Assembly: GCA_001898145.1 (NCBI GenBank)
Contig: MKSR01000047.1
Span: 62,001-126,000 of the forward strand
Direction: 5' to 3'
Length of the DNA: 64,000 nt
Origin: Dyadobacter sp. 50-39
GTDB taxonomy: Bacteria > Bacteroidota > Bacteroidia > Cytophagales > Spirosomataceae
The notes under the pieces are model-generated. The model saw only the letters and a program-made list of their open reading frames with translations. It did not search any database and was not told the DNA's origin. This document shows positions 1 to 64,000 of the stretch, in pieces; positions within the stretch are counted from its first letter, which is position 1, and every line of letters begins with the position of its first letter. The position numbers and the translations under genes were made by a program.

Positions 1-1165
1 GCTGCATGGTCACCGGGCGCGACCTCAGCAGCAGATCGGGCAATTTCATCCGGAATAAAAGGCTTGAAGAATCGATCCAGTTTCTTCCTCCGGGCCAACC
101 GGCCACGTTAGGCGGATAAAGCAAAACTTGTCCTAAGGTGCGTTGGATGAATATCAACGATTGCTTTTGCTGGAAAACAAGCCCGAGCGAATGCTGCATC
201 CCAGCAAGCAGTTCGACAGGAGATTTGATGCGGTTACCCCTCACGGAAGGCTCATAAAACCAGTTAGCCGTCAGAATGCCGTTCAGAAGCCCGGCAATGT
301 CATAACCGCTTTTGTAAAACTTTTCAGCAAGGCCTTTGATACGGGTCTGGGCTTCCGGGCTATCTGCCTGGTCACTAACCAGAAATTGATATATTTTGCC
401 TGTAACGAAATGGGCCGTCTGCTTTTTTTCGAGCAGGAGCCTGACCACATCTTCGCCCTTAAAATAACCGGTTTGACCAAAAATCGTTTTCAGGCCATCG
501 TCATGCTGATTTTGCCGAAAGGTAAATTCTCCCTTCGGATTATATCCCCAACCGGTAAACGCCCGGGCGGCGTCCTTGATATCCGCTTCTGTATAACTCT
601 GTGAGGCCCGTCCCAATGCGAACAGCTCCATCACCTCCCGGGCAAAGTTTTCGTTGGGCGCGCCCTTCCGGTTTTGCTGATTGTTGAGAAATTGAAGCAT
701 TGCCGGCTCTTTGGAAACTGCCATCAACAGATCCGCAAAATTGCTCAGCGCATGTGTGCGGATCGTATTCAGGTAACGCTGGACGGCGGCCGGATTGAGC
801 ACCCGGCAAGCGAAATGCCCATGCCAGAACAAAGCCATTTTTTCACGAAGAACATCCTCGCCGGAAGCCATTTTCTCGACCCAGAGTACATTCAGGTCGC
901 GTATCAATCCCGCATTTTTCTTGATCCGCATTTTAGTCGCGTCACGATCGGGCTTACCATTCGCGGCCAATTTTTTTAGCGTTTTATTGTTCTGAAAGTG
1001 GTCAGCATCCACGACTACGAGCGGCTGAAAGTCAGATTGCGTTAACATTTCCTTCACCACTGTTTGGACGGGCCGGGCCTCTTTCAATAACTGCACAGGG
1101 GTAGCCCCGAACCCTGCACGCCAGTACAGGTGCTGTAATCTTTCCGATTTGCCGATATTTTCCAT
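1..1165 (-). CDS. DUF1800 domain-containing protein (3' end beyond window)
   Basis: The minus strand is open from an ATG at 1165 to the window edge, giving about 388 residues without a stop. The translation starts MENIGKSERLQHLYW and carries typical DUF1800 landmarks: an N-terminal LYWRAGFGATP-like segment, then KMALFWHGHFAC, then NENFAREVMELFALG and the downstream AARAFTGWGY. DUF1800 proteins are usually about 450-500 residues, so only the C-terminal end is missing. In Bacteroidota and Planctomycetes they are commonly paired with a DUF1501 protein, which would lie left of the window. The molecular function of the family is not established. No signal peptide is visible. Confidence 0.88.
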   Translation of the reverse strand, partial: MENIGKSERLQHLYWRAGFGATPVQLLKEARPVQTVVKEMLTQSDFQPLVVVDADHFQNNKTLKKLAANGKPDRDATKMRIKKNAGLIRDLNVLWVEKMASGEDVLREKMALFWHGHFACRVLNPAAVQRYLNTIRTHALSNFADLLMAVSKEPAMLQFLNNQQNRKGAPNENFAREVMELFALGRASQSYTEADIKDAARAFTGWGYNPKGEFTFRQNQHDDGLKTIFGQTGYFKGEDVVRLLLEKKQTAHFVTGKIYQFLVSDQADSPEAQTRIKGLAEKFYKSGYDIAGLLNGILTANWFYEPSVRGNRIKSPVELLAGMQHSLGLVFQQKQSLIFIQRTLGQVLLYPPNVAGWPGGRNWIDSSSLLFRMKLPDLLLRSRPVTMQ

Positions 1166-1718
1166 GGGAATGATTTACATAGGGGTTAAACAATTTACGT
1201 GGAGGAGCTTATGCAGAATGTATGAAAGCCACCACGCCGGAATCCGGTTCTATGACTTGGAAGGCGACACAAGGTTTAATTTGTTACCGTCGTCTTTTAA
1301 ATTTTACTGCACAATGTTCCAGATGAACTTCCTGATTTCAGGACTGGTCAGGTTGCCTTTTTAGGGGTGGTGCAGTCGGCCGGTCAATGGCCAGATTGGC
1401 CGTTTGGAGTTCAAGTTTGGCACTTTCATGTTCATCAGCCCCGACTGGTTGTCTGATTTTCACTTGCTGAGCCACACCCCACAAAATGACACAAGCATAT
1501 AAAACTCGAGGTTCCCCTCTGTCCAGGTATCTGGATGGTGCGTTGAAAATCGGTAATGTTTTGCCTTGGGGATGTGATATGGCAAGGAAACTGGTTTGAG
1601 CAATCTAGTGGAAGCCTGTATCATGATTTTCGCTTAACTTTGGCTCACAGCGACTCTGACTGCGTAGGCTGGCCCCGAGAGCTTGCTACTGATTCGAAAA
1701 CATAAAGCATATTAGTAC
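1166..1718. other. intergenic, probably decayed sequence
   Basis: No convincing gene. On the minus strand, short open stretches between about 1310 and 1560 look protein-like in composition but are interrupted by stops and change frame. The last ends in SPEIRKFIWNIVQ just before a TAA near 1307. I could not assign a family. The right end should hold the promoter of the AraC gene at 1719, but no clear -7/-33 pair is seen. Confidence 0.35.
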
Positions 1719-2645
1719 ATGACCGAGATCGCCGGTATTTACTCAGGTTCTTTGCTGGATTTGTACAAAGCACTAGGACTTCCAGTAGATTTTTTTGATA
1801 CCAGGGAGGGCTTCACCATTTTTAATCTGAAAGGTATCGGCTTCGAGCTACCGTACCAGTCTGAATCCTACCGTCCTAACTTTTTTTCGCTGCTCTTTGT
1901 GAAAAGTGGGAAGGGGAGATATACAATAGATGAGTTTACCTTCGAAGTCGAGCCCCATTCTATATATTTTACCAACCCGAGTAACTTTCGCACCTTCAGC
2001 TGGCAGCAGATTGAAGATGTGGTGCTGATCACTTTCGACGAAACATTTTTAAAAAAATACATCGGGGAAGAAGTCTATTCCGATTTTCCTTTCCTGTTAA
2101 CCGAAGTCGTTCGTCCGACACAGGTATCCGACGCATTTTTCCAGGTTACGGAAGGCATTAATGCGATGATCCAAAGTGAATATATGGGGCATGGAACCAG
2201 CAAATATCGGGTTATCGGTCATCTTTTAGCGGTGCTTTTGTTCTGGATCAAAGAGCACATATGGCTCGACTACAACCCGATTTATGAAGGCAACCGCAGC
2301 TCCCAAATCGTCATTACATTCAAGCGGATGATCGAGCAGCACTATCGGGACCTGGCGGCTGGGAAGGTTGATCAATTACTGCGTGTCCAAGATTATGCCG
2401 ATGCCCAAAACCTGCACCCAAATTACCTCAGCAGCGTCATCAGAAGCAAAACGGGCAAACCCATCGCCACCTGGATTGCGGATAAAACAATGGCCGAAGC
2501 CAGATCGCTTTTACAGAACTCGCAGCTATCCATCAAAGAAATCACTGCCAGGCTTGGATTTGCCGAAACCGCCCATTTTAGCAACTTCTTCAAAAAACAT
2601 GAGCGTCTTTCGCCGGTCCAGTATCGGCAGAACCACCAGCTTTAA
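1719..2645 (+). CDS. AraC family transcriptional regulator
   Basis: This is a 308-residue protein. An N-terminal cupin-like sensing half has alternating strands around residues 50-110 (FVKSGKGRYTIDEF, then HSIYFTNPSNFRTFSW). A C-terminal AraC double helix-turn-helix covers about residues 195-305, with ITARLGFAETAHFSNFFKKH and the closing SPVQYRQ signature. It sits immediately upstream of two SDR oxidoreductases on the same strand, so it is a plausible local regulator of them; that is inference. The ATG at 1719 is the first start in frame and gives a normal family length. No effector can be predicted. Confidence 0.9.
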   Translation: MTEIAGIYSGSLLDLYKALGLPVDFFDTREGFTIFNLKGIGFELPYQSESYRPNFFSLLFVKSGKGRYTIDEFTFEVEPHSIYFTNPSNFRTFSWQQIEDVVLITFDETFLKKYIGEEVYSDFPFLLTEVVRPTQVSDAFFQVTEGINAMIQSEYMGHGTSKYRVIGHLLAVLLFWIKEHIWLDYNPIYEGNRSSQIVITFKRMIEQHYRDLAAGKVDQLLRVQDYADAQNLHPNYLSSVIRSKTGKPIATWIADKTMAEARSLLQNSQLSIKEITARLGFAETAHFSNFFKKHERLSPVQYRQNHQL

Positions 2646-2697
2646 AATTTGCAACCCTTGCTTTAACCTGCGTAACAGGCACGGCTCGGTAGCGACC

Positions 2698-2705
2698 TAC
2701 CTTTG
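2698..2705 (+). promoter_or_regulatory. Bacteroidota -7 element (TACCTTTG)
   Basis: This is an exact match to the TAnnTTTG -7 consensus of Bacteroidota housekeeping promoters. A transcript starting some 7 nt downstream would leave a leader of about 20 nt before ATG 2732. No good TTTG -33 box lies 19-21 nt upstream, so the call is tentative. Confidence 0.4.
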
Positions 2706-2731
2706 TCTTATCAAATTAAATGATCAAGACA

Positions 2732-3472
2732 ATGGAAAATCTAGCAAACAAAGTAGCATTGGTGACCGGCGCATCAAGGGGTATCGGCGCACGGATCGCC
2801 AGGGAACTCGCCCTGGCCGGCGCAAAGGTAATTGTTAACTACGCGGGCAACAAGTCGGCAGCCGAAGCGGTGGTCGGCAGCATTCTCGAATCGGGCGGAC
2901 AAGCTGTTGCCGTTAAAGCCGATGTCAGCAAAGCGTCTGAGGTGAAAGGTCTTTTCGACCAGGCTATCGGTCAGTACGGCCGTATAGACGTGCTCGTCAA
3001 TAATGCAGGAGTTATTCTTTACAAACCCATCAAGGAGACTACCGAAGACGAGCTGGCAAAAATCATCGACGTCAATATCAAGGGCGTATTCAACACGCTT
3101 CGGGAGGCGGCCACAAGGCTTTCAGACAACGGAAGTATTATTAATTTCTCTTCTTCGGTCAACCGGTTGATCATGCCCACTTATGGGGCCTATGTGGCGA
3201 CAAAATCGGCGGTTGAACAATTGACCCGGGTTTTTGCAAAAGAAATCGGCCATCGTAACATCAATGTAAATTCAATTTCTCCCGGTCCGACGAACACCGA
3301 GTTGTTCCTGGACGGAAAATCCGAGGAAACAATCTCCCGCCTCGCCGGCCTTTCCGCATTCAACCGCATCGGAGAACCGGAAGACATAGCCCGAGTAGTG
3401 GTTTTCCTTGCCAGCGACAACGCCAAATGGATATCCGCCCAGAATATTGGCGTCAATGGCGGTATGGCCTGA
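2732..3472 (+). CDS. SDR family NAD(P)-dependent oxidoreductase
   Basis: Classical short-chain dehydrogenase of 246 residues. The cofactor motif TGASRGIG is at residues 12-19, NNAG is near residue 88, a Ser-containing strand (IINFSSSVN) precedes the catalytic YGAYVATK (YxxxK), and the C-terminal NIGVNGG is typical. It resembles 3-oxoacyl-ACP reductase-like/glucose-dehydrogenase-like SDRs; the substrate cannot be read from sequence. I chose ATG 2732 (MENLANKVALVTG) over the in-frame ATG 2720 because it fits the family N-terminus and the -7 element at 2698. A second SDR follows 30 bp downstream, probably on the same transcript. Confidence 0.9.
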   Translation: MENLANKVALVTGASRGIGARIARELALAGAKVIVNYAGNKSAAEAVVGSILESGGQAVAVKADVSKASEVKGLFDQAIGQYGRIDVLVNNAGVILYKPIKETTEDELAKIIDVNIKGVFNTLREAATRLSDNGSIINFSSSVNRLIMPTYGAYVATKSAVEQLTRVFAKEIGHRNINVNSISPGPTNTELFLDGKSEETISRLAGLSAFNRIGEPEDIARVVVFLASDNAKWISAQNIGVNGGMA

Positions 3473-3502
3473 TTTAATTGCTCACGTTCAAACTTTAAAA
3501 CA

Positions 3503-4255
3503 ATGAACTCGCTAAAAAATAAGACAGCCCTCATTACCGGTTCTGCCCGTGGGCTAGGGAAAGCTATCGCCGAGCGTTATGCAGCCCTGGGGGCCAATGT
3601 TGTACTCAACTATTCCAGGGACAAAGCGTCTGCCGATGAGGTGGAAAGCAATATAAAGGCCATGGGGGCGAAGGTGATTTCCGTTCGGGCAGATGTAAGC
3701 AGCGTGGCGGATATCAGGCATTTGTTTGAGGAAGGCAAACGGGCATTCGGCAGAATTGATATCGTGGTGGCGAATGCTGGTATTGAAATGGTGGAAACGC
3801 CAGTAACGGAGTTTACCGAAGAGCAGTTTGACAGGTTGTTTTCCATTAATACCAAAGGCGCCTATTTTACGATGCAACAAGCTGCATTAAATGTGGCTGA
3901 TAAAGGGCGCATTATTTACATAGCTTCCAGCACTACGGCATTCCCTGTTGCTGGGATGGCTGTTTACGGCGGGAGCAAGATAACCCCACGTTATCTGGTT
4001 GATGTATTGTCAAAGGAGATCGGGCGTCGTGGCGTTACTGTCAATTCCATCATCCCTTTTGCGGTAGACCATTCAGGTATTTTTGCGGAATCCGGCAGCT
4101 ATCCCGAGCTGAGAAAATCTTTGTTAGACAGTTGTCCTATGGGAAGATTGGCCGAGGTGGAAGATGTTGCCAACGTGGCCGAGTTCTTTGCCAGCGATCT
4201 CTCCTCATTTGTCAACGGACAGCACCTGCTGGTAAATGGCGGAGCCAATCAGTAG
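3503..4255 (+). CDS. SDR family oxidoreductase
   Basis: A 250-residue short-chain dehydrogenase, similar in length and layout to the preceding gene and probably an old tandem duplicate. TGSARGLG is at residues 13-20. The conserved NNAG is replaced by VANAG. The catalytic region reads IASSTT followed by YGGSK (YxxxK). The C-terminus NGQHLLVNGGANQ is typical of 3-oxoacyl-ACP-reductase-like SDRs. NADP preference is likely from the early basic residues but not proven. It ends convergently with the sensor kinase gene 78 bp downstream. Confidence 0.9.
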   Translation: MNSLKNKTALITGSARGLGKAIAERYAALGANVVLNYSRDKASADEVESNIKAMGAKVISVRADVSSVADIRHLFEEGKRAFGRIDIVVANAGIEMVETPVTEFTEEQFDRLFSINTKGAYFTMQQAALNVADKGRIIYIASSTTAFPVAGMAVYGGSKITPRYLVDVLSKEIGRRGVTVNSIIPFAVDHSGIFAESGSYPELRKSLLDSCPMGRLAEVEDVANVAEFFASDLSSFVNGQHLLVNGGANQ

Positions 4256-4333
4256 GCACATTAATACAAACCCGGATTGGATACTGGTTGCACAAAAAAC
4301 TGGTCGCATCGGTGCCTTCCATAGAATTTCCCG

Positions 4334-5614
4334 CTATGGATTTAAGGGCAATACCAGCACCGAGGTGCAGCCTTTGCCAGGCTCGCTCTCGATGCTTAGA
4401 TCGCCCCCGTTCCCCAATGCGAATTCCCTGCAAAGCTTTAATCCAATGCCATTACCCCGTTCATTGCCAGTTCCATAACTTGAATGCACGGTACCTGGAT
4501 CGAAAAGCTTTTCCAAAACAAAAGGCTCGATGCCTTTTCCGGTATCGCGGACCCTGATGATGGCAAGAGGGCCTTCGTGCTGACAGGATACATACACAGT
4601 GGAATCAGAATAGCTGAATTTGACGGCATTGCTGAGCAGGTTCCTTAGTATTACTTCCAGTTGTCTTCTGTCGGCTATTAGCTGCGCCGGTTGTAGGGCA
4701 CTTTTATCGAGGTCGACCGACTTGGCTTGAAACTGTGGTTTGAGAAATGTGTATACTGTTTCCACAGCTTCCCCCACGTCGATGGATTCCTTTCTGGTAG
4801 CCGGGGCCGCGAACTGGTTTTTGCTCCATTCCAGCAGCGACGCGATATTGCTTTGCAGGTTATTGACCTGGGAAAGCAACTGGCCCGACATCTGTTTGAA
4901 TTCATCTTTTTCCAAATGCCCCTGGGCCAGCATCGACAGCACCGTGTAAACTGTTGCCACGGGCGATTGGATGTCGTGGGCGACGACGGACATGATCTTG
5001 CTGTTGCTGGCGTTTAATTTTTCTAGTTGTTTGTTTTGCTCCTCGATCTGATTCTGGTAAGCAGTTGTCTGCCGTTTAAAGAAGTGCAGGAAATACAGGT
5101 AGAGGCCTAAGCTGATCACAATGACGATATTCCTGTTCCATTCCGCAGTGGTCGTGGCCAGCGGCGGAAGTTTATTGATCTTGACGACAAAGAATAAAAG
5201 ACCATTGAACACTCCGCAAGCGAAGGCGATACCATCATTTTTCCAGATGATAAAATTCACCCCTAAAAACAACAGCAGGAAATATTCTGCATTGTTGTGA
5301 TAGTAGAATGTGCTGATCGTGCAGCAGATAGAGAAAATTGTGCTTACAATCAGCGGGGGCAGTACCCTGCGGTTATACCTGTAGAAGATAGGAACGCTGA
5401 ACCCTGCCAGCGTCGCCAGCAGGTCAAGCCAGCACAAAAGGAAATAGTGATTCAGGTAGTTGGAGATAAAAAAAACAATCGAGCAGCAGCCAGCGGATAT
5501 CCCGGCGATGTTGGTCACAACGATCCTTCTGCGTTCCTGGTAGGACATGGACGGTGAAATGCCTGTCTTAATTAGTTTTTGCCACCAAAGCGGGTATGAA
5601 GAGGGAACAGGCAT
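4334..5614 (-). CDS. membrane sensor histidine kinase
   Basis: A 426-residue protein from ATG 5614 (MPVPSSYPLWWQ). About six hydrophobic segments lie between residues 31 and 178, followed by a short coiled coil. The HisKA domain has VVAHDIQSP with phospho-acceptor His213. The HATPase domain has NLLSNAVKFS (N box), DTGKGIEP (G1) and GNGIGLKLC (G2). The reading frame continues upstream to 5890, but that extension is Cys/Ser/Arg-rich and unlike a protein N-terminus. No response regulator is adjacent, so this is an orphan kinase. The membrane segments match no named sensor domain I recognise. Confidence 0.88.
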   Translation of the reverse strand: MPVPSSYPLWWQKLIKTGISPSMSYQERRRIVVTNIAGISAGCCSIVFFISNYLNHYFLLCWLDLLATLAGFSVPIFYRYNRRVLPPLIVSTIFSICCTISTFYYHNNAEYFLLLFLGVNFIIWKNDGIAFACGVFNGLLFFVVKINKLPPLATTTAEWNRNIVIVISLGLYLYFLHFFKRQTTAYQNQIEEQNKQLEKLNASNSKIMSVVAHDIQSPVATVYTVLSMLAQGHLEKDEFKQMSGQLLSQVNNLQSNIASLLEWSKNQFAAPATRKESIDVGEAVETVYTFLKPQFQAKSVDLDKSALQPAQLIADRRQLEVILRNLLSNAVKFSYSDSTVYVSCQHEGPLAIIRVRDTGKGIEPFVLEKLFDPGTVHSSYGTGNERGNGIGLKLCREFALGNGGDLSIESEPGKGCTSVLVLPLNP

Positions 5615-5928
5615 ATGTATGTCATGTAAGTAAGGGACGCCGGGGCATTCCTTCTGTGTTGTTAGCGTTGAGCGTAGACGACAAATGTCTGAAATAATTC
5701 GGGACGTTTGTAATAGCATAAGTACGGAAATAATTACAGGCCCCGGCCGGAGAACCCCCGCAGCATTACGGCGACTTCTATTACAAGCCAAGCGATGGGT
5801 ATTGCAGGGGAGGGTAAGTACATTGTTGCTGTGGTCAGCACTTCTTTCGCTGTCAGATGAGGACTTACATTTTGTCAGAAAAAATGTCATAAATACTGAA
5901 ATTTTTTCCGGGAAACCTGGGCTGGAAT

Positions 5929-5936
5929 TAAGTTTG
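5929..5936 (+). promoter_or_regulatory. -7 element TAAGTTTG upstream of hsp20
   Basis: Exact TAnnTTTG match. A T-rich run at 5902-5907 lies about where a -33 box would be, but it lacks the G. This would give a leader of about 75 nt before the Hsp20 start. No CIRCE or similar heat-shock operator is visible. Confidence 0.4.
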
Positions 5937-6003
5937 ATTTAGCTTGATCAGGCGGGCATGACCGCCAGCCGTAAGTTCATTTATTCATTGTTTAACTTTT
6001 TAA

Positions 6004-6012
6004 AAAGGAGGT
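6004..6012 (+). promoter_or_regulatory. strong Shine-Dalgarno of hsp20
   Basis: AAAGGAGGT ends five bases before ATG 6018. Such a strong site is uncommon in this phylum and it fixes the start at 6018 rather than at the in-frame ATG 5958. Confidence 0.75.
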
Positions 6013-6017
6013 TGATT

Positions 6018-6467
6018 ATGTCACTCATCAAAAGGAACGGGCTACTGCCCCAAACATTCCCTGCGCTGTTCGACGATTTCTTTGGCCGCGAACTTTTTAA
6101 CTGGGGTAACAATAACTACTCCGCTACCAGCACGACGGTACCTTCGGTTAATATCCGCGAGACCGGCGATAACTTCGAGGTCGAAATGGCCGCGCCAGGC
6201 ATGAACAAAAGCGACTTCAAGGTAGAGCTGGATGGAAACACACTTACGATCAGCTCACACAAGGAGCAACAGCAGGCGTCCGACCAGGACGGCTACACCC
6301 GCAGGGAGTTCAGCTACCAGTCTTTCCAAAGAAGTTTCGTTCTTCCAAAAGACGTGGTCGATGTCGAGCACATAGCGGCGAAATATGAAAACGGCCTGCT
6401 GCATCTGACGATTCCCAAGCAGGAGCAGGCTAAGCAAAAAGCCCCGAGGTTGATTGAAATAGGTTAA
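6018..6467 (+). CDS. Hsp20/alpha-crystallin small heat shock protein
   Basis: A 149-residue ATP-independent holdase of the small heat-shock family. The N-terminus (RNGLLPQTFPALFDDFFGREL) is typical of bacterial class A Hsp20. The alpha-crystallin domain covers about residues 40-140, with the MAAPGMNKSDFKVELDG strand pair and the A-x-x-x-N-G-L motif as AAKYENGLLHLTIPK. The C-terminal APRLIEIG supplies the IxI/V-type oligomer-anchoring tail. The strong ribosome binding site sets the start. The gene is probably monocistronic, flanked by its own -7 element and terminator. Confidence 0.95.
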   Translation: MSLIKRNGLLPQTFPALFDDFFGRELFNWGNNNYSATSTTVPSVNIRETGDNFEVEMAAPGMNKSDFKVELDGNTLTISSHKEQQQASDQDGYTRREFSYQSFQRSFVLPKDVVDVEHIAAKYENGLLHLTIPKQEQAKQKAPRLIEIG

Positions 6468-6470
6468 AAA

Positions 6471-6502
6471 CAAGAGGCTGTCTCCAATGAGGCAGCCTCT
6501 TG
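6471..6502 (+). terminator. hairpin terminator after hsp20
   Basis: Perfect 10-bp inverted repeat CAAGAGGCTG / CAGCCTCTTG starting 3 bases after the stop codon, followed by TTGCATTT. Confidence 0.75.
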
Positions 6503-6567
6503 TTGCATTTAAGGGGTTTCTTCAATTCCTGAATAAATGATCTTTAGGTATAGCAAATCAGGGATAA

Positions 6568-6801
6568 ATGGGCCGCCGACAGCCTAATTTCAAGTCTTAT
6601 TATCAGCAGCAGTTGATGCTGCTTCCTCCAAGTTTACAAGATTTGGTTCCCAGAGGCCACGTGGTCCGTGTGGCCAACGATGTGATCAGCAAGATCAATT
6701 TAGAGCCATTCAATGCTGCCTATTACATGACTGGCCCGTGCATTTATGCGCGAATGCTTGTAATGCTCTTCACTTCCCCTGACACCTTCATCAGGAGATA
6801 G
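6568..6801 (+). pseudogene. IS1182-type transposase, N-terminal fragment
   Basis: A 77-codon remnant matching the start of IS1182-family transposases: QQLMLLPPSLQDLVPRGHVV followed by RVANDVISKINLEPF and a weakened YxxGxxxYxPRML-like segment (CIYARMLVMLFTSPDTF). The whole DDE catalytic core is missing, so the element is dead. No terminal inverted repeats could be found around it. Full-length proteins are normally about 450-550 residues. Confidence 0.75.
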
Positions 6802-6905
6802 AACCCTTTTCCGGATTTTGGATACGCAATGCCCCGATTTCACTACGTCGGCAAGCTCAGGGCTAACGAATTTTGCCTATCTCAAAATTCAAAATCAATA
6901 TTAGA

Positions 6906-7835
6906 ATGAAAAAGTCACAAACTCCCATCATCAGCTTTAGTCCGGTTGTATTACCAGTTTCCGGCCGTCATGTAGACCTTGAAATAAAAGTCTCAGCTCC
7001 GGCAAGCGGAAACAACCTGCCGGTTATTCTTCTTTCACATGGACATGGCCCCTCTAACTTTCTGTCTTCTTACAGAGGATATGGCCCCATTGTAGACTTT
7101 TTTGCGGCAGAAGGGTTTGTTGTTATGCAGCCTACTCATCAAAATTCCAAGGCACTTGGACTTCCGTCATCCCTTCCGGAAGCGCCCTTGTTTTGGAGTT
7201 CACGGGCAACGGACATGAAGTTTATCCTTGATCATTTGGACCAGATTATTTCCACAGTTCCTGGGTTAAGCGGAAGAGTCGATAAAGCGAAAGTTGCTGC
7301 CATCGGCCATTCCATGGGCGGACAGACTGTGGCCATGCTGGCTGGTATGGAGGTGACCGATCCCGCAACAGGCCAAATAGTGAATGCCGCAGAACCGAGA
7401 TTAAAAGCCCGGGTGCTAATTGGTGCCTCTGGTGGGCCCGAAGGATTTAACGGAGTCAATAGACAGCATTATCCTGTGTTGGCGGCCGGTAGTTTCAATA
7501 CCATGTCTTTGCCAGCACTGATTGTGAATGGCGATAAGGATAAAAACCTCATGTTTTCTGATGTGGACAATTGGCGGGCGGACGCTTATTATCAAAGTCC
7601 CGGGCCAAAGGATCTGCTGACCGTGTTTGGTGCCGAACATATTTTTGGTGGCATATCAGGGTATGATGCCCGCGAGACCAGTGATGAAAATCCGGAGCGT
7701 GTTGCCTTTGTATGTGAAAGCATTCTTGCGTATGTTCGGAGCAAATTCGATCCAAGCGAGACAAGTTGGGAAGACGCCAAGAAAGCCCTTAACGGAGTGC
7801 AAGGTGCATTAGGCAGCATTGAAAGTAAATTATAA
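6906..7835 (+). CDS. alpha/beta hydrolase (dienelactone hydrolase/chlorophyllase-like)
   Basis: A 309-residue alpha/beta-hydrolase. The oxyanion segment LLSHGHGP is at residues 42-49, the nucleophile elbow GHSMGG has Ser136, the acid is probably in VNGDKDKN, and the catalytic His lies in GAEHIFGG. No signal peptide, so cytoplasmic. I used ATG 6906 (MKKSQTPIIS) because the 11 codons before it are Lys/Ile/Asn-rich linker. The AraC gene behind it starts 10 bp after its stop, suggesting co-transcription. Substrate unknown. Confidence 0.85.
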   Translation: MKKSQTPIISFSPVVLPVSGRHVDLEIKVSAPASGNNLPVILLSHGHGPSNFLSSYRGYGPIVDFFAAEGFVVMQPTHQNSKALGLPSSLPEAPLFWSSRATDMKFILDHLDQIISTVPGLSGRVDKAKVAAIGHSMGGQTVAMLAGMEVTDPATGQIVNAAEPRLKARVLIGASGGPEGFNGVNRQHYPVLAAGSFNTMSLPALIVNGDKDKNLMFSDVDNWRADAYYQSPGPKDLLTVFGAEHIFGGISGYDARETSDENPERVAFVCESILAYVRSKFDPSETSWEDAKKALNGVQGALGSIESKL

Positions 7836-7845
7836 AACAGACATT

Positions 7846-8760
7846 ATGAAGGATGAGATGTCTAGTCATAGGTTCAATTCCTTATCAAGGTTGCACAAGG
7901 CGCTGGACATACCGGCACCTATGCACCCGTTGGTAAGTATAGTAAATAATGCTGCCGGGACCATTCCTTTGGAAAGACTTCCCAGTCCCCACATTCTAAA
8001 TTTTTACAAGATTTCCTATAAGATGAATTTTCAGGGGAAGTTCAAATACGGGCAGCATTACTACGATTTCGACGAGGGGGGGATGTTTTTTGTCTCACCT
8101 AATCAGATCACAGGAGGCCACGAACCACTCAGTGATCAATCAGGTTATACTTTGCTTTTCCACCCAGACTTTTTACTGGGTTACGAACTCGCCAGGAAGA
8201 TCAAAGAGTACGGATTTTTTTCCTATTCTATCCACGAAGCGCTGCACTTATCGGAAAAAGAAAGAACCACGATCATTTCTGTTTTTGAAAGTATTGAAGA
8301 AGAATTAAAGAATAGAATTGACAATTTCAGCCAAGATGTTGTCATTTCTCAGATTGACTTGCTGCTAAATTATGCCAACCGGTTTTACAGCCGGCAGTTC
8401 ATCACCCGTAAGGCGGTAAGCAGCGATCTGCTTCAAAAGGTGGAAGACATTTTACATGCCTACTTCCAGTCACCGCACGGGGAAAAGCAGGAGCGTCCAA
8501 CTGTCCAATCTCTGTCTGAGCAGTTGAACGTCAGTGCGAGTTACCTAAGTGATATGCTGCGATCACTTACCGGTCAAAACACGCAACAGCATATTCATAA
8601 CCATCTGATTGAAAAGGCAAAGGAACTGTTATCGTCCAGCAATGCTTCAATAAGCGAAATTGCGTATGACTTAGGATTCGAACATCCCCAGTCTTTTAGT
8701 AAACTTTTCAAGCTCAAAACCAGTGTGTCGCCTTTGGACTTCAGACGTTCCTTCAACTAA
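7846..8760 (+). CDS. AraC family transcriptional regulator
   Basis: A 304-residue regulator with a cupin-like N-terminal half (YGQHYYDFDEGGMFFVSPNQ) and a C-terminal AraC double HTH over about residues 205-300. The HTH includes QLNVSASYLSDMLRSLTGQN and ISEIAYDLGFEHPQSFSKLF, ending SPLDFRRSFN. It follows the alpha/beta hydrolase by 10 bp and probably regulates it, a common pairing in Bacteroidota; that is inference. A further in-frame Met lies at 7858. Confidence 0.9.
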   Translation: MKDEMSSHRFNSLSRLHKALDIPAPMHPLVSIVNNAAGTIPLERLPSPHILNFYKISYKMNFQGKFKYGQHYYDFDEGGMFFVSPNQITGGHEPLSDQSGYTLLFHPDFLLGYELARKIKEYGFFSYSIHEALHLSEKERTTIISVFESIEEELKNRIDNFSQDVVISQIDLLLNYANRFYSRQFITRKAVSSDLLQKVEDILHAYFQSPHGEKQERPTVQSLSEQLNVSASYLSDMLRSLTGQNTQQHIHNHLIEKAKELLSSSNASISEIAYDLGFEHPQSFSKLFKLKTSVSPLDFRRSFN

Positions 8761-8810
8761 TGCATAGTCCATTACAGTGCACCATTATCCTAAAGCCTGA
8801 TTAAATCTAA

Positions 8811-8851
8811 GGCACAAAAGCCACCGACATTTGTTGATGAGCTTTTGTGCC
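8811..8851 (+). terminator. hairpin terminator after AraC gene
   Basis: Perfect 11-bp stem GGCACAAAAGC / GCTTTTGTGCC with a 19-base loop, 50 bp past the stop codon. There is no strong T tract, and it may work in both directions because the next gene converges from the right. Confidence 0.6.
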
Positions 8852-8917
8852 CGCAACTGGACAAATGTGGGAGCGGATTCTTGATGATTTAAAAATGATT
8901 TCAAGATTAACTGTTGA

Positions 8918-9640
8918 TTATCGTTCTCTCCGGCTCCATACGGATAGAGGGCCTAATTCCATCCTGCTTGTGGGCATTATTGCATGTAATAAATCATCAC
9001 GCATGTATCCGACGACGGGTGCCTTGCCAGCAAATATCTGCGCTGCCGAAAGGCATACTGACCAATAATCGTCCTGCGTGCCTTCCGGATAGAAAAAGTT
9101 TGTCAGCCCGACGACCTTGTCGCTTCTGGTGAGCACACATCCGCCTGTGATCTTATCACCATTTTTCACCGCGATAATTCGTACTGCCGGATGAGACAGA
9201 ACCCTGTAATTGAGTTTTGGTACGATCGGCTTATCGTTAGTCGCTTCTTCCCAATCTTTCAGACTATTCACCGTTTTGACGATCTCATAACGTGACCGCC
9301 TCACTATGATCGACTTGGCCACAAACCATTTGCCGGCAAACAGTTTTTCATATTTTGATGCCGGAAGTTGGAGCGTATCGAAACTGTCTTTGAGCGAAGC
9401 TCTACCCTGAATTTTTTTAGCTAAAGACTCTACCAGATGCAAATTGCAACTTGCTTTCAGGGTAACGATGTTTGGATAATACATTGGCACATCTGCAACA
9501 GAATACCATGCCTGATCTTTAAAGACACCTGCGGCGCCATTCGCCTGACAGACAATGCTGCACCATTTCGCATTGTTGATGGCTGCCCGCCTGATTAATC
9601 TGGCACGCAAAGCCGATCGTTTTAACAACTCGCTTCTCAC
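8918..9640 (-). CDS. hypothetical protein, possible GNAT-fold
   Basis: A 240-residue protein read from a GTG at 9638-9640; no ATG lies near the start. The N-terminal part (AINNAKWCSIVCQANG, then MYYPNIVTL) and the middle strand-rich part (VRIIAVKNGDKITGGCVLTR) look like acetyltransferase-type folds in which a substrate-recognition half precedes a GNAT core, but I see no clear acetyl-CoA pyrophosphate loop. I cannot name a family. It is followed in the same direction by nothing within the window segment, and a recognisable GNAT gene lies 51 bp upstream, so the pair may share a transcript. Confidence 0.55.
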   Translation of the reverse strand: MRSELLKRSALRARLIRRAAINNAKWCSIVCQANGAAGVFKDQAWYSVADVPMYYPNIVTLKASCNLHLVESLAKKIQGRASLKDSFDTLQLPASKYEKLFAGKWFVAKSIIVRRSRYEIVKTVNSLKDWEEATNDKPIVPKLNYRVLSHPAVRIIAVKNGDKITGGCVLTRSDKVVGLTNFFYPEGTQDDYWSVCLSAAQIFAGKAPVVGYMRDDLLHAIMPTSRMELGPLSVWSRRER

Positions 9641-9691
9641 CTCAATCTTTTTTATTTTTACTAATGCTTGCCTTCAACCCGGCCACTGTTT

Positions 9692-10132
9692 CTAACTTAG
9701 TTTCAGATGCAGTACAGGAAAAGGTTTTCCACTGGGGTCGAGCGCAGACCGGCCGGAGAGCTGAAAGCCGAGTTTAACATAAAACTTCAAAGCATACGCA
9801 TTATGCTCATTGACATCCACTTCACTGGCTTGCAGAGCCTGAATCGCAAACCTACATAGCGCTTGACCAATGCCTTTTCCAAAATCTTCCGGCCTAACAA
9901 AGAGCATTTCAATCTTACGGTCAACAACTCCGACAAAGCCGGCAAGGCCGCCAGAATCGTGACGAACGCCAAATAACATTAACGTGGGCAGATATTCGTT
10001 GATAATCAATGGTTTGTAAAATTGGATATCGGCTTCCAAAAGAAAATAGTGGGTGGCGCGCACGGAGTCTTCCCAAATAGCGGTAACCTCCGCAAAGTCA
10101 TCCCTTGATAAAGGGTAAATCTGGAATTGCAT
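9692..10132 (-). CDS. GNAT family N-acetyltransferase
   Basis: A 146-residue GNAT enzyme of the YjaB-like type. LAGFVGVVDRKIEMLFVRPE supplies strands 3-4. The acetyl-CoA loop is seen as FGKGIGQALCRFAI (Q/RxxGxG/A-like) and the C-terminal VDVNEHNAYALKFYVKLGF is the signature seen in this subgroup. The acceptor substrate is unknown and could be a small amine or protein N-terminus. Start ATG 10132 is well placed. Confidence 0.87.
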   Translation of the reverse strand: MQFQIYPLSRDDFAEVTAIWEDSVRATHYFLLEADIQFYKPLIINEYLPTLMLFGVRHDSGGLAGFVGVVDRKIEMLFVRPEDFGKGIGQALCRFAIQALQASEVDVNEHNAYALKFYVKLGFQLSGRSALDPSGKPFPVLHLKLS

Positions 10133-10686
10133 GAATAAACCTGGTGTGAAAAAAGCTTCCTCTTTATTTTTGATAAAACGAACGTTAAACCGGTATTCCG
10201 GGCTATTGCTGTCGCCGTAAAAGCTAGCGATATGGGTCTTGCCGTCGCAAAAACATGCAATAAGGCTTGAATTTGAATTGATTGACTAAATGAGAAGGCG
10301 TTTGCATCTGCAAATTGACCATCTTCCTTCGCAGCTGCGAGTGAAAAGTAGTTGCATTGTAACTTTTTCAACCTGAATACTCGCTTTTGTTGTATAAACT
10401 GATACTCCCCACTTTACCGAAGAATGAAGTGCGGTTATCATCAGACTCTTCCTCCCACGTTCTTTTCTTGCCGGTCCCATATATTTACTTTGCAAGGCCT
10501 GAGAAAGTTAATGCCAAGATAGTGGCCGGTTTGTTTATTATTTAAGTGTTTTGTTTTGTATTATTAGAATAAATGATAAGATCATTCTGTATTTATTGAC
10601 TTTTGTAAAATATTATAGAATGATTCGCGAGGGATTTTGTGGAAAAACTTGTCTTGTAACTATATAGGCAGTAAACGATTCCCCGC
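10133..10686. other. intergenic region upstream of the ECF sigma gene
   Basis: No gene seen. The right third is AT-rich and includes a small palindrome AATGAT-AAG-ATCATT near 10573. It presumably carries the promoter of the sigma-factor gene and, on the other strand, that of the GNAT gene. I cannot place either with confidence. Confidence 0.3.
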
Positions 10687-11343
10687 ATGACTTTACCCAT
10701 CACAGACGACTCCGATGACTTCGTTCGGGTTTTTCAGACAGAATCTTCCCGAAGCGATAAGCCGGCGATCGAAACGGATGACGAGCGATTGCTCCGCGAG
10801 ACGTTCCGTGAAGATCCCAGGCTGGGCTGCTCGCTACTTTTCAGAAGGTACTATCTGACACTCTGCAACCACGCCGCGCGCTTCGTTCATTCGCGCGAGA
10901 CGGCGGAAGACATTGTGTCGGACCTGTTCGAGAGCTTCTGGGAGCAAGGCCTTTTCGAACAGCCGATCCACTCGTACCGCTCGTATCTTTACACTGCGGT
11001 GCGGCATCGTGCGTATAACTATCTCCGTTGGAAGATACGGCCCACCGACCCGCTTGAATCCATTCGTTCCGCACCGGTAGCACATACGATTGCCCCGGAC
11101 GACGCCATGCAATACACCGAGCTTTATTTGAAAGTAGAAAGCATCATCCAGGAGTTGTCGCCTCAATGTCGCCGGGCCTACCTGCTCAAACGGGTGGAGG
11201 GTAAAAAATACGAGGAGATTGCGGAGGAATTGCAAGTCACCACAAAGGCTGTCGAGGGGCTGGTTGGCAGGGCGCTTGCCCGCTTGCGCACGGGCCTGAA
11301 AGAAAGCTGGTTCCTTGCAACGATGTACTTCCTGATTCCCTGA
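10687..11343 (+). CDS. ECF RNA polymerase sigma factor (FecI-like, SusCD-associated)
   Basis: A 218-residue sigma-70 factor of the ECF type found with FecR/SusC in Bacteroidota. Region 2 covers about residues 50-120 (LLFRRYYLTLCNHAARFV, AEDIVSDLFESFWEQ, YRSYLYTAVRHRAYNYLR) and region 4 about residues 150-205 (LSPQCRRAYLLKRVEGKKYEEIA, TTKAVEGLVGRALARL). It carries an N-terminal extension of about 35 residues. It is first in an apparent operon with the anti-sigma gene 39 bp downstream, and should direct transcription of the SusC/SusD genes when the outer-membrane receptor is loaded. Confidence 0.92.
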   Translation: MTLPITDDSDDFVRVFQTESSRSDKPAIETDDERLLRETFREDPRLGCSLLFRRYYLTLCNHAARFVHSRETAEDIVSDLFESFWEQGLFEQPIHSYRSYLYTAVRHRAYNYLRWKIRPTDPLESIRSAPVAHTIAPDDAMQYTELYLKVESIIQELSPQCRRAYLLKRVEGKKYEEIAEELQVTTKAVEGLVGRALARLRTGLKESWFLATMYFLIP

Positions 11344-11382
11344 CGACCCACACAGACAACCACACATTCAAAGTTTGTTTCA

Positions 11383-12393
11383 ATGGACCAACTGATAAAC
11401 AGGCAGGTTTTATTCGATTCTTTCGAAGGCAAAGCAACATCTCTGCAACGGAAGCTGATCGAGCAATGGCTTGAAGATGCCGACAACCGCAACTACTATT
11501 ACCGTTGCCTGGACGAATGGGAGCGGAGCCGCCCGCAACTATGGATCGACCAGCAACGGGCGCAGCAGCAGTATGACGCGTTCCTGACCGGGGAAACGAA
11601 GCGTAAAACAAGGGCACTGACCGACCCGGAAACGGAGGTGCAGACAGGGGCCCGGATCCGTAAAGTCATAATCGGTTCGCTCGCGGCCGCGTTGGCATTG
11701 CTGGTGCTGGGGTTTGTTTTCCGGGCGCAGTTCCTGTACAAAACTTATGAGTCGTCCAATGCGCATCTGACCAGCATCCTGCTCAGCGACAGTACCGAGG
11801 TGACTTTGAACTCCAATTCCATATTAAGAGTGCCCCGGTTCGGTTTCGGCCGGAATGTGCGGCAGGTATGGCTCGATGGCGAGGCGGAATTCAAGGTGAC
11901 ACATACCCGCGATAACCTGCGTTTCGAGGTGCTCATGGGCGATGGCTACCGGATAGAGGTGCTTGGTACCGAGTTCAATGCCTTTTCCAGGGCACGCGGC
12001 AAACGCGTTTTTCTGACTAAAGGTAAAGTGAAGCTCAACCTGCCTGAAGGGAAGCCGGTGTACTTGGCGCCCGGCAACTACTTTACAACGGAGCACAAGG
12101 GCTCATTCAAAGTCGTGATGCCCGCTGAACCCCTGGCCATTACCGCCTGGAAAGAACGAACCTTCTACTTCGAAGACACCCGCCTGACGGAGGTGGTGGA
12201 GCAGATCAGCGAACGGTTTGCGGTGCGGATTAGGATCATGGACAGCGGCCTCGGCGATCGGACCATCGGTGGCATTTACCAGGCCAGGGATGCCGACGCG
12301 CTGCTCGAAACCCTTTCGGCCATGTTTGAAATGGAAATTATCCGCACTAGCGACGAAATAGAACTGCGTATTCCTCAAAAACAAGACCTATGA
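11383..12393 (+). CDS. FecR-family anti-sigma regulator
   Basis: A 336-residue single-pass inner-membrane regulator. The cytoplasmic N-terminal domain (residues 1-90) would bind the upstream sigma factor. The membrane segment is at about 95-116. The periplasmic FecR domain follows (LLSDSTEVTLNSNSILRVP, VWLDGEAEFKVTH, LGTEFNAFSRARGKRVFLT), with the DUF4974-like C-terminus (RTFYFEDTRLTEVVEQISER) that receives the signal from the receptor's STN domain. It overlaps the SusC start by 4 bp (ATGA), implying translational coupling. Confidence 0.93.
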   Translation: MDQLINRQVLFDSFEGKATSLQRKLIEQWLEDADNRNYYYRCLDEWERSRPQLWIDQQRAQQQYDAFLTGETKRKTRALTDPETEVQTGARIRKVIIGSLAAALALLVLGFVFRAQFLYKTYESSNAHLTSILLSDSTEVTLNSNSILRVPRFGFGRNVRQVWLDGEAEFKVTHTRDNLRFEVLMGDGYRIEVLGTEFNAFSRARGKRVFLTKGKVKLNLPEGKPVYLAPGNYFTTEHKGSFKVVMPAEPLAITAWKERTFYFEDTRLTEVVEQISERFAVRIRIMDSGLGDRTIGGIYQARDADALLETLSAMFEMEIIRTSDEIELRIPQKQDL

Positions 12394-15300
12394 AGATCCC
12401 GATTTTACGCACATGCATGGCCGGCGGGGCAGTATTCGCCGCTTCGACCGTTTTCGCACAGGATATCGCGCTGCTGAGACCCGCCATGAACCAGCAGGGC
12501 CAGCAGGCAGGTTATGCCGTCAAGCTCAGAGAAGTGCTCATCGATTTGGGCAAAAGGCATCACGTGAGCATTCTGTTTGAACCCTCGGTGATACAAGGCA
12601 TCCAAGTGGCCGCTGGTGTGGATGCGGCGGCCGGCGATCTGGAAACCGAGCTCAAAAAACTACTGGCGAACACTGGTCTGGAATTTGTGAAGACAGGTAA
12701 GAAGACTTACCTCATCCGAAAAAAGGAGCATGAAAAGGCGAGCCCGGTGCCCGTAAAGCACGTGGGCTTCGGCTACCAACCCGAATATATGGCTCCGGCC
12801 GAGCACAGCCGCTCGGCCGATGTGACGGTGAAAGGCCGCGTGACCGACGAAAAGAATGAACCGCTTCCCGGCGTAAGCATTCTGGTGAAGGGCAGCAACC
12901 GCGGTGGAGTGACCGATATGGACGGAAATTTCTCACTCGCGGTGCCTGAGCGTGATGCCGTGCTCGTATTTTCCTTTATCGGCTATGTTACCAAAGAAAT
13001 AGCGGTAGATAGCCAGACCATGATCGAGATCCGCCTGGACGCATCGGTGAGCAGCCTGAGCGAGGTAATGGTGGTGGGGTACGGCACGCAGCGAAAAGGG
13101 GACATCACCGGTTCGATCGGCTCGCTGTCGGCCAAGAATATCCGCGAAGTACAGGTAACCAACTTCGAAAATGCCATTCAGGGGCAGATTGCCGGAGTGC
13201 AGGTGCAGGAACCGAGCGGCGAGCCCGGTGCGGCCACCACCGTGCGCGTACGGGGCCTTGGCTCGGTGTCGGCCGGCAATGAGCCGCTGTATGTGATCGA
13301 CGGTTTTCCGGTAACCAAAAATATGGATCCGGGCATTCAGGGGGATATTTCGCGGCGGACGACTGCCTTTGCATTACCGCCCTCGAACCCGTTAGGAACG
13401 ATCAATCCGAACGATATCGAGTCGCTGGAAGTGCTCAAAGACGCTTCGGCAGCAGCGATCTACGGTTCCAGAGGTTCCAATGGGGTAATCCTGATCACAA
13501 CTAAAAAGGGTAAGCGCAGTGCCAGACCGCAGATTGGTTTTGATGCCTATTTCGGGGTACAGTCGGTAGCCAAGCGTGTGGAGTTGATGAATGCAGCGGA
13601 ACTTACCGCCTACGTCAAAGACTCCAAAAACAATGCTTACCTGCAAGACGTAGCCGGTGCCAATATCAACGACAACAATGCGGCCCGCTACACGAAAACC
13701 ACCAACGGGAGCTATTTTATTCCCGACGATTTCGCCAATCCGACCGGCACTGATACCGACTGGCAGGATATCATTTTCAAAACCGCGCCGGTCCAGAGTT
13801 ACAACGCATCGGTGTCCGGTGGTACCGAGACAATGAATTACTATTTCTCGGGTGGCTATTTCAACCAGAAAGGGATTATCGACCGGAGCGGTTTTGAGCG
13901 TTACAGCTTTCGCGCCAACATGGAGGTCAACCCGGTGAAAAAGTTGAAGGTCGGTTTTGGATTAAGTCCTTCATTTACCAACACCGACCGCTCGCCAGCC
14001 GGTGCTCCATACTTTGCCGATCCGCCGGGGATCGTCTATTCCGCCCTTGTGACATCGCCGACGGTAACGCCCTATTTGCCCGACGGCAGCATTAATCAAA
14101 CCGACAACCAGTCGCATTTGCTGACCGAAGACGGGCGGGGAGCCAACATGACCGCCGCCAGTAATCCGCTCGCTATCATCAGATATGTGACCGACGATCT
14201 GAAACAGTTCAGAACGTTCGGCAATGTATTTGCGGAGTATGAAATCCTGGAAGGGTTGAAATACAAACTATACACCGGTGTCGATGTGAATAGTTATAAT
14301 CGCTCTTTTTACATGGCCCGCGCATTCCTGAACCGCAATGCGACCACCGGAGACCCGTATGCACAGTCCAACGCGTCGCTGAACTACAACTGGCTGATTG
14401 AAAACACGTTATCGTACGACAGAACGTTCGGCAAGCAACACCACGTTTCGGCAGTGGTGGGTTACAGCGCCCAGAAAGACAGGCTGGATGCCAACCAGGT
14501 TTACGCGCAGAACCACCCCGACGATCTGTCGCCTTCTATCAGCGGCGGGCAGGTGACCAGCGGTGGGGATAACCGCCAGGAATGGTCGCTGGTTTCGATG
14601 CTGGCCAGGGTAAATTATGGTTTCCGGGATAAATACCTGCTTACCGCCACGATCCGCTCCGACCGTTCTTCTCGCTTCGGGGCGGGCAACAAGTCCGGCA
14701 CATTTCCGTCGCTGTCGGTGGGCTGGCGATTGTCGGAAGAAGCGTTTATGAAAAGTGTCAAACCGGTCAGCGACCTGAAAATCCGGGCCAGTTGGGGACA
14801 AACCGGAAACTTCCTGATCCCGAACTATGCGGCGATTGGCCTGCTGAGTCCTTACAACTACACTTTTAACAATGTGATCGTCAACGGCATCGCGCCTTCG
14901 ACAATCAGCAACGACCGGCTGACCTGGGAAAAAACGGCCCAGACGGACTTAGGCCTGGACCTGGGGCTTTTCCGGGACCGGTTGTTCATTTCGGCCGATT
15001 GGTATGAGAAAAAAACGACGGACCTATTGCTGAACGTACAAGTACCTTCCTCGGTGGGCTTTTCGACAGCCCTGCAAAACATCGGGAAGGTGGAGAATAA
15101 GGGGGTCGAGCTGACGATCAACAGCCGCAACATCGTCGGCGAATTTACCTGGTCTACCGATTTCAACTTCTCCCGCAACCGGAACGAAGTACTCCAACTA
15201 GGCCCTACCGGCGATCCGATCCTGAGCACTGGCGGCGCAGGTATCCGGCATATCACAAAGATCGGGGCGCCTATCGGAAGTTACTACGGCTATGTCGTCG

Positions 15301-15956
15301 ACGGCATATACCAGAGCCAGGCAGAAATAGATGCCGCGCCCAAAGATGCGCTGGCCCCGGCGGCACGCCCCGGCGATCTGCGTTTCAAAGATGTGAACGG
15401 CGACGGTAAGGTGGATGCCGGCGACCGTACGGTAATTGGCAACTACATGCCCGATTTTATGTACGGTATTACCAACCGTTTCAGCTTCAAAGGGCTCGAC
15501 CTGAGCATATTTTTCCAGGGCGTGCAGGGGTCCAAGATCCTGAACCTGACGCGCCGCCACCTGGGCAATGGCGAGGCCGCGACTAATTCCTACAAGGATT
15601 GGACCCAACGCTGGATTTCGCCGGAGAACCCCGGCAACGGCACTATTCCGCGCGCCGACCGCCTTACGGACCTGCACGGGGGTAACAACAGGCCATCATC
15701 GTACCAGGTAGAGGACGGCTCCTATTTCCGGTTGCGCAGCATTACGCTCGGCTATACATTCCCCAAAACCATGCTGGGCAAAGTGCAGTCGCTCCGGGCT
15801 TACGTGTCGGGTACCAACCTATTTACAAGCACCAAATACATTGGTTATAACCCGGAAGTCAACAACCAGTCGGGCCTGACCGGCGTGCAGGGGGAAGATT
15901 ACGGTGCCTACCCATTGTCGCGTAATTTTACATTTGGTCTAAATGTAACATTTTGA
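12390..15956 (+). CDS. SusC/RagA TonB-linked outer membrane protein with STN domain
   Basis: A 1188-residue outer-membrane transporter. The signal peptide ends at about VFA-QD. A secretin/TonB N-terminal (STN) domain lies at about residues 45-110. A carboxypeptidase-D-like beta domain follows at about 145-230 (VKGRVTDEKNEPLPGVSILV). The TonB box/plug starts near VVGYGTQRKGDITGSI, then a 22-strand barrel ends with aromatic residues (FTFGLNVTF). The STN domain marks it as a signalling receptor for the upstream FecI-FecR pair. It should pump an oligomer captured by the SusD lipoprotein. Substrate cannot be read, and no glycoside hydrolase is next to it. Confidence 0.96.
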   Translation: MKIPILRTCMAGGAVFAASTVFAQDIALLRPAMNQQGQQAGYAVKLREVLIDLGKRHHVSILFEPSVIQGIQVAAGVDAAAGDLETELKKLLANTGLEFVKTGKKTYLIRKKEHEKASPVPVKHVGFGYQPEYMAPAEHSRSADVTVKGRVTDEKNEPLPGVSILVKGSNRGGVTDMDGNFSLAVPERDAVLVFSFIGYVTKEIAVDSQTMIEIRLDASVSSLSEVMVVGYGTQRKGDITGSIGSLSAKNIREVQVTNFENAIQGQIAGVQVQEPSGEPGAATTVRVRGLGSVSAGNEPLYVIDGFPVTKNMDPGIQGDISRRTTAFALPPSNPLGTINPNDIESLEVLKDASAAAIYGSRGSNGVILITTKKGKRSARPQIGFDAYFGVQSVAKRVELMNAAELTAYVKDSKNNAYLQDVAGANINDNNAARYTKTTNGSYFIPDDFANPTGTDTDWQDIIFKTAPVQSYNASVSGGTETMNYYFSGGYFNQKGIIDRSGFERYSFRANMEVNPVKKLKVGFGLSPSFTNTDRSPAGAPYFADPPGIVYSALVTSPTVTPYLPDGSINQTDNQSHLLTEDGRGANMTAASNPLAIIRYVTDDLKQFRTFGNVFAEYEILEGLKYKLYTGVDVNSYNRSFYMARAFLNRNATTGDPYAQSNASLNYNWLIENTLSYDRTFGKQHHVSAVVGYSAQKDRLDANQVYAQNHPDDLSPSISGGQVTSGGDNRQEWSLVSMLARVNYGFRDKYLLTATIRSDRSSRFGAGNKSGTFPSLSVGWRLSEEAFMKSVKPVSDLKIRASWGQTGNFLIPNYAAIGLLSPYNYTFNNVIVNGIAPSTISNDRLTWEKTAQTDLGLDLGLFRDRLFISADWYEKKTTDLLLNVQVPSSVGFSTALQNIGKVENKGVELTINSRNIVGEFTWSTDFNFSRNRNEVLQLGPTGDPILSTGGAGIRHITKIGAPIGSYYGYVVDGIYQSQAEIDAAPKDALAPAARPGDLRFKDVNGDGKVDAGDRTVIGNYMPDFMYGITNRFSFKGLDLSIFFQGVQGSKILNLTRRHLGNGEAATNSYKDWTQRWISPENPGNGTIPRADRLTDLHGGNNRPSSYQVEDGSYFRLRSITLGYTFPKTMLGKVQSLRAYVSGTNLFTSTKYIGYNPEVNNQSGLTGVQGEDYGAYPLSRNFTFGLNVTF

Positions 15957-15978
15957 TATTCATACATCTGTGCAATAC

Positions 15979-17379
15979 ATGAAGCTGAAACACATTCTCC
16001 CCGTCCTGACGATCGCCGCCGGCGCGTGGTCGTGCAGCCAGGAATTTACCGATCTGAACCCGGTCACCCAACGCAACGTCAACGGCTTTTACCTTACAGC
16101 CGGCGACATGACAACCGCCATCAATGCGGCTTACAAAGCCCTGCAACTCAACGGCGCCTATAACCAGAGCTACTGGATTATGCAGGAAATGCGCTCCGAC
16201 AATACCGACCAGGGGCCGGATGGCACCGGCCTGGGTGCGGAACTGACGGTGATCGACAATTTCTCCGAAATCGCCACCAGCGAGATCGTCACCGCTGCCT
16301 ATACCGATTCCTACCTGGGCATTGCCCGCTGCAACATCGTGCTTGACCGCATCGGCGGCATTGCGATGGACGCCAATCTGAAAGAGCGTATCCGTGGCGA
16401 GGCGCTGTTCCTTCGTTCGCTGTTTTACTACAATCTGGCGGTTTCATTCGGACGCATTCCATTGTCGCTCACCGAGCCGAAATCTGTAGCCGAGGGGCTG
16501 GCCATGCCGCAGGTGGCTGCCCCGCGGGTATACCAGCAACTGATTACCGATCTGCAAAGTGCGGAGGCCGCATTGCCTGTCAAATATGCGGCGGCTGACA
16601 TCGGGCGGGCTACGAAAGGCGCGGCCGCGGCGTTGCTGGGGAAAGTGATGCTTACCGCAGGCGATAAGGCGGGAGCGGCAACTGTGCTGAAAAGGATTGT
16701 CGATACTTACGGCTACAAGTTGCTGCCCGACTATGCGGGGTTGTGGGGGCTTGCCAACAAAAACAATGCGGAGTCCATCTTCGAAGTGCAGTTCAAGGGA
16801 GGCGGAACCGGTACGGGTAATGCTTTTACCAACGCGTTTTCACCGCTTTTACGACAAACTACCGGCGCCTATAAAAACCGGCCTACGGTGGGCATGATGA
16901 ATGCTTTCGAAGCTGGCGACGACCGCTTTCTGAAATCGATGGACACCAGCTATGTCAATAGCTCGGGGGTGCTGATCTCGCATTCGAGGAACGACACCCG
17001 GTTTATCACCAAGTTTGGCAAGGAAAATGCATTCAACGAAAATGACGCTTCCTACAATTTTATGGTGCTGCGGTATGCCGACGTGCTGCTAATGCTGGCC
17101 GAGGCGCTGGGCGAGTCGCCGGAAGCTTATGGTTATATCAATCAGGTGCGTGCCAGGGCGAAGTTAAGTCCTGTCAGCGCCGCCTCGCCCGGCACATTCG
17201 AAGATAAACTATTACGCGAGCGGCGTGTGGAACTGGCATTTGAAAATCACCGGTGGGCCGACCTGCTCCGGTTTGGAAAGGCCCGCGAGCTCATGCAGGG
17301 GCAAGGTAAAAATGCCCGGCTACTTTTCCTGATCCCGCAACGCGAACTGGACATCAATTCATCCTATACTCAAAACTAA
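15979..17379 (+). CDS. SusD/RagB family surface lipoprotein
   Basis: A 466-residue substrate-binding lipoprotein paired with the SusC 22 bp upstream. The signal peptide ends in lipobox AGAWSC, so the protein is lipidated. SusD hallmarks include the N-terminal QEFTDLNPV, helical TPR-like repeats, RIRGEALFLRSLFYYNLAVSFG, and the C-terminal RRVELAFENHRWADLLRFGKA and LFLIPQRELDIN. I preferred ATG 15979 (MKLKHILPV) over the in-frame GTG 15970. It forms the lid of the SusC pore and determines which ligand is imported. Confidence 0.95.
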   Translation: MKLKHILPVLTIAAGAWSCSQEFTDLNPVTQRNVNGFYLTAGDMTTAINAAYKALQLNGAYNQSYWIMQEMRSDNTDQGPDGTGLGAELTVIDNFSEIATSEIVTAAYTDSYLGIARCNIVLDRIGGIAMDANLKERIRGEALFLRSLFYYNLAVSFGRIPLSLTEPKSVAEGLAMPQVAAPRVYQQLITDLQSAEAALPVKYAAADIGRATKGAAAALLGKVMLTAGDKAGAATVLKRIVDTYGYKLLPDYAGLWGLANKNNAESIFEVQFKGGGTGTGNAFTNAFSPLLRQTTGAYKNRPTVGMMNAFEAGDDRFLKSMDTSYVNSSGVLISHSRNDTRFITKFGKENAFNENDASYNFMVLRYADVLLMLAEALGESPEAYGYINQVRARAKLSPVSAASPGTFEDKLLRERRVELAFENHRWADLLRFGKARELMQGQGKNARLLFLIPQRELDINSSYTQN

Positions 17380-17406
17380 CCAGGCTATTTCCTGTCCCCT
17401 TTTCCT

Positions 17407-19908
17407 ATGACACGCTTTCTGTTACGACAAGCGGCGGCGGCGCTGTGCCTTGCCCTGGCTGCTCAAATACCCGGCAGCCAGGCGCAAATGCCGGCCAAAC
17501 CGACCGCCTCGAAGATCCTGCATGATATGCAGAAACTGAATGTGCTCGGTAATGTGCTCTACATGGCCGCTCACCCCGACGATGAAAACACGACCTTCAT
17601 CGCCTATATGGCCAACGGGCGGCAGTTCAATACCAGCTACTTGGCGCTTACCCGAGGTGATGGCGGCCAGAACCTGATCGGCACCGAGATCCGAGAGCAG
17701 CTTGGTTTGATCCGTACCCAGGAGCTCTTGCAGGCCCGCCGCGTGGACGGCGGCAAGCAATATTTTTCGCGGGCAAACGATTTTGGATTTTCCAAAAATC
17801 CGGAAGAGGTGTTTACGATCTGGGAGCGGGAGAAGCTGTTGGCGGATGCTGTTTGGGTGATCCGCAATGTGCGTCCGGACGTAATCGTAACCCGCTTTCC
17901 GCCCGATGCCCGCGCCGGTCACGGACACCACAGCGCCTCGTCCATCCTGGCCGAAGAAGCATTCGACGCCGCTGCCGACGCGCAGCGGTTCCCAGAGCAG
18001 TTGAAGTATGTGCAGCCCTGGCAGGCAAAGCGGTTGATGTGGAACATCGGCATGTGGGCCGTGCGTAATAGGGAAGAGTTTATCAAAAATGCCCGAAGTT
18101 ATATCCAGATCGACGTAGGCGGCTACAATGCGCTGCTTGGAAAATCCTATGGCGAAATCTCTGCCGAAAGCCGCAGCATGCATAAAAGCCAGGGCTTCGG
18201 TTCCATCGGCAGCCGGGGTATTTCGATAGAGTATTTGCAACACACCAAAGGTCCCAAAGCGAACAAGGACCTTTTTGAGGATGTCAATACTACCTGGGCA
18301 AGGGTGAAGGGCGGCGACAAAGTACAGCCTATGGTAACTGCGCTGATTGCTGCCTATAAGCCTGCAAACCCGGCGGCTAGCGTGCCTGCGTTACTGAAAA
18401 TCCGGACGGAGATTGGTAGGTTGCAGGATGCATTTTGGAAAAAAATCAAGCTTAAAGAGGTCGACGAGCTCATCAGAAATACATTAGGCCTGTACTTGGA
18501 AGCCACAGCGTCGGACTATGCATTCACGGCGGGAGAAGGGATGCCGGTTTCGGTGGAGGCTATCAACCGGTCGGTAGCGGGCGTGATTTTGCACAAGGTG
18601 AAATTACCCTTCGGCGGGGATACTGTGCTCAGCCAGCCGTTGAAAAATAACGAGGGCGTCGATCTGGTATTCCAAACTAAAATCCCAGCGAATATACCGG
18701 TGTCGCAGCCTTACTGGCTTCGCAAGCCGATCGGCTACGCGGGGCTTTTTTCGGTCGAGGACCAACAGGAGATTGGTCGCGGGGAAAATCCGCCAGTGGC
18801 AGTGGTCGGCTTCGAGCTGAGCGTTGACGGGCAGAAGCTGAGCTATGAAACGCCAGTCGTATTTAAAAAGAAAGACCCCGTAGCGGGAGAGGTCTACCAG
18901 CCATTGGTGGTGACGCCGCCGGTGTTTGCGAATATATTGCAGGATGTATATATGTTCGAAGACGGGCAGCCTAAGAAGGTGCTCGTAGCCTTGAAAGCCG
19001 GGAAAGACGATTGTAAAGGGCAGGCGTCGCTAGCGTTGCCCGAAGGGTGGAAATCGGTGCCGGCCAGCAGGCCTTTTGCGATCAGCTCCAAGGGGACAGA
19101 ACAGATGGTGGAGTTTATGCTGTACCCGCCAGCGGGTTCGCAGGATGTGGAAATTACCGCCGTTGCAAAGGTGGAGGGCAATGAATATGCCAATAGCCTC
19201 GCTCAGATCACTTATGACCATATTCCGGCACAGGTCTTTTTTCCTAAGGCGGCTGCAAGGGCTGTCAGGCTCGATCTGGTCAGGAAGGGCGATCAAATCG
19301 GCTATCTCATGGGTGCAGGCGACCTAATCCCAGAAAGCCTCCGCCAGGTCGGCTACCAAGTGACTATGCTGGAAGACAAGGATATCACTGCTGAAAAGCT
19401 CAGCCATTTCGACGCCATTGTCGCAGGCGTGCGGGCATATAACACCAACGAACGCATGAAGCATCATCAGCAGGTGCTAATGGATTATGTCAAAAACGGA
19501 GGCAACTTGATTGTCCAGTATAATACCGAAATGGACCTGGTCATGAAAGATATCGGCCCCTATCCCTTCGAACTGACGCGTGACAGGATCACCGTAGAAG
19601 GGGCTCAGGTGCGTTTCCTGAAACCAGAAAGCCCTGTACTGAATAGCCCGAACAAGATAACGCCGGCCGACTTCGAGCACTGGGTGCAGGAGCGGGGCTT
19701 GTATTTTCCTCAAAAATGGGCACCCGAATATGAAGCGGTGATTTCTTCCAATGATCCGGGCGGCCCGGCGCTGGACGGCGGTATCCTGGTGGCTAAATAC
19801 GGGAAGGGTAATTATGTTTATACCAGCTTATCATGGTTTCGCGAGCTTCCCGCCGGGGTGCCGGGTGCCTACCGGATCTTTGTCAACCTGCTGTCGCTAG
19901 GTAAATAA
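17407..19908 (+). CDS. PIG-L family deacetylase with C-terminal GATase1-like domain
   Basis: An 833-residue exported protein; signal peptide cut near GSQAQ. The PIG-L/LmbE zinc site is AAHPDDEN (His56, Asp59) plus the downstream HGHHSAS motif near residue 178. The middle is beta-rich. A C-terminal Rossmann-like segment (QVTMLEDKDI, DAIVAGVRAYNTNE, NGGNLIVQYNTE) resembles a glutamine-amidotransferase-like/ThuA-like fold. PIG-L enzymes remove N-acetyl groups from GlcNAc-type sugars. Position right behind SusCD suggests action on an N-acetylated glycan or glycoside imported by that pair; this is inference. Confidence 0.9.
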   Translation: MTRFLLRQAAAALCLALAAQIPGSQAQMPAKPTASKILHDMQKLNVLGNVLYMAAHPDDENTTFIAYMANGRQFNTSYLALTRGDGGQNLIGTEIREQLGLIRTQELLQARRVDGGKQYFSRANDFGFSKNPEEVFTIWEREKLLADAVWVIRNVRPDVIVTRFPPDARAGHGHHSASSILAEEAFDAAADAQRFPEQLKYVQPWQAKRLMWNIGMWAVRNREEFIKNARSYIQIDVGGYNALLGKSYGEISAESRSMHKSQGFGSIGSRGISIEYLQHTKGPKANKDLFEDVNTTWARVKGGDKVQPMVTALIAAYKPANPAASVPALLKIRTEIGRLQDAFWKKIKLKEVDELIRNTLGLYLEATASDYAFTAGEGMPVSVEAINRSVAGVILHKVKLPFGGDTVLSQPLKNNEGVDLVFQTKIPANIPVSQPYWLRKPIGYAGLFSVEDQQEIGRGENPPVAVVGFELSVDGQKLSYETPVVFKKKDPVAGEVYQPLVVTPPVFANILQDVYMFEDGQPKKVLVALKAGKDDCKGQASLALPEGWKSVPASRPFAISSKGTEQMVEFMLYPPAGSQDVEITAVAKVEGNEYANSLAQITYDHIPAQVFFPKAAARAVRLDLVRKGDQIGYLMGAGDLIPESLRQVGYQVTMLEDKDITAEKLSHFDAIVAGVRAYNTNERMKHHQQVLMDYVKNGGNLIVQYNTEMDLVMKDIGPYPFELTRDRITVEGAQVRFLKPESPVLNSPNKITPADFEHWVQERGLYFPQKWAPEYEAVISSNDPGGPALDGGILVAKYGKGNYVYTSLSWFRELPAGVPGAYRIFVNLLSLGK

Positions 19909-19987
19909 CCGCAGCATCGTTTTTCTGGTTGCGACCCTGATGGGAAATCGGTAATTTGAAGGCCACTCATCAAACGTTCTAATCACT

Positions 19988-20707
19988 ATGCAATATTTCA
20001 AAACAAGCCGCATCACCCTGGTCCTGTTTGTGACTGCTTTCTTATTGTGTTCTATTGGTTTCCGCAAACCAGGCCGCTGGGTAATGCTTTTCGATGGGAA
20101 AAAACTGGAAGGCTGGCATAGCTACAATCAGAAACAGGCTGTGGGATGGTTCGTGGAAAATGGTACGCTCACGACGGACGGCACGGGCGGCGACCTGGTT
20201 ACGGATAAGGAATACGGTGATTTTGAACTCGAATTCGAGTTCAAAATCCCTCAGGGAAGCAATAGTGGCATACTTTATAAAGTGATCGAGCAGCCGGATA
20301 TCAAACGCACCGTCTTTTCCGCACCCGAATATCAGATCATTGACGATCAGAATTACGTGGTCAAGGATTCGACCGGAAAGAATATCGGCCTCAAACCCGT
20401 GCAGCGCTCGGGAGCCAACTACGACATGAACCCGCCAATGGACGCCACGGCCTATAAACCGGTCGGAAGCTGGAATACCGGCAAAATCGTGGTGGCCAAA
20501 GACCATGTCCGTCATTTCCTGAACGGCAAACTGGTGGCGGACTATCAGTACGGCGACCAGGCCTGGAAGGAGAAAGTGGCCAAAAGCAAGTTCCGGGACT
20601 GGCCCTATGCCACGCCGCATCACCGCGGTAAAATCGCCCTTCAAAATCACAATGTCAAAGAGAAGGTGTGGTTTCGCAATATCCGGATCTTGGAACTAAG
20701 TCGATAA
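19988..20707 (+). CDS. DUF1080 (3-keto-disaccharide hydrolase) domain protein
   Basis: A 239-residue exported protein: signal segment at residues 1-25, then a concanavalin-like DUF1080 fold (VMLFDGKKLEGWHSYNQK, GDFELEFEFKIPQGSNSGILYK, YEYQI-like APEYQIIDDQN, GKIALQNHNVKEKVWFRNIRI). DUF1080 members act as 3-keto-glycoside hydrolases or sugar-binding modules in Bacteroidota and Planctomycetes. As the last gene of the SusCD operon (79 bp gap after the PIG-L gene) it may cleave a glycosidic bond in the transported ligand. No lipobox cysteine is placed convincingly, so periplasmic or secreted. Confidence 0.9.
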   Translation: MQYFKTSRITLVLFVTAFLLCSIGFRKPGRWVMLFDGKKLEGWHSYNQKQAVGWFVENGTLTTDGTGGDLVTDKEYGDFELEFEFKIPQGSNSGILYKVIEQPDIKRTVFSAPEYQIIDDQNYVVKDSTGKNIGLKPVQRSGANYDMNPPMDATAYKPVGSWNTGKIVVAKDHVRHFLNGKLVADYQYGDQAWKEKVAKSKFRDWPYATPHHRGKIALQNHNVKEKVWFRNIRILELSR

Positions 20708-21121
20708 GTTCGGATCATTTGTCTCGATCTGCTGAAACTGAATGGGCAGTCCCCGGTAAGTCCCTGTTTTTACTGCGCGTTGACCAGCGCCCCGATCCTT
20801 TTTGGTTAATTGATCGCCAGACAAAAGATGCACACCTTGTCCAGCCAATATTCTTGAAGAGTGAACCGTAGTTTAACTCTTTTGACATATCAATCCCAGT
20901 ACAGATAAAGAAGGGAGTATGCGACAAGGTTGAATTTTTTACGGAACCTACAAATCTGTTATTGATAAAATACAATCAAAAATTTTTATAGTAACAAAAC
21001 GCTGTTTAGCGAATCGTTAACGGGCGATTTTGAGATTATAATTGCCGGTAAATAAGTTATCCTGCTGCAACCGCTGATCTTGGGTGGATCTTCCTAATTT
21101 GATGGGTAAACCGCCGAAACG
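20708..21121. other. intergenic region, AT-rich, before kinase gene
   Basis: No gene supported. The right half is AT-rich and probably contains the promoter of the histidine kinase operon. No hairpin terminator for the SusCD operon was recognised. Confidence 0.3.
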
Positions 21122-22168
21122 ATGCAGTCCGTACTCTGTATATTACTGCTTTTTGCCGGCACCGACCCGTTTTTTTCCGGCGGGGGCCGTATCAATGGCA
21201 CGCCCTACGCGCGGTTGCCGGACACGCTGTATGTGCCTAAGGCTGTGGACAAGCTATTTCTCGAATTGCCACAGCACCCCGGGCAGGGCGTCAGTTACGC
21301 ATTCAAAATGGACCCGATCGATCACGAATGGACGCCCGCCGTTTATCCAGCGGTGCGTTACGAGACGTTGCGGGAAGGGTATTACGAGTTACATTTCAGG
21401 GTTTTAGATGCGCATTCGACGGTTTTGAATACGAGCCGGTTTGTGATCCGGAAAGAAGCCGCTTTCTGGCATGCGTGGTGGTTTATTCCGCTGCTTACCC
21501 TGTATGTGGCCGTGGTAGCGGGCGTGGGGGTATACATTTTCAACCTCTACAACCTTCGGCAGAAACTCAAATTGCAATACCTCAGAAACCAGATCGCCTC
21601 CGACCTGCACGACGAGGTGGGTTCGAACCTGAACAGCATTGCATTGTTTGTGGAGCTGCTGCGCAAAAACGCCACGCCGGAGACACTGCCGGTGCTGGAC
21701 CGAATTATCAGCAATTCGCGGGAGTCGGTGGAGCTGATGCAGGACACGGTGTGGGCGATCAACCCCCGCAACGATTCCCTCCAGAAGCTGATCGACAAAA
21801 TGCATTCGTTTGCCACCCAGGCGCTCGCGGCATGCGATATGGCCCTCGAATTTCAGTCGGAAAGCAGCCTGGCCGACTTGCAGCTCAGTATGGAGCAACG
21901 CAAGAACATTTACCTGATATTCAAAGAAACGATCAACAACGCGGTCAAGCATTCGGGTGCTACGGGCGTGAGCGTGCGGCTGCAACGCATGAGCGACGCG
22001 CTTTTCTTGCAGATCAATGACAACGGTAAAGGCTACGACACAGGGCGCCAGTACGAGGGCAACGGAATTTTTAACCTCCGAAAACGGGCCGAAGAGTCGG
22101 GGCTCGACTTGCTGGTACATTCGCGTCCGGGCGAAGGTACGCGTGTGGAAGTGCTTTGCCATCCCTAA
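21122..22168 (+). CDS. NarL-type sensor histidine kinase (HisKA_3), short sensor
   Basis: A 348-residue kinase. A signal-like hydrophobic start is followed by a periplasmic Y_Y_Y-like beta domain (about residues 40-110, ending YYELHFRVLDAHST). A membrane helix spans about 118-141. The HisKA_3 domain has DLHDEVGSNLNSI with His163, and the HATPase has KETINNAVKHSGA, NDNGKGYD and GNGIFNLRKRA. Related Bacteroidota kinases carry a large two-component-propeller domain before the Y_Y_Y module; here the propeller is absent, so this is a reduced version. A cognate LuxR-type regulator follows 52 bp downstream. Confidence 0.9.
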   Translation: MQSVLCILLLFAGTDPFFSGGGRINGTPYARLPDTLYVPKAVDKLFLELPQHPGQGVSYAFKMDPIDHEWTPAVYPAVRYETLREGYYELHFRVLDAHSTVLNTSRFVIRKEAAFWHAWWFIPLLTLYVAVVAGVGVYIFNLYNLRQKLKLQYLRNQIASDLHDEVGSNLNSIALFVELLRKNATPETLPVLDRIISNSRESVELMQDTVWAINPRNDSLQKLIDKMHSFATQALAACDMALEFQSESSLADLQLSMEQRKNIYLIFKETINNAVKHSGATGVSVRLQRMSDALFLQINDNGKGYDTGRQYEGNGIFNLRKRAEESGLDLLVHSRPGEGTRVEVLCHP

Positions 22169-22220
22169 AATTGGGGATTTTTCTTCTGCGGCATTTGCCG
22201 GATTTTTGTAACATCATTCA

Positions 22221-22868
22221 ATGCGACCGACGATGATAAAAGTTTTGTTATTCGAAGACAACAAGAATTTCAGGCAGGGTCTGGCGCTTTTTCTATCGGC
22301 TTTGGAGGATATCTGGCTGGTCGACGCCCTTCCTGATGCTCGGGACGCGGTTTACCTGGTCAAGAAGCATAAGCCCGACGTGGTGCTGATGGACATTCAA
22401 ATGCCCCGGAAGTCGGGAATAGAAGCGCTGGTAGAAATCCGGAAAGCCCAGCCGGCTGCCAAGGTGCTGATGCAGACCGTATTCGAAGACGACGACAAGG
22501 TATTTCAGGCAATTTGTTCGGGCGCTTCGGGATACATTGTCAAATGCCCCGACCCAGAGGTGTACGTGCAGGCGATCCGCGAGGTGTATGCGGGTGGCGC
22601 GCACATGTCGCCGACCATTTCGCGGAAGGTGCTGGCCATGTTCCAGCAGCAGTTTGCGAAATCCGAGCAGACTTTCGTGGACCTTACCAACCGCGAGCGG
22701 GAAATACTCGGGTGTATGGTCAAAGGGCAGAGCTACAAGATGATCGCCGCCAGTTGCGGCATTTCGTTCAGCACCGTAGCCACGCACGTGAACCACATTT
22801 ACGAAAAGCTGCACGTCAACTCCGCCCCGGAAGCGGTAGTAAAAGCATTGGAAATGAAACTGGTATAG
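22221..22868 (+). CDS. NarL/LuxR-family response regulator
   Basis: A 215-residue regulator. The receiver domain has VLLFEDN (acidic pair), the phospho-acceptor in VVLMDIQMP (Asp58), a Thr/Lys pair (LMQTVFEDDDK; GYIVKCPDPE). The C-terminal LuxR HTH is LTNREREILGCMVKGQSYKM followed by CGISFSTVATHVNHIYEKL. The start may instead be ATG 22233 (MIKVLLFED). It is almost certainly the partner of the kinase just upstream, and the unrecognised peptidase gene begins 31 bp after its stop, so that cluster is its probable target or operon-mate. Confidence 0.92.
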   Translation: MRPTMIKVLLFEDNKNFRQGLALFLSALEDIWLVDALPDARDAVYLVKKHKPDVVLMDIQMPRKSGIEALVEIRKAQPAAKVLMQTVFEDDDKVFQAICSGASGYIVKCPDPEVYVQAIREVYAGGAHMSPTISRKVLAMFQQQFAKSEQTFVDLTNREREILGCMVKGQSYKMIAASCGISFSTVATHVNHIYEKLHVNSAPEAVVKALEMKLV

Positions 22869-22899
22869 AATCCTCCATTTTATTAAACTTTTATACGAT

Positions 22900-24123
22900 A
22901 TGAGTACAACGCTTGTAGAGCAGTTTCTCCCTAAATCTTGCTGGGCTGCGTCGTTAGATATGTTCACCAATGGTCAATTGAAGCAATGCAAGCTGTTGAG
23001 AGAGGATCATGGAGGTGATGTCCCGGCAAATCCAAGAAAATTTTGTGACGATACCTGGCTTCGGAACAACAGAGGTGCGTATGTAGGCAATACCAAAACG
23101 CTGGCTTGGGTGAAGGATCGGCTGGTACTGGCTGGTAGAAGCCCGGTAACACACAACGGCAGAGCTGTGCCTTCTTTCAAGCAGTTACAAAGCGATATCG
23201 GCGCTTCCGCCATAACCCTTATGTCGTGGGGCTTCGCAAACAATCTCCATTTTATCGTGCCAGTAAAAACCGTAGAACAGCAATTGGCAGGATCAATACT
23301 GCTACAATGGATTAAGGTTTTAGATCCTTATCCTGCAACGAAAGGCCGTACTTACTATCTTAATTACAAGCAATTTGCAGCTTCCGGGTGGTTCAAAGGC
23401 ATGATTTTTCAAAGTCAGGTCAATGGCGGAAATGCATCGCAACCGACCGAATTTTCAGACGCCGATCCCAAGCAGTTGGTTCAAAGATATCTTGACTCGT
23501 TGGCGACAACAACCAGCGATTTTCGACAGGTGACCAATGTTGCTGGTGATCATCAAATCCTGGATTATAATTTCAATGTCACAAATATCAATGTCAGCAT
23601 TTTGCTTGCCAACGGACAGCGATTTTTCGATAGCATTCTGGCGGGAGGAAGCAATCTAAAAATGTATCTGGCAGGTTTAAACAACAAATACACCGCGTAT
23701 TTTCTGAATTCGGCTGATAACTCATATTACATTTCAACGCTTGAAAATGGCCTGAGATATCTTCCAGTAGCAGGCACCAACCATGCGGGAGTAGTAAATC
23801 TCGCCCACATGGCTGCGCCTGCAAGAGCGGTATCCAGGGGCGCGAAGCAGCTGAAAGCTATTGACCACGATCAGCCGGATAAAACAGAACAAGCCGCGCT
23901 TAAATATTTTGAAAAATGGCCTAATACCGCACTAATATGTCAGTTTTTCGACATCGGCCAGGAGTATGTATTCTTTGTCAAAGATGGCAGGGTGCGGGTA
24001 TTCGATCCGTTCCGGTCGTTTGCCTATATTTTTCCAAAATCGCACAAGGGGATTTCCCATATTTCCCTTAAAGCATTCTTAGCTGTTATTCCCTCTTTCT
24101 ATAAAATTCTAAACGAAAAGTAA
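22900..24123 (+). CDS. leaderless papain-like cysteine peptidase (C39/C70-like), family unassigned
   Basis: A 407-residue protein with no signal peptide. Residues 8-25 read QFLPKSCWAASLDMFTNG, the classic Q...CWA(A) nucleophile helix of papain-like peptidases (Cys14). NLHFIVPV supplies His117, and WIKVLDPYPATKG supplies Asp142 in the VLDPxP context seen in C39/C70-type enzymes. The triad order and spacing are as expected. The C-terminal half (about 230-400) is beta-rich with a second VFFVKDGRVRVFDPF motif and is unrecognised. I infer a cytoplasmic protease or transpeptidase; the substrate might be a neighbour in this cluster. Gap to the next gene is 3 bp. Confidence 0.7.
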   Translation: MSTTLVEQFLPKSCWAASLDMFTNGQLKQCKLLREDHGGDVPANPRKFCDDTWLRNNRGAYVGNTKTLAWVKDRLVLAGRSPVTHNGRAVPSFKQLQSDIGASAITLMSWGFANNLHFIVPVKTVEQQLAGSILLQWIKVLDPYPATKGRTYYLNYKQFAASGWFKGMIFQSQVNGGNASQPTEFSDADPKQLVQRYLDSLATTTSDFRQVTNVAGDHQILDYNFNVTNINVSILLANGQRFFDSILAGGSNLKMYLAGLNNKYTAYFLNSADNSYYISTLENGLRYLPVAGTNHAGVVNLAHMAAPARAVSRGAKQLKAIDHDQPDKTEQAALKYFEKWPNTALICQFFDIGQEYVFFVKDGRVRVFDPFRSFAYIFPKSHKGISHISLKAFLAVIPSFYKILNEK

Positions 24124-24126
24124 AAC

Positions 24127-24672
24127 ATGGACAACGAAGTAGAATACGCAATCGAAAGGGTAAAGCGCTTTGCTAATATGAAAGGTGTGCAAAAGGCAGA
24201 TAGAGTCAGTCTCGGCCTTCGGTATTCGATTGACGAACTGTTGCAGCTCGTTGCCGGGCTAACAGGCAAGCGCGTGTTGCTGGTGGATGAGGCGGATAGT
24301 ACCAGTATTTTGCCACAAGGCGCCGAACTCGCGCTCGCGGAAGCGGGCAAGCCGTGCGGCGACTACCGGTTTACCGTTGTGAAGTCTTGCATTGGCAGCG
24401 ATGGCATAACCAATGAAAACGACGATCAGAGCAGTGAGTTCAACAATACGATTTATCCCAAGGCGACCGGAGTTGTGTTTATGGTCGGAAAGGAGAAGCC
24501 GGCGATGGCGCTCACGGTCGAGACGTTTCCGATTGTCGGCGAAGACCTGGTTAACGATGAAGGAGATATGTTGCCACTCTGGGATTTCATAAAGTATAAC
24601 GGACGTTACGCCTACTCGCCGGAAGACGGCGGTGGCGGCACCGGTTCGAAAACACCTCCTCCGGGTGCTTAA
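24127..24672 (+). CDS. hypothetical protein, cluster partner of peptidase
   Basis: A 181-residue protein I do not recognise. It is acidic, with an early helical part (YSIDELLQLVAGLTGKRVLLV), a central strand-rich part with VVFMVGKEKPAMALTVETFP, and a disordered Gly/Pro tail (EDGGGGTGSKTPPPGA). No signal peptide or membrane helix. It starts 3 bp after the peptidase stop, so expression is surely coupled. It could be a substrate, inhibitor or adaptor of the peptidase; nothing in the sequence decides between these. Confidence 0.7.
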   Translation: MDNEVEYAIERVKRFANMKGVQKADRVSLGLRYSIDELLQLVAGLTGKRVLLVDEADSTSILPQGAELALAEAGKPCGDYRFTVVKSCIGSDGITNENDDQSSEFNNTIYPKATGVVFMVGKEKPAMALTVETFPIVGEDLVNDEGDMLPLWDFIKYNGRYAYSPEDGGGGTGSKTPPPGA

Positions 24673-24684
24673 CGGTTTTTACGG

Positions 24685-25344
24685 ATGTTGTCAGAACTCC
24701 TTTTATATCGGTTTTCGGGATGGCTGCTTACGGCGGTATGGCTGTTCCTGTCGTTCCAGGCGCTGCGCAGGCGTGGAGTATGGAATGGCAGATACCGGTA
24801 CTTCCTGATTTTCCTGCTGTCGATCTCGTTTATCGAGCTCGCGGCGGCCATTACCGCACCGCTGCTGAGCAACAACCTGTTCCTGGATTATCCCTACATC
24901 ACGATCGAGTTTGTGATGCTGGGGTTGTTTCTGGCCAAGATCATCGACATCGGTTTTATTACCCGCCTGGTCAACGTCGCGTCGGCGCTTTTTGTCCTTT
25001 TCCAGATCGCCAATGCATTCTGGTTGCAAGGGCTCGAAAGCTACAACAGCTACGGCGAGTATGTCAACAATGCCTACCTGTTCATGCTTTCGGTGTGGGC
25101 GCTTACGGTACTTTACCGGCAGAATCTCGGACGCAGCATCCTCGCCGTTCGGGACGCTTGGTTCGTACTTGGCATACTGGGCATTTACCTGCTCATCTCC
25201 GTGATCGACTTCCTGTACGACATGGCGCTGCCTTACCGGAACGACCATATCCTTTACATAGTCCTCATATCGGGTAACTTTTTGAAATCGGGCCTGCTGA
25301 TGCTCTATTACAAAGGCATTCGCATGATGCCGCGCCAGCGGTAG
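24685..25344 (+). CDS. seven-helix integral membrane protein
   Basis: A 219-residue polytopic protein with about seven hydrophobic helices (roughly residues 5-27, 39-61, 70-89, 95-114, 128-143, 158-182, 190-211) and short loops. No catalytic motif stands out. Similar small 7-TM proteins occur next to LuxR-type two-component systems in Cytophagales, which would suit a sensory role together with the kinase at 21122, but I cannot assign a family. It lies 12 bp after the previous gene and closes this transcript, since a hairpin terminator follows. Confidence 0.72.
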   Translation: MLSELLLYRFSGWLLTAVWLFLSFQALRRRGVWNGRYRYFLIFLLSISFIELAAAITAPLLSNNLFLDYPYITIEFVMLGLFLAKIIDIGFITRLVNVASALFVLFQIANAFWLQGLESYNSYGEYVNNAYLFMLSVWALTVLYRQNLGRSILAVRDAWFVLGILGIYLLISVIDFLYDMALPYRNDHILYIVLISGNFLKSGLLMLYYKGIRMMPRQR

Positions 25345-25358
25345 CCCGGCATATTCCC

Positions 25359-25396
25359 GCACCCCCGGAAGCACGCTCGTGAGAGGGTGCTTTTTT
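25359..25396 (+). terminator. hairpin terminator splitting the cluster
   Basis: GCACCC...GGGTGC arms (25359-25390), with an inner AGCAC/GTGCT alternative pairing, followed directly by TTTTTT. It separates the kinase-to-7TM transcript from the genes starting at 25517. Confidence 0.7.
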
Positions 25397-25516
25397 GCTT
25401 TTACCGGGTTGTAATATCCATAAAATTGTCGATACCGCTTCATATGGATTTGGGGGAAATTTGAAATGTCATCACACCGGTGACTGTCCGTTCCCAACAT
25501 TCAAATCCAGTTCATT

Positions 25517-25939
25517 ATGGCAAAGCAAAGTGAATTCGAATCCGTGCAGGAGGCCTATTTTACGGGCATCCAACTGGTTCAGCTGGCCAAGTTCAGCGAT
25601 TCCAAAGAGTCGGCGCAATTGCTGGCCAAGCATGGTATGGCGCTCATTTCCAAATCGCAGGAGACGATCCTGAGCAAGTATTTCGATGAATATTGCGGCA
25701 CCCATCCGTGGCGTTGGCCGCGCCCCTGGCCTTTTCCGTGGCCCGGTCCATGGCCTGGTCCTTGGTGGCGCACATTCGATCCCGGTTTCATCGATCCCGT
25801 ACCCGATCCGCTCCGTGGCGCGATGAACAAGTTTCACCTGCTGGCCAGCATTGAAGACCTCCGCTCAGGTCTGCTCGGTAATGCCGCACTCGAGGCGGTG
25901 AAAGGCATTTCGGAACAGCTCCGCGCCAATCTGCGGTAA
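25517..25939 (+). CDS. Trp/Pro-rich hypothetical protein
   Basis: A 140-residue protein with no signal peptide. Residues 1-60 look helical (AYFTGIQLVQLAKFSDSKES). Residues 63-84 are extraordinary: HPWRWPRPWPFPWPGPWPGP then WW, alternating Trp/Pro/Gly with eight Trp in about 22 residues. Residues 100-140 are again helical (MNKFHLLASIEDLRSGLLGN). Such a rigid, aromatic polyproline-like rod could be a binding ligand, a membrane-active segment or a spacer; I know no matching family. It begins the second transcript of the cluster after the terminator at 25359. Confidence 0.7.
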   Translation: MAKQSEFESVQEAYFTGIQLVQLAKFSDSKESAQLLAKHGMALISKSQETILSKYFDEYCGTHPWRWPRPWPFPWPGPWPGPWWRTFDPGFIDPVPDPLRGAMNKFHLLASIEDLRSGLLGNAALEAVKGISEQLRANLR

Positions 25940-25951
25940 TGCCGGTTGGCC

Positions 25952-26233
25952 ATGATCGTCGAAATTCATTTTCAGGAAGGGTTTTCAAACGAAAAAGCGC
26001 AACTGCTTGTCGACGGCGACGTGGTTGAGGAATTTTCTTTGAGCACCCGGTTTCAACTCGGGATGGCGGCCATCAAGAAGGTGGACGTCGCATCGGGGAC
26101 GAAAGTGCGGGTGGTATTGCCCGACCGGAACATCCGGCAACAGGTTCCGGTCAGTCATCGCTACGTGAAGGTCAGCCTAGAAGATGGAAAGCTGACAATC
26201 AGCCCCACAGACCAGATGCCCGGCTATGTGTAA
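25952..26233 (+). CDS. small hypothetical protein, cluster member
   Basis: A 93-residue protein starting at ATG 25952, 12 bp after the Trp/Pro-rich gene; a TTG two codons earlier is possible. It looks all-beta (IVEIHFQEGFSNEKAQLLVD, VRVVLPDRNI, HRYVKVSLEDGKLTISPTD), like a small beta-sandwich. No signal peptide, membrane segment or motif. Not recognised. Its position between the Trp/Pro-rich gene and the metalloprotease gene suggests an accessory or binding role; that is only context. Confidence 0.65.
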   Translation: MIVEIHFQEGFSNEKAQLLVDGDVVEEFSLSTRFQLGMAAIKKVDVASGTKVRVVLPDRNIRQQVPVSHRYVKVSLEDGKLTISPTDQMPGYV

Positions 26234-26283
26234 ATCCACATTGTTTTTAAGCACCCATTTTTTATCCTAAACATTTCAAAACC

Positions 26284-28542
26284 ATGTCTAGAAAAAACAG
26301 TACGCCGGAAACTACGGCGCCAACTCCGGCTTTGTCCGATGAGCAGCATCCTGATTACCAGGCTTATGTATATGGTGACGACGAGGACGATTCCGTAGCG
26401 GAAGCGGGCGACCTAGGACCGGATGGCCCTGGCTTACCGGGTATCCCGCCTCTTAACCCCATTCCCGACCTGCCGATACCCAATATTCCGGGTATTCCGT
26501 TGAAAATTTGCTCGGCCGTGAGCGGCAGGTACAAGCTGAAAACAGTTCTGCCGCCCATCGGCGGACCGGGTATCCCGATTTTGAACCTGACGACCGTCAC
26601 CGTTCGCGTGGACGTGGATCGGTTTTATCCTCAAAAACGTATATCAATAGAGGTTACCCGCCTGCTGCCCCGCTCGATGGCGCATTTGATCGCGAACGTG
26701 ACGTCCGACAAATGCACCGGTCTCAACCGCCGCAAGATCCAGGCGACAATAGCCTACCGCGAGGGGAACAATGCATTGATCCCCGGCGAAAAGCTGCTGT
26801 TTGAAGCCAGCAGAGGGCTGGGCGTAGGTTATTCGACTTACAAGCTGACGGTGACGGGCACAGGCACTCCGACGCGTGTTTATAACCTCGATTTCGTGAG
26901 CCAGTATTTTGACGACGTCGAATTTGAGGTGGACAAAGTAGATAATGCCGGTAACCCGTCGACCGACTATTCAACGCACAGCCACCCCAACCGTCCCGCA
27001 AGTTTGCCGAACGAAGTACTTTCGCTGGAAAACGTTTACAAACGGGCCGGTTTCAACGCCACCATTTCACCTAACAGCGCACCGATTCCCGCAACGGGCG
27101 CCGGCGCCAACGGTACATGGAGCGACAGCGAAATGCATAATGCCATGCAAACTTACTGGTCGAGATTCGCCAATAAACCGCAGTGGGTGTTGTGGGTACT
27201 GTTTGCCAATCAGCATGATACGGGTTATGGCCTCGGCGGGGTGATGTTCGATGACATTGGCCCGAACCACCGCCAGGGTACAGCCATCTTCACGAATAGT
27301 TTCATTCAAGATGCACCGGCGGGCGACGCCAACCCGGTCGCATGGCGGCAGCGGATGCTTTTCTGGACGGCGATCCACGAAATGGGGCACGCGTTCAACC
27401 TCGCGCACAGCTGGCAGAAGGCGCTTTCGGGCCCGGGCTACAACCCGTGGATTCCGCTCCTGAACCAGCCCGAAGCGAGAAGTTTCATGAACTATCCGTA
27501 TAACGTGAGCGGCGGACAGAGCTCGTTTTTCTCCAACTTCGACTTCCGCTTTACAAATGAGGAATTGCAGTTTATGCGGCACGCGCCGCGCCGCTTTGTA
27601 CAAATGGGTAATGAAAACTGGTTCAGCAACCACGGTTTCGAAGCGCCGCAGCCCGAGCTCTTCACGGGACGCTACAAACTTGAAGTTCGGCCAAACAGGG
27701 AGAATAACACCTACTCGTTCCTCGAACCGGTGAGCATCGAACTCAAACTCACCAACACCAGTACCGAGCCGTTGGCCCTCGACGAGCATTTGCTCCAAGA
27801 TGGCGGGCATATTGTGCTGTTTGTGCAGAAAGACAGCGGTACTGTCAGAAAATGGGAGCCGCTGATCGTACGCTGTCACCAGGAGCATAAAAGCATGCTG
27901 GCCCCCGGCGAGTCGATCTACGGCACGCACCTGGTAAGTGCTTCCACCTCCGGCTGGCTGATCGACGAGCCCGGTTTCTACAACATCCAAGCCGGCGTGG
28001 ATATGCTCGACGAGGTAGTGATGAGCAACGTGCTGCGCGTGTTCGTGGCGCCTTCTACGGACACGGAAGAGAACAAGATCGCGCCAGATTACTTCACCGA
28101 GGATGTGAGCCGCGCACTGGTATTCGACGGCGCGCCGGAGCTTGGCAAAGCAATGGACACGTTAAAGGAAGTGGCCGACAAACTTCCAGGTACCCCAGCT
28201 TCGTTCCATGCAGCGAAGGCGGTTGCCGGGCCGATGTTGAAACAATACAAAAGGCTAGAAGAGAAAGACGGCTCGCTGGCTGTGGTAGCTGGCAAGGCGG
28301 ATGTAGACGAAGCGGTCCGCCTGCAAACCGCCGCGCTGCTGGATGAGCCACAAAAAGCGGCCGATACCTTCGGGCATATCGATTACTTCCAGTCGCTGGA
28401 AACCCTGGCGGACGTATTGAACGAGTCGGGTAAGAAAGCTGAGGCAAAAAAAGTAATGTCCAGCTCCATCTCGACCATGAAAAGCCGCAATGTGCTCGAC
28501 GAGGTGATTCAGCAAGCAGAAGCGAAAGCGAAAAACCTCTAA
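26284..28542 (+). CDS. leaderless metzincin-like zinc metalloprotease
   Basis: A 752-residue protein. Residues 1-50 are disordered and acidic; 48-74 are Pro/Gly-rich (PGLPGIPPLNPIPDLPIPNI). The protease core has AIHEMGHAFNLAHSW: zinc ligands His365, His369, His375, general base Glu366, and Asn372 where metzincins usually have Gly. A Met-turn candidate follows in RSFMNYPYN (Met402). A beta-sandwich module covers about 465-610 and an alpha-helical repeat-like tail 625-752. No signal peptide and no T9SS C-terminal domain, odd for an enzyme type that normally acts outside the cell. Last gene of the cluster. Confidence 0.75.
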   Translation: MSRKNSTPETTAPTPALSDEQHPDYQAYVYGDDEDDSVAEAGDLGPDGPGLPGIPPLNPIPDLPIPNIPGIPLKICSAVSGRYKLKTVLPPIGGPGIPILNLTTVTVRVDVDRFYPQKRISIEVTRLLPRSMAHLIANVTSDKCTGLNRRKIQATIAYREGNNALIPGEKLLFEASRGLGVGYSTYKLTVTGTGTPTRVYNLDFVSQYFDDVEFEVDKVDNAGNPSTDYSTHSHPNRPASLPNEVLSLENVYKRAGFNATISPNSAPIPATGAGANGTWSDSEMHNAMQTYWSRFANKPQWVLWVLFANQHDTGYGLGGVMFDDIGPNHRQGTAIFTNSFIQDAPAGDANPVAWRQRMLFWTAIHEMGHAFNLAHSWQKALSGPGYNPWIPLLNQPEARSFMNYPYNVSGGQSSFFSNFDFRFTNEELQFMRHAPRRFVQMGNENWFSNHGFEAPQPELFTGRYKLEVRPNRENNTYSFLEPVSIELKLTNTSTEPLALDEHLLQDGGHIVLFVQKDSGTVRKWEPLIVRCHQEHKSMLAPGESIYGTHLVSASTSGWLIDEPGFYNIQAGVDMLDEVVMSNVLRVFVAPSTDTEENKIAPDYFTEDVSRALVFDGAPELGKAMDTLKEVADKLPGTPASFHAAKAVAGPMLKQYKRLEEKDGSLAVVAGKADVDEAVRLQTAALLDEPQKAADTFGHIDYFQSLETLADVLNESGKKAEAKKVMSSSISTMKSRNVLDEVIQQAEAKAKNL

Positions 28543-29188
28543 AAAGCAACGGGTACGTGGGCCCGACGTTCATGTAACAATTCACCAGCAGGTTGTTGAA
28601 GGGGACTTGGTACGACGTGCAAAACCATCGGTGGTACGCATACCGGCACCTTGCTGGGGCATCCCGGCAACTGAACGGACAGTAAAATCGATGTGATTGA
28701 TATCGTCAGGGTAAAAGGATGGCAAATACTTCGAATATTGGGGAATCAATTCACTGCCGGGAGTATTGGGTCAATTACAGCGTTAACGCTCATCGAGCAT
28801 TTCACTTTTGTTGAATTTAAGTCCCGCATCCGGCCAGTTGAGAGGTGCGGGACTTTTATGTTGTGCGAGATAGCCATGTAGTTCTATAAAATATGGTAGA
28901 GGTCATCGCCGGTAGCAAAATGCCGGACCAAAATACGAGAGCAATCCCTTCTTATCTGAATTTCAATTCCGAGGAATATGGCTGGAGTTCGGGTATGGAT
29001 TACAGTTAGTATCCCATTACCGGCAAAGGGGATATGAGTTGAGGTTTTAATTATTTACTAACCCGCAAAGTGTAAACCAAAACGGAGCCAGGTCAATTGG
29101 GGGCCAATCGATTGGTAAATAATCGAGCAATTTTTTTTTCGCTAAATTATTGTATCTTACTTCAATAGATACTATTAACCAATTTGAA
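28543..29188. other. intergenic region after the metalloprotease gene
   Basis: Contains the terminator at 28821. Otherwise I see no gene. The sequence turns AT-rich at its right end, where the composition of the next 5 kb changes. Confidence 0.35.
28821..28853 (+). terminator. hairpin terminator
   Basis: GTCCCGCA / TGCGGGAC, perfect 8-bp GC-rich stem followed by TTTTATG. It lies about 280 bp after the metalloprotease stop and probably ends that transcript. Confidence 0.65.
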
Positions 29189-29479
29189 ATGGACACAAAA
29201 TACTTCTTCCTTCTTGCTCAGGTGGTTTCCGTCGTTTGTCATGGTTGGATACTCTCAAAAGTGTTATCAGTCAAAATAAGCACGAGTATTCATTGGTTCC
29301 TTGCTATAGTACATTGCGTAGCTTCGTTAGTTGTTGAAGTATGGTTCCGGTTCTACCAAGATCGGCAGCCGCCGGCAACAGTGGCTGAGACGCAAAAAAT
29401 ATCGGCCTTTTTTTTTGTACTGATCGCGGCCGTCTCAATGGCTGTTTTCTTTTGGCGAATGGAGGCTAAACGAAAGTAG
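29189..29479 (+). CDS. small membrane protein, hypothetical
   Basis: A 96-residue protein (MDTKYFFLLAQVVSVV...) with three hydrophobic helices at about 5-25, 32-52 and 70-88 and a basic C-terminus (MEAKRK). ATG 29189 follows an AT-rich stretch; the frame opens 13 codons earlier. No family recognised. It resembles small DoxX/DUF-type accessory membrane proteins only in layout. It sits at the start of the low-GC block. Confidence 0.55.
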   Translation: MDTKYFFLLAQVVSVVCHGWILSKVLSVKISTSIHWFLAIVHCVASLVVEVWFRFYQDRQPPATVAETQKISAFFFVLIAAVSMAVFFWRMEAKRK

Positions 29480-29694
29480 CAAGACCTTTCGATTAAAGTG
29501 GGAAATAGAACCCAGTGGCATGCCGAGAAGTTCATTAACGGTTGTCCCTAAGTGCTATGCATTGGTATTTTATATGTATTCAATTATTGAAGGTCGTTGA
29601 ATCTAAGTATGCTTGAAGATAATCATGAGACGGCTATGGTGTAGTGGCTCTATTGTTTCGCTGCATCATGAAGTCGGCAAAATGTAGGACAAAA

Positions 29695-30237
29695 CTACGT
29701 TTTGTTTTTCCTTGCCAACTTTGCCATCCGTAGGTCTCGCCAGTAGGCCTGTTCTCGAATCCGTTCTTTTGTTTCGTCGTAGAGTGCCTCGACTTGGTCC
29801 CAGAAAGGCGCACTAGCAGAGTGTTCGGAAGCAAAATCGATTGGAGTCTTACCACCCAACGAGCTGTGCTGCCGGAAGAAGTTGTAGTGGAATTGCCATT
29901 GGGAAAGTTTGTCGTCCAATTCTGGGTCTCGCAAGTCAACTGTTGGGTAGAATTCCTGGAGATCAGTCTGCTGGTGATGAGCCCAGCATATCGAATCGGT
30001 GGACAATCTAGTAAATCGACGACTTGGTGCACCTGAATGTTTTTCGAGTATTCGCGCTACGGTAGAAGTTGAAATCCTCAAATTATGTAGCCTGAACTTA
30101 TGAGAGCAGATTCTGAGTTTTCCATACTTAAATTCACCGCGTACCTTAAGCGCGAGGGCCTCGTATTCAGGACGATATTTGTCGCCCCAGCCGATGCGGA
30201 CGGTGAGACCAATCTGTAAAGAGATTTTCATCGTCAC
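29695..30237 (-). pseudogene. IS481/IS3-like transposase remnant, internally deleted
   Basis: The frame joins an N-terminal helix-turn-helix part (EFKYGKLRICSHKFRLHNLR, then STSTVARILEKH) to the C-terminal integrase tail (WQFHYNFFRQHSSLGGKTPI). The DDE catalytic core that should lie between them is missing, replaced by about 40 unrelated residues. An intact enzyme would be roughly 350 residues, so this one is inactive. Translation would start from GTG 30237 or ATG 30231. No terminal repeats identified with certainty. Confidence 0.65.
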
Positions 30238-30365
30238 GTCTTATCCAACGCTGTAACTTGGTCTAGCAATTCCGCACCTTCTAGCAGCAACCGATACGTT
30301 CCCGATCGTTTATCGAGGGCAACCCATTTTTCCATTGCTTCTGCTTTCAGGTTGTCAGTGGCCAT
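30234..30365 (-). CDS. short ORF upstream of the transposase remnant
   Basis: A 43-codon frame from ATG 30365 (MATDNLKAEAMEKWVALDKR...) whose TGA overlaps the start region of the transposase remnant. Amino-acid composition is protein-like and helical, and the overlap suggests it once belonged to the same element. I cannot name it, and it may be a decayed fragment. Confidence 0.3.
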   Translation of the reverse strand: MATDNLKAEAMEKWVALDKRSGTYRLLLEGAELLDQVTALDKT

Positions 30366-30393
30366 AACGACGCAATTTGAATCCGCACCGCCT

Positions 30394-30443
30394 CATTTTT
30401 CTCACAACCCTCGGGAGAAGTGAGAGGGATCGCGAGAAAAATG
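30394..30443. repeat. inverted repeat, 10-bp perfect arms
   Basis: CATTTTTCTC (30394-30403) and GAGAAAAATG (30434-30443), with an inner CCCTC/GAGGG pairing in the 30-base loop. It sits beyond the upstream end of the transposase remnant and could be an element boundary or a bidirectional terminator. Confidence 0.5.
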
Positions 30444-31217
30444 ATCATTAATTTAACGACTTCCGGTAACTAGTCGATGATCCAAATATGATTTTTTGAA
30501 GATTAGAAATGACTGTAAGTGTAGCGGATGTTATGAACTATCACAGCTATGGTGTTTTTTACGTTTCCTTTCACGTAAGAAAATGTAAGATTTTGATATC
30601 ACTATTTGCCTTTATTCCATTCAGTGACTGGTATATTTCAAAACAATTGCCAGGACTGTTTGTTTTACTTCCTGCATAATACTATTGGTGAGTATGACTT
30701 TTTTTGAATATTGCCTTTCCAGGTAACTATGCCATCAAGGCCGCATTTTGTACGACTATTTTTCGCGTTCCATTGGTCACTACGTAGAAAAAATCAGCCT
30801 CGCAAGTCATCTTTCAAACTTATCTTGAAACTTTAATTTATTGTGTAGACCTACTGTTTCGGGGCGACATTTTAATATATTCAATTGAAACATGAACAAT
30901 GTTTAATTAGTATGAATTTTGTGAACTATTGAATAAAATATATGGTAAAGCCAGCAGGTCTTTGAGATTTGATCAAGTAATTCAATTGCCATGACCGGAC
31001 GATAACGTTTACTGATCTCTGTTTAGGATTCCGTACGTGTATTCATGCTTGAATGAACAAGTATAAGGCAGCAGCCTAACTCACTGACTTAGAATTTAAT
31101 TTATGCTGTCTAGTGATGCCTTACTTAATAGTCTGCCAATTTGTCTTCCGGAACTCTAATAGCATAGCCGCCAACGCCTACTAATCTGTTTTAAACGAGC
31201 CAATCCATAAATCTAGA
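30444..31217. other. AT-rich intergenic stretch without genes
   Basis: About 770 bp in which I find no convincing coding sequence on either strand, no tRNA and no recognisable element. Confidence 0.4.
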
Positions 31218-31529
31218 TCAATATTTGAAAGAAATAATATAATACGCCCACAGCAACAGAAACGTCGAACAAACAGCGAGAAACGCCGCAAAGATCCAAG
31301 TAGACGCCTCTTCGACTCCACGCCAGTTTTTGCGATGTATAGCTAAGATATACGAGCCGCCAATGACAACGAGTATTGCCAGGCCTAAAACTACTTCAAG
31401 CAGATTAAAAGTATCGGCAATCTCCGTTCGATTTTGGCTGATATGTGTAGCATCAAAAGTGTCGTCGATAAAAAAAAACGCAAGCCCATAGGCTACAAGC
31501 AGCGCGGCTAAAGCTCGCCAGGAATTCAT
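31218..31529 (-). CDS. small membrane protein, hypothetical
   Basis: A 103-residue protein with three or four hydrophobic segments (LAALLVAYGLAFFFI, LLEVVLGLAILVVIGGSYIL, WIFAAFLAVCSTFLLLWAYY). The loop between the first two is acidic and polar. No known family recognised. It stands alone in the low-GC block and its coding quality is moderate. Confidence 0.5.
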   Translation of the reverse strand: MNSWRALAALLVAYGLAFFFIDDTFDATHISQNRTEIADTFNLLEVVLGLAILVVIGGSYILAIHRKNWRGVEEASTWIFAAFLAVCSTFLLLWAYYIISFKY

Positions 31530-31772
31530 CCACGTATAGTTGAGAGTTATACGTAAATCTACAAAATCTTTCGCGAGCGATGAGCTGATTTCGACAAAAT
31601 TTCCAAATTGCCATATTCTAGGATGGGGCGATTTGGTACGCTTACCTAGAACCGATGCCGGTAACCTCGCCCCCCGCCTGGATGGTTAGACAGTGCTGCC
31701 AAAATTTTCAACAAGTAAGCTAAAAATCAATCCTTAGCTTGTTTTTCAACATAGAAGACACCCTTTTGGTCG

Positions 31773-32489
31773 TCAGACTTCACTCATCGCCAACTTTCTG
31801 CGTCGGAGATCAGCTCCAGGCGCTTTTCTTTCTTTATTGTGGACCGCCAATCCTTGGTCGACTACCAGATTGGAAGCGCCCTGTTTTTTTGCCAATGCTA
31901 CGAGATTGGCAAAGTGTTTAAGATTGAACCGCTCCATCAGCATTCTGCGATGATATTTCAGCTCGATCATTGAAATGCCCAGGTTATTGGCGATCGTTTT
32001 GAATGCCTGGTCACGGGACAAGCCCTCCAGAATTCCACGCTCGATGCTCGACAGGTTGTTCAGCGATGGCCCCCCCGCAGTCATTTCGGCCCAAAGCATA
32101 TCCTGCACATCTTGGGAGAGGAACAAATTTCCTTTTTTTACCTGCGCGATAGCGTCAAGCAGCTCCTGAAACGGGCAGTTTTTGGAAAGAAATGCTTTTG
32201 ACCCAAGGTTCATATAATTCCTGATCCGCCACTCATCGCTCATGGAAGTTAGGATGATCACATCAGGTTTGGGCTCAGCCGAAAAAATAGCGTCAACAGC
32301 TTTGTCATAGCGGCCGTTAAAAACAAGCTCGGTGATCACCAGCGTAGCGGGATCATTGCCTTGATCAACCGTGAATGCCTCCACGGAATTATAAAGGCTT
32401 ACCGCATCCAGTTCTTCCAGCGATTTGAACAGATTTACTTTAAGGGTTTCAGTGAAGATTCGGTGGCTATCGATTAATGCAATTTTCAT
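31773..32489 (-). CDS. orphan LuxR-type response regulator with Glu at phospho-site
   Basis: A 238-residue protein from ATG 32489 (MKIALIDSHR); the longer frame to 32597 adds an unlikely leader. The receiver domain shows ALIDSHR (Asp7), then LVITELVFNG where the phospho-acceptor Asp is replaced by Glu54, then ILTSMSDE (Thr81) and FLSKNCP (Lys103). The C-terminal HTH is recognisable but divergent (LSSIERGILEGLSRDQAFKT, LGISMIELKYHRRMLMERF). No kinase is adjacent. The Glu may mimic a permanently phosphorylated state; this is an inference. Confidence 0.82.
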   Translation of the reverse strand: MKIALIDSHRIFTETLKVNLFKSLEELDAVSLYNSVEAFTVDQGNDPATLVITELVFNGRYDKAVDAIFSAEPKPDVIILTSMSDEWRIRNYMNLGSKAFLSKNCPFQELLDAIAQVKKGNLFLSQDVQDMLWAEMTAGGPSLNNLSSIERGILEGLSRDQAFKTIANNLGISMIELKYHRRMLMERFNLKHFANLVALAKKQGASNLVVDQGLAVHNKERKAPGADLRRRKLAMSEV

Positions 32490-33418
32490 GTTGGGAGGAT
32501 GTTGAAGACAAACGGGCTGCGGAGCCGTGTGCCGGGATGGCAATTTTTTTGTTGGCTGCAAGTTAAACAGCTGTTTCATGCAGGTGTGATCTGGCAAATT
32601 ACAGGAACCGCGGCGGCCTGGGAGAGAGCAATTTCCGTTGCGTTTGCCACTGTTGGCGCGCGTCTAAAACCAGCGCAGCCATTGCAGCGGGATAGTCACG
32701 CGAGAAATAGCGGAAAGAGAATAAACTCCACAAGCTTGTCGGCACCCCAAGCAGGTTACGTTCGGAAACACCGGGTCCCGCAGACGCTTTGAGGGCAGGA
32801 AACAGGTATACCAGGACTTGTCGGAAAAGCTGCTCGTTGCGGCGAGTCTGTGGAAATGCTTGTCAGTAACATTAATATGAAAGGTTAACGTTGAGTAAAA
32901 TCACTTCAAATCGATATCAAAAAATGGATGGTCACTAAATAGTAAGTGTGCCGATATCTCTGAACTCTGCTGACTTTTTGAACCGGTCGGAGGCTGAAAC
33001 TAGCCGCCTGCAAATAGGCGTGCTACTCGTAGGCCAAAGTTTTAAACATCTGAGGTTGAAGCTATGAAACAAAGTTTATTATAACAAGCCATCAATGACC
33101 ATAGTCTATCATTTTACTTATAGTTATACAATTATTTATATAAAATGATTGTATAATTCCATGTTGTGGTAATCGACGTTTGCTGCAAATGAAACCGTTT
33201 TGAGCATTTGGTAAAAAAGGCTAGGCTGACCGAATAATAAATTGAAAGTAATCAGTCGACCTAATTTGAACGTAAATATGTATACGTCAATACAAGGCGA
33301 AACAGATTCAGGACTATATACGTCCAGCGCCAGTTGATCCACCTCCTCCCCGGATTCGCTCAGGAAAATAGAGGAATGTCTTTTCTGAGGCGTAAGGTGC
33401 AGCGGCTATCATGCCGAA
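32490..33418. other. gene-poor region
   Basis: No confident gene. A minus-strand open frame from GTG 33342 to 33136 (68 codons, VDQLALDVYSPESV...) has a purine-rich GGAGGAG immediately before the GTG and protein-like composition, but no recognisable domain. I leave it as possible only. Confidence 0.3.
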
Positions 33419-33739
33419 TCAGAACTCGGCAGCTACTTTGTCCCTGAGTTGCCGGATTTGTCTGACCAGATCAAAGCATTCGCTTTTCTGCATCTGGCTG
33501 ATCGTATTCTTCACCGAATTGACAATAACGCGGCCATCGTCGTCAAAAAGCGGGCCGTAGCGGGCTACGGTAGCACATATCGCCTCCCATTCTTGCGCAA
33601 GCTGCTCCGAAAACATCGTGGAGGGAATTACGTGAAAGTAAGCATGCAGTTTCAGAAGCGCCGACCGGCAGTCGTCACAATCCAGACCTTCGGAGAATTT
33701 CGACAGTTCGGCATAAGCAAAGATGTTAGAAGCTTTCAT
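33419..33739 (-). CDS. hypothetical helical protein
   Basis: A 106-residue protein from ATG 33739 (MKASNIFAYAELSKFSEG). It is helical and contains a CDDC motif (LDCDDCRSALLKLHAYFH), with DDDGRVIVNSVKNTISQMQK further on. No signal peptide or membrane segment. I do not recognise a family. The frame is open for 12 further codons upstream. It lies in the low-GC block without close neighbours. Confidence 0.45.
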   Translation of the reverse strand: MKASNIFAYAELSKFSEGLDCDDCRSALLKLHAYFHVIPSTMFSEQLAQEWEAICATVARYGPLFDDDGRVIVNSVKNTISQMQKSECFDLVRQIRQLRDKVAAEF

Positions 33740-33890
33740 TGCGGAGGTATAAAGGCTTATATAATGAGCAACCAATTTAGGAGTTTAGGTTTGACGAGTC
33801 AATCACCTCTGGCGATTTTAACGAGGTTAAAAAGTCATTAAAATTGTAAGTGTCTCATAGACAGATATTTGTGTATCTAATGTTCTTCTT

Positions 33891-33926
33891 CCATTAAATA
33901 GAATTAATATAAATCTTATTTAATGG
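33891..33926. repeat. inverted repeat CCATTAAATA / TATTTAATGG
   Basis: Perfect 10-bp arms with a 16-base AT-only-like spacer. Function unknown; could be an operator or part of a transcript hairpin. Confidence 0.5.
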
Positions 33927-33976
33927 TAAAAATATATATAAATAACTATAAATCAATATGTTATATAGTTAAATAG

Positions 33977-34001
33977 AAGCACTTTCTACAACCGTGCTTT
34001 T
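33977..34001 (+). terminator. terminator-like hairpin without an upstream gene
   Basis: AAGCAC / GTGCTT stem followed by TT, oriented for plus-strand transcription. No annotated plus-strand gene precedes it, so it may end a small RNA. Confidence 0.4.
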
Positions 34002-34236
34002 ATGAATTAATTGTCAATCGAATTTATTCGTAGAAATTTTAACAGTAGCGAAATTTGAATGTAGAGTAACGTGTAAGTTGCTGAGAGATCAACGCTTTGC
34101 GAACGTGGACGAAATATGAAGGAGTATTACATTGGTAACCGATGGATAACAAACTTGTAGAATGTAAAATCACTTTTACTTATTATACGAATTAGGTCGC
34201 TATTTTGCTTTCGATTTTACTCAACGATATAATGAA

Positions 34237-34262
34237 GGGGATCTTGCATAACGCAGATCCCC
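34237..34262. terminator. hairpin downstream of cytochrome c gene
   Basis: GGGGATCT / AGATCCCC, perfect 8-bp stem directly beyond the stop of the minus-strand cytochrome gene. The T run (GTTTTGC) lies on the plus-strand side, so direction is ambiguous. Confidence 0.55.
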
Positions 34263-34270
34263 GTTTTGCT

Positions 34271-35260
34271 TTAGTCCGCTTTGGCAATGCTTGGACGGAA
34301 TTTAATCACTTTGTTATCCAGCGGTTTGACTGTTTGCAGGTAGGCGAAAATTGCGCGCAGATCACTTTCTTTCATCCCGGCATACATGGTCCAGGGCATT
34401 GGCGTATTCATCTGGTTGGGAGCCAGCTTCTGCGGTTTGTAGCTCGAATCGGCGTAAGGTTTGAAACGAGCAACAAACGCATCTGCGGTCCATGAGCCGA
34501 TGCCGTTTGCCTTATTGGGGGAAATGTTAGCGGAAGTGGTCACGCCGTTGGGCATGATGAATTCCATGCCGCCGCCAAACTCAGTTCCGGGTACTTTTTC
34601 ACCCTTTTCACGCTTGCTATGGCATTCTACGCAGCTTGCGGCCGTGGCCACGTAACGGCCATAGGCGACCTGATCGGTTTCAGCCGGCCGCTTGGTCAGG
34701 TCGGCCTTCGCAGGCATGGTGTTGATCAGGATATTTACAGGAAAGTCGTACACTGGCGCGTCAATGTCGTGCTGCACGGGCGCAAGGGTGCGTATGTAGG
34801 AAATCAGGCTGTAAATATCTTCCTGGTCGAGCTGTCCGTAATTCAGGTAAGGCATAATAGGGAATAATGCGTGGCCATCGCGGCTGGTACCAGTGGTGAT
34901 GGCGCGGAATATTTCTCCATCGGTCCAGTTGCCGATGCCGTACGGAGTGATGTTTCTGGCATAAAATTTACCCGGAAAACCCATTTCACGGCTGAAAAGC
35001 TCTCCGCCGCCTCCAAGGTTGCCGCTGGCAAGCGGAGCCGAAAACAATGTCCAGTCGCGGGTACTGTGGCAGTCCATGCAAACCGCAACGTGATTGGCAA
35101 GGTACTTACCGCGCTCTACGCGCGCAGGCGTTTTCTCAAAGGAAATCACCGGCGCTTCACCCACATCGGGAAGGGCGGTTTTCACGTACGTAGCCGCGGC
35201 AGCTGCGGCCAGAATAACGAGCAGAATCAGGGCGACCAGGATTTTGAATAGCTTTTTCAT
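34271..35260 (-). CDS. di-haem c-type cytochrome
   Basis: A 329-residue protein with an N-terminal membrane anchor/signal (LFKILVALILLVILAAAAAA) and two haem-binding CxxCH motifs, CMDCH near residue 61 and CVECH near residue 212. Distal Met ligand candidates lie in LFPIMPYLNYG and the later TPMPWTMYAGM. Two cytochrome-c domains in tandem of this kind serve as periplasmic electron carriers or as subunits with membrane dehydrogenases. No dehydrogenase partner is adjacent. A divergent LVIVD-repeat operon lies upstream. Confidence 0.9.
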   Translation of the reverse strand: MKKLFKILVALILLVILAAAAAATYVKTALPDVGEAPVISFEKTPARVERGKYLANHVAVCMDCHSTRDWTLFSAPLASGNLGGGGELFSREMGFPGKFYARNITPYGIGNWTDGEIFRAITTGTSRDGHALFPIMPYLNYGQLDQEDIYSLISYIRTLAPVQHDIDAPVYDFPVNILINTMPAKADLTKRPAETDQVAYGRYVATAASCVECHSKREKGEKVPGTEFGGGMEFIMPNGVTTSANISPNKANGIGSWTADAFVARFKPYADSSYKPQKLAPNQMNTPMPWTMYAGMKESDLRAIFAYLQTVKPLDNKVIKFRPSIAKAD

Positions 35261-35419
35261 AACAGGTTCTGATAGAGATGGTCAATGAGAGGATTGGCGA
35301 AAAGGTACAATAATTCCGTTAAAGTGCAAATAATTAGTTACTTAGTTAAATTACCGTCGGTTGCAACGTTTAGATGCAACATTGTGTCTAAAACTGAAAT
35401 TTCAATCCCGACTACTGCC

Positions 35420-35959
35420 ATGAAAAGAACCTTACCCGGCATTTGCCTTATTTGGCTAACCTTGTCCTGTTACCCGCATGAACGCGAACCGTTCGCAGGC
35501 AATGTCAGATTTGACGGAACCGGATACCGGCCGGTGTATAAAAATCCCGAGGACATATCCAAAGTGCAAATGCAAGCTGCCCAGCCGTTGAAAACACCGG
35601 GGAAAATCTATACGTTCGATCGTTATCTTTTCATCAACGAGACCGGCAAAGGCATCCACATCGTTGATAATACCGATCCGAAAAAGCCGGAAAACCTTTC
35701 CTTTGTCTCCATTCTGGGGAATTACGACATTGCCGTGAAAGACAACTGGCTTTATGCGGACAACTTCTCAAACCTGCTGGTGATCGACATCTCCGATCCA
35801 AAGGCTCCTAAACTTACCAAAAGCATCCCTAACGTGATCCCAATCCATGACTATCCTCCATTTACCGGCGTTTACTTTGAATGTGCCGACCAGAAAAAGG
35901 GTGTGGTCGTCGACTGGGAAAAAGTGGATATGGACAAGCAGCCCAAATGTTACAGGTAA
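35420..35959 (+). CDS. LVIVD-repeat lipoprotein (short)
   Basis: A 179-residue lipoprotein from ATG 35420 with lipobox LTLSC. It contains LVIVD-type beta-propeller blades: KGIHIVDNTDPKKPENLSFV and NLLVIDISDPKAPKLTKSIP. The protein ends with a Cys-containing tail (CADQKKGVVVDWEKV). These repeats form surface-exposed propellers of unknown ligand. It is followed 24 bp later by a second LVIVD lipoprotein and then a barrel-like protein, so the three are probably one operon. The earlier in-frame ATG at 35285 would remove the signal peptide and is rejected. Confidence 0.85.
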   Translation: MKRTLPGICLIWLTLSCYPHEREPFAGNVRFDGTGYRPVYKNPEDISKVQMQAAQPLKTPGKIYTFDRYLFINETGKGIHIVDNTDPKKPENLSFVSILGNYDIAVKDNWLYADNFSNLLVIDISDPKAPKLTKSIPNVIPIHDYPPFTGVYFECADQKKGVVVDWEKVDMDKQPKCYR

Positions 35960-35983
35960 TCATTGACAGACTTTGATCAAGCT

Positions 35984-36751
35984 ATGAAAAAGTTAATACC
36001 TCTCTTATTTTTAGGACTTGCCGTGATCGGCCTGATGCTGATTCTGAATGCATGCAGCGCGGATTCTTCTGACTCGGCACCCAGTCCCCAAACCGGTGCG
36101 GGCGGCTCGATGGCCCGGTTTGCCATCACAGACAATACGCTCTACATCGTCTCAAAGCAGTCGCTGGAAGTCTACGATATTCATGACGGCGGCAATCCTG
36201 TGAAGGCAGTAACCCAGAATCTTGGCGTGGGGATAGAAACGATTTTTCCCTACCAAAAGAATCTGTTTGTCGGCGCGATGGACGGGATGTATATCTACGA
36301 CAATTCTAATCCCAAGGCGCCCGAGTTGCTTTCCAAATATACCCATGCTCTTTCCTGCGACCCGGTAGTTGTCCAGGGGCAATATGCGTATGTGACCCTG
36401 CGTGCGGGCGTAAATTGCCGGCCTGGTGGCTCATTCAGCTCGCTGGATGTGGTCGATATCGGTGATCCAGCCAGACCGCAGATGGTGGGAAGCCAGCGCA
36501 TGGAGTCGCCCTACGGCCTTGGCGTGTCTGGCAACAAGCTGTTTGTTTGTGAGGGAGACAAGGGGCTGCGGGTGATGGACATCACCGACCCAAAGCTGCC
36601 TGTTCAAAAGCAGTTTTTTCAACAGATCCCCGCATATGATGTGATCGCGCGCAACAACCATTTGATCGTTACCGGTAAAGAAGGACTGTATCAATATAAG
36701 TACGACACCTCCGATAGCCTTGAATATCTCAGTAAAATACCGGTACTATGA
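35984..36751 (+). CDS. LVIVD-repeat lipoprotein
   Basis: A 255-residue lipoprotein from ATG 35984 with signal LIPLLFLGLAVIGLMLI and lipobox LNAC. Blades include LYIVSKQSLEVYDIHDGGNP, GMYIYDNSNPKAPELLSK, LDVVDIGDPARPQMVGSQ and LRVMDITDPKLPVQKQF, enough for a small propeller. Cysteines in LSCDP and VNCRPG may pair. Likely an outer-membrane or surface adhesion/binding module. Overlaps the next start by 4 bp (ATGA). Confidence 0.87.
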   Translation: MKKLIPLLFLGLAVIGLMLILNACSADSSDSAPSPQTGAGGSMARFAITDNTLYIVSKQSLEVYDIHDGGNPVKAVTQNLGVGIETIFPYQKNLFVGAMDGMYIYDNSNPKAPELLSKYTHALSCDPVVVQGQYAYVTLRAGVNCRPGGSFSSLDVVDIGDPARPQMVGSQRMESPYGLGVSGNKLFVCEGDKGLRVMDITDPKLPVQKQFFQQIPAYDVIARNNHLIVTGKEGLYQYKYDTSDSLEYLSKIPVL

Positions 36752-37443
36752 GAGGCGCCCTTTTGACAGTAATGGCATTGTTTTGCTCGGTGGGCAGCGT
36801 TTTTGCGCAGTTCGACGTCGAATCATCCAAAAGGCACGTGATTATCAAGTATTCGCCGCTACCGATGTTCGACTTTGACAACACCATCCAATTCGGAGTG
36901 GAGGTGCCTTTGGGAAGGGGAAATTTTTCGCTGCAACAGGACCTGGGCTATGGCCCTTCCGGAATGAGCTCATGGCAGCAAGATGATAACGACCCCGACA
37001 AGCGGACTTTTAAAAGCCGTACGCATCTGCATTGGTATGTTATGGAAAGGCGCAGGATGCGCGCTTATGTAGGGCCGGAGGTGTTGTTCAAAAAAGTAGT
37101 TTTCCGTGAAAGCCAATGGGTGGGTAGAGATTGTAGCGGAAGATTCGGACCATGTAGCTTTCTTCAAAACCAGAATGTCCGGGTCGATAAAAACGTTGTC
37201 GCGGCGCATGTACGCTTTGGCTGGCAGTTTATTACACCCAGCCGGTTCACCTTCGATGTTTTCACAGGGATCGGGTTTCGCCATGTGTTTGTCACATCGC
37301 ATTCGCCGGGAATTCCCGATTCGGAAGTTCAGGGTATCGACGATACCTGGGAAATTCTTAGACCCAATGAAAGCGACCTCATACCCAGTGCGGTGCTAGG
37401 TTTTCATTTAGGGATTATTTTAGGAAAATTCCGCAGGGAATGA
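36748..37443 (+). CDS. exported beta-rich protein (barrel-like)
   Basis: A 231-residue protein with signal peptide (LLTVMALFCSVGSVFAQ) and amphipathic strands (HVIIKYSPLPMFDFDNTIQF, RFTFDVFTGIGFRHVFVTS, AVLGFHLGIILGKFRRE). The pattern resembles DUF3575-like small outer-membrane proteins, but I am not certain of the family. It is translationally coupled to the LVIVD lipoprotein before it, so the three products probably form a surface complex. Confidence 0.72.
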   Translation: MRGALLTVMALFCSVGSVFAQFDVESSKRHVIIKYSPLPMFDFDNTIQFGVEVPLGRGNFSLQQDLGYGPSGMSSWQQDDNDPDKRTFKSRTHLHWYVMERRRMRAYVGPEVLFKKVVFRESQWVGRDCSGRFGPCSFLQNQNVRVDKNVVAAHVRFGWQFITPSRFTFDVFTGIGFRHVFVTSHSPGIPDSEVQGIDDTWEILRPNESDLIPSAVLGFHLGIILGKFRRE

Positions 37444-37479
37444 GTACATTACCAGCGAATCCCTGAACGCCGGACAACC

Positions 37480-37866
37480 ATGGAGAATGCCATCAGCTGG
37501 TTTGAAATACCAACCACAGACCTGGATCGCGCCACGCGATTCTACGAGTTAATTTTTCAGATATCTTTCTTTCCTCTTGATACACCTAACCTCAAGATGC
37601 GGATGTTTCCGGTCGATAATATGTCCACCGGGGTAGGAGGAGCGCTGGTTTACAGTGGTGGGTTTCATACGCCGTCAGCTACCGAGGGACCGTTGATTTA
37701 CCTGAATGCAAACCCGGATGTGCAAATCGTATTAGACCGGGTTGCCGCAGCCGGCGGAAGGGTGATTGTTCCCAAGACCCAGATCAGCCCTGAGTACGGC
37801 TACATGGCCGCATTTATAGATTCTGAGGGAAACCGTATCGCTTTACATTCAGCGCCTGTCGCCTGA
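37480..37866 (+). CDS. VOC family protein (glyoxalase-like)
   Basis: A 128-residue vicinal-oxygen-chelate fold: AISWFEIPTTDLDRATRFYE at the N-terminus, the mid-strand GVGGALVYSGG, and the C-terminal YMAAFIDSEGNRIALHS. Two beta-alpha-beta-beta-beta units are evident. The family includes lyases, dioxygenases and antibiotic-binding proteins; nothing fixes the substrate here. It ends 10 bp from the convergent TonB receptor gene. Confidence 0.9.
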   Translation: MENAISWFEIPTTDLDRATRFYELIFQISFFPLDTPNLKMRMFPVDNMSTGVGGALVYSGGFHTPSATEGPLIYLNANPDVQIVLDRVAAAGGRVIVPKTQISPEYGYMAAFIDSEGNRIALHSAPVA

Positions 37867-37876
37867 TCTGACCAGC

Positions 37877-40297
37877 TTAGATTTTAAATTGCAGGGTCAG
37901 ATAAAACCCGCGGCCATCGGAGGGCAAAATGCCCGGGCCCGGGTAGCCTGTTGCGCGGCGTGTAAAGTACATCTGGTTTGTCAGGTTATTGACGCTAGCT
38001 TCGGTGCGAAACCGCTTCCATTCATATGACAGACTCAGGTCCATGATCTTATAGGCCGGGATGAGGCCGACAACCGAAGAGACGCCTCCGTCGACCGCGT
38101 TGGTAGCTTCGGAAAACTGATCGGTAAGGTGGGTCAGCTGGAAAGATCCCTTTAATTTCTTGTATCCGATCCGAAGGCCGGTTTTAAGGTTTAGTTTGGG
38201 AACAAACTCCACTTGGTTTCCCTGGACTCCGGGGATTTCACTGTGTTTGTATTCAGATTTAATAAATGCGGTATTTGCAAACAGAACGCCACTCCAATCT
38301 GAGCTTTCCGGCCGGGCAAGTTTGACTAAATCGGCTTCGGCATATGATTCGATGCCCATGATAATTGCCTGGCCGACATTGCTTCTCAGGCGCAGCACGC
38401 GGTTGCTCTCATCGTAAAACTGCACCTCTCCAATGCGGTTATCGTAGTTCAGGTAAAACAGACTGATATCGTAATTAAACAGTACGGTCTGATGGCTGCG
38501 TACACCCAGATCGATCGAGTAACCCTTTTCGTCTTTCAAGTTCGGATCGATCACCGAAGACGGGTTGGCAATGCGCATGTCGCTGAAAGTGATCGAGCGG
38601 TAATTTTGCGAAATATTACCATAGAGCTCCACCTTTTCAACAGGTTTGTAGCCTATTCCAAGCCCGGCCAGCAGGAAGTGCCTGCTGTTTTGGCGGTATT
38701 CCTCGGTGCGTGAAATGTTTATCACATTGCCGGCCAGGTCGCGCGCGATGTTGCCGTAGTAGCCATCGGCAGTGGTTTTGATGTGTTCAAAACGAAGGCC
38801 GGGCGTAACGGACAGTTTATCATTGATGTAAAAGATGTTTTCTGCAAAAAAGGCAGTGTTTCGGTTAGGAAACCGGTAATTATAAGTGATAAACCTATCG
38901 GGATCGATGAAAGCAAAATCAGCATTCTTTCCTGTACTGCCCAGCCCCTGCAAGTTGTGGTTATATCCGTAGTAGTAGCGCCCTCCAACAAGCAAGACAG
39001 ACATTTTCTTGGCTACCAAATACCTTTTCAGATACCTTGCCTCGGTGCCCCAGTTAGTGAAATTTCCTTTGATCAGATCGCGCTCGCTGTTGTCGTCTAT
39101 ACTCGCCACGCGGTTGGGCCGGAATCCAAGCGAATAGCGGTTGGCCGCCAGTCCGAACACACGCAGATTGAATTCGCTGCTTGCATTAAAATGGTGGTCC
39201 AAATGAATTGCGGCCATATTCCAATTCACGTTAAACCAGTTCCGCTCGCGGTTGGTCTGGCGCGGATTGTCGGCAAACATCGCATCGGTCAAGCCTCCGG
39301 GCTGCTTGGCCAGATAATGCATAAAGGTCACATCAAGGCCAATGCTGGTTTTTCCCGATAACTGATAGTCCAGGTCGGTGTAAAATGTATAATTGTTAAA
39401 CTGCGAGTTGGCCCGCCAGCCGTCAGCCCTTTTGTATTGAAAAAAGGAGTAGTAGCTTAATTTTCCCACTGTACCACTGGCGCTGGTAAATGCGTTGTAA
39501 AATCCGAACGAGCCGGCACTTTGCCTGGCTACCAACTGTATCTTCTGGCCTTGGACAGGCTTTTTCATCACAAAATTGATCAGCCCGCCAAACTGGGTAC
39601 CGTACTGCAGTGAAGCCGCGCCGCGCACGATTTGAATCTTGCCGACAGCCTCGATGGGAGGCGTATAGTAGCTTTCGGGGTAACCCAGCGCGTCGGCGCT
39701 GATATCGTAGCCATTCTGACGCACATTGAAATTTGAGGTCCTGTTCGGGTCCAGGCCCCGGCCACCTATGTTAAGCTGCAAACCACCGCCCTCATTTTCC
39801 CAGATGTTCAGTCCTGCTACACGAGCGTAAACTTGCCGGGCATTATTAGTTGATAAATTCGCTACAAGCTGGTCGGGTGTGATCACCTCAGATTTTTTCC
39901 CCTCATAGATGCCCATGTTCTCTACGCCGCGCAACCGCGAGAAACCGAAATCCGTAGCCTTTTCCTTCACGGTCAACTCATCCAGATTTTGATCGGAAGA
40001 GATCAGGTACAAGTCAAAATGCAGGTCTTTGCCCTGGGCATTGAAATGCTTTTTTTCAAGACGGTAACCCGATAATGCCGTCTGCAAGGTGTAGCTGCCA
40101 TTGGGGACGGATTCGAAAGCGAACTTACCATCCTGGTCTGTGAGCGTACTCATCCTATCGTTCAAAAAGACAGTGCATTCTTTAATGGCCGTCGAATCGG
40201 ATCTGGACAGAATGCGGCCCGAGATTTTTGTCTGGGCCAATGACAAACTGGCTGACAGTAGCAGGATGGGTAAAAATTTAAAGACCTTTAATTTCAT
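37877..40297 (-). CDS. TonB-dependent receptor (FecA-like siderophore/iron type)
   Basis: An 806-residue receptor from ATG 40297 (MKLKVFKFLPIL), signal cleaved near SLAQ. A carboxypeptidase-D-like beta domain (ISGRILSRSDSTAIKECTVF) precedes the TonB-box region (DELTVKEKATDFG). The plug has GGGLQLNIGGRGLDPNRTSN and IQIVRGAASLQYGTQFGGLI. The barrel ends GRGFYLTLQFKI. The plug motifs resemble Fe(III)-citrate/FecA-like receptors. It is the last gene of a four-gene operon with DUF4856, imelysin-like and HTTM genes, a combination pointing to iron uptake. Its start overlaps the HTTM gene end by 20 bp. Confidence 0.92.
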   Translation of the reverse strand: MKLKVFKFLPILLLSASLSLAQTKISGRILSRSDSTAIKECTVFLNDRMSTLTDQDGKFAFESVPNGSYTLQTALSGYRLEKKHFNAQGKDLHFDLYLISSDQNLDELTVKEKATDFGFSRLRGVENMGIYEGKKSEVITPDQLVANLSTNNARQVYARVAGLNIWENEGGGLQLNIGGRGLDPNRTSNFNVRQNGYDISADALGYPESYYTPPIEAVGKIQIVRGAASLQYGTQFGGLINFVMKKPVQGQKIQLVARQSAGSFGFYNAFTSASGTVGKLSYYSFFQYKRADGWRANSQFNNYTFYTDLDYQLSGKTSIGLDVTFMHYLAKQPGGLTDAMFADNPRQTNRERNWFNVNWNMAAIHLDHHFNASSEFNLRVFGLAANRYSLGFRPNRVASIDDNSERDLIKGNFTNWGTEARYLKRYLVAKKMSVLLVGGRYYYGYNHNLQGLGSTGKNADFAFIDPDRFITYNYRFPNRNTAFFAENIFYINDKLSVTPGLRFEHIKTTADGYYGNIARDLAGNVINISRTEEYRQNSRHFLLAGLGIGYKPVEKVELYGNISQNYRSITFSDMRIANPSSVIDPNLKDEKGYSIDLGVRSHQTVLFNYDISLFYLNYDNRIGEVQFYDESNRVLRLRSNVGQAIIMGIESYAEADLVKLARPESSDWSGVLFANTAFIKSEYKHSEIPGVQGNQVEFVPKLNLKTGLRIGYKKLKGSFQLTHLTDQFSEATNAVDGGVSSVVGLIPAYKIMDLSLSYEWKRFRTEASVNNLTNQMYFTRRATGYPGPGILPSDGRGFYLTLQFKI

Positions 40298-41627
40298 CGT
40301 TAAATGGGGTGATCCAGGATTTGTGTCGGAATGAATCGGTTTGCCGCGCCAAATCCACATCGGGAGCGATCAGTGGCTGGCCGGTCCGTCCGTTCAGCGC
40401 TACATACGAATCCACGTATACCTGCGGGCGGATAAAGCCGCGCGCCGCATAATGGTCGCGAAGCATGTGGGCATATTGCAGGATCATGTCCGGCTGGGTC
40501 GACATCATCTTTTCCTGCAAGCGGGTGAGAAAATCGTTATTGTTAACAATCTGGCGTTTTCCAGCGGCGTCCGTGACGGTAAACTGCGTGTAGCCGGCTT
40601 TTTCCATCAGCATCACCCTCCACGAAAAGCGGTAACCTTCCTCGGTCCAGAACAGCTCGTTGGCATAGAACAGGTAACGGAACGGGAAGGTGATTTGAAA
40701 TATGAAAAATACTGCAAAAACAGTATAAATCAACGGTTGCAGCAATGCAGAAAAGCGATAGAGTGAGCTGGGTCTGATCACGGCGGCGGGGATTCCCAGT
40801 ATGGATCCAACGCGGTCGATCAGCTTTTGATGAAACCTGGCCGGGAAGAACACCAGCGCGGTCACGATCATTACATAAGGAAACATACCGATCGGGAAAA
40901 GCAGCGAGGTCAGCAAATGGAAGATGACGACCGAAGCGTAGGCAAAAGGCCTGGTCCTGGCATTCCAAAGCAGAAATCCCACGGTCAGGTCGTACAGGCA
41001 CCCGATCCAGCTGAATAAGTATGCGGTGACAGGATGATTAAATACCGGACCCATGATGGGAATGTCATTTTTGGCTGGCAGCCAAATTTTCAATGGCAAT
41101 GCCTGCAAGAGCCAGTCGCTGTTGAGCTTGGCGATGCCCGCATAGAAATATAATAAACACACGATCAAGCGGATGCTGCCGATGCACCAGGCCGGGATTT
41201 TTCCTGCCCGCAATGCTTTGTTGCGATACGCATCCACCGAGAACATGGTGTGGGCTGGCAGAAACATAAGCATAAAGCATAGCAGGCTCACAAAATAGTA
41301 GTGGTTCAAGTAAGTGCTTTTGTCGATCAACTCTATGTAGGTGAAACTGACGAAAAGTGCAACGGATGCCGCCCGGTAATACCAGCCGATCGCGACGAGA
41401 AGCGCACAGATGCCGCAGATCACGAACAGTAGGTAAGTCCACTGGCCAAGCGGCCTGACGAATTCAAAACCGTAAAACGGGAAGAAGAAACGCGGGCTGA
41501 TATAGAGCTCTTTGACCCATCCCAAAGCCACAAAACGGCCTGTGCTGATGAGCAGCATCAGGCCGAAAATGGCCCTGAATACGGCAAGCGGGGCCGCAGA
41601 GGTGTATTTTTGCAGATATGCCCGCAT
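40278..41627 (-). CDS. HTTM domain protein (vitamin K-dependent gamma-carboxylase-like)
   Basis: A 449-residue polytopic membrane protein with the HTTM (horizontally transferred transmembrane) domain: LAVFRAIFGLMLLISTGRF, the region around STYLNHYYFVSLLCFMLMFL, and LYFYAGIAKLNSDWLLQALP, which is the most conserved stretch of this family. The C-terminal third is soluble. Homologues include gamma-glutamyl carboxylases, but bacterial members next to imelysin and TonB receptors have no proven reaction. It overlaps the receptor gene and starts 10 bp after the imelysin gene end, so it is firmly inside the iron-related operon. Confidence 0.88.
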   Translation of the reverse strand: MRAYLQKYTSAAPLAVFRAIFGLMLLISTGRFVALGWVKELYISPRFFFPFYGFEFVRPLGQWTYLLFVICGICALLVAIGWYYRAASVALFVSFTYIELIDKSTYLNHYYFVSLLCFMLMFLPAHTMFSVDAYRNKALRAGKIPAWCIGSIRLIVCLLYFYAGIAKLNSDWLLQALPLKIWLPAKNDIPIMGPVFNHPVTAYLFSWIGCLYDLTVGFLLWNARTRPFAYASVVIFHLLTSLLFPIGMFPYVMIVTALVFFPARFHQKLIDRVGSILGIPAAVIRPSSLYRFSALLQPLIYTVFAVFFIFQITFPFRYLFYANELFWTEEGYRFSWRVMLMEKAGYTQFTVTDAAGKRQIVNNNDFLTRLQEKMMSTQPDMILQYAHMLRDHYAARGFIRPQVYVDSYVALNGRTGQPLIAPDVDLARQTDSFRHKSWITPFNDEIKGL

Positions 41628-41637
41628 CCGTCGTGAA

Positions 41638-42762
41638 CTAGTCCCCGTCGTTGTCTGTGTAAGTAATCGTAATGCTCATTGCAGAGGTCATATCCACTTT
41701 CAGCATCCTGACAGCCTTTTGCATTTCGGAATAGGTGTCTTTCATTGCTTGATTGTTGGTCCTGACCTCTTCGTACAAGTTCGGGTTCAATGCATCCAGT
41801 TTGGTAGCCGCCGATTGGAACTGCGTATTTATGCTTTCAGACAGCATTTTGCCGCTTCCGCTGTCCTTTGCACCCAATGCATCCAGGTAAGTTCTAAGAC
41901 TGGGGCCCGCCTCACCGGTTGCTGCATGTCGTCCGTTGAAGAAGTCGGCATAGGCTTTATGCGCTGTTTGAGCGAGCGTCCTAGAAATGTCTTTTTTGTA
42001 GAACGCTTCTACTTTATCGGGTGCGGGAATGCCGTTGGCCATTGCGCCGGAAGGAATACCGAATTTCCCGGAACGGATGTAACGCTCATAATGCAGCACC
42101 AAGCCGTTGACCATCAATGAGGTAGACGAGCCGATATCCAAACCGGTTTTGCTGATGAACGTGTTAAGATATTCTCCTTTCCAATCGCCGACGACCTTGC
42201 CCAGCAGTAACTCCATCCGCGCCACTACGCGGTTAATGTATGCGAGCTTTTTGGAGGCGTCCTTGTCGGAGATGTAGTGCGCAAGAAGGGAGGTATCATT
42301 GGTACCGAGCCCGTTGAGCAGGTAGTCGAGAGCTGGGAAGCCTTGGGTAGGGTAGGACGCAGGGACTTCCAGGCTCGAGGCCGGGTCGGCAATGTTGGCA
42401 GCAATGCCTGCTTCGCTTGCTGGGTAGATATTGTAGAAATTACGGATTGCCTGCTTTTCGGCAGGGCCGAAATCAAAGAGCTCCACGCGCTGCCAGGCGA
42501 CATAAGCATCTGCCCATGCGCTTCTGAATTCGGCCAGGGTTTGCGCGTCGGGCTTTGAGGTGAAAGCCTTCGACTTTTGCTGCATCAGATCGAATTTGGT
42601 TTTGAACTGATCGTAGGAAGGAATGATCACATCTTCGGCCAGGGCTTTGAGCATTACCGACCGGTCTTTGCCTTCATCGGTCGGCTGGGGATCGGGCTTA
42701 TCGCTTCCTCCCGAGCAGCCCAGCAAAAGCAAGGTCAGCAGCAGCGCCAGGTAATTTTTCAT
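41638..42762 (-). CDS. imelysin-family lipoprotein, iron-uptake associated
   Basis: A 374-residue lipoprotein from ATG 42762 (MKNYLALLLTLLLLGC), lipobox LLLGC. The imelysin fold is seen in AEFRSAWADAYVAWQRVELF, in NIYPASEAGIAANI, and in the segment GFPALDYLLNG. In canonical imelysins the last motif reads GxHxxE; here Pro and Asp replace His and Glu, so metal coordination would differ. The family is periplasmic and iron-regulated in several bacteria. It precedes the HTTM gene by 10 bp and follows DUF4856 across a hairpin at 42794. Confidence 0.88.
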   Translation of the reverse strand: MKNYLALLLTLLLLGCSGGSDKPDPQPTDEGKDRSVMLKALAEDVIIPSYDQFKTKFDLMQQKSKAFTSKPDAQTLAEFRSAWADAYVAWQRVELFDFGPAEKQAIRNFYNIYPASEAGIAANIADPASSLEVPASYPTQGFPALDYLLNGLGTNDTSLLAHYISDKDASKKLAYINRVVARMELLLGKVVGDWKGEYLNTFISKTGLDIGSSTSLMVNGLVLHYERYIRSGKFGIPSGAMANGIPAPDKVEAFYKKDISRTLAQTAHKAYADFFNGRHAATGEAGPSLRTYLDALGAKDSGSGKMLSESINTQFQSAATKLDALNPNLYEEVRTNNQAMKDTYSEMQKAVRMLKVDMTSAMSITITYTDNDGD

Positions 42763-42793
42763 TTTATCAGAGGTTAGATTTAAAATGACAAAC

Positions 42794-42820
42794 GGTGGAC
42801 CAGCTTTTTGCCGGTCCACC
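42794..42820 (-). terminator. hairpin between DUF4856 and imelysin genes
   Basis: GGTGGACC / GGTCCACC, perfect 8-bp stem with an 11-base loop. It lies inside the operon, so it may attenuate read-through or protect the upstream mRNA rather than fully terminate. Confidence 0.6.
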
Positions 42821-42846
42821 CACTTGGAAACAGATAATATGTGGTA

Positions 42847-44052
42847 TTACAGTTTGAATTTTTTCGTAATGGCCTCAGAGGCCGTATTAATCTTGTCGTT
42901 GGTAAGATCCCAAAAACCGTTAGGCGAAGCTGGTCCGATAAGACCTAACAAGATCGCATCGGAGAAGTTCGAATCTGCTCCATTGATCGTGCAGTAGCGT
43001 AGCGAATATATGAAGCCCAGGCCTTCCCCCATTGCGTGGGCGCGGCTAGCATCGTCAGTACCTGTTTTCCATTTGCCCAGGTAACCGTTGGCAGCCTTGG
43101 CAACTGCCTTTTCCAATGCGGTACGGATGAAGGTAGCCTGCGTTTTAAGCTCTGTATTATCGTTGTTTACAATGGCCACCCGGCCTTTAAGAAATGCTGT
43201 ATGCACTTTCGCGTAATCATCCTTATTGTATTCCCATAGGTATGAACCTAGGAACTGTTCAGTCGCTTTGGCACCCTTGACGCCATCAGCAGCGCCTTCG
43301 AGCAGAATCGGGTTCGGCGTGAGCAGGCCGTAGGCTTCATCCCAATTATGTTCGAGCGCTGTGTATTTCTTGCCTGAAACGAGCATTTTGTTGTCCGCCT
43401 CCAGTCCTTTGTCCAGCAGCACATTACTAATATAATCCAGCTGCAATGCTCCGATCAGGCCTTTCTGAATGATTTGGGCCATTTCAATTCCCTTCGAAGT
43501 TACCAGGTAGCTTCCCAGTTTACCGGCAACATTTTTCGATGCTTTCGCTTTGACCGACTTGCTGGATTCGGCCATTTCGCCGAAATACCCTTCTAGCGCT
43601 GCGCGGTTTGCCTCTGCTTCTGAGGAGGGTCTGGACAAGGCCGTCACGTTACGAAGCTGCACGCCGGAAGCATTCAGGTCCGCGCCATTCACCAGGACAG
43701 CCCCTGATTTAATGTCCTTGAACGGGTTACCAGTATTCGTAAACAAATTCTTCATCACCGCAGCGTCCAATGTGGCAGAATCGCGCACGGCGCTGCCCAG
43801 ATAATAGTTCAGCGCCTGGAACATCCTGTAACGGTCTGTCCCTGATTTGGTATCGGCGGTAGTATCGCCCTTGGTGTCGATAAACAGGGCTTTGTAAGGC
43901 GTGGTGGCTGTTACCTTCGCGTAGTCAATCTTGGCGCGAAGGTCTTGCTGCGCAGGAGGTGTAGGCTCATCATCATCAGAGCAGGAGACAAGTCCGAGCG
44001 CAAGCATTGAGGCGAACAGCATCGTTCGCAGCTTGAAATTGTAGTGTAGCAT
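42847..44052 (-). CDS. DUF4856 domain lipoprotein
   Basis: A 401-residue lipoprotein with lipobox LGLVSC and an acidic linker (SDDDEPTPPAQ). The DUF4856 core is recognisable from TDRYRMFQALNYYLGSAVRD, GLIGALQLDYISNVLL and EHNWDEAYGLLTPNP. It is all-helical and similar in architecture to imelysins. It is the first gene of the operon with imelysin, HTTM and TonB receptor, so it is probably a surface or periplasmic iron-handling component; the biochemical role is unknown. Confidence 0.9.
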   Translation of the reverse strand: MLHYNFKLRTMLFASMLALGLVSCSDDDEPTPPAQQDLRAKIDYAKVTATTPYKALFIDTKGDTTADTKSGTDRYRMFQALNYYLGSAVRDSATLDAAVMKNLFTNTGNPFKDIKSGAVLVNGADLNASGVQLRNVTALSRPSSEAEANRAALEGYFGEMAESSKSVKAKASKNVAGKLGSYLVTSKGIEMAQIIQKGLIGALQLDYISNVLLDKGLEADNKMLVSGKKYTALEHNWDEAYGLLTPNPILLEGAADGVKGAKATEQFLGSYLWEYNKDDYAKVHTAFLKGRVAIVNNDNTELKTQATFIRTALEKAVAKAANGYLGKWKTGTDDASRAHAMGEGLGFIYSLRYCTINGADSNFSDAILLGLIGPASPNGFWDLTNDKINTASEAITKKFKL

Positions 44053-44195
44053 TAATCCAGTAAGCGTTTTTGTTAGGGATAAAACCGGCAGGTTTATTTA
44101 GAACAATTATAAATCCGGACAAACATAATTATTATTTAGAATTGGAACAAATTATAAAACAAAGACCGCAAAAAAGTTTTTTGCATGAAAACAAA

Positions 44196-44220
44196 AAAGG
44201 ACATTCCTGGAATGTCCTTT
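44196..44220. terminator. bidirectional hairpin after msrB
   Basis: AAAGGACATTCC / GGAATGTCCTTT, a perfect stem with A-rich and T-rich flanks, 28 bp past the msrB stop and before the DUF4856 operon's upstream region. Confidence 0.75.
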
Positions 44221-44247
44221 GTCAGTTATTAACTTCTCAAAAAGGTT

Positions 44248-44817
44248 TTAGCTGCCGCTTTCCCCCTTCTTTTTGCTGTTAAATTTTTTCTCGGCTGTTT
44301 TGGCCTTTTCAAAGTCGAGTACCACACCATTGATACAGTAGCGTAGGCCGGTAGGAGGCGGGCCATCGTCAAAAACATGTCCTAAGTGGGATTTGCAGCG
44401 GCCACACATTACCTCTATTCGGTGCATGCCCAGGCTGTTGTCTGCTGCTTCGATAATGGATTTCTTGCTGATCGGCTCAAAGAAACTCGGCCACCCGCAG
44501 CCGCTTTCATACTTGGCGTCGCTTTTGAAAAGCGGATTGCCGCATACAGCACAGTAAAAAGTGCCAATTTCTTTGGAATGCTCGTACTCACTGGTAAAAG
44601 GACGCTCAGTACCTTTCAACCGTGCTACCCGGTAGACTTCCGGCGAAAGGATTTTTTGCCAGTCGTCATCACTTTTTTTAACGGGCGTGCTTTCGGTACG
44701 CGAGTATTCGGGCGCTTTGACGCCCTGCTTGCTTTCTTGGGAAGACGATTGTCCGTAGCAGTTTTGCAGACTGAGAGCAAAAACTCCTGCGATAACTGCC
44801 ATGATGAAGTTTTTCAT
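44248..44817 (-). CDS. msrB: peptide-methionine (R)-S-oxide reductase MsrB, exported
   Basis: A 189-residue enzyme from ATG 44817 with signal/lipobox-like VFALSLQNC, so it is exported and probably lipidated. It reduces Met-R-sulfoxide in envelope proteins. Zinc is bound by CAVCG and CGRCK pairs. The active site has GCGWPSFFEP and the catalytic Cys in LRYCINGVVL; HLGHVFDDGPPPTG is the family signature. There is no fused MsrA domain. Gene is flanked by a terminator at 44196. Confidence 0.95.
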   Translation of the reverse strand: MKNFIMAVIAGVFALSLQNCYGQSSSQESKQGVKAPEYSRTESTPVKKSDDDWQKILSPEVYRVARLKGTERPFTSEYEHSKEIGTFYCAVCGNPLFKSDAKYESGCGWPSFFEPISKKSIIEAADNSLGMHRIEVMCGRCKSHLGHVFDDGPPPTGLRYCINGVVLDFEKAKTAEKKFNSKKKGESGS

Positions 44818-44913
44818 GCGTTTATGATCTGTTTTATATAGATATACGCTAAAAACATCGCGATAGGTCAAACAAATTCCCCGGAATTTATAACAAAAGT
44901 ATCACAAAGCCTG

Positions 44914-45642
44914 TCAGAGGAATACTGACAGGTCCCGCACGCCCAGCTTGCGCGCCGTTGTAAATCCTTCTCCATATTTCACACCGATCGCATGACCCAT
45001 TTCCTGGGCGCGAGCGATGATGAATTCAAGAAATTCGGGTGAGGAAATGTAGCTTTGCGGCTCGCCCTCGCCTTGGTAACCCGGCACATGAAACTGGCTT
45101 TTAAACGCCTTTACAGCCTCGATCTTCTTGTCGTGAAACGCGGTGATGTCAACGATGAAATCTGGATTGATATAACGGTCCTGAATGGAGTGGAATACGT
45201 GTTTAGGTCGCCATGCTTGCTGCTCTTTGCCTTGCTCGTCGTATGTTTTGACCATACGCAGGCCTGAATAAAAGCTCGCCTCGGCTACCAGCGCTCCGCC
45301 GCGACCATGATCGGGATGGCGGTCCTGGACTGCGTTGGTGATTATAATTTCCGGCTGGTATTTGCGGATAAAGGGGATGATCGCTTTCTGATGGGCCTCA
45401 TCGTTTCGGAAAAAGCCATCAGCCAGCCCCACGTTTTCACGCACTTGCACGCCAAGGATACGCGCAGCCTCGATCCCCTCTTGAATGCGGCCTTCGGGAG
45501 TGCCTCTTGTGCCCAGTTCTCCCCTGGTAAGGTCTACGATACCTACTTTTTTTCCCAGCGCGATTTGGGCCAGCAACGTACCAGCGCAGCACAGCTCTAC
45601 ATCATCGGGGTGCGCTGTGATGGCAAGAATATCTAATTTCAT
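44914..45642 (-). CDS. bshB1: bacillithiol biosynthesis deacetylase BshB1
   Basis: A 242-residue PIG-L/LmbE zinc hydrolase that deacetylates GlcNAc-malate to GlcN-malate in bacillithiol synthesis. Motifs are AITAHPDDVELCCAG (zinc site), DLTRGELGTRGTPEGR, which is characteristic of BshB1, and DRHPDHGRGG. Length is the family norm. It is cytoplasmic. It lies 13 bp downstream of the M23-LysM gene on the same strand and may be co-transcribed. Distinguished from the large exported PIG-L protein at 17407 by lack of a signal peptide. Confidence 0.94.
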   Translation of the reverse strand: MKLDILAITAHPDDVELCCAGTLLAQIALGKKVGIVDLTRGELGTRGTPEGRIQEGIEAARILGVQVRENVGLADGFFRNDEAHQKAIIPFIRKYQPEIIITNAVQDRHPDHGRGGALVAEASFYSGLRMVKTYDEQGKEQQAWRPKHVFHSIQDRYINPDFIVDITAFHDKKIEAVKAFKSQFHVPGYQGEGEPQSYISSPEFLEFIIARAQEMGHAIGVKYGEGFTTARKLGVRDLSVFL

Positions 45643-45655
45643 GATCGTTCAGGTA

Positions 45656-46729
45656 TTATTTAATACGCAGCTTTTGACCGATCCGCAGCGTAGCGCGAGT
45701 CGACATCCGGTTTCTGCGGGCAATGGATGAAATACTGACGCCGTAACGGGAGGCGATCGAGCCAAGGGTATCACCCGAGCGCACTTTGTGCAGAATCGAG
45801 CGGGAATACGCCGCCGGAGCATCGCCGGCTTCAAATTCGCTCTTGGTGGATTTACCTCGGATATGACTCCAAGCCGCACTTGTCAAAAGAAAATGGTCGG
45901 ATTTGATTGCTGCACCCGGCCAGTCAAAAATGTGCTCGGGATCGAAGGGATTGCCTTCGTAGCGGTTTTCATAATGCAGGTGCGAGCCGGAGCTTCGTCC
46001 CGTATTTCCGCCCAGGCCAATCACCTCGCCGGCTTTTACCAACTGGCCTGATTCGACTAGCTGTTTGGAAAGGTGGCCGTAAAGTGTTTCAAGGCCATTA
46101 TAATGCCTGATTACTACAAAGCGGCCGTAGCCGCTGCCATCCCAGGCAACAATCCGCACCATCCCGTCATAGGTGCTCCGTACAGAGTCGCCCGTTTCCA
46201 GGTCGATGTCGGTGCCATTGTGCCACCGGCCCCAGCGGTAGGCGAAGTGGGAAGTAACCGGCGTCCGTTCCATCGGGGTAGCCCACATCCGGTTGGAAGC
46301 CTGGTCATAAAGTTTCAGATCTACCGGCTCGTCAAATTCGGCCGGGCTCAGCCCGTAGGGGTTGATCGTGCGCGCGTCCCAGATCACATAATATTCGGCC
46401 GCCTTCACCCATTCATCCGCGACAAGCACAGAGTCTTCTGCGATCACAACTTCGGTGTCCCCTTCGTCAATGGTAGCAGTGTCTTCATTGACGACGGGGT
46501 TAAGCGGTTTGACCGGTTCGAATTGGCTTTGGAATTTCAGGTTGGAGGTTTCTACCTCATACTCGTCTTCTGGCCGAGCGGTGGCTTTGGTGGTAGGGCC
46601 TTCGTTTGAGTTGCTGCTCGATTGGTTGATCCTTGGGTTTTTTCGAAATTTTCCTCGCTCTTGCGCTTGCGTGTTCCAGGAGATCAGACACACGGCCATT
46701 AGCAAACAGACAATAAGCTTTACTTTCAT
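45656..46729 (-). CDS. M23 family peptidoglycan endopeptidase with LysM
   Basis: A 357-residue exported protein (signal LIVCLLMAVCLISWNTQAQ). After a low-complexity linker (residues 20-90) comes a LytM/M23 domain: PVTSHFAYRWGRWHNGTDID (zinc His/Asp), YGHLSKQLVESG, and GSHLHYENRY (HxH). The C-terminal LysM module is HKVRSGDTLGSIASRYGVSI...LRIGQKLRIK. It should cut peptide cross-links in peptidoglycan during growth or division. Some M23 proteins are non-catalytic activators, but both metal motifs are present here. Confidence 0.92.
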   Translation of the reverse strand: MKVKLIVCLLMAVCLISWNTQAQERGKFRKNPRINQSSSNSNEGPTTKATARPEDEYEVETSNLKFQSQFEPVKPLNPVVNEDTATIDEGDTEVVIAEDSVLVADEWVKAAEYYVIWDARTINPYGLSPAEFDEPVDLKLYDQASNRMWATPMERTPVTSHFAYRWGRWHNGTDIDLETGDSVRSTYDGMVRIVAWDGSGYGRFVVIRHYNGLETLYGHLSKQLVESGQLVKAGEVIGLGGNTGRSSGSHLHYENRYEGNPFDPEHIFDWPGAAIKSDHFLLTSAAWSHIRGKSTKSEFEAGDAPAAYSRSILHKVRSGDTLGSIASRYGVSISSIARRNRMSTRATLRIGQKLRIK

Positions 46730-46741
46730 AGTATAATACCA

Positions 46742-46784
46742 AATCAGACTACACTGGTGCTTATTATTCAGCGTAGCCTGATTT
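46742..46784 (-). terminator. imperfect hairpin after trxB
   Basis: AATCAGACTACACTG / CAGCGTAGCCTGATT, a 15-bp stem with two mismatches, 23 bp past the trxB stop and just ahead of the endopeptidase start. No long T tract. Confidence 0.5.
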
Positions 46785-46806
46785 CTATTAGGGGTTGTGC
46801 AATTAA

Positions 46807-47769
46807 TTAAGCTGTTTCTTCTTCGATAATAACGTCCACCTCCCGTTCTACGAGGAATCTCTCAGCGTCCAGCGCAGCCATACAGCCTGTTCCCGCAGCG
46901 GTGATCGCCTGGCGGTAAACGTTGTCCTGAGCATCGCCACAAGCAAAAACACCCTTGATATTGGTGCACGAGCTTCCTTTGATCGTCTGGATATATCCGG
47001 TTTCGTCCATATGGACATAACCTTTGAAAATATCCGTATTAGGTTTGTGGCCGATTGCAACAAAGAAACCGGTTGCTTCCAAAAGTTGCTCTTCGCCCGT
47101 TTTATTATTTTTTACCAACACCGATTCAAGGCCTTCTTCGCCGTTGAGCTTTACTGTTTCGGTATTCCACAGGATTTCGATGTTCGGCAGTGTTTCCAGG
47201 CGCTTCTGCATGATTTTTGATGCGCGCATCTCGTCGCGGCGAACCAGAAGGTATACTTTACGGCAAAGCTTGGCCAGATAGCTGGCTTCCTCGGCAGCAG
47301 TATCGCCCGCGCCTACTACCACTACGTCCTGTCCGCGGAAGAAGAAACCATCGCAAACCGCGCAGGCCGACACACCGTGACCGTTCAATCGTTCTTCCCC
47401 TTCAATGCCCAGCCATTTGGCCGAAGCACCTGTGGAAATAATGACTGCATCGGCAGTAATCTCGTGTTTATTGTCGATGATCACTTTATGGGGATAGCCT
47501 GTAAAATCAACAGAAGTAGCCAAACCGTAACGGACATCGGTTCCGAAACGTTTGGCCTGTTTTTCAAAGTTGATCATCATTTCCGGGCCGGTGATGCCAT
47601 CGGGATAGCCCGGGTAGTTGTCAACTTCGGTGGTGATCGTCAGCTGGCCTCCCGGCTGGGCGCCCTGATATAGTACTGGATTTAATCCCGCGCGGGATGC
47701 ATATATGGCGGCTGTGTAACCGGCTGGGCCGGAGCCGATAATTAAGCAAGAGACTTTCTCGGATGACAT
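46807..47769 (-). CDS. trxB: thioredoxin-disulfide reductase
   Basis: A 320-residue flavoprotein that reduces thioredoxin with NADPH. FAD-binding GSGPAGYTAAIYASRAGL at the N-terminus, redox-active CAVCDG, NADPH-binding VVGAGDTAAEEASYLA, and the C-terminal FAD motif VFACGDAQDNVYRQA are all present. Length and order match low-molecular-weight TrxB. Cytoplasmic. An imperfect hairpin follows the stop, so it is probably separate from the M23 gene. Confidence 0.97.
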   Translation of the reverse strand: MSSEKVSCLIIGSGPAGYTAAIYASRAGLNPVLYQGAQPGGQLTITTEVDNYPGYPDGITGPEMMINFEKQAKRFGTDVRYGLATSVDFTGYPHKVIIDNKHEITADAVIISTGASAKWLGIEGEERLNGHGVSACAVCDGFFFRGQDVVVVGAGDTAAEEASYLAKLCRKVYLLVRRDEMRASKIMQKRLETLPNIEILWNTETVKLNGEEGLESVLVKNNKTGEEQLLEATGFFVAIGHKPNTDIFKGYVHMDETGYIQTIKGSSCTNIKGVFACGDAQDNVYRQAITAAGTGCMAALDAERFLVEREVDVIIEEETA

Positions 47770-47944
47770 GTTAATATAAAACTACTGTTAATGACAAATC
47801 TTCTAGGTTTTGACCGGAAATTCCGGTAGCGCCAGATAACGCGCACCTTGGTGTGTGAACCCGGTCTGCGCCTTATTGTACCTACCAGTACAACACAGCC
47901 AGACTGACAAAAGTGCAAAATTTCAGCCCCGTATGCAAATGCTG

Positions 47945-49864
47945 TTAAAGGATACGCCACTCGATCCTTCGGTTTTTTTGCCGGTTTTCTTCTGAATCAT
48001 TGGGTGCTGTGGGGGCTGTTTCGCCATAACCTTTGGCCAGGATACGGTCGGCCGCAATTCCTGATTGCTGAAGATAATACTGCACTGCCTGAGCACGGCG
48101 TTGTGAAAGTGCCATATTCTCTGTGTCAGATCCCACATCGTCGGTATGGCCCGATATTTCAATTTTAATGGTTTTGTTTTTGTGCAAAAAGTCAGTGAGC
48201 TTATCAAGCTCCACCTTTGACTTATCATCAAGGATGTATTCGCCTGTTTTAAAGAAAATATTATTCAAAACCTCGATTCGGTCTTTCTCGATCGCTTCCA
48301 GAGGAATATCCAGGTCTACAAAGGACCGCTGGTCATCGACGGAAAACGAGAGGCTTTTGAAAAGATAACCCGGCTTCGAGACGTAAAAAGCGTATTCGCC
48401 GCCACTATTCAAAACGGCCAGAAATGAGCCATTCTGGGCATCGGAGGTAAAAGAGCCCACTTTTGTCTGGGTTTTTAGGTCAAAGAGATCAATTTCAGAA
48501 GAAAGCATTGTCCCTGTTTTTTTATCAAACACCTTTCCTTTCGCATGGCTAGTGGGCGTGATGATCTTTTGTAGAGACTCCGGCACACGGAAGGTGTACA
48601 GCAGCGAGCGGCCGCCCCCTTTTTCTGTATTGTCGTCGGTGTAGTAGGCACGTTCTCCGCTGGAAGCGATGAAAAGCCCGACCTGGTCGGAAACAGTATT
48701 GATCGGATAGCCGATGTTGGCCGGTACCGTCCAGAGTGTATCCATTTTTTGCGTGACAAAAATATCAAAACCGCCCATTCCGGGAAGACCGTTCGAAGAA
48801 TAAAACAGCGTCCGGCCATTAGCATGAATGAATGGGGCATTCTCATCGTCGGCCGTGTTGATGGCCTGTCCAAGGTTTTTGGGGGCGTTCCATTGGTTTT
48901 TCTCGTCCAGACGTGTCACCCAGATATCGCGTTTGCCAACCCCGCCTTTCCGGTCGGAAGCGAAGTACAGCGTGTGACCGTCTGCCGATAGCGACGGCTG
49001 AGATTCCCAATCACGGGAATTGACCAGCTGACCAAGGTTAGCCGGCTGACTCCACTCTTTGCCTACCTTATGGGAAATGTACAGATCGCAGCTTCCATGC
49101 CCATCCGCGCGGTTGCAGGCGGTGAAAACCAGCGTTCGGCCGTCAGCGGAGACGGTGCAGGTTCCTTCATTGTTGGGCGTATTGATCGCCTTGGATATTT
49201 CTTCGGGTACATCCCAATAATCAGCCGCGCCGCCACCACCCTTAACACGGCGTGTGAAATAGATATTTTCATCACGGTTTTCTGTTAGGCCGGTAAATAT
49301 CAATGTTTCATCGTCGGCGGTCAGCACCGGAAAGTACTGTGATCCTAAGAAATTGACCGTGTCACCCAAAGACCTCTTGTCAATCGGCAAGGGATTTTTT
49401 ACAGCTTGCTGGGCAAAACGCGAAGACGCTGCCAATCTCTCGGCCAGCCGCGCCAGGCTCGACTTTGCGGGAAAAAGCGCCATGGCCTTCTCAAAATAAA
49501 TCTGAGCCGAATCATAGCGCTGCACGGTGAAGTGGTCGCGGCCAATCCATTGAAAAGCAGGGGCTGACTGAGGTGCGGCTGGTTTGAGGCTGATTGCCTT
49601 ATAGTAGTGCATGCGGACAAGGTCCGTCTTTCTTTGCAGCTCGTAAATCTGCGCCAGGCGCAGGTGAGTATCAAAGCTGTTGGGCTCGATTTCGAGCACC
49701 TTCTCAAATAGTTCTGTTGCTTCCGCGAGCTTGCGGTCCTGCCAGGCCTTTTGTGCCCTGTCGTATACTTGTCGGGCCGAGCGGGATAATGTAACGTCCT
49801 GTGCTGAAGCGGATTGAGATAAGAGAAGGCCTAGTGTGAAGCAGAAAAGAATAACCCGGTGCAT
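47945..49864 (-). CDS. OmpA-family protein with TPR and PD40 propeller (PorE-like)
   Basis: A 639-residue protein from ATG 49864, signal ending near SASAQ. TPR repeats (about residues 25-125, including EATELFEKVLEIEPNSFDTH), a PD40/WD40-like propeller (about 170-430: YFPVLTADDETLIFTGLTEN, QPSLSADGHTLYFASDRKGG), a carboxypeptidase-D-like domain (about 450-520) and a C-terminal OmpA domain (ISGHTDDVGSDTENMALSQRR). This order is that of PorE of the type IX secretion system, but paralogues with other roles are common, so the link is tentative. The OmpA domain should anchor it to peptidoglycan. Confidence 0.88.
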   Translation of the reverse strand: MHRVILFCFTLGLLLSQSASAQDVTLSRSARQVYDRAQKAWQDRKLAEATELFEKVLEIEPNSFDTHLRLAQIYELQRKTDLVRMHYYKAISLKPAAPQSAPAFQWIGRDHFTVQRYDSAQIYFEKAMALFPAKSSLARLAERLAASSRFAQQAVKNPLPIDKRSLGDTVNFLGSQYFPVLTADDETLIFTGLTENRDENIYFTRRVKGGGGAADYWDVPEEISKAINTPNNEGTCTVSADGRTLVFTACNRADGHGSCDLYISHKVGKEWSQPANLGQLVNSRDWESQPSLSADGHTLYFASDRKGGVGKRDIWVTRLDEKNQWNAPKNLGQAINTADDENAPFIHANGRTLFYSSNGLPGMGGFDIFVTQKMDTLWTVPANIGYPINTVSDQVGLFIASSGERAYYTDDNTEKGGGRSLLYTFRVPESLQKIITPTSHAKGKVFDKKTGTMLSSEIDLFDLKTQTKVGSFTSDAQNGSFLAVLNSGGEYAFYVSKPGYLFKSLSFSVDDQRSFVDLDIPLEAIEKDRIEVLNNIFFKTGEYILDDKSKVELDKLTDFLHKNKTIKIEISGHTDDVGSDTENMALSQRRAQAVQYYLQQSGIAADRILAKGYGETAPTAPNDSEENRQKNRRIEWRIL

Positions 49865-50490
49865 TATGGAATGTTCATAAACTTGTGAGTTTGTAACGAC
49901 ATTTTCCATTTAGGATTGTCTTTGATATACGCTATTATCAAAGGCAGCATCGCCTCCTGCTTACTCCATTCGGGTTGTAGCAGCAGCGTGCAATTGGAGG
50001 AAACTTTGCCTGCGTGTTCTTCGGCGAAGTCAAAATCGCTTTTGTTGTATATAATCACTTTCAACTCGTCGGCATTTTCGTATATGTCCGTATGCGGCGT
50101 TTTGAATTTCTTAGGAGAAAAGCAGACCCAATCCCAGTGACCGGTGAACGGATAGACGCCCGAAGTTTCGATGTTGGTCTTAAATCCGGCTGCCTGCAAT
50201 GCGGCCGTGAGCTGATCCAAATTGTACATCAGAGGTTCCCCGCCGGTAATCACTGCCAGGCGGCCCGGGTATTGCAATGCGCCATCGACAATGGCGTTGA
50301 TGCGGAACTGAGGGTGGATGCTCGCATCCCAGGACTCCTTTACATCGCACCAGTGACACCCCACATCACAGCCGCCCAGACGGATGAAATAAGCGGCGCG
50401 ACCACTGTGCTGGCCTTCACCCTGCAAGGTGTAGAAGGCTTCCATCACCGGAAGTTCAGAAGTAACGATGGGCAAAGTTTCGGTAAGCAA
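49864..50490 (-). CDS. queE: 7-carboxy-7-deazaguanine synthase QueE
   Basis: A 208-residue radical-SAM enzyme that forms CDG for queuosine synthesis. ELPVMEAFYTLQGEG, the cluster motif CDVGCHWCD (CxxxCxxC), ITGGEPLMYNLDQL and the C-terminal SLQTHKFMNIP are diagnostic. The frame is open to ATG 50598, but the extra 36 residues are atypical, and a -7-like TACCTTTA on the minus strand (50551-50558) would start transcription inside them; I therefore favour the TTG at 50490. The stop overlaps the OmpA gene start by 1 bp. Divergent from mnmE. Confidence 0.9.
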   Translation of the reverse strand: MLTETLPIVTSELPVMEAFYTLQGEGQHSGRAAYFIRLGGCDVGCHWCDVKESWDASIHPQFRINAIVDGALQYPGRLAVITGGEPLMYNLDQLTAALQAAGFKTNIETSGVYPFTGHWDWVCFSPKKFKTPHTDIYENADELKVIIYNKSDFDFAEEHAGKVSSNCTLLLQPEWSKQEAMLPLIIAYIKDNPKWKMSLQTHKFMNIP

Positions 50491-50618
50491 AATCTTGAAA
50501 ATCTTAATGTTGAAAAAAGTGTAACACGCCCGGGCTCGGGAAAAATCCCGTAAAGGTACAAAATTCAAACTTCCGGCTTTCGATATGGGTTCTATCAAAT
50601 AGTAGCATATTTGCAGTT

Positions 50619-51986
50619 ATGAATACAGTTGTAATACATCAGCAGGAAGTGATTTGCGCGTTGGCAACCCCCTCGGGCGTAGGCGCGATAGGCGTTATAC
50701 GCGTCTCAGGACTGGGCTCGATCGCACTGGTCAATAGTATTTTCAAGGGGAGGGACCTGGAAAGGGTCGAAAGTCACACCGTGCATTTCGGTACTATCAA
50801 TGCCGATGATGAGATCATCGACGAGGTACTCGTTTCTATTTTCAAGACTCCTCGCTCATTTACCAAAGAAGATTCTGTCGAGATTTCTTGTCACGGATCT
50901 GACTACATTATTCGCCAGATATTAAAGTTGCTGATCTCCAACGGTGCCCGTATTGCCAAACCTGGTGAATTCACCCAACGCGCGTTTCTAAACGGGCAGT
51001 TCGACCTTGTACAGGCAGAAGCGGTTGCTGACCTGATTGCTGCCGATTCGCAGGCCAGCCATAAAACTGCGTTAAATCAGCTTCGGGGCGGATTCTCCAA
51101 AAAGCTCGGCTCCCTGCGCTCGGAGCTGATCCATTTCGCTTCTTTAATCGAGCTTGAATTGGATTTTGGTGAAGAAGACGTAGAATTCGCCCAGCGCGAT
51201 GACCTTCGTCGTCTCATCGACGCATTGCTAACGACCATCGAACCGCTTATCAGTTCATTTGACTTTGGTAATGCGATCAAGGAGGGGATTCCCGTAGCTA
51301 TCATCGGCTCTCCGAATGTCGGCAAATCGACGCTTCTGAATGCGCTCTTAAATGAAGAAAAAGCCATCGTCACCGCCATTGCCGGCACTACGCGCGATGT
51401 GATTGAAGACACCATCGTCCTAGAAGGCCTTAAATTCCGCTTTATAGACACTGCCGGTATTCGCGAAACAACCGACGTGGTCGAATCCATTGGTATCGAG
51501 CGTTCAAAGGCGGCGATGGATAAGGCCGATATTGTCATTTTCCTCTTCGATAGTGCTGCGACATTGTCTGAAAACCGCGCATTAGCCGAATTGCTGCCAG
51601 GAAATAAGGAGGTGGTTTTTGTGTTAAATAAAACCGATGTTAATCCTGCGCTGGCTTCCGAGCTAGCTGCTGATTCATCCGACATCATTCCTATTTCAGC
51701 CCAGACGCAGCAGAACTTACCCGCATTGACTTCGAAACTTGTTTCATTGGTGCACGGCCAGGCAGCCGGAGACACCGTTGTGACCAACTTGCGGCATTAT
51801 GAGCATTTGATGAAAACCTCCGACTCGCTTACCGATGTCTTGAATGGGCTAACGCTGGGTGTTACGGGGGATTTTCTGGCGCAGGATATTAGGTTGGCGC
51901 TGCATCATTTGGGGGAGATTACGGGGACGATTGTTACGGATGATTTGTTGGAGAATATTTTTCGTAAGTTTTGTATCGGCAAGTGA
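50619..51986 (+). CDS. mnmE: tRNA uridine-5-carboxymethylaminomethyl modification GTPase
   Basis: A 455-residue protein that with MnmG modifies the wobble uridine of certain tRNAs. The N-terminal formyl-THF-binding domain has ICALATPSGVGAIGVIRVSG and the FLNGQFDLVQAEAVADLI segment. The G domain has GSPNVGKSTLLNALL (G1), AGTTRDVIED (G2), DTAGIRETTD (G3) and NKTD (G4). The C-terminal FCIGK supplies the catalytic Cys. All family elements are intact and length is normal. Divergent from queE, so two tRNA-modification genes share an upstream region. Confidence 0.97.
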   Translation: MNTVVIHQQEVICALATPSGVGAIGVIRVSGLGSIALVNSIFKGRDLERVESHTVHFGTINADDEIIDEVLVSIFKTPRSFTKEDSVEISCHGSDYIIRQILKLLISNGARIAKPGEFTQRAFLNGQFDLVQAEAVADLIAADSQASHKTALNQLRGGFSKKLGSLRSELIHFASLIELELDFGEEDVEFAQRDDLRRLIDALLTTIEPLISSFDFGNAIKEGIPVAIIGSPNVGKSTLLNALLNEEKAIVTAIAGTTRDVIEDTIVLEGLKFRFIDTAGIRETTDVVESIGIERSKAAMDKADIVIFLFDSAATLSENRALAELLPGNKEVVFVLNKTDVNPALASELAADSSDIIPISAQTQQNLPALTSKLVSLVHGQAAGDTVVTNLRHYEHLMKTSDSLTDVLNGLTLGVTGDFLAQDIRLALHHLGEITGTIVTDDLLENIFRKFCIGK

Positions 51987-52398
51987 TTTTAGTAAAACAA
52001 CGATAGATAACAATATAGAAGCGTCTGAAAAATGATGTTAACTTCTAGTGTCGTATAGGGTGTTCAATGCTTAAGATGGCGGGAAATTAGTGACGTTGCG
52101 CGGAGAAAGTTTGCTCAAAAGCCGGATTCGACGAGGCAGCATTAGTGAATTTGTTATTTGAAAGTTACAAAATTCTGCAATTTTGTAACTTTCAAATAAC
52201 ACTTTGGCGAGCTTGTCGGTAAATGGGCGTCTGACAGCGTGTATTATTATGAGTTTTGAGCCTCTTTGAGCTGCAAATGATGCTAATTTGGACGGTAGAG
52301 AATGAGACAGAAAATAAGCTGAGTTGGTTACCGGAGGCGGCGCCTGTAACTGGCGGGGTTATTGCATTCCCAATGAGGAAGATATGTAGATGTAAGAC
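51987..52398. other. intergenic region with long palindrome
   Basis: Contains the perfect palindrome at 52153-52200. No gene is supported; small frames here lack any family feature. Confidence 0.4.
52153..52200. repeat. perfect inverted repeat with 22-bp arms
   Basis: Left arm 52153-52174 begins GTTATTTGAAAG; right arm 52179-52200 is its exact reverse complement, ending CTTTCAAATAAC. The loop is CTGC. It is 167 bp past mnmE and about 200 bp before the RhuM-Fic gene. The arms are AT-rich and lack a T tract, so a simple terminator is unlikely to explain such length. Confidence 0.85.
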
Positions 52399-53370
52399 AT
52401 GGAGAGTAAAATTGAGATTTACCGAAGCCCGGATGGCGAAGCTTTTATCGATGTCGTGTTTGAGCAGGACACCGTTTGGTTGACTAATTCGCAGCTGGTG
52501 ACTCTGTTCGGTTCAAGCAAGGCTAACATAAGTGAGCATATAAAACATATTTTTCAGTCCGAAGAATTGGATGAAGTCGGAACTGTTCGGAATTTCCGAA
52601 CAGTTCAACAGGAGGGAGCTCGGGTGGTAAAGCGCAACCGGATTCACTATAATCTTGATGTCATCATTGCGGTGGGATATAGAGTGAACACGAAGCTGGG
52701 TACTCAATTCCGGCAATGGGCCACCCAGCGGCTAAAGGACTTTCTTGTAAAAGGTTATGCCATTAATGAAGCTAGATTAAGGCAAAAGCAGCAACATATT
52801 GAGACACTACAAGACGGAATTCGGATTCTTAGCCGCGCAATTGAAGAGAAAGCGGGTTTGGAGGATTTGAATTGGCTTGCCACTTTTGCAAAAGGATTAG
52901 CACTGCTAGATGATTACGATCACGAACAACTGGATAAGAAGGGCCGGACTATTCGCCCAGCGATATATCCGGATTTGGCCGAGTACCATGTTGTCGTGGA
53001 AGCGATGAAGGCTGACTTTGATTCAGCAGTCTTTGGAAAGGGAAAGGACGGAAGTTTTCAAAGTGCCATTGCACAAATCGGCAAAGGTTTCGCAGACGAA
53101 GATTTTTACCCATCCGTTGAGGAAAAGGCGGCAACTTTGCTGTACCTGATCATCAAGAATCATAGCTTCGTGGATGGTAACAAGCGTATAGCTGCGGCAT
53201 GCTTCCTGCTCTTTCTAGAAAGGAATAATTTATTGATGTCTGACAATGGAGAACTAGTAATAAGCAACGAAGCGCTTGCCAGCCTTACTCTTTTTGCAGC
53301 AGCCAGCAAGCCGGAAGAGATGGATACCGTGAAAAATCTCATCATTAGTATACTCAACAGAAACCAATAA
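52399..53370 (+). CDS. rhuM: RhuM-family protein with C-terminal Fic/Doc domain
   Basis: A 323-residue protein. Residues 1-120 match the virulence-RhuM domain (IEIYRSPDGEAFIDVVFEQD, VWLTNSQLVTLFGSSKANIS, RNRIHYNLDVIIAVGYRVNT, FRQWATQRLKDFLVKGYAIN). The C-terminal Fic-like domain carries HSFVDGNKRIAAACFLLFLE, close to the HPFxxGNKR core, with His and GNKR present. Fic enzymes transfer AMP or other groups from nucleotides to target proteins, and several act as toxins. No antitoxin gene with an inhibitory SxxxE/G helix is adjacent. It lies in an accessory islet next to pseudogenes, suggesting acquisition. Confidence 0.88.
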   Translation: MESKIEIYRSPDGEAFIDVVFEQDTVWLTNSQLVTLFGSSKANISEHIKHIFQSEELDEVGTVRNFRTVQQEGARVVKRNRIHYNLDVIIAVGYRVNTKLGTQFRQWATQRLKDFLVKGYAINEARLRQKQQHIETLQDGIRILSRAIEEKAGLEDLNWLATFAKGLALLDDYDHEQLDKKGRTIRPAIYPDLAEYHVVVEAMKADFDSAVFGKGKDGSFQSAIAQIGKGFADEDFYPSVEEKAATLLYLIIKNHSFVDGNKRIAAACFLLFLERNNLLMSDNGELVISNEALASLTLFAAASKPEEMDTVKNLIISILNRNQ

Positions 53371-53478
53371 TTTTTGTATCCTAACTGGTTCTTTGCTTGT
53401 TAATTAATTGATAATGAGTGTGATGAATATTTTGTATTGGCAAATAAGTAGATATAAAACCCGTAAATAAAAATATGT

Positions 53479-53522
53479 AAACGGCTGAAAATTAGATGTT
53501 TGATCTGAATTTTCAGCCGTTT
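53479..53522 (+). terminator. strong hairpin terminator after rhuM
   Basis: AAACGGCTGAAAATT / AATTTTCAGCCGTTT, a perfect 15-bp stem followed by TCTTTT, about 110 bp after the rhuM stop. Confidence 0.8.
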
Positions 53523-53554
53523 TCTTTTGCTCTTCTCCTGCTGATTTACTGATT

Positions 53555-53576
53555 TTTGTCCCTCATTTGTCCCTCA
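53555..53576. repeat. tandem 11-bp repeat TTTGTCCCTCA
   Basis: Two adjacent exact copies between the rhuM terminator and the oxidoreductase pseudogene. Possibly a boundary or attachment-like scar of the islet; no integrase is near. Confidence 0.5.
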
Positions 53577-53634
53577 AGACAAGTTGGTTTTGCAAAGGCC
53601 GGTTTTTTAGATAAGCAATGCTTCTACGGGAAGT

Positions 53635-54387
53635 TCAGGACTTCTGCGCATCAGCATCGACGAACTGTTTTGTCCCGCACGATTTAGTAAGGGCTGCGGA
53701 CTTGACGAAAGTTGCCTTGCCAACCCCTTCAAAAACCGCATCGACGTCCTGGCCATTTGTGAGAGCATGAATTTTCTCAGCCAGATCCTCTTTATCCAGC
53801 GCCACCACCAGATCTAGTCCGTGCGGCTCGACGATTGCTTTTTTGGCTTCGCTGCCCACCGTGCCGATGACCGTTGCGCCCAGGGATTTCGCCCATATCT
53901 GCTTACAAGCGATCCGACGGCTCCCGCAGCAGCATGTACGAGTACAATATCACCAGCTTGAACGGGGATGCCTCTTTAACCAGCATTCGCCCTGTAAGCC
54001 TTTTGGCAGGCAAAGACGCCGCCTGATCGAAGTTGATATCATCCGGCAATTTAACCAACTGTCGCGGATCGATCAGACGCTGCTCGGCATATGCCTCAAT
54101 GGAAAAGTAGTATCCGACCCGGTCGCCGACTGCCCAGCCGATCACTTCGCTGTCCACCGATTCGATTACGCCTGCGGCTTCCACGCCGATGATCGCCGGC
54201 AGCTGGCGCAACGGGAAGCTGCTATTTCTGAATAATAAGTCCACGAAATTCAATGCGATCGCCTCATGCCGGATCAAGACTTCGTGCGGTTTGGGAAGGC
54301 CGATCTGCTCAGCGTATATTCCAATACTGATGGTGGCCCCTGACGCGTCAGCCGGACAATGCTGTTTGTTTGTGTCGTGTTCATGAT
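53635..54387 (-). pseudogene. zeta-crystallin-like quinone oxidoreductase, frameshifted and truncated
   Basis: Reading from ATG 54387 gives MNTTQTNSIVRLTRQGPPSV, then a shift continues GLPKPHEVLIRHEAIALNFV, PAIIGVEAAGVIESVDSEV and GDRVGYYFSIEAYAEQ up to about 53960. A second shift leads to VGSEAKKAIVEPHGLDLVVA and GQDVDAVFEGVGKATF, ending at 53635. An intact enzyme of the medium-chain dehydrogenase family is about 325 residues; here the Rossmann GxxGxxG region is disrupted and the C-terminal quarter is lost. Probably once controlled by the divergent Crp-family gene. Confidence 0.85.
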
Positions 54388-54434
54388 CTGTCCGTTGTTT
54401 GATATCACAAAATTGGCACGGCATCTCCGGCTAT

Positions 54435-54477
54435 GCATTGACAAACGCAGTAGATTCATCTTGACATTTGTCAATGC
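54435..54477. promoter_or_regulatory. inverted-repeat operator between oxidoreductase and crp-like gene
   Basis: GCATTGACAAA (54435-54445) and TTTGTCAATGC (54467-54477) are perfect inverted arms. The right arm itself is part of the compact palindrome TTGACA-TT-TGTCAA. The arms are positioned to allow two regulator dimers in this divergent promoter region. Confidence 0.65.
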
Positions 54478-54498
54478 AACCCGAGAGATTTACTTTTA
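54467..54498 (+). promoter_or_regulatory. promoter of the Crp/Fnr gene
   Basis: -33 box TTTG (54467-54470), exactly 20 bases, then -7 box TACTTTTA (54491-54498), one mismatch from TAnnTTTG. The -33 box is inside the operator arm, so the regulator bound there would block polymerase; autorepression is a reasonable inference. Confidence 0.65.
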
Positions 54499-54516
54499 GC
54501 GGAAAGAACTGGCAGC

Positions 54517-55104
54517 ATGACCTACGAACCGCTTTTTTTATACATCGAATCCAAATCTTCGCACACGCTTACAGCTGATGAGAAGGTGCAAGTAACAGCA
54601 GCATTTAAACCCAGGCATCTACGGAAACGTCAGTACCTGTTACAGGAAGGCGATGTTTGTAAATACATGGCATTCATCGTGAAAGGTGCCGGGCGGATGT
54701 ATACGATGAAAGAGAATAGCCAGGAGACGATTATCAGGCTCGCTGTCGAATCGTGGTGGCTTGGCGATTATGAGAGCTACAATCTTCACACGCCGTCCAT
54801 TTACTACATCGAAATGACCGAAGAGTCAGATGTGCTGTTGGTTACGCATGAAGACATGAAGCGCCTCGGCGCGGCCATTCCGGCCATCGATGAAATGGTG
54901 CGGGAAATTGACCGGAAAGGGACCATCGCTACACAAAAGCGCATCCACGCTGCAATCAGTATGGATGCGGAAGAAAGGTATGAGCTGCTAGCCAAGACGT
55001 ATCAAGAATTCGTCAGGCGATTTCCCCAAAGCATGATTGCGTCATACCTGGGCATTTCCCCCGAAACGCTCAGCCGGGTGCGAAAGAAAACGATCCACAA
55101 ATAG
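54517..55104 (+). CDS. Crp/Fnr family transcriptional regulator
   Basis: A 195-residue regulator. An N-terminal cyclic-nucleotide-binding-like beta-roll spans about 20-115 (RKRQYLLQEGDVCKYMAFIV, KGAGRMYTMKENSQETIIRL) and a C-terminal winged HTH has FPQSMIASYLGISPETLSRV. The cAMP-contacting Arg/Ser pair is not obvious, as in most Bacteroidota homologues, and there are no Fe-S cysteines. Its promoter overlaps an inverted-repeat operator. The divergent neighbour is now a pseudogene, so its current targets are unclear. Confidence 0.92.
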   Translation: MTYEPLFLYIESKSSHTLTADEKVQVTAAFKPRHLRKRQYLLQEGDVCKYMAFIVKGAGRMYTMKENSQETIIRLAVESWWLGDYESYNLHTPSIYYIEMTEESDVLLVTHEDMKRLGAAIPAIDEMVREIDRKGTIATQKRIHAAISMDAEERYELLAKTYQEFVRRFPQSMIASYLGISPETLSRVRKKTIHK

Positions 55105-55117
55105 CTGATTCTTTGTT

Positions 55118-55489
55118 TCAGGGCTTGGGAGCATCCAGGAAAAGATGCAGAGACTGAATTTTCCTGTTCTCAATAATGGCCACATCCATGCCCGTCGCGG
55201 CCGCCGGTTGTCCCGGAACGCCCAGGTTCCACGCTACGTGCTGCACCTGATGGTTTGTGCTTGCGGGCCGGGTGATTTCAAATTGGAATTCTATTGGCCA
55301 TTGCGCCTGTAAATTGGAGATGACATCGTTAATCTGCTCGTAACCGACAATAGCCGGCCTGTGATCAGACTCGTAAAAGTGAATATCCGTGGCGTAAACG
55401 TTTTGCATGGCTTGCAACCTACGTTCCGCGTTTCTATCATTCCAAATAACTAAAAGGCTATCTTCCAAAAGTTGTGCTGGATTTTCCAT
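55118..55489 (-). CDS. SnoaL-like / NTF2-fold protein
   Basis: A 123-residue protein of the nuclear transport factor 2-like fold: helical N-terminus (LVIWNDRNAERRLQAMQNVY), HFYESDHRPAIVGYEQINDV, then curved sheet strands (HVAWNLGVPGQPAAATGMDV) ending KIQSLHLFLDAPKP. Such small proteins may be isomerases, hydrolases or binding proteins. Catalytic Asp/His cannot be assigned with confidence. It converges on the Crp/Fnr gene with a 13 bp gap. Confidence 0.85.
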   Translation of the reverse strand: MENPAQLLEDSLLVIWNDRNAERRLQAMQNVYATDIHFYESDHRPAIVGYEQINDVISNLQAQWPIEFQFEITRPASTNHQVQHVAWNLGVPGQPAAATGMDVAIIENRKIQSLHLFLDAPKP

Positions 55490-55516
55490 GTCGCTTATGT
55501 TTTGTACGATGCAAAA

Positions 55517-56139
55517 TTAGCGGTATGTGTGGAGGTCGCCTTTGATCCAAATCATGGAATTGCGTTGATAAAAGTCAATCGACAGATTTGGTATCATCCT
55601 AGTGACCGGACCGGGGACGTAGAGCATCGCGGAACCATACAACGACCTGCGCTCCCCAAGTTTTGATGCCGTATAAGTCCCGACACGGTCGAAAAGGCTT
55701 TTTAAACCTTTGAAGTCAATGGGATATGGCACCCAGGGTTTGGACGCTATTGTGTCATACTCGACAATCAAAAACCTGCTATCTTTAATAAAGTGGTTTT
55801 CCAGACGCCGGATTAAGGATTCTTTATCCCTGATGAAATGAAGGGCGTTCGCCATCAGGATCCCGTCTAATCCCGCCACCTCCAGCACCTCTGTTCCAAA
55901 ATCGGCCTCGATGAATTTGATCGAAACCTGGTTGCCCATTTGTGGCGGAAGCAGTTGAGTGTTTTTGTCCACGTCAGTAATCTTGCGTACGCTGGCAGCA
56001 TCGTCGCGTAGACTTCGGTGAAAGTCCCCGTGCCACAACCCAAATCTAGCCAGTATTGCGAATGCTCGCCATTGGCTCCTCAATCGATCAGTTGTATGGA
56101 CTCTTGATTTGTCATAGTTTCCAGATAATTAATTGCCAT
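55517..56139 (-). pseudogene. SAM-dependent methyltransferase, disrupted
   Basis: From ATG 56139 the frame reads MAINYLETMTNQESIQLID, meets a TGA, and continues in the same frame with GEHSQYWLDLGCGTGTFTEV, the SAM-binding motif I. A frameshift near 56000 then leads to ITDVDKNTQLLPPQMGNQV, IKFIEADFGTE and GLDGILMANALHFIRDKESL, ending MIWIKGDLHTYR at 55517. One nonsense codon and one shift make it non-functional unless sequencing errors are present. The C-terminal portion alone stays open for 188 codons. Confidence 0.8.
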
Positions 56140-56164
56140 GGTTGGGAATCAAGCCGTGATCAGG

Positions 56165-56248
56165 CTATGTCAGATCAATTCCGAAGTGGTTCCCGAATGC
56201 TTCCGAAAAACTCGAATAATTCTGATAACCCACCTTGATGTAAATGCC
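56165..56248 (-). pseudogene. AraC-family regulator, C-terminal remnant
   Basis: About 27 codons ending at TAG 56165 read GIYIKVGYQNYSSFSEAFGN then HFGIDLT, the second helix-turn-helix of an AraC-type protein. No upstream continuation is found in any frame, so only the tail survives. It sits 26 bp before the methyltransferase pseudogene on the same strand, suggesting a former regulator-target pair. Confidence 0.55.
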
Positions 56249-56446
56249 GGAGGACGACACAGCTCTTTACCTAATCACCCGCATGGTTGCACCCTTGTGC
56301 GGATATTGATTCCTGTAGGGCCAGGCTACAATGTTTCCAGGGGCGGAAGATAGCATGGTTTCAGAGGATCGGTGCCCGTAGCGGCATGAAAGACAGCGCT
56401 CGCTTTTGCCGGCATTCATCCGCAATGTCAGCATTCGATATGGGAT

Positions 56447-58276
56447 ATGTGCTTCAAATTCTTAATTTGCAATGTTTTAAACCACCATCTATCAGCATTG
56501 GCAACACTTAACTTCTACGAAAAGGTAAAGGATAGCCCACGCGGCTTACAGGATCTTTGGGAAAAAGAGTTTGAAACAGAGTCCTTGTTTGGAAACAGGA
56601 TGTTTTGCCTCACATTTGCGATTTGTTACCCATCCACCTCCCTGCTTTACTACCTGAACGGAAATCCCAATTACCAGTCCATTTTCCTGATACAAATTAC
56701 TTGTAGCAGCATCGTAGCGCTGATCACTTTCCTGCATTTCAAAGAGAGAATAACCAGTCAGGACGCCTCGCTCTACAGCCGGATGTTGATGGTCATTTTT
56801 CATTCGTTTATCCTGGCCCGTTTTCAGACTCTTTATTACTATGATCTGAGTATTAATCTGACCCTACAACTTATTTTCTCGTTCTGGGTTCTGCGTTGGA
56901 AGTTTAGTTATGCACTGGTCAGTTCTGTAATGACAGTCTTGTTTTTTTCCATCGCGCTGTATGCCAGTGGTCAGGATGTGCTGCTTCGTTTTTTGAAAGA
57001 GGGCGGCTTTTTCTATTTTCTGGGGCAAAGCGTGTTCCCTTTGGTAATGCAAATGCGCTATAACAAGCAGTACCGTGAATTTATCTATTTTCACAGCCTG
57101 CAAAGACAAAACAAGGAGCTCGAAAAGCAAAACCAGCTTGCAAGGCAGGCAGTGCAGGCAAAATCCGACTTCCTTTCCACCATGAGCCATGAGATCAGGA
57201 CGCCCCTGAATGGCATTGTAGGCATTGTTCATTTGCTTCTGCAAGAGGATTTGCGAACAGATTTCCAGAAGGAGCTGGTTGGCACATTAAAATTTTCCTC
57301 CGATCATCTGATGGCAGTGGTGAACGATGTCCTGGATTTCAACAAAATCAATTCCAATCATGTCAAACTTGCGAGAGACCCGTTTAATCTTTCCCTTTTT
57401 CTTGAAAGTCTAAAAAAAACCTTCATTCCGCGTGCTCAGGAAAAGGGACTGGATTTAATCTTTGAAGTAGACCTGGGTTTGCCTGCACACCTGATCGGCG
57501 ACCAGGTACGCCTGAACCAGATCATCACCAATCTGATCCACAATGCGATTAAATTTACTGAAAAAGGCTTTGTAAAGCTGGTGGTTAAAGAACTAAAAAG
57601 GGATGAAAGCCGTGTATCGTTACACTTTGAAATCATCGATTCAGGAATCGGCATTCCGCTCGAAGATCAATCTTCTGTTTTCGATCTCTTCGTCCAGAGT
57701 GGTGCGGAAGCTAAGAATGGCAACCGCGGCACAGGGCTCGGACTGGCGATAACCAAAGAGCTTCTCCAGCTTTTTGGAAGTGAAATAAAACTGGAAAGCG
57801 AGCAGTGGCAAGGTTCATGTTTTTCTTTTTGTATTGATTTCGAATATTCCGATCAACAAGCGCTGGAAGAGAAGCCGGTAGGTGTAAAAGTTATCCTCCC
57901 GGAAGCAAGGGTTCTGGTCGTCGATGACAATGCCATTAACTTGCTTTTTGCCACAAATCTGCTAAAAAAAGTAGGTTTGCAATACGATCAAGCGGAAAAC
58001 GGCTGCGAAGCGGTTGAAAAGTTCAACCACAATCACTACGATTTGGTATTAATGGATCTTAAAATGCCGGTTATGGATGGTTTTGAGGCTACCCAGATCA
58101 TCCGTGCACAGGGCGCCCATACGCCCATCATCGCGCTGACGGCCTCCGCGTTTAAAGACGAGCGTGAGAAGGCTTTATCGAACGGCTTTTCGAACTACCT
58201 AGTCAAGCCATTTCTTCCGAAGGAGTTTTATGATATTGTTTTTACTTTCCTAAAAACGGAAGAACAATGTAAGTGA
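56447..58276 (+). CDS. hybrid sensor histidine kinase/response regulator
   Basis: A 609-residue membrane protein. About six hydrophobic helices occupy residues 50-210, followed by a coiled coil (RQNKELEKQNQLARQAVQAK). HisKA has FLSTMSHEIRTPLNGIVGI (phospho-His). HATPase has NLIHNAIKFTEKG, DSGIGIPLED and GTGLGLAITKEL. The C-terminal receiver has VLVVDDNAINLL and LVLMDLKMPVMDGF (phospho-Asp). The true start may be the TTG at 56498, since the first 17 residues look untypical. Neighbour to the sulfur cluster but transcribed towards it, so functional linkage is unproven. Confidence 0.92.
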   Translation: MCFKFLICNVLNHHLSALATLNFYEKVKDSPRGLQDLWEKEFETESLFGNRMFCLTFAICYPSTSLLYYLNGNPNYQSIFLIQITCSSIVALITFLHFKERITSQDASLYSRMLMVIFHSFILARFQTLYYYDLSINLTLQLIFSFWVLRWKFSYALVSSVMTVLFFSIALYASGQDVLLRFLKEGGFFYFLGQSVFPLVMQMRYNKQYREFIYFHSLQRQNKELEKQNQLARQAVQAKSDFLSTMSHEIRTPLNGIVGIVHLLLQEDLRTDFQKELVGTLKFSSDHLMAVVNDVLDFNKINSNHVKLARDPFNLSLFLESLKKTFIPRAQEKGLDLIFEVDLGLPAHLIGDQVRLNQIITNLIHNAIKFTEKGFVKLVVKELKRDESRVSLHFEIIDSGIGIPLEDQSSVFDLFVQSGAEAKNGNRGTGLGLAITKELLQLFGSEIKLESEQWQGSCFSFCIDFEYSDQQALEEKPVGVKVILPEARVLVVDDNAINLLFATNLLKKVGLQYDQAENGCEAVEKFNHNHYDLVLMDLKMPVMDGFEATQIIRAQGAHTPIIALTASAFKDEREKALSNGFSNYLVKPFLPKEFYDIVFTFLKTEEQCK

Positions 58277-58358
58277 GACGTTGCATAGCTATAATGTGCC
58301 AGAAACTGATCCGGTGTGTTTTCAGGTTTGCATTTTTAGTTAGGATCTGTCAATGCAT

Positions 58359-58868
58359 TTAATGAGGCAATTGGTCCCTGAACCGGCCATATACCCAGGT
58401 ACCGGCCACGGCACTGATCAGGGTTACGATGACTACGGTAGCCCCCAATCCAATTTGTGCGAAAAGAGGGCCTGGGCAAGCACCGGTCAGGCCCCAGCCT
58501 AATCCGAACAAGACGCCTCCATAAATCTGGCCTTTGTTGAATTTCTTATCATTAAAAGTGATCTTTTCTCCGGATAGGGTTTTTATATCAAACCGTTTGA
58601 TGAGCCAGACAGAGATCATGCCAATGACTACGGCACTCCCAATAATGCCGAACATATGGAAGGATTGGAGCCGGAACATCTCCTGGATTCTAAACCAACT
58701 CACTACTTCGGCCTTTACAAAAAGTACGCCGAAGATTAGCCCAACGATGAGATACTTTATATTATAATGCCACTTGTGTTGCTTGCGGCTTTCATTGATG
58801 CATATCGAATCCATTGATCGTATGTCATGCTCGGTTGGCTGTGTCGCGGCTACTGATAGGTTTGACAT
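58359..58868 (-). CDS. YeeE/YedE family half-transporter (DUF6691-like)
   Basis: A 169-residue membrane protein from ATG 58868 (MSNLSVAATQPTEHD) with four helices. The motif GLGWGLTGACPGPLFAQIG carries the conserved Cys of YeeE/YedE (TsuA-like) sulfur-compound channels. It represents one half of the full-length transporter; the other half, with GCTSGHS, is the next gene upstream, 35 bp away. Together they should move thiosulfate or another sulfane-sulfur species across the inner membrane. The longer frame to 59033 overlaps that gene and is rejected. Confidence 0.9.
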   Translation of the reverse strand: MSNLSVAATQPTEHDIRSMDSICINESRKQHKWHYNIKYLIVGLIFGVLFVKAEVVSWFRIQEMFRLQSFHMFGIIGSAVVIGMISVWLIKRFDIKTLSGEKITFNDKKFNKGQIYGGVLFGLGWGLTGACPGPLFAQIGLGATVVIVTLISAVAGTWVYGRFRDQLPH

Positions 58869-58903
58869 GATGCTTAGTTTCTTGATTTGATTAAACTTTA
58901 TTT

Positions 58904-59467
58904 TTACAGTGATAGTATAAATGGTAATATCCAGTTTGCCATTACAAACCCACCGATCATAAAGGAAACCGTAGCGACCAGGGACGGCCATTGTAAGGTT
59001 GAAAGCCCCATAATTGAGTGGCCGCTTGTACAACCTCCGGCATAACGCGCGCCGAATCCAACCAGAAACCCACCGCCCACCATCATGATGAATCCCGGTA
59101 CGGTAAAAAGCATATTCCAGTTCACCAGATCAGAAGGAACCAAAGACGAAAAATCAGTTACCCCGTAGGTGCTCAGTTCTTCCACCAATGATGGATTCAC
59201 CTGTATGGGAGCTGTGTTAGCCAGCAACGTGGCGGCGATGATCCCTCCGAAGAACACGCCCAGCACAAAGAACATGTTCCATAGTTCTTTTTTCCAATTG
59301 TATTGAAAAAAAGGGATTTTACCGGGGAGGCACATGGCGCAAGCGTGCCGTAGCGAGGATGAGATTCCGAAGGATTTGTTCCCCAATATCAAAAGTGCAG
59401 GCACTGTCAGCCCGATCAGCGGCCCGGCCACATACCATGGCCAGGGCTGTCTTATCATTTCAAGCAT
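58904..59467 (-). CDS. YeeE/YedE family half-transporter
   Basis: A 187-residue polytopic membrane protein with about five helices. [20 protein letters not shown] holds the conserved Cys-containing motif of YeeE/YedE transporters; [18 protein letters not shown] adds further cysteines typical of the N-terminal half. It is the partner of the downstream gene (58359-58868). It lies 45 bp after the MBL-rhodanese gene, so import or export of sulfane sulfur and its oxidation are probably co-expressed. Confidence 0.91.
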
Positions 59468-59512
59468 GATGAACTAAAAATAGGTTACTGAATTTTTTGG
59501 TGGAGCTACTTT

Positions 59513-60934
59513 CTATGAAAGCGTGCTTGGGCAGACATAATTACTCACTTGAATTTTACCCGACTCCTTGATAGCTTTAACCCCCCCCTGCACATCGATC
59601 AGGTTGTCGAAACCACGCGCCTTAAGTATTGAATTAAAGATCATAGACCTGTAACCACCGGCACAATGTACGAAGTACGTTTTGCTCTTATCGATAGTTG
59701 CCAGATGGTCATTAATGTAATCCAGTGGGATGTTCTCAGCACCGATTATATGCTCTGAAAGAAACTCGCCGTTCTTACGAACATCCAGTACACAGATAGA
59801 CGGGTCTTTTTCCAATTGCTCACTCATCTGATCGGCAGTTACCGACTGGATCTGATCAGTTGCCTTACCAGCACCGGCCCAGGCGTCGAAACCGCCTTTC
59901 AAATACCCGATCGTGTGGTCATAACCCACCCGCGCCAGGCGTGTCACCACTTCCTCTTCCCTGCCTTCCTCTGTGATCAACAAGATCTGTTGTTTGATAT
60001 CCGGAATCAATGTTCCGACCCATGGAGCGAAACCACCATTAATGCCAATGTTGATCGAGTTTGGAACAAAACCTTTTGCGAAGACCTCTGCGTCCCTGGT
60101 ATCCAGCATCAGGGCACCCGTTTCGTTTGCTGCTGCCTCAAAAGCCTCCGGGTCCAGCGCCCGCGCACCCCTTTCGAGTACCGCATCAATACTTTCGTAT
60201 CCCTTTATGTTCATCATAACGTTTTCAGGGAAATAGGCTGGTGGCGGCGTCAGCCCGTCGGTTACCTCTTTGACGAACTCGGCCCTGGTCATGTCTGCCC
60301 GTAGAGCATAGTTGGTCGCTTTTTGGTTGCCCAGTGTATCGGTGGTTTCCTTGCTCATGTTTTTGCCGCACGCACTTCCGGCACCGTGGGCCGGATACAC
60401 GATAATGTCATCCGAAAGCGGCATAATCTTATCGCGTAAGGAATCAAAAAGATGCTTGGCCAGCTTTTCTTCAGTGAGTTCGGATGATACCTTTTGGGCC
60501 AGGTCAGGACGGCCTACATCGCCAATGAACAATGTATCACCGGTAAAAAGACCAACCTGCTTCCCATCCTCATCGCTTAAAAGATAGCAAGTGCTTTCCA
60601 TGGTGTGCCCTGGCGTATGAAGAACGGTAAATGATATGTTGCCTACTTTCAGTACTTGTCCGTCAGTTGCAATCAGCGCATCAAAGCCGGGCTTTGCAGT
60701 TGGGCCATACACGATCTTTGCGCCTGTTTTTGCGGCAAGGTCGACATGTCCTGAAACAAAATCGGCATGAAAATGCGTTTCGAAAACATACTTGATTTTT
60801 GCCCCATCTTTCTCGGCACGGTTGATGTATGGTTCCACTTCGCGGAGCGGATCAATGATGACAGCTTCCCCATTACTTTCAATATAATAGGCACCTTGTG
60901 CAAGGCAGCCTGTATAGATCTGTTCGAGTTTCAT
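59513..60934 (-). CDS. MBL-fold persulfide dioxygenase-like protein with two rhodanese domains
   Basis: A 473-residue protein. The metallo-beta-lactamase domain (residues 1-250) has ETHFHADFVSGH (His54, His56, Asp58, His63), HTPGHTMES, LFTGDTLFIGDVGRPDL and VYPAHGAGS, as in persulfide dioxygenases (ETHE1-like). Two rhodanese domains follow. The first (MLDTRDAEVFAKGFVPNSI) lacks the active Cys; the second (VLDVRKNGEFLSEHIIGAEN) has it in YFVHCAGGYRSM. It should oxidise glutathione/bacillithiol persulfide or handle sulfane sulfur. A CRP-like palindrome lies about 80 bp upstream. Confidence 0.93.
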   Translation of the reverse strand: MKLEQIYTGCLAQGAYYIESNGEAVIIDPLREVEPYINRAEKDGAKIKYVFETHFHADFVSGHVDLAAKTGAKIVYGPTAKPGFDALIATDGQVLKVGNISFTVLHTPGHTMESTCYLLSDEDGKQVGLFTGDTLFIGDVGRPDLAQKVSSELTEEKLAKHLFDSLRDKIMPLSDDIIVYPAHGAGSACGKNMSKETTDTLGNQKATNYALRADMTRAEFVKEVTDGLTPPPAYFPENVMMNIKGYESIDAVLERGARALDPEAFEAAANETGALMLDTRDAEVFAKGFVPNSINIGINGGFAPWVGTLIPDIKQQILLITEEGREEEVVTRLARVGYDHTIGYLKGGFDAWAGAGKATDQIQSVTADQMSEQLEKDPSICVLDVRKNGEFLSEHIIGAENIPLDYINDHLATIDKSKTYFVHCAGGYRSMIFNSILKARGFDNLIDVQGGVKAIKESGKIQVSNYVCPSTLS

Positions 60935-61013
60935 ACTTGTTTATTATTTATTAAAGTGATAAGTCCTTTTTTTAATTACTGTACAAATTTCGCGATGTTA
61001 CGCTGGCTGGTCA

Positions 61014-61027
61014 GTGACATCAGTCAC
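61014..61027. promoter_or_regulatory. CRP-like palindrome upstream of MBL-rhodanese gene
   Basis: GTGAC-ATCA-GTCAC, in context AGTGACATCAGTCACA. It overlaps the end of the TauE gene and is 80 bp before the MBL-rhodanese start. The same arms and spacing occur at 61876. Confidence 0.6.
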
Positions 61028-61824
61028 ATTGGAAAAGAAAATGAATGCCATAGCACGTAGATTCCCATTGCCAGGACAAACCAACCAAAGCCTTTTTTGA
61101 GGGCAACCGCATTGATCTTTTTAGTCAGAGAACCACCAATAAGAATACCTGTCACGGCCATGGAAGTGACTTTAAACAAAAAGGTCCAGTCTATCTGTAC
61201 ATGGCCCAGATCTCCGGCAAAGCCGATGAGCGAGTTCAGGGCAATAATCAGCAGGGAAGTCCCGACAGCTTCTCTCATTGGCATGCCCAGAACCAAGACC
61301 AGTACCGGTATCAGCAAAAATCCGCCGCCTGCTCCCAAAATGCCGGTTGTCAATCCAATGCCGATGCCACTTAAAAGCATCCGGATGATATTTCGCTTTA
61401 AGTCACACTCCATGCATCCGGGTTTGCGCTCCTCGCTTTTGATCATACCAATGGATGCCGCTACCATCAGGAATGCAAAAAGCACCATAGTCAATATCGG
61501 CTCTGTGATCTGGAATGTGCCGATCCTGAAAAGATCATGCGGAATGAGTGGAATCAAAAACTTACGTGTCAGAAAAACGGTCGTAATCGATGTGCTCCCG
61601 AACAAAAGCGCCGTTTTGATTTTGACTGCCCCGTTCCGGTAATTGTTGTATGCCCCGATAAGGCTCGTCGACCCAACAATGAAGAGTGAATAAGATGTGG
61701 AGACGAGTGGACTGACGCCGAACATGTAGACAAGGACGGGAACTGTCAGGATAGAGCCGCCCCCGCCGATCATACCGAGCGAAATCCCAATGAAGACCGA
61801 GGTTATGTAAGCGATGATTTCCAT
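61024..61824 (-). CDS. sulfite exporter TauE/SafE family protein
   Basis: A 266-residue membrane protein from ATG 61824 (MEIIAYITSVFIGISLG). About eight helices in two repeats. Each repeat has the conserved Gly-rich motif: SLGMIGGGGSILTVPVLVYM and TTGILGAGGGFLLIPVLVLV. A CMEC-containing loop (GCMECDLKRN) separates them. The family exports sulfite or other sulfonates, so here it would remove sulfite made by persulfide oxidation. A promoter with a CRP-like site lies just upstream. Confidence 0.93.
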   Translation of the reverse strand: MEIIAYITSVFIGISLGMIGGGGSILTVPVLVYMFGVSPLVSTSYSLFIVGSTSLIGAYNNYRNGAVKIKTALLFGSTSITTVFLTRKFLIPLIPHDLFRIGTFQITEPILTMVLFAFLMVAASIGMIKSEERKPGCMECDLKRNIIRMLLSGIGIGLTTGILGAGGGFLLIPVLVLVLGMPMREAVGTSLLIIALNSLIGFAGDLGHVQIDWTFLFKVTSMAVTGILIGGSLTKKINAVALKKGFGWFVLAMGIYVLWHSFSFPM

Positions 61825-61852
61825 GATTTTGTATCGATTGTGATGCAAAAAT

Positions 61853-61883
61853 CAGAAGTATCTATCGCCTTGAAAGTGACAAA
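61853..61883 (-). promoter_or_regulatory. promoter of the TauE/SafE gene
   Basis: On the minus strand TTTG (61880-61883), 19 bases, then TACTTCTG (61853-61860), one mismatch from TAnnTTTG. The -33 box lies within the CRP-like palindrome at 61876. Confidence 0.55.
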
Positions 61884-61889
61884 GGTCAC
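61876..61889. promoter_or_regulatory. CRP-like palindrome upstream of TauE/SafE gene
   Basis: GTGAC-AAAG-GTCAC, in context AGTGACAAAGGTCACA, 52 bp upstream of the TauE start. Arms identical to those at 61014, pointing to a shared Crp/Fnr-type regulator. Confidence 0.65.
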
Positions 61890-61958
61890 ATAGGTGTGAT
61901 TTGTTGAACTTGGATGGCAGCAGCGAGCTCAAATGTTCAGGCCGGTGTCAGTGGCAAG

Positions 61959-62570
61959 TCAGGGCTTGGCGTATGGCAGCCTGCCCACAAATTCGGGAAT
62001 GAAGTAGCTGTCCAGGCCGGTAACAGTCATCGATCCGGCCTGCGTGTGACTTAAATTGCCATCCTCTTCGAGGATTTCGTCTGCCGTCATAATTTCAACT
62101 ACTTTTCCGATTACCATAGTCGTTCCGTTGATTGTTAGTGGAATTAACTGTTGCAATTCAAGCCCGATCCTGACCGTAGATTCCAGCACAAATGGTGCGG
62201 AAAAGTCCTTGATGTAGAATTCCTGCAAACCGCATTCAGTAAACTCTGAAACACCTGACGGATAGCTCGCACTGGTTTGATGAGCCTGTTTATAAAATGT
62301 TGAGATCACATTATTCAACGTATAGTATGTGCTGCTTTTGATATTTTTCAGCGTGTCATTGTGCGCTCGTTCGGGACGCATGATCAAACCTACCAACGCA
62401 GGACTTGCTCCAAGATGGAATACAGAGCTTACTACGCAAAGATTGCTAACCCCGTCCGATCGAACAGTTCCCAGAAGATTCAGGGATTTATAACCAATCA
62501 GACTATTGATCAGATTGATCCTGTAAAATTTCTCCATTTCCAGGATCTTCGCTTCATTTACATGATACAT
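61959..62570 (-). CDS. flavin reductase-like (FMN-binding split barrel) protein
   Basis: A 203-residue protein of the flavin-reductase-like domain. LINSLIGYKSLNLLGTVRSD and SVFHLGASPALVGLIMRPER are the FMN-binding half, with TYYTLNNVISTFYKQAHQTS in the middle. It may use NAD(P)H to reduce FMN or bind FMN as an oxidoreductase. The start may be ATG 62537 (MEKFYRINLIN). Lying next to the sulfur cluster, it might assist persulfide/sulfite metabolism, but it has its own upstream gap of 134 bp from TauE and may be independent. Confidence 0.87.
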   Translation of the reverse strand: MYHVNEAKILEMEKFYRINLINSLIGYKSLNLLGTVRSDGVSNLCVVSSVFHLGASPALVGLIMRPERAHNDTLKNIKSSTYYTLNNVISTFYKQAHQTSASYPSGVSEFTECGLQEFYIKDFSAPFVLESTVRIGLELQQLIPLTINGTTMVIGKVVEIMTADEILEEDGNLSHTQAGSMTVTGLDSYFIPEFVGRLPYAKP

Positions 62571-62671
62571 ACGTCTTTGTATTTGTTAAAAGTCATTTGT
62601 TGCTTCTTACGGATACAGCTAGCCATCGAAGAAACAGAGCGAAATGACAGCTGGGCAACTCTGCTCCTGAC

Positions 62672-63052
62672 TCAACCTTGTAACGCCTCACTTAAAGCAT
62701 GCCGAATTTCTTCGATCGACACGCCTTTGGCTACAAAATGACATTTATGAGCTGCCAAGAAGGATGAAAGCGGTTCTGGGTCAAGTGCGTAGACTGCCAC
62801 CCTGCTTTGCCCGTGGCGCATCGCGGCAATTAGTTCCGATACCAACCATTCTTCTCGGCGGCCGGCGAAGGACATCGAAAAAAGAATTAAATCCAGCTGA
62901 TTTTCGGGTGTGCTTGCGATGAACTGTATAGCTTCTCTGGCATCTGAATAGTAAAGACATTTCACCAACAGATTCATCTCTTCGAGCGCTGCCTGCATTA
63001 ATAACATTTCGTCGGGATCTTGGTCAATCAGAAGGATTTGATAGGTCTTCAT
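62672..63052 (-). CDS. degenerate response-regulator receiver protein
   Basis: A 126-residue stand-alone receiver from ATG 63052 (MKTYQILLIDQDPDE). Asp10/Asp12 form the acidic pocket, but the phospho-acceptor is replaced: LDLILFSMSFAG has Ser59 where Asp is expected. The conserved Lys appears as FVAKGVS (Lys109). There is no output domain. It may act as an unphosphorylated adaptor or be regulated otherwise. The frame extends to 63196, but those residues are basic and not receiver-like. Confidence 0.75.
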   Translation of the reverse strand: MKTYQILLIDQDPDEMLLMQAALEEMNLLVKCLYYSDAREAIQFIASTPENQLDLILFSMSFAGRREEWLVSELIAAMRHGQSRVAVYALDPEPLSSFLAAHKCHFVAKGVSIEEIRHALSEALQG

Positions 63053-63539
63053 AGCGTTTAAGGCATAGAATTGCCGTCTATATTGCGCTGCGCTCTCGAG
63101 CTTTCTGGCAGCAGAATCGGCCATTTTATCATAAAAACGAACATTAAGTCGAATTTTGTTTAATATTTTAGCAAAAAGATTAAACAAAACTAACAATTTT
63201 CATGGGAAAATTGAGCCAGAGCTGAATCAAATTAAATCCTCCGCTTCAACAAAGCTCGCTTGCCTGCCTGCAAAGCATAGGGATCGTTTGCTATTCAATA
63301 GCGTTGACAGCTAGGCGGTTGCTAAAAATGAAGACTGTTTCGGATGCTTCTGAAGCGTACTCATGATAGGGCCACCATTTTATCCGGTGGGCCTGCGCGC
63401 CAAAGCACCTGGCTGATCGCCAAATCCAACAAGTTTGTTTTTTGTTAGGAACTGACGGCGATCAGTATTCGTGTTGCCAGATATCATGTTCAACACTGAT
63501 CGTTGTGGATAAATTGTCCCTAGCAAAACGGTGTTTAAC
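63053..63539. other. divergent intergenic region
   Basis: Promoters for the receiver gene (left) and the glycoside hydrolase gene (right) should be here. An imperfect hairpin GGGCCACC...GGTGGGCC occurs near 63368-63392. No other element or gene recognised. Confidence 0.35.
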
Positions 63540-64000
63540 ATGACAATAGCGAAAGGACAGATTTCTTCGGTTCGTGAAATCGACCTGAGCCCTAAGCCAG
63601 GCAAAACCTACTGGGCAGACGCCAACCGTGAATGGCGTGAGGAATTTATCTACTTCTTACTGGTCGACCGTTTTCACGACGACCTGGACCGTATACCCAC
63701 CACTGTTCCCGGCAGGCAGAAGGGCTATGGTGACCCGGAGCAACTGCAAAAGAGGTGCGGCGGAACTCTGAAAGGCATAACAAGACACCTTGATTATATA
63801 AGGGATCTGGGCTGTACAGCATTGTGGCTGAGCCCGGTATTTGAAAATAATGATAGCTGCTATCATGGGTATGCCATCGAGAATTACCTTAATATTGACC
63901 CCAAGATTGGCAGCAAGCAGGATTTGGCCGAGTTGGTTGAAAAGGCTCACGAATTTGGTATTAAGGTATTTCTTGACATTGTCCTTCATCACTCGGGCGA
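63540..64000 (+). CDS. alpha-amylase family (GH13) glycoside hydrolase, 5' part
   Basis: Open from ATG 63540 to the window end, 153 codons. The translation (MTIAKGQISSVREIDL...) contains the start of a GH13 barrel: EEFIYFLLVDRFHD at strand 1, LKGITRHLDYIRDLGCTALW then LSPVFEN at strand 2, YHGYAIENYLNIDPKIGSKQ, and GIKVFLDIVLHHSG (conserved region I, DxxxxH). No signal peptide is apparent. Catalytic Asp/Glu residues lie beyond the window. Subfamily (amylase, trehalose synthase-like or other) cannot be decided. Confidence 0.9.
   Translation, partial: MTIAKGQISSVREIDLSPKPGKTYWADANREWREEFIYFLLVDRFHDDLDRIPTTVPGRQKGYGDPEQLQKRCGGTLKGITRHLDYIRDLGCTALWLSPVFENNDSCYHGYAIENYLNIDPKIGSKQDLAELVEKAHEFGIKVFLDIVLHHSG

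What the first reader, a model, noticed from the sequence alone, without database searches (positions are those of the whole stretch)
21122..28542. Two-component-linked cluster of leaderless peptidase, metzincin and unrecognised proteins
A kinase/regulator pair is followed at 31, 3 and 12 bp by a papain-like peptidase, an unknown 181-residue protein and a 7-TM protein. After a terminator come a Trp/Pro-rich protein, a small beta protein and a metzincin-like protease. Two protease families with no export signal, plus unknown partners with aromatic/Pro-rich rods, match no system I know. Possible readings are a peptide-maturation pathway, cargo for a contractile injection device, or a self/non-self surface system. 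The gene order is directly seen; the function is inference.
Basis: partly seen in the sequence, partly recalled or inferred. Interest (0 to 1): 0.75.

Follow-up and report, generated by a model that had tools for sequence, protein, structure and literature searches.

The report
Signalling island with swappable protease pair
In this bacterium a sensor pair, a cysteine protease, a protein with a conserved proline-rich tail and a seven-helix membrane protein form one conserved signalling cassette beside an exchangeable protease module, and no description of such a locus turned up in the papers searched.

Summary
The eight ORFs are real and form a discrete island (21122-28542) found in four genomes of the genus, with differing flanks. 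It has two modules. (1) HK-RR-PAP-P181-7TM is collinear in the window and 13 of 36 fetched regions. PAP is papain-type (Cys/His/Asp conserved; Pfam C70 in 7 of 12 members, C39_2 in 3). P181-type proteins have unlike bodies but most share a short Pro-containing C-terminal tail; a held-out test of ORFs just 5' of 7TM genes gave 31 of 39 versus 47 of 221 controls. PAP+P181 are replaced as a pair in a near relative while neighbours stay 87-89% identical and the tail is unchanged. (2) WP140-B95-MET is separable; MET-B95 is a widely scattered leaderless metzincin with a beta-sandwich partner. Elsewhere the slot holds another leaderless metzincin. Best reading (inferred): PAP processes the P181 tail, which signals through 7TM/HK/RR to the effector unit behind a conserved 30-bp element. 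No contractile-injection tube gene was found in this genome. Function is untested.

The parts
21122..22168 (+). HK: HisKA_3/HATPase_c histidine kinase, N-terminal hydrophobic segment, short ectodomain with a weak (sub-threshold) Y_Y_Y match, one TM at ~121
22221..22868 (+). RR: NarL-type response regulator (Response_reg + GerE)
22900..24123 (+). PAP: leaderless papain-type cysteine peptidase (C39/C70-like N-domain; Q8, C14, H117, D142) with a C-terminal domain
24127..24672 (+). P181: tail-bearing protein ending GGGGTGSKTPPPGA; replaced as a pair with PAP in G683
24685..25344 (+). 7TM: multi-pass membrane protein (5-7 helices by hydropathy across 14 members, 6 in the window at the laxer cut-off) of a family found in 53 of 291 genomes of the order
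25367..25396 (+). intrinsic terminator after 7TM; hairpin also in the 3 of 3 relatives folded
25413..25442 (+). 30-bp conserved element, one copy in each of five of 42 genus genomes, the five where I found the KTPPP-tail cassette; candidate operator/promoter of the effector unit
25517..25939 (+). WP140: Trp/Pro-rich leaderless protein; relatives in G679 and G692 by protein, G683 and G688 by DNA
25952..26233 (+). B95: small beta-sandwich partner of MET (ORF opens at TTG 25946, ATG at 25952)
26284..28542 (+). MET: leaderless metzincin (HEMGHAFNLAH, Met-turn at M402) with Pro-rich N-terminus and long C-terminal part

Best explanation
The island is a two-component signalling cassette coupled to an exchangeable leaderless protease module. 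Shown: HK-RR-PAP-P181-7TM is one conserved unit; PAP is a papain-type peptidase by conserved catalytic residues; the proteins encoded just before the 7TM gene mostly share a short Pro-containing C-terminal tail (Gly-rich stretch, then KTPPP here) although their bodies differ; PAP and P181 are exchanged together. Inferred: PAP is the private maturation protease of P181 and cuts in or near the Gly-rich hinge, freeing or exposing the tail; the tail is the ligand of the 7TM protein, which acts with the HK as the membrane receptor; the RR then switches on the downstream unit behind the terminator and 30-bp element, producing MET with its partner B95 and WP140. MET acts outside the producing cell or after lysis, and B95 restrains or assists it.
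For: Collinearity in the window plus 13 of 36 fetched regions. Catalytic Q8, C14, H117 invariant in 12 PAPs down to 14% identity and D142 in 11 of 12; Pfam C70 in 7 and C39_2 in 3 of 12. Tail: in 9 of 10 pairs of five genus P181s the body is 42-56% identical and the last 14 residues 12-14 of 14; in 5 of these 9 no 14-residue body window is as conserved (the tenth pair is 93% in the body). Held-out tail test 31 of 39 vs 47 of 221, p = 4e-12. Tail similarity follows 7TM similarity where bodies are unlike (rho 0.246; 1 of 500 permutations as high). In a sister architecture (Y-7TM-HK-RR) 10 of 10 kinases read have one TM helix and almost no ectodomain, so the neighbouring 7TM is a likely sensor. 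By eye, some relatives export the parts: lipoprotein-like Y in L181 and L183, PAP with Sec-like or TM start in L130, L135, L178, L183. The 30-bp element is kept in G702 although its effector module differs.
Against: No cleavage, binding or regulation was tested. PAP is missing from the sister architecture and from several HK-RR-Y-7TM loci. Tail exceptions: L130 (GSGAVVR) and L135 (GQVKGNGG); in 4 of the 9 divergent P181 pairs 2-9 of about 150 body windows match as well as the tail. The tail-7TM correlation is weak, and over all pairs the bodies follow the 7TM about as much (rho 0.263), so shared descent of loci may explain part of it. No export route for a leaderless tail is visible; no ABC transporter lies in the cluster. 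Bodies of up to ~300 residues would be odd as pheromone leaders. The P181 model failed (pLDDT 36). The link between RR and MET rests on position and the element only.
Confidence: 0.35

Rival explanations
1. Docking model: the tail is never released. P181-type proteins are cytosolic (or lipoprotein) sensors with variable bodies and a constant C-terminal docking tail that plugs into the 7TM-HK complex; PAP is a second regulated enzyme or removes the sensor.
For: Variable bodies with related tails per kind of 7TM fit adaptor docking at least as well as a peptide. The sister architecture lacks PAP.
Against: Does not explain why PAP and P181 are exchanged as a pair with the tail kept identical, or the Gly-rich stretch before the tail.
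Confidence: 0.28
2. PAP and P181 are a polymorphic effector/antagonist pair (self/non-self type): PAP is the effector, P181 its cognate antagonist or chaperone, and the TCS and MET are its regulation and companion effector.
For: Sharp pairwise replacement of PAP+P181 in G683 (57-60% DNA identity inside, 87-89% in the genes outside) and a recent exchange in G688 (93-94% inside, 87-88% outside). An integrase fragment lies near the window's island and an IS3-like ORF, judged by eye, near G683's.
Against: P181-type proteins sit before 7TM genes in many loci without any PAP; no toxin domain other than the peptidases was found.
Confidence: 0.18
3. MET-B95 is cargo of an extracellular contractile injection system, and the cassette regulates it.
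For: MET is leaderless in 76 of 79 distinct loci; TIGR02241 is above cut-off in 18 of 49 MET-bearing genomes searched, against eCIS in 1.9% of isolates in PMC8213781 (passages read), though without a taxon-matched control. In the genus, 2 of the 4 genomes with the whole island have it (G683, G679).
Against: No TIGR02241 in this genome or in G688, which has the whole island; no ORF in the MET loci fetched matches two tube proteins used as queries, which did find their relatives in control loci; 30 of 49 MET-bearing genomes have no match.
Confidence: 0.06
4. An ordinary operon: a common NarL-type TCS followed by unrelated degradative genes that ended up adjacent.
For: MET-B95 occurs in unrelated contexts in the 12 loci whose neighbourhoods I read; PAP relatives are rare.
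Against: Five-gene collinearity across genera, island-limited conservation and the tail test.
Confidence: 0.08

Closest known systems
agr / ComQXPA-type peptide quorum sensing (recalled)
   Same: Works-like: peptidase, tail- or peptide-bearing protein, multi-pass membrane protein, histidine kinase and response regulator in one locus
   Different: Precursor would be a 130-300 residue protein; no AgrB/CAAX Pfam match in 14 7TM members; kinase is HisKA_3 with a NarL-type regulator; pheromone not shown
Double-glycine leader processing by C39 peptidases (PCAT transporters; recalled, and mentioned for Bacteroidales RiPP clusters in PMC10352776, passages read)
   Same: Papain-type Q..C, H, D peptidase next to a protein with a Gly-rich site; one cluster in that paper also has an HK and RR; faint profile match to a solved double-glycine protease domain (E 0.97, not significant)
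   Different: No ABC transporter; the peptidase stands alone with its own C-terminal domain; only a short tail follows the Gly stretch; '7TM' does not occur in that paper's text
Peptidase C70 (AvrRpt2) and C39-like Pfam families
   Same: Weak but repeated Pfam matches among relatives
   Different: The window member itself matches no family; long extra C-terminal domain
Metzincin peptidases (reprolysin, matrixin, astacin)
   Same: HExxHxxxxxH and Met-turn
   Different: Leaderless, Asn in place of the usual Gly of the zinc motif (consensus recalled), small beta-sandwich partner B95
eCIS effectors (PMC8213781, PMC11297309; passages read)
   Same: Leaderless effector-like proteins in environmental bacteria
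   Different: No eCIS tube gene in this genome; no tube-like ORF in the MET loci fetched

Membership tests
NarL/UhpA-type two-component system | HisKA_3 + HATPase_c kinase beside Response_reg + GerE regulator | tested here: met
   all four above Pfam cut-offs
Papain-type (C39/C70-like) peptidase | Gln, Cys, His, Asp catalytic set | tested here: met
   Q8, C14, H117 invariant in 12; D142 in 11 of 12
Papain-type (C39/C70-like) peptidase | Pfam model match | tested here: inconclusive
   window member 0 families; relatives C70 in 7 of 12 (best 1.3e-05), C39_2 in 3 of 12 (best 4.7e-06)
Double-glycine C39 export system | peptidase fused to or beside an ABC transporter | tested here: not met
   PAP stands alone; no transporter family among the eight proteins
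agr-type quorum sensing | AgrB-like membrane peptidase | tested here: not met
   no such Pfam match in 14 7TM members at E 1
agr-type quorum sensing | short precursor peptide released and sensed | not testable with these tools
   P181 is 181 aa; release needs an experiment
Metzincin | HExxHxxxxxH zinc motif and Met-turn | tested here: met
   H365 E366 H369 H375 and M402 invariant in the 7 members
Metzincin | Gly at position 8 of the zinc motif (consensus recalled) | tested here: not met
   Asn372 invariant in the four core members
eCIS cargo | eCIS genes in the genome | tested here: not met
   TIGR02241 0 matches in G000
eCIS cargo | location in an eCIS locus | tested here: not met
   no tube-like ORF in the MET loci fetched; many loci reach 10 kb each side, some are short

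The most novel reading that the evidence does not exclude
The window's order, and perhaps its phylum, uses an undescribed class of signalling system in which the short Pro-rich C-terminal tails of otherwise unrelated proteins (KTPPP, VK(V/I)P, CPPxC types) are ligands for a 7TM receptor that lends its sensing to an ectodomain-poor histidine kinase; in this island a dedicated papain-type protease and its tail-bearing substrate are traded between strains as a private, polymorphic pair that controls a mobile leaderless metzincin module.
Probability: 0.33. Interest if true: 0.87.

Novelty: new variant of a known kind. Interest (0 to 1): 0.68.

Why it matters
Peptide signalling through dedicated receptors is well known in Firmicutes (recalled). 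Eight paper searches listed nothing whose title or abstract start describes such a locus in Bacteroidetes or Cytophagales; passages of two of the listed papers show no such locus either. The library holds few subscription papers. The tail rule gives a concrete ligand candidate for a set of kinases with no sensor domain of their own. The swapped PAP+P181 pair is a natural experiment on protease-substrate specificity, and MET-B95 is an unnamed, widely scattered metzincin with a recurrent small partner.

Tried and rejected
Searches with PAP alone found only the own genome: 1 of 150 family genomes, 2 of 296 phylum genomes of which the second is a marginal hit at E 0.007, none in plasmids or viral contigs. 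The locus became visible only through the HK and 7TM. P181 against plasmids: none. MET against phages: none. B95 in the order: 1 of 194, the own genome.

The P181 structure model failed (pLDDT 36) and was not used. B95 folded well (pLDDT 96) but Foldseek gave no specific relative (best E 0.005; listed TM-scores to the query about 0.3-0.56; generic Ig, CBM and transthyretin-like sandwiches), so its role stays inferred.

The 30-bp element and its flank were considered as a small ORF; each reading frame is interrupted in at least one of the four sequences, though one frame on each strand is open in two or three of them, so a lost small ORF is not fully excluded. Rfam gave nothing at gathering level in 25300-25560 (one match at 15.7 vs 60 bits). 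Promoter-like sites were at chance (9 vs 9.5 +/- 3.1).

PADLOC: for PAP, P181, 7TM, WP140, B95 and MET only one weak PAP hit at E 0.048. PHROGs: nothing below E 0.1 for the same six.

Rows dropped: the tail-7TM correlation used 51 of 71 pairs after removing near-identical 7TMs, and 1174 of 1275 comparisons after removing similar bodies. The 80 MET loci hold one contig twice (L008 and L083), so 79 are distinct; some MET ORFs are split or cut (L013, L056, L069, L082). Gene calls in scripts are simple ORF picks, so some control ORFs may be spurious. RR in L123, L124 and L126, 7TM in L124, WP140 in L123 and L124, and B95 in L126 were hidden by antisense or overlapping ORFs and are claimed from the nucleotide alignment.
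Full report
Observation. HK and RR match Pfam above cut-off; PAP, P181, 7TM, WP140 and B95 match nothing convincing in Pfam, NCBIfam, PADLOC or PHROGs, and MET only has a sub-threshold reprolysin match. Hydropathy shows no export signal in PAP, P181, WP140, B95 or MET. The terminator after the 7TM gene is supported by a hairpin and T-run in the window and the 3 of 3 relatives folded.

The island. The HK search found close relatives in the genus. Regions from G683, G688, G702 and G679 were fetched and compared. In G683 and G688 nucleotide identity is about 87-89% for most genes from the HK start to the MET stop and falls to about 48-60% in the forced alignment outside; in G679 the same limits hold at 56-82% inside and 42-51% outside. 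So the eight genes are one island in four genomes (own, G683, G688, G679). G702 keeps the first five genes but has another downstream pair.

The first module. HK-RR-PAP-P181-7TM is collinear in the window and in 13 of 36 regions that I fetched and read: L123-L132, L135, L175 and L178. Two more regions (L176, L183) have PAP and a tail-bearing protein in another arrangement. The 36 regions were picked by HK or 7TM similarity, so this is not a prevalence. Counts from broader draws: 7TM profile in 53 of 291 genomes of the order at E 1e-5; PAP profile in 11 of 316 phylum genomes, mostly only over the catalytic part; PAP as single sequence in 1 of 150 family genomes, the own one.

PAP. Twelve PAP sequences, down to 14% identity to the window's, share Q8, C14-W15-A16-A17, M21, H117 and P143, with D142 in 11 of 12. 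Pfam Peptidase_C70 matches 7 of 12 (best 1.3e-05) and Peptidase_C39_2 3 of 12 (best 4.7e-06). I therefore accept the papain-type label, from relatives rather than from the window protein alone.

The tail. P181 ends in GGGGTGSKTPPPGA. Its counterparts in other loci have different bodies but mostly end in related short tails: GSKTPPPGS, NQKVPPPSVRTP, SQKTPPPFS, GEGVKVRIPT, DGTKVKVPAPEA, TTGVKIPAN, TTGTRIPAPRG, PIRIPRPPQEE. Exceptions are L130 and L135. In a sister architecture, Y-7TM-HK-RR, many tails are of the CPPxC kind. Because this pattern was noticed after the fact, I fixed a rule in the notebook and tested the 40 further 7TM hits that I had not looked at. One had no upstream ORF; of the other 39, 31 met the rule against 47 of 221 other ORFs in the same regions (Fisher p = 4e-12). 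By eye, two of the eight misses (L215, L216) have the same tail with Ser or Val for Cys, and three of the hits (L234, L235, L243) are probably not tail proteins. Tail similarity follows 7TM similarity where bodies are unlike (rho 0.246, 1 of 500 permutations as high), but over all pairs the bodies follow the 7TM about as much (rho 0.263), so shared descent of loci may explain part of it.

Who senses. In the sister architecture 10 of 10 kinases read (from 10 of the 11 loci L184-L194) have a single TM helix near the N-terminus and almost no ectodomain, so they need a partner; the 7TM gene beside them is the obvious one. The window's HK has a signal-like start, a ~100 residue ectodomain with a weak Y_Y_Y match and one TM.

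A swapped pair. Between the window and G683, PAP and P181 are 57% and 60% identical in DNA (47% and 48% in protein), while HK, RR, 7TM, WP140, B95 and MET are 87-89% in DNA. In G688 PAP and P181 are 93-94%, above their neighbours' 87-88%. The exchange covers these two genes. Across it the last 14 residues of P181 stay identical (14 of 14) with a 43% identical body. This fits a private enzyme-substrate pair whose common output is read by a constant receptor; it also fits a polymorphic effector/antagonist pair.

The second module. A B95 relative lies within 1.5 kb of the called MET in 29 of them, plus two farther off (L013, L069); among the 18 loci L018-L035, whose MET is at least 40% identical, 15 have it. 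The surroundings of the 12 loci that I read are otherwise unrelated. MET is leaderless by hydropathy in 76 of 79; the three with a signal (L007, L008/L083, L009) are distant hits. By eye, a few B95 relatives (L024, L041, L042, L051) start like lipoproteins. B95 is predicted with high confidence as an eight-strand sandwich without a telling relative. In G702 and G692 the downstream part holds a different leaderless metzincin, Pfam Astacin at 26.5 and 29.8 bits over a cut-off of 22.5, with a small partner. So different metzincin-plus-partner modules follow the cassette.

The link between modules. A 30-bp element at 25413-25442 occurs once in each of five of 42 genus genomes, the five where I found the KTPPP-tail cassette, and in none of the other 37 at up to three mismatches. 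Besides the own genome I read cassette regions in 13 of those 42, not in all. G702 keeps the element in front of its other effector. It lies between terminator and effector genes, and each frame is interrupted in at least one of four sequences. I read it as the operator or promoter of the effector unit; a recombination site is the alternative.

Mechanism and confidence. Shown: the architecture, the peptidase residues, the tail rule, the pairwise exchange, the separable effector module. Inferred: that PAP cuts P181, that the tail meets the 7TM protein, that the RR controls MET, and what MET and B95 do. I put 0.35 on the full maturation model (0.36 before the body correlation was weighed in), 0.28 on a docking model without release and 0.18 on an effector/antagonist pair; the injection-cargo rival went from 0.05 to 0.06 because 2 of the 4 island genomes do carry TIGR02241.

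Comparison with the known. It works most like agr-type or double-glycine peptide systems (recalled), but fails the defining features that I could test: no AgrB match, no ABC transporter among the eight proteins. It is not an eCIS cargo locus in this genome. Eight paper searches gave listings in which no title or abstract start describes such a locus. I read passages, not whole texts, of PMC8213781, PMC11297309, PMC10352776 and PMC12419801; PMC10352776 describes Bacteroidales RiPP clusters with C39-containing transporters and one with an HK and RR, but not this arrangement in the passages seen. That is a limited library.

Noticed in passing
window 29695-30237 (-): Integrase-core fragment (Pfam rve_3) past the island's right edge; G683 has an IS3-like ORF, judged by eye, left of its copy.
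   Followed up: partly
window 31773-32597 (-): Orphan LuxR/NarL-type regulator: GerE above cut-off, receiver domain below cut-off.
   Followed up: no
window 10687-20707: Sigma factor, FecR, SusC-like, SusD-like, PIG-L-type and DUF1080-type genes in a row, an ordinary nutrient-uptake locus directly before the island (sigma and FecR, the rest judged from sequence).
   Followed up: no
L184-L194, L210-L249: Common Y-7TM-HK-RR loci in the order, many with CPPxC-type C-terminal tails on Y proteins of quite different size; worth a study of their own.
   Followed up: partly
L181, L183: Tail-bearing proteins that look like lipoproteins yet keep a GGGGG...PPP tail, with the 7TM gene inverted relative to HK/RR.
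   Followed up: partly
L130 8785-14510: Downstream of the cassette: PQQ-type propeller lipoprotein, a 99-aa protein resembling H-type lectins (recalled, no Pfam match), a WP140 relative and an astacin-like leaderless protease with partner.
   Followed up: partly
L131 10519-14139: A 1206-residue ORF of unknown kind right after a cassette.
   Followed up: no
L011 1-9662: In the Rhizobium plasmid, MET-B95 lies beside a ferritin-like protein and a radical SAM gene.
   Followed up: no
MET-bearing genomes of L018-L077: 18 of 49 carry an eCIS tube gene over cut-off, well above the 1.9% of isolates given in PMC8213781; needs a matched control.
   Followed up: partly
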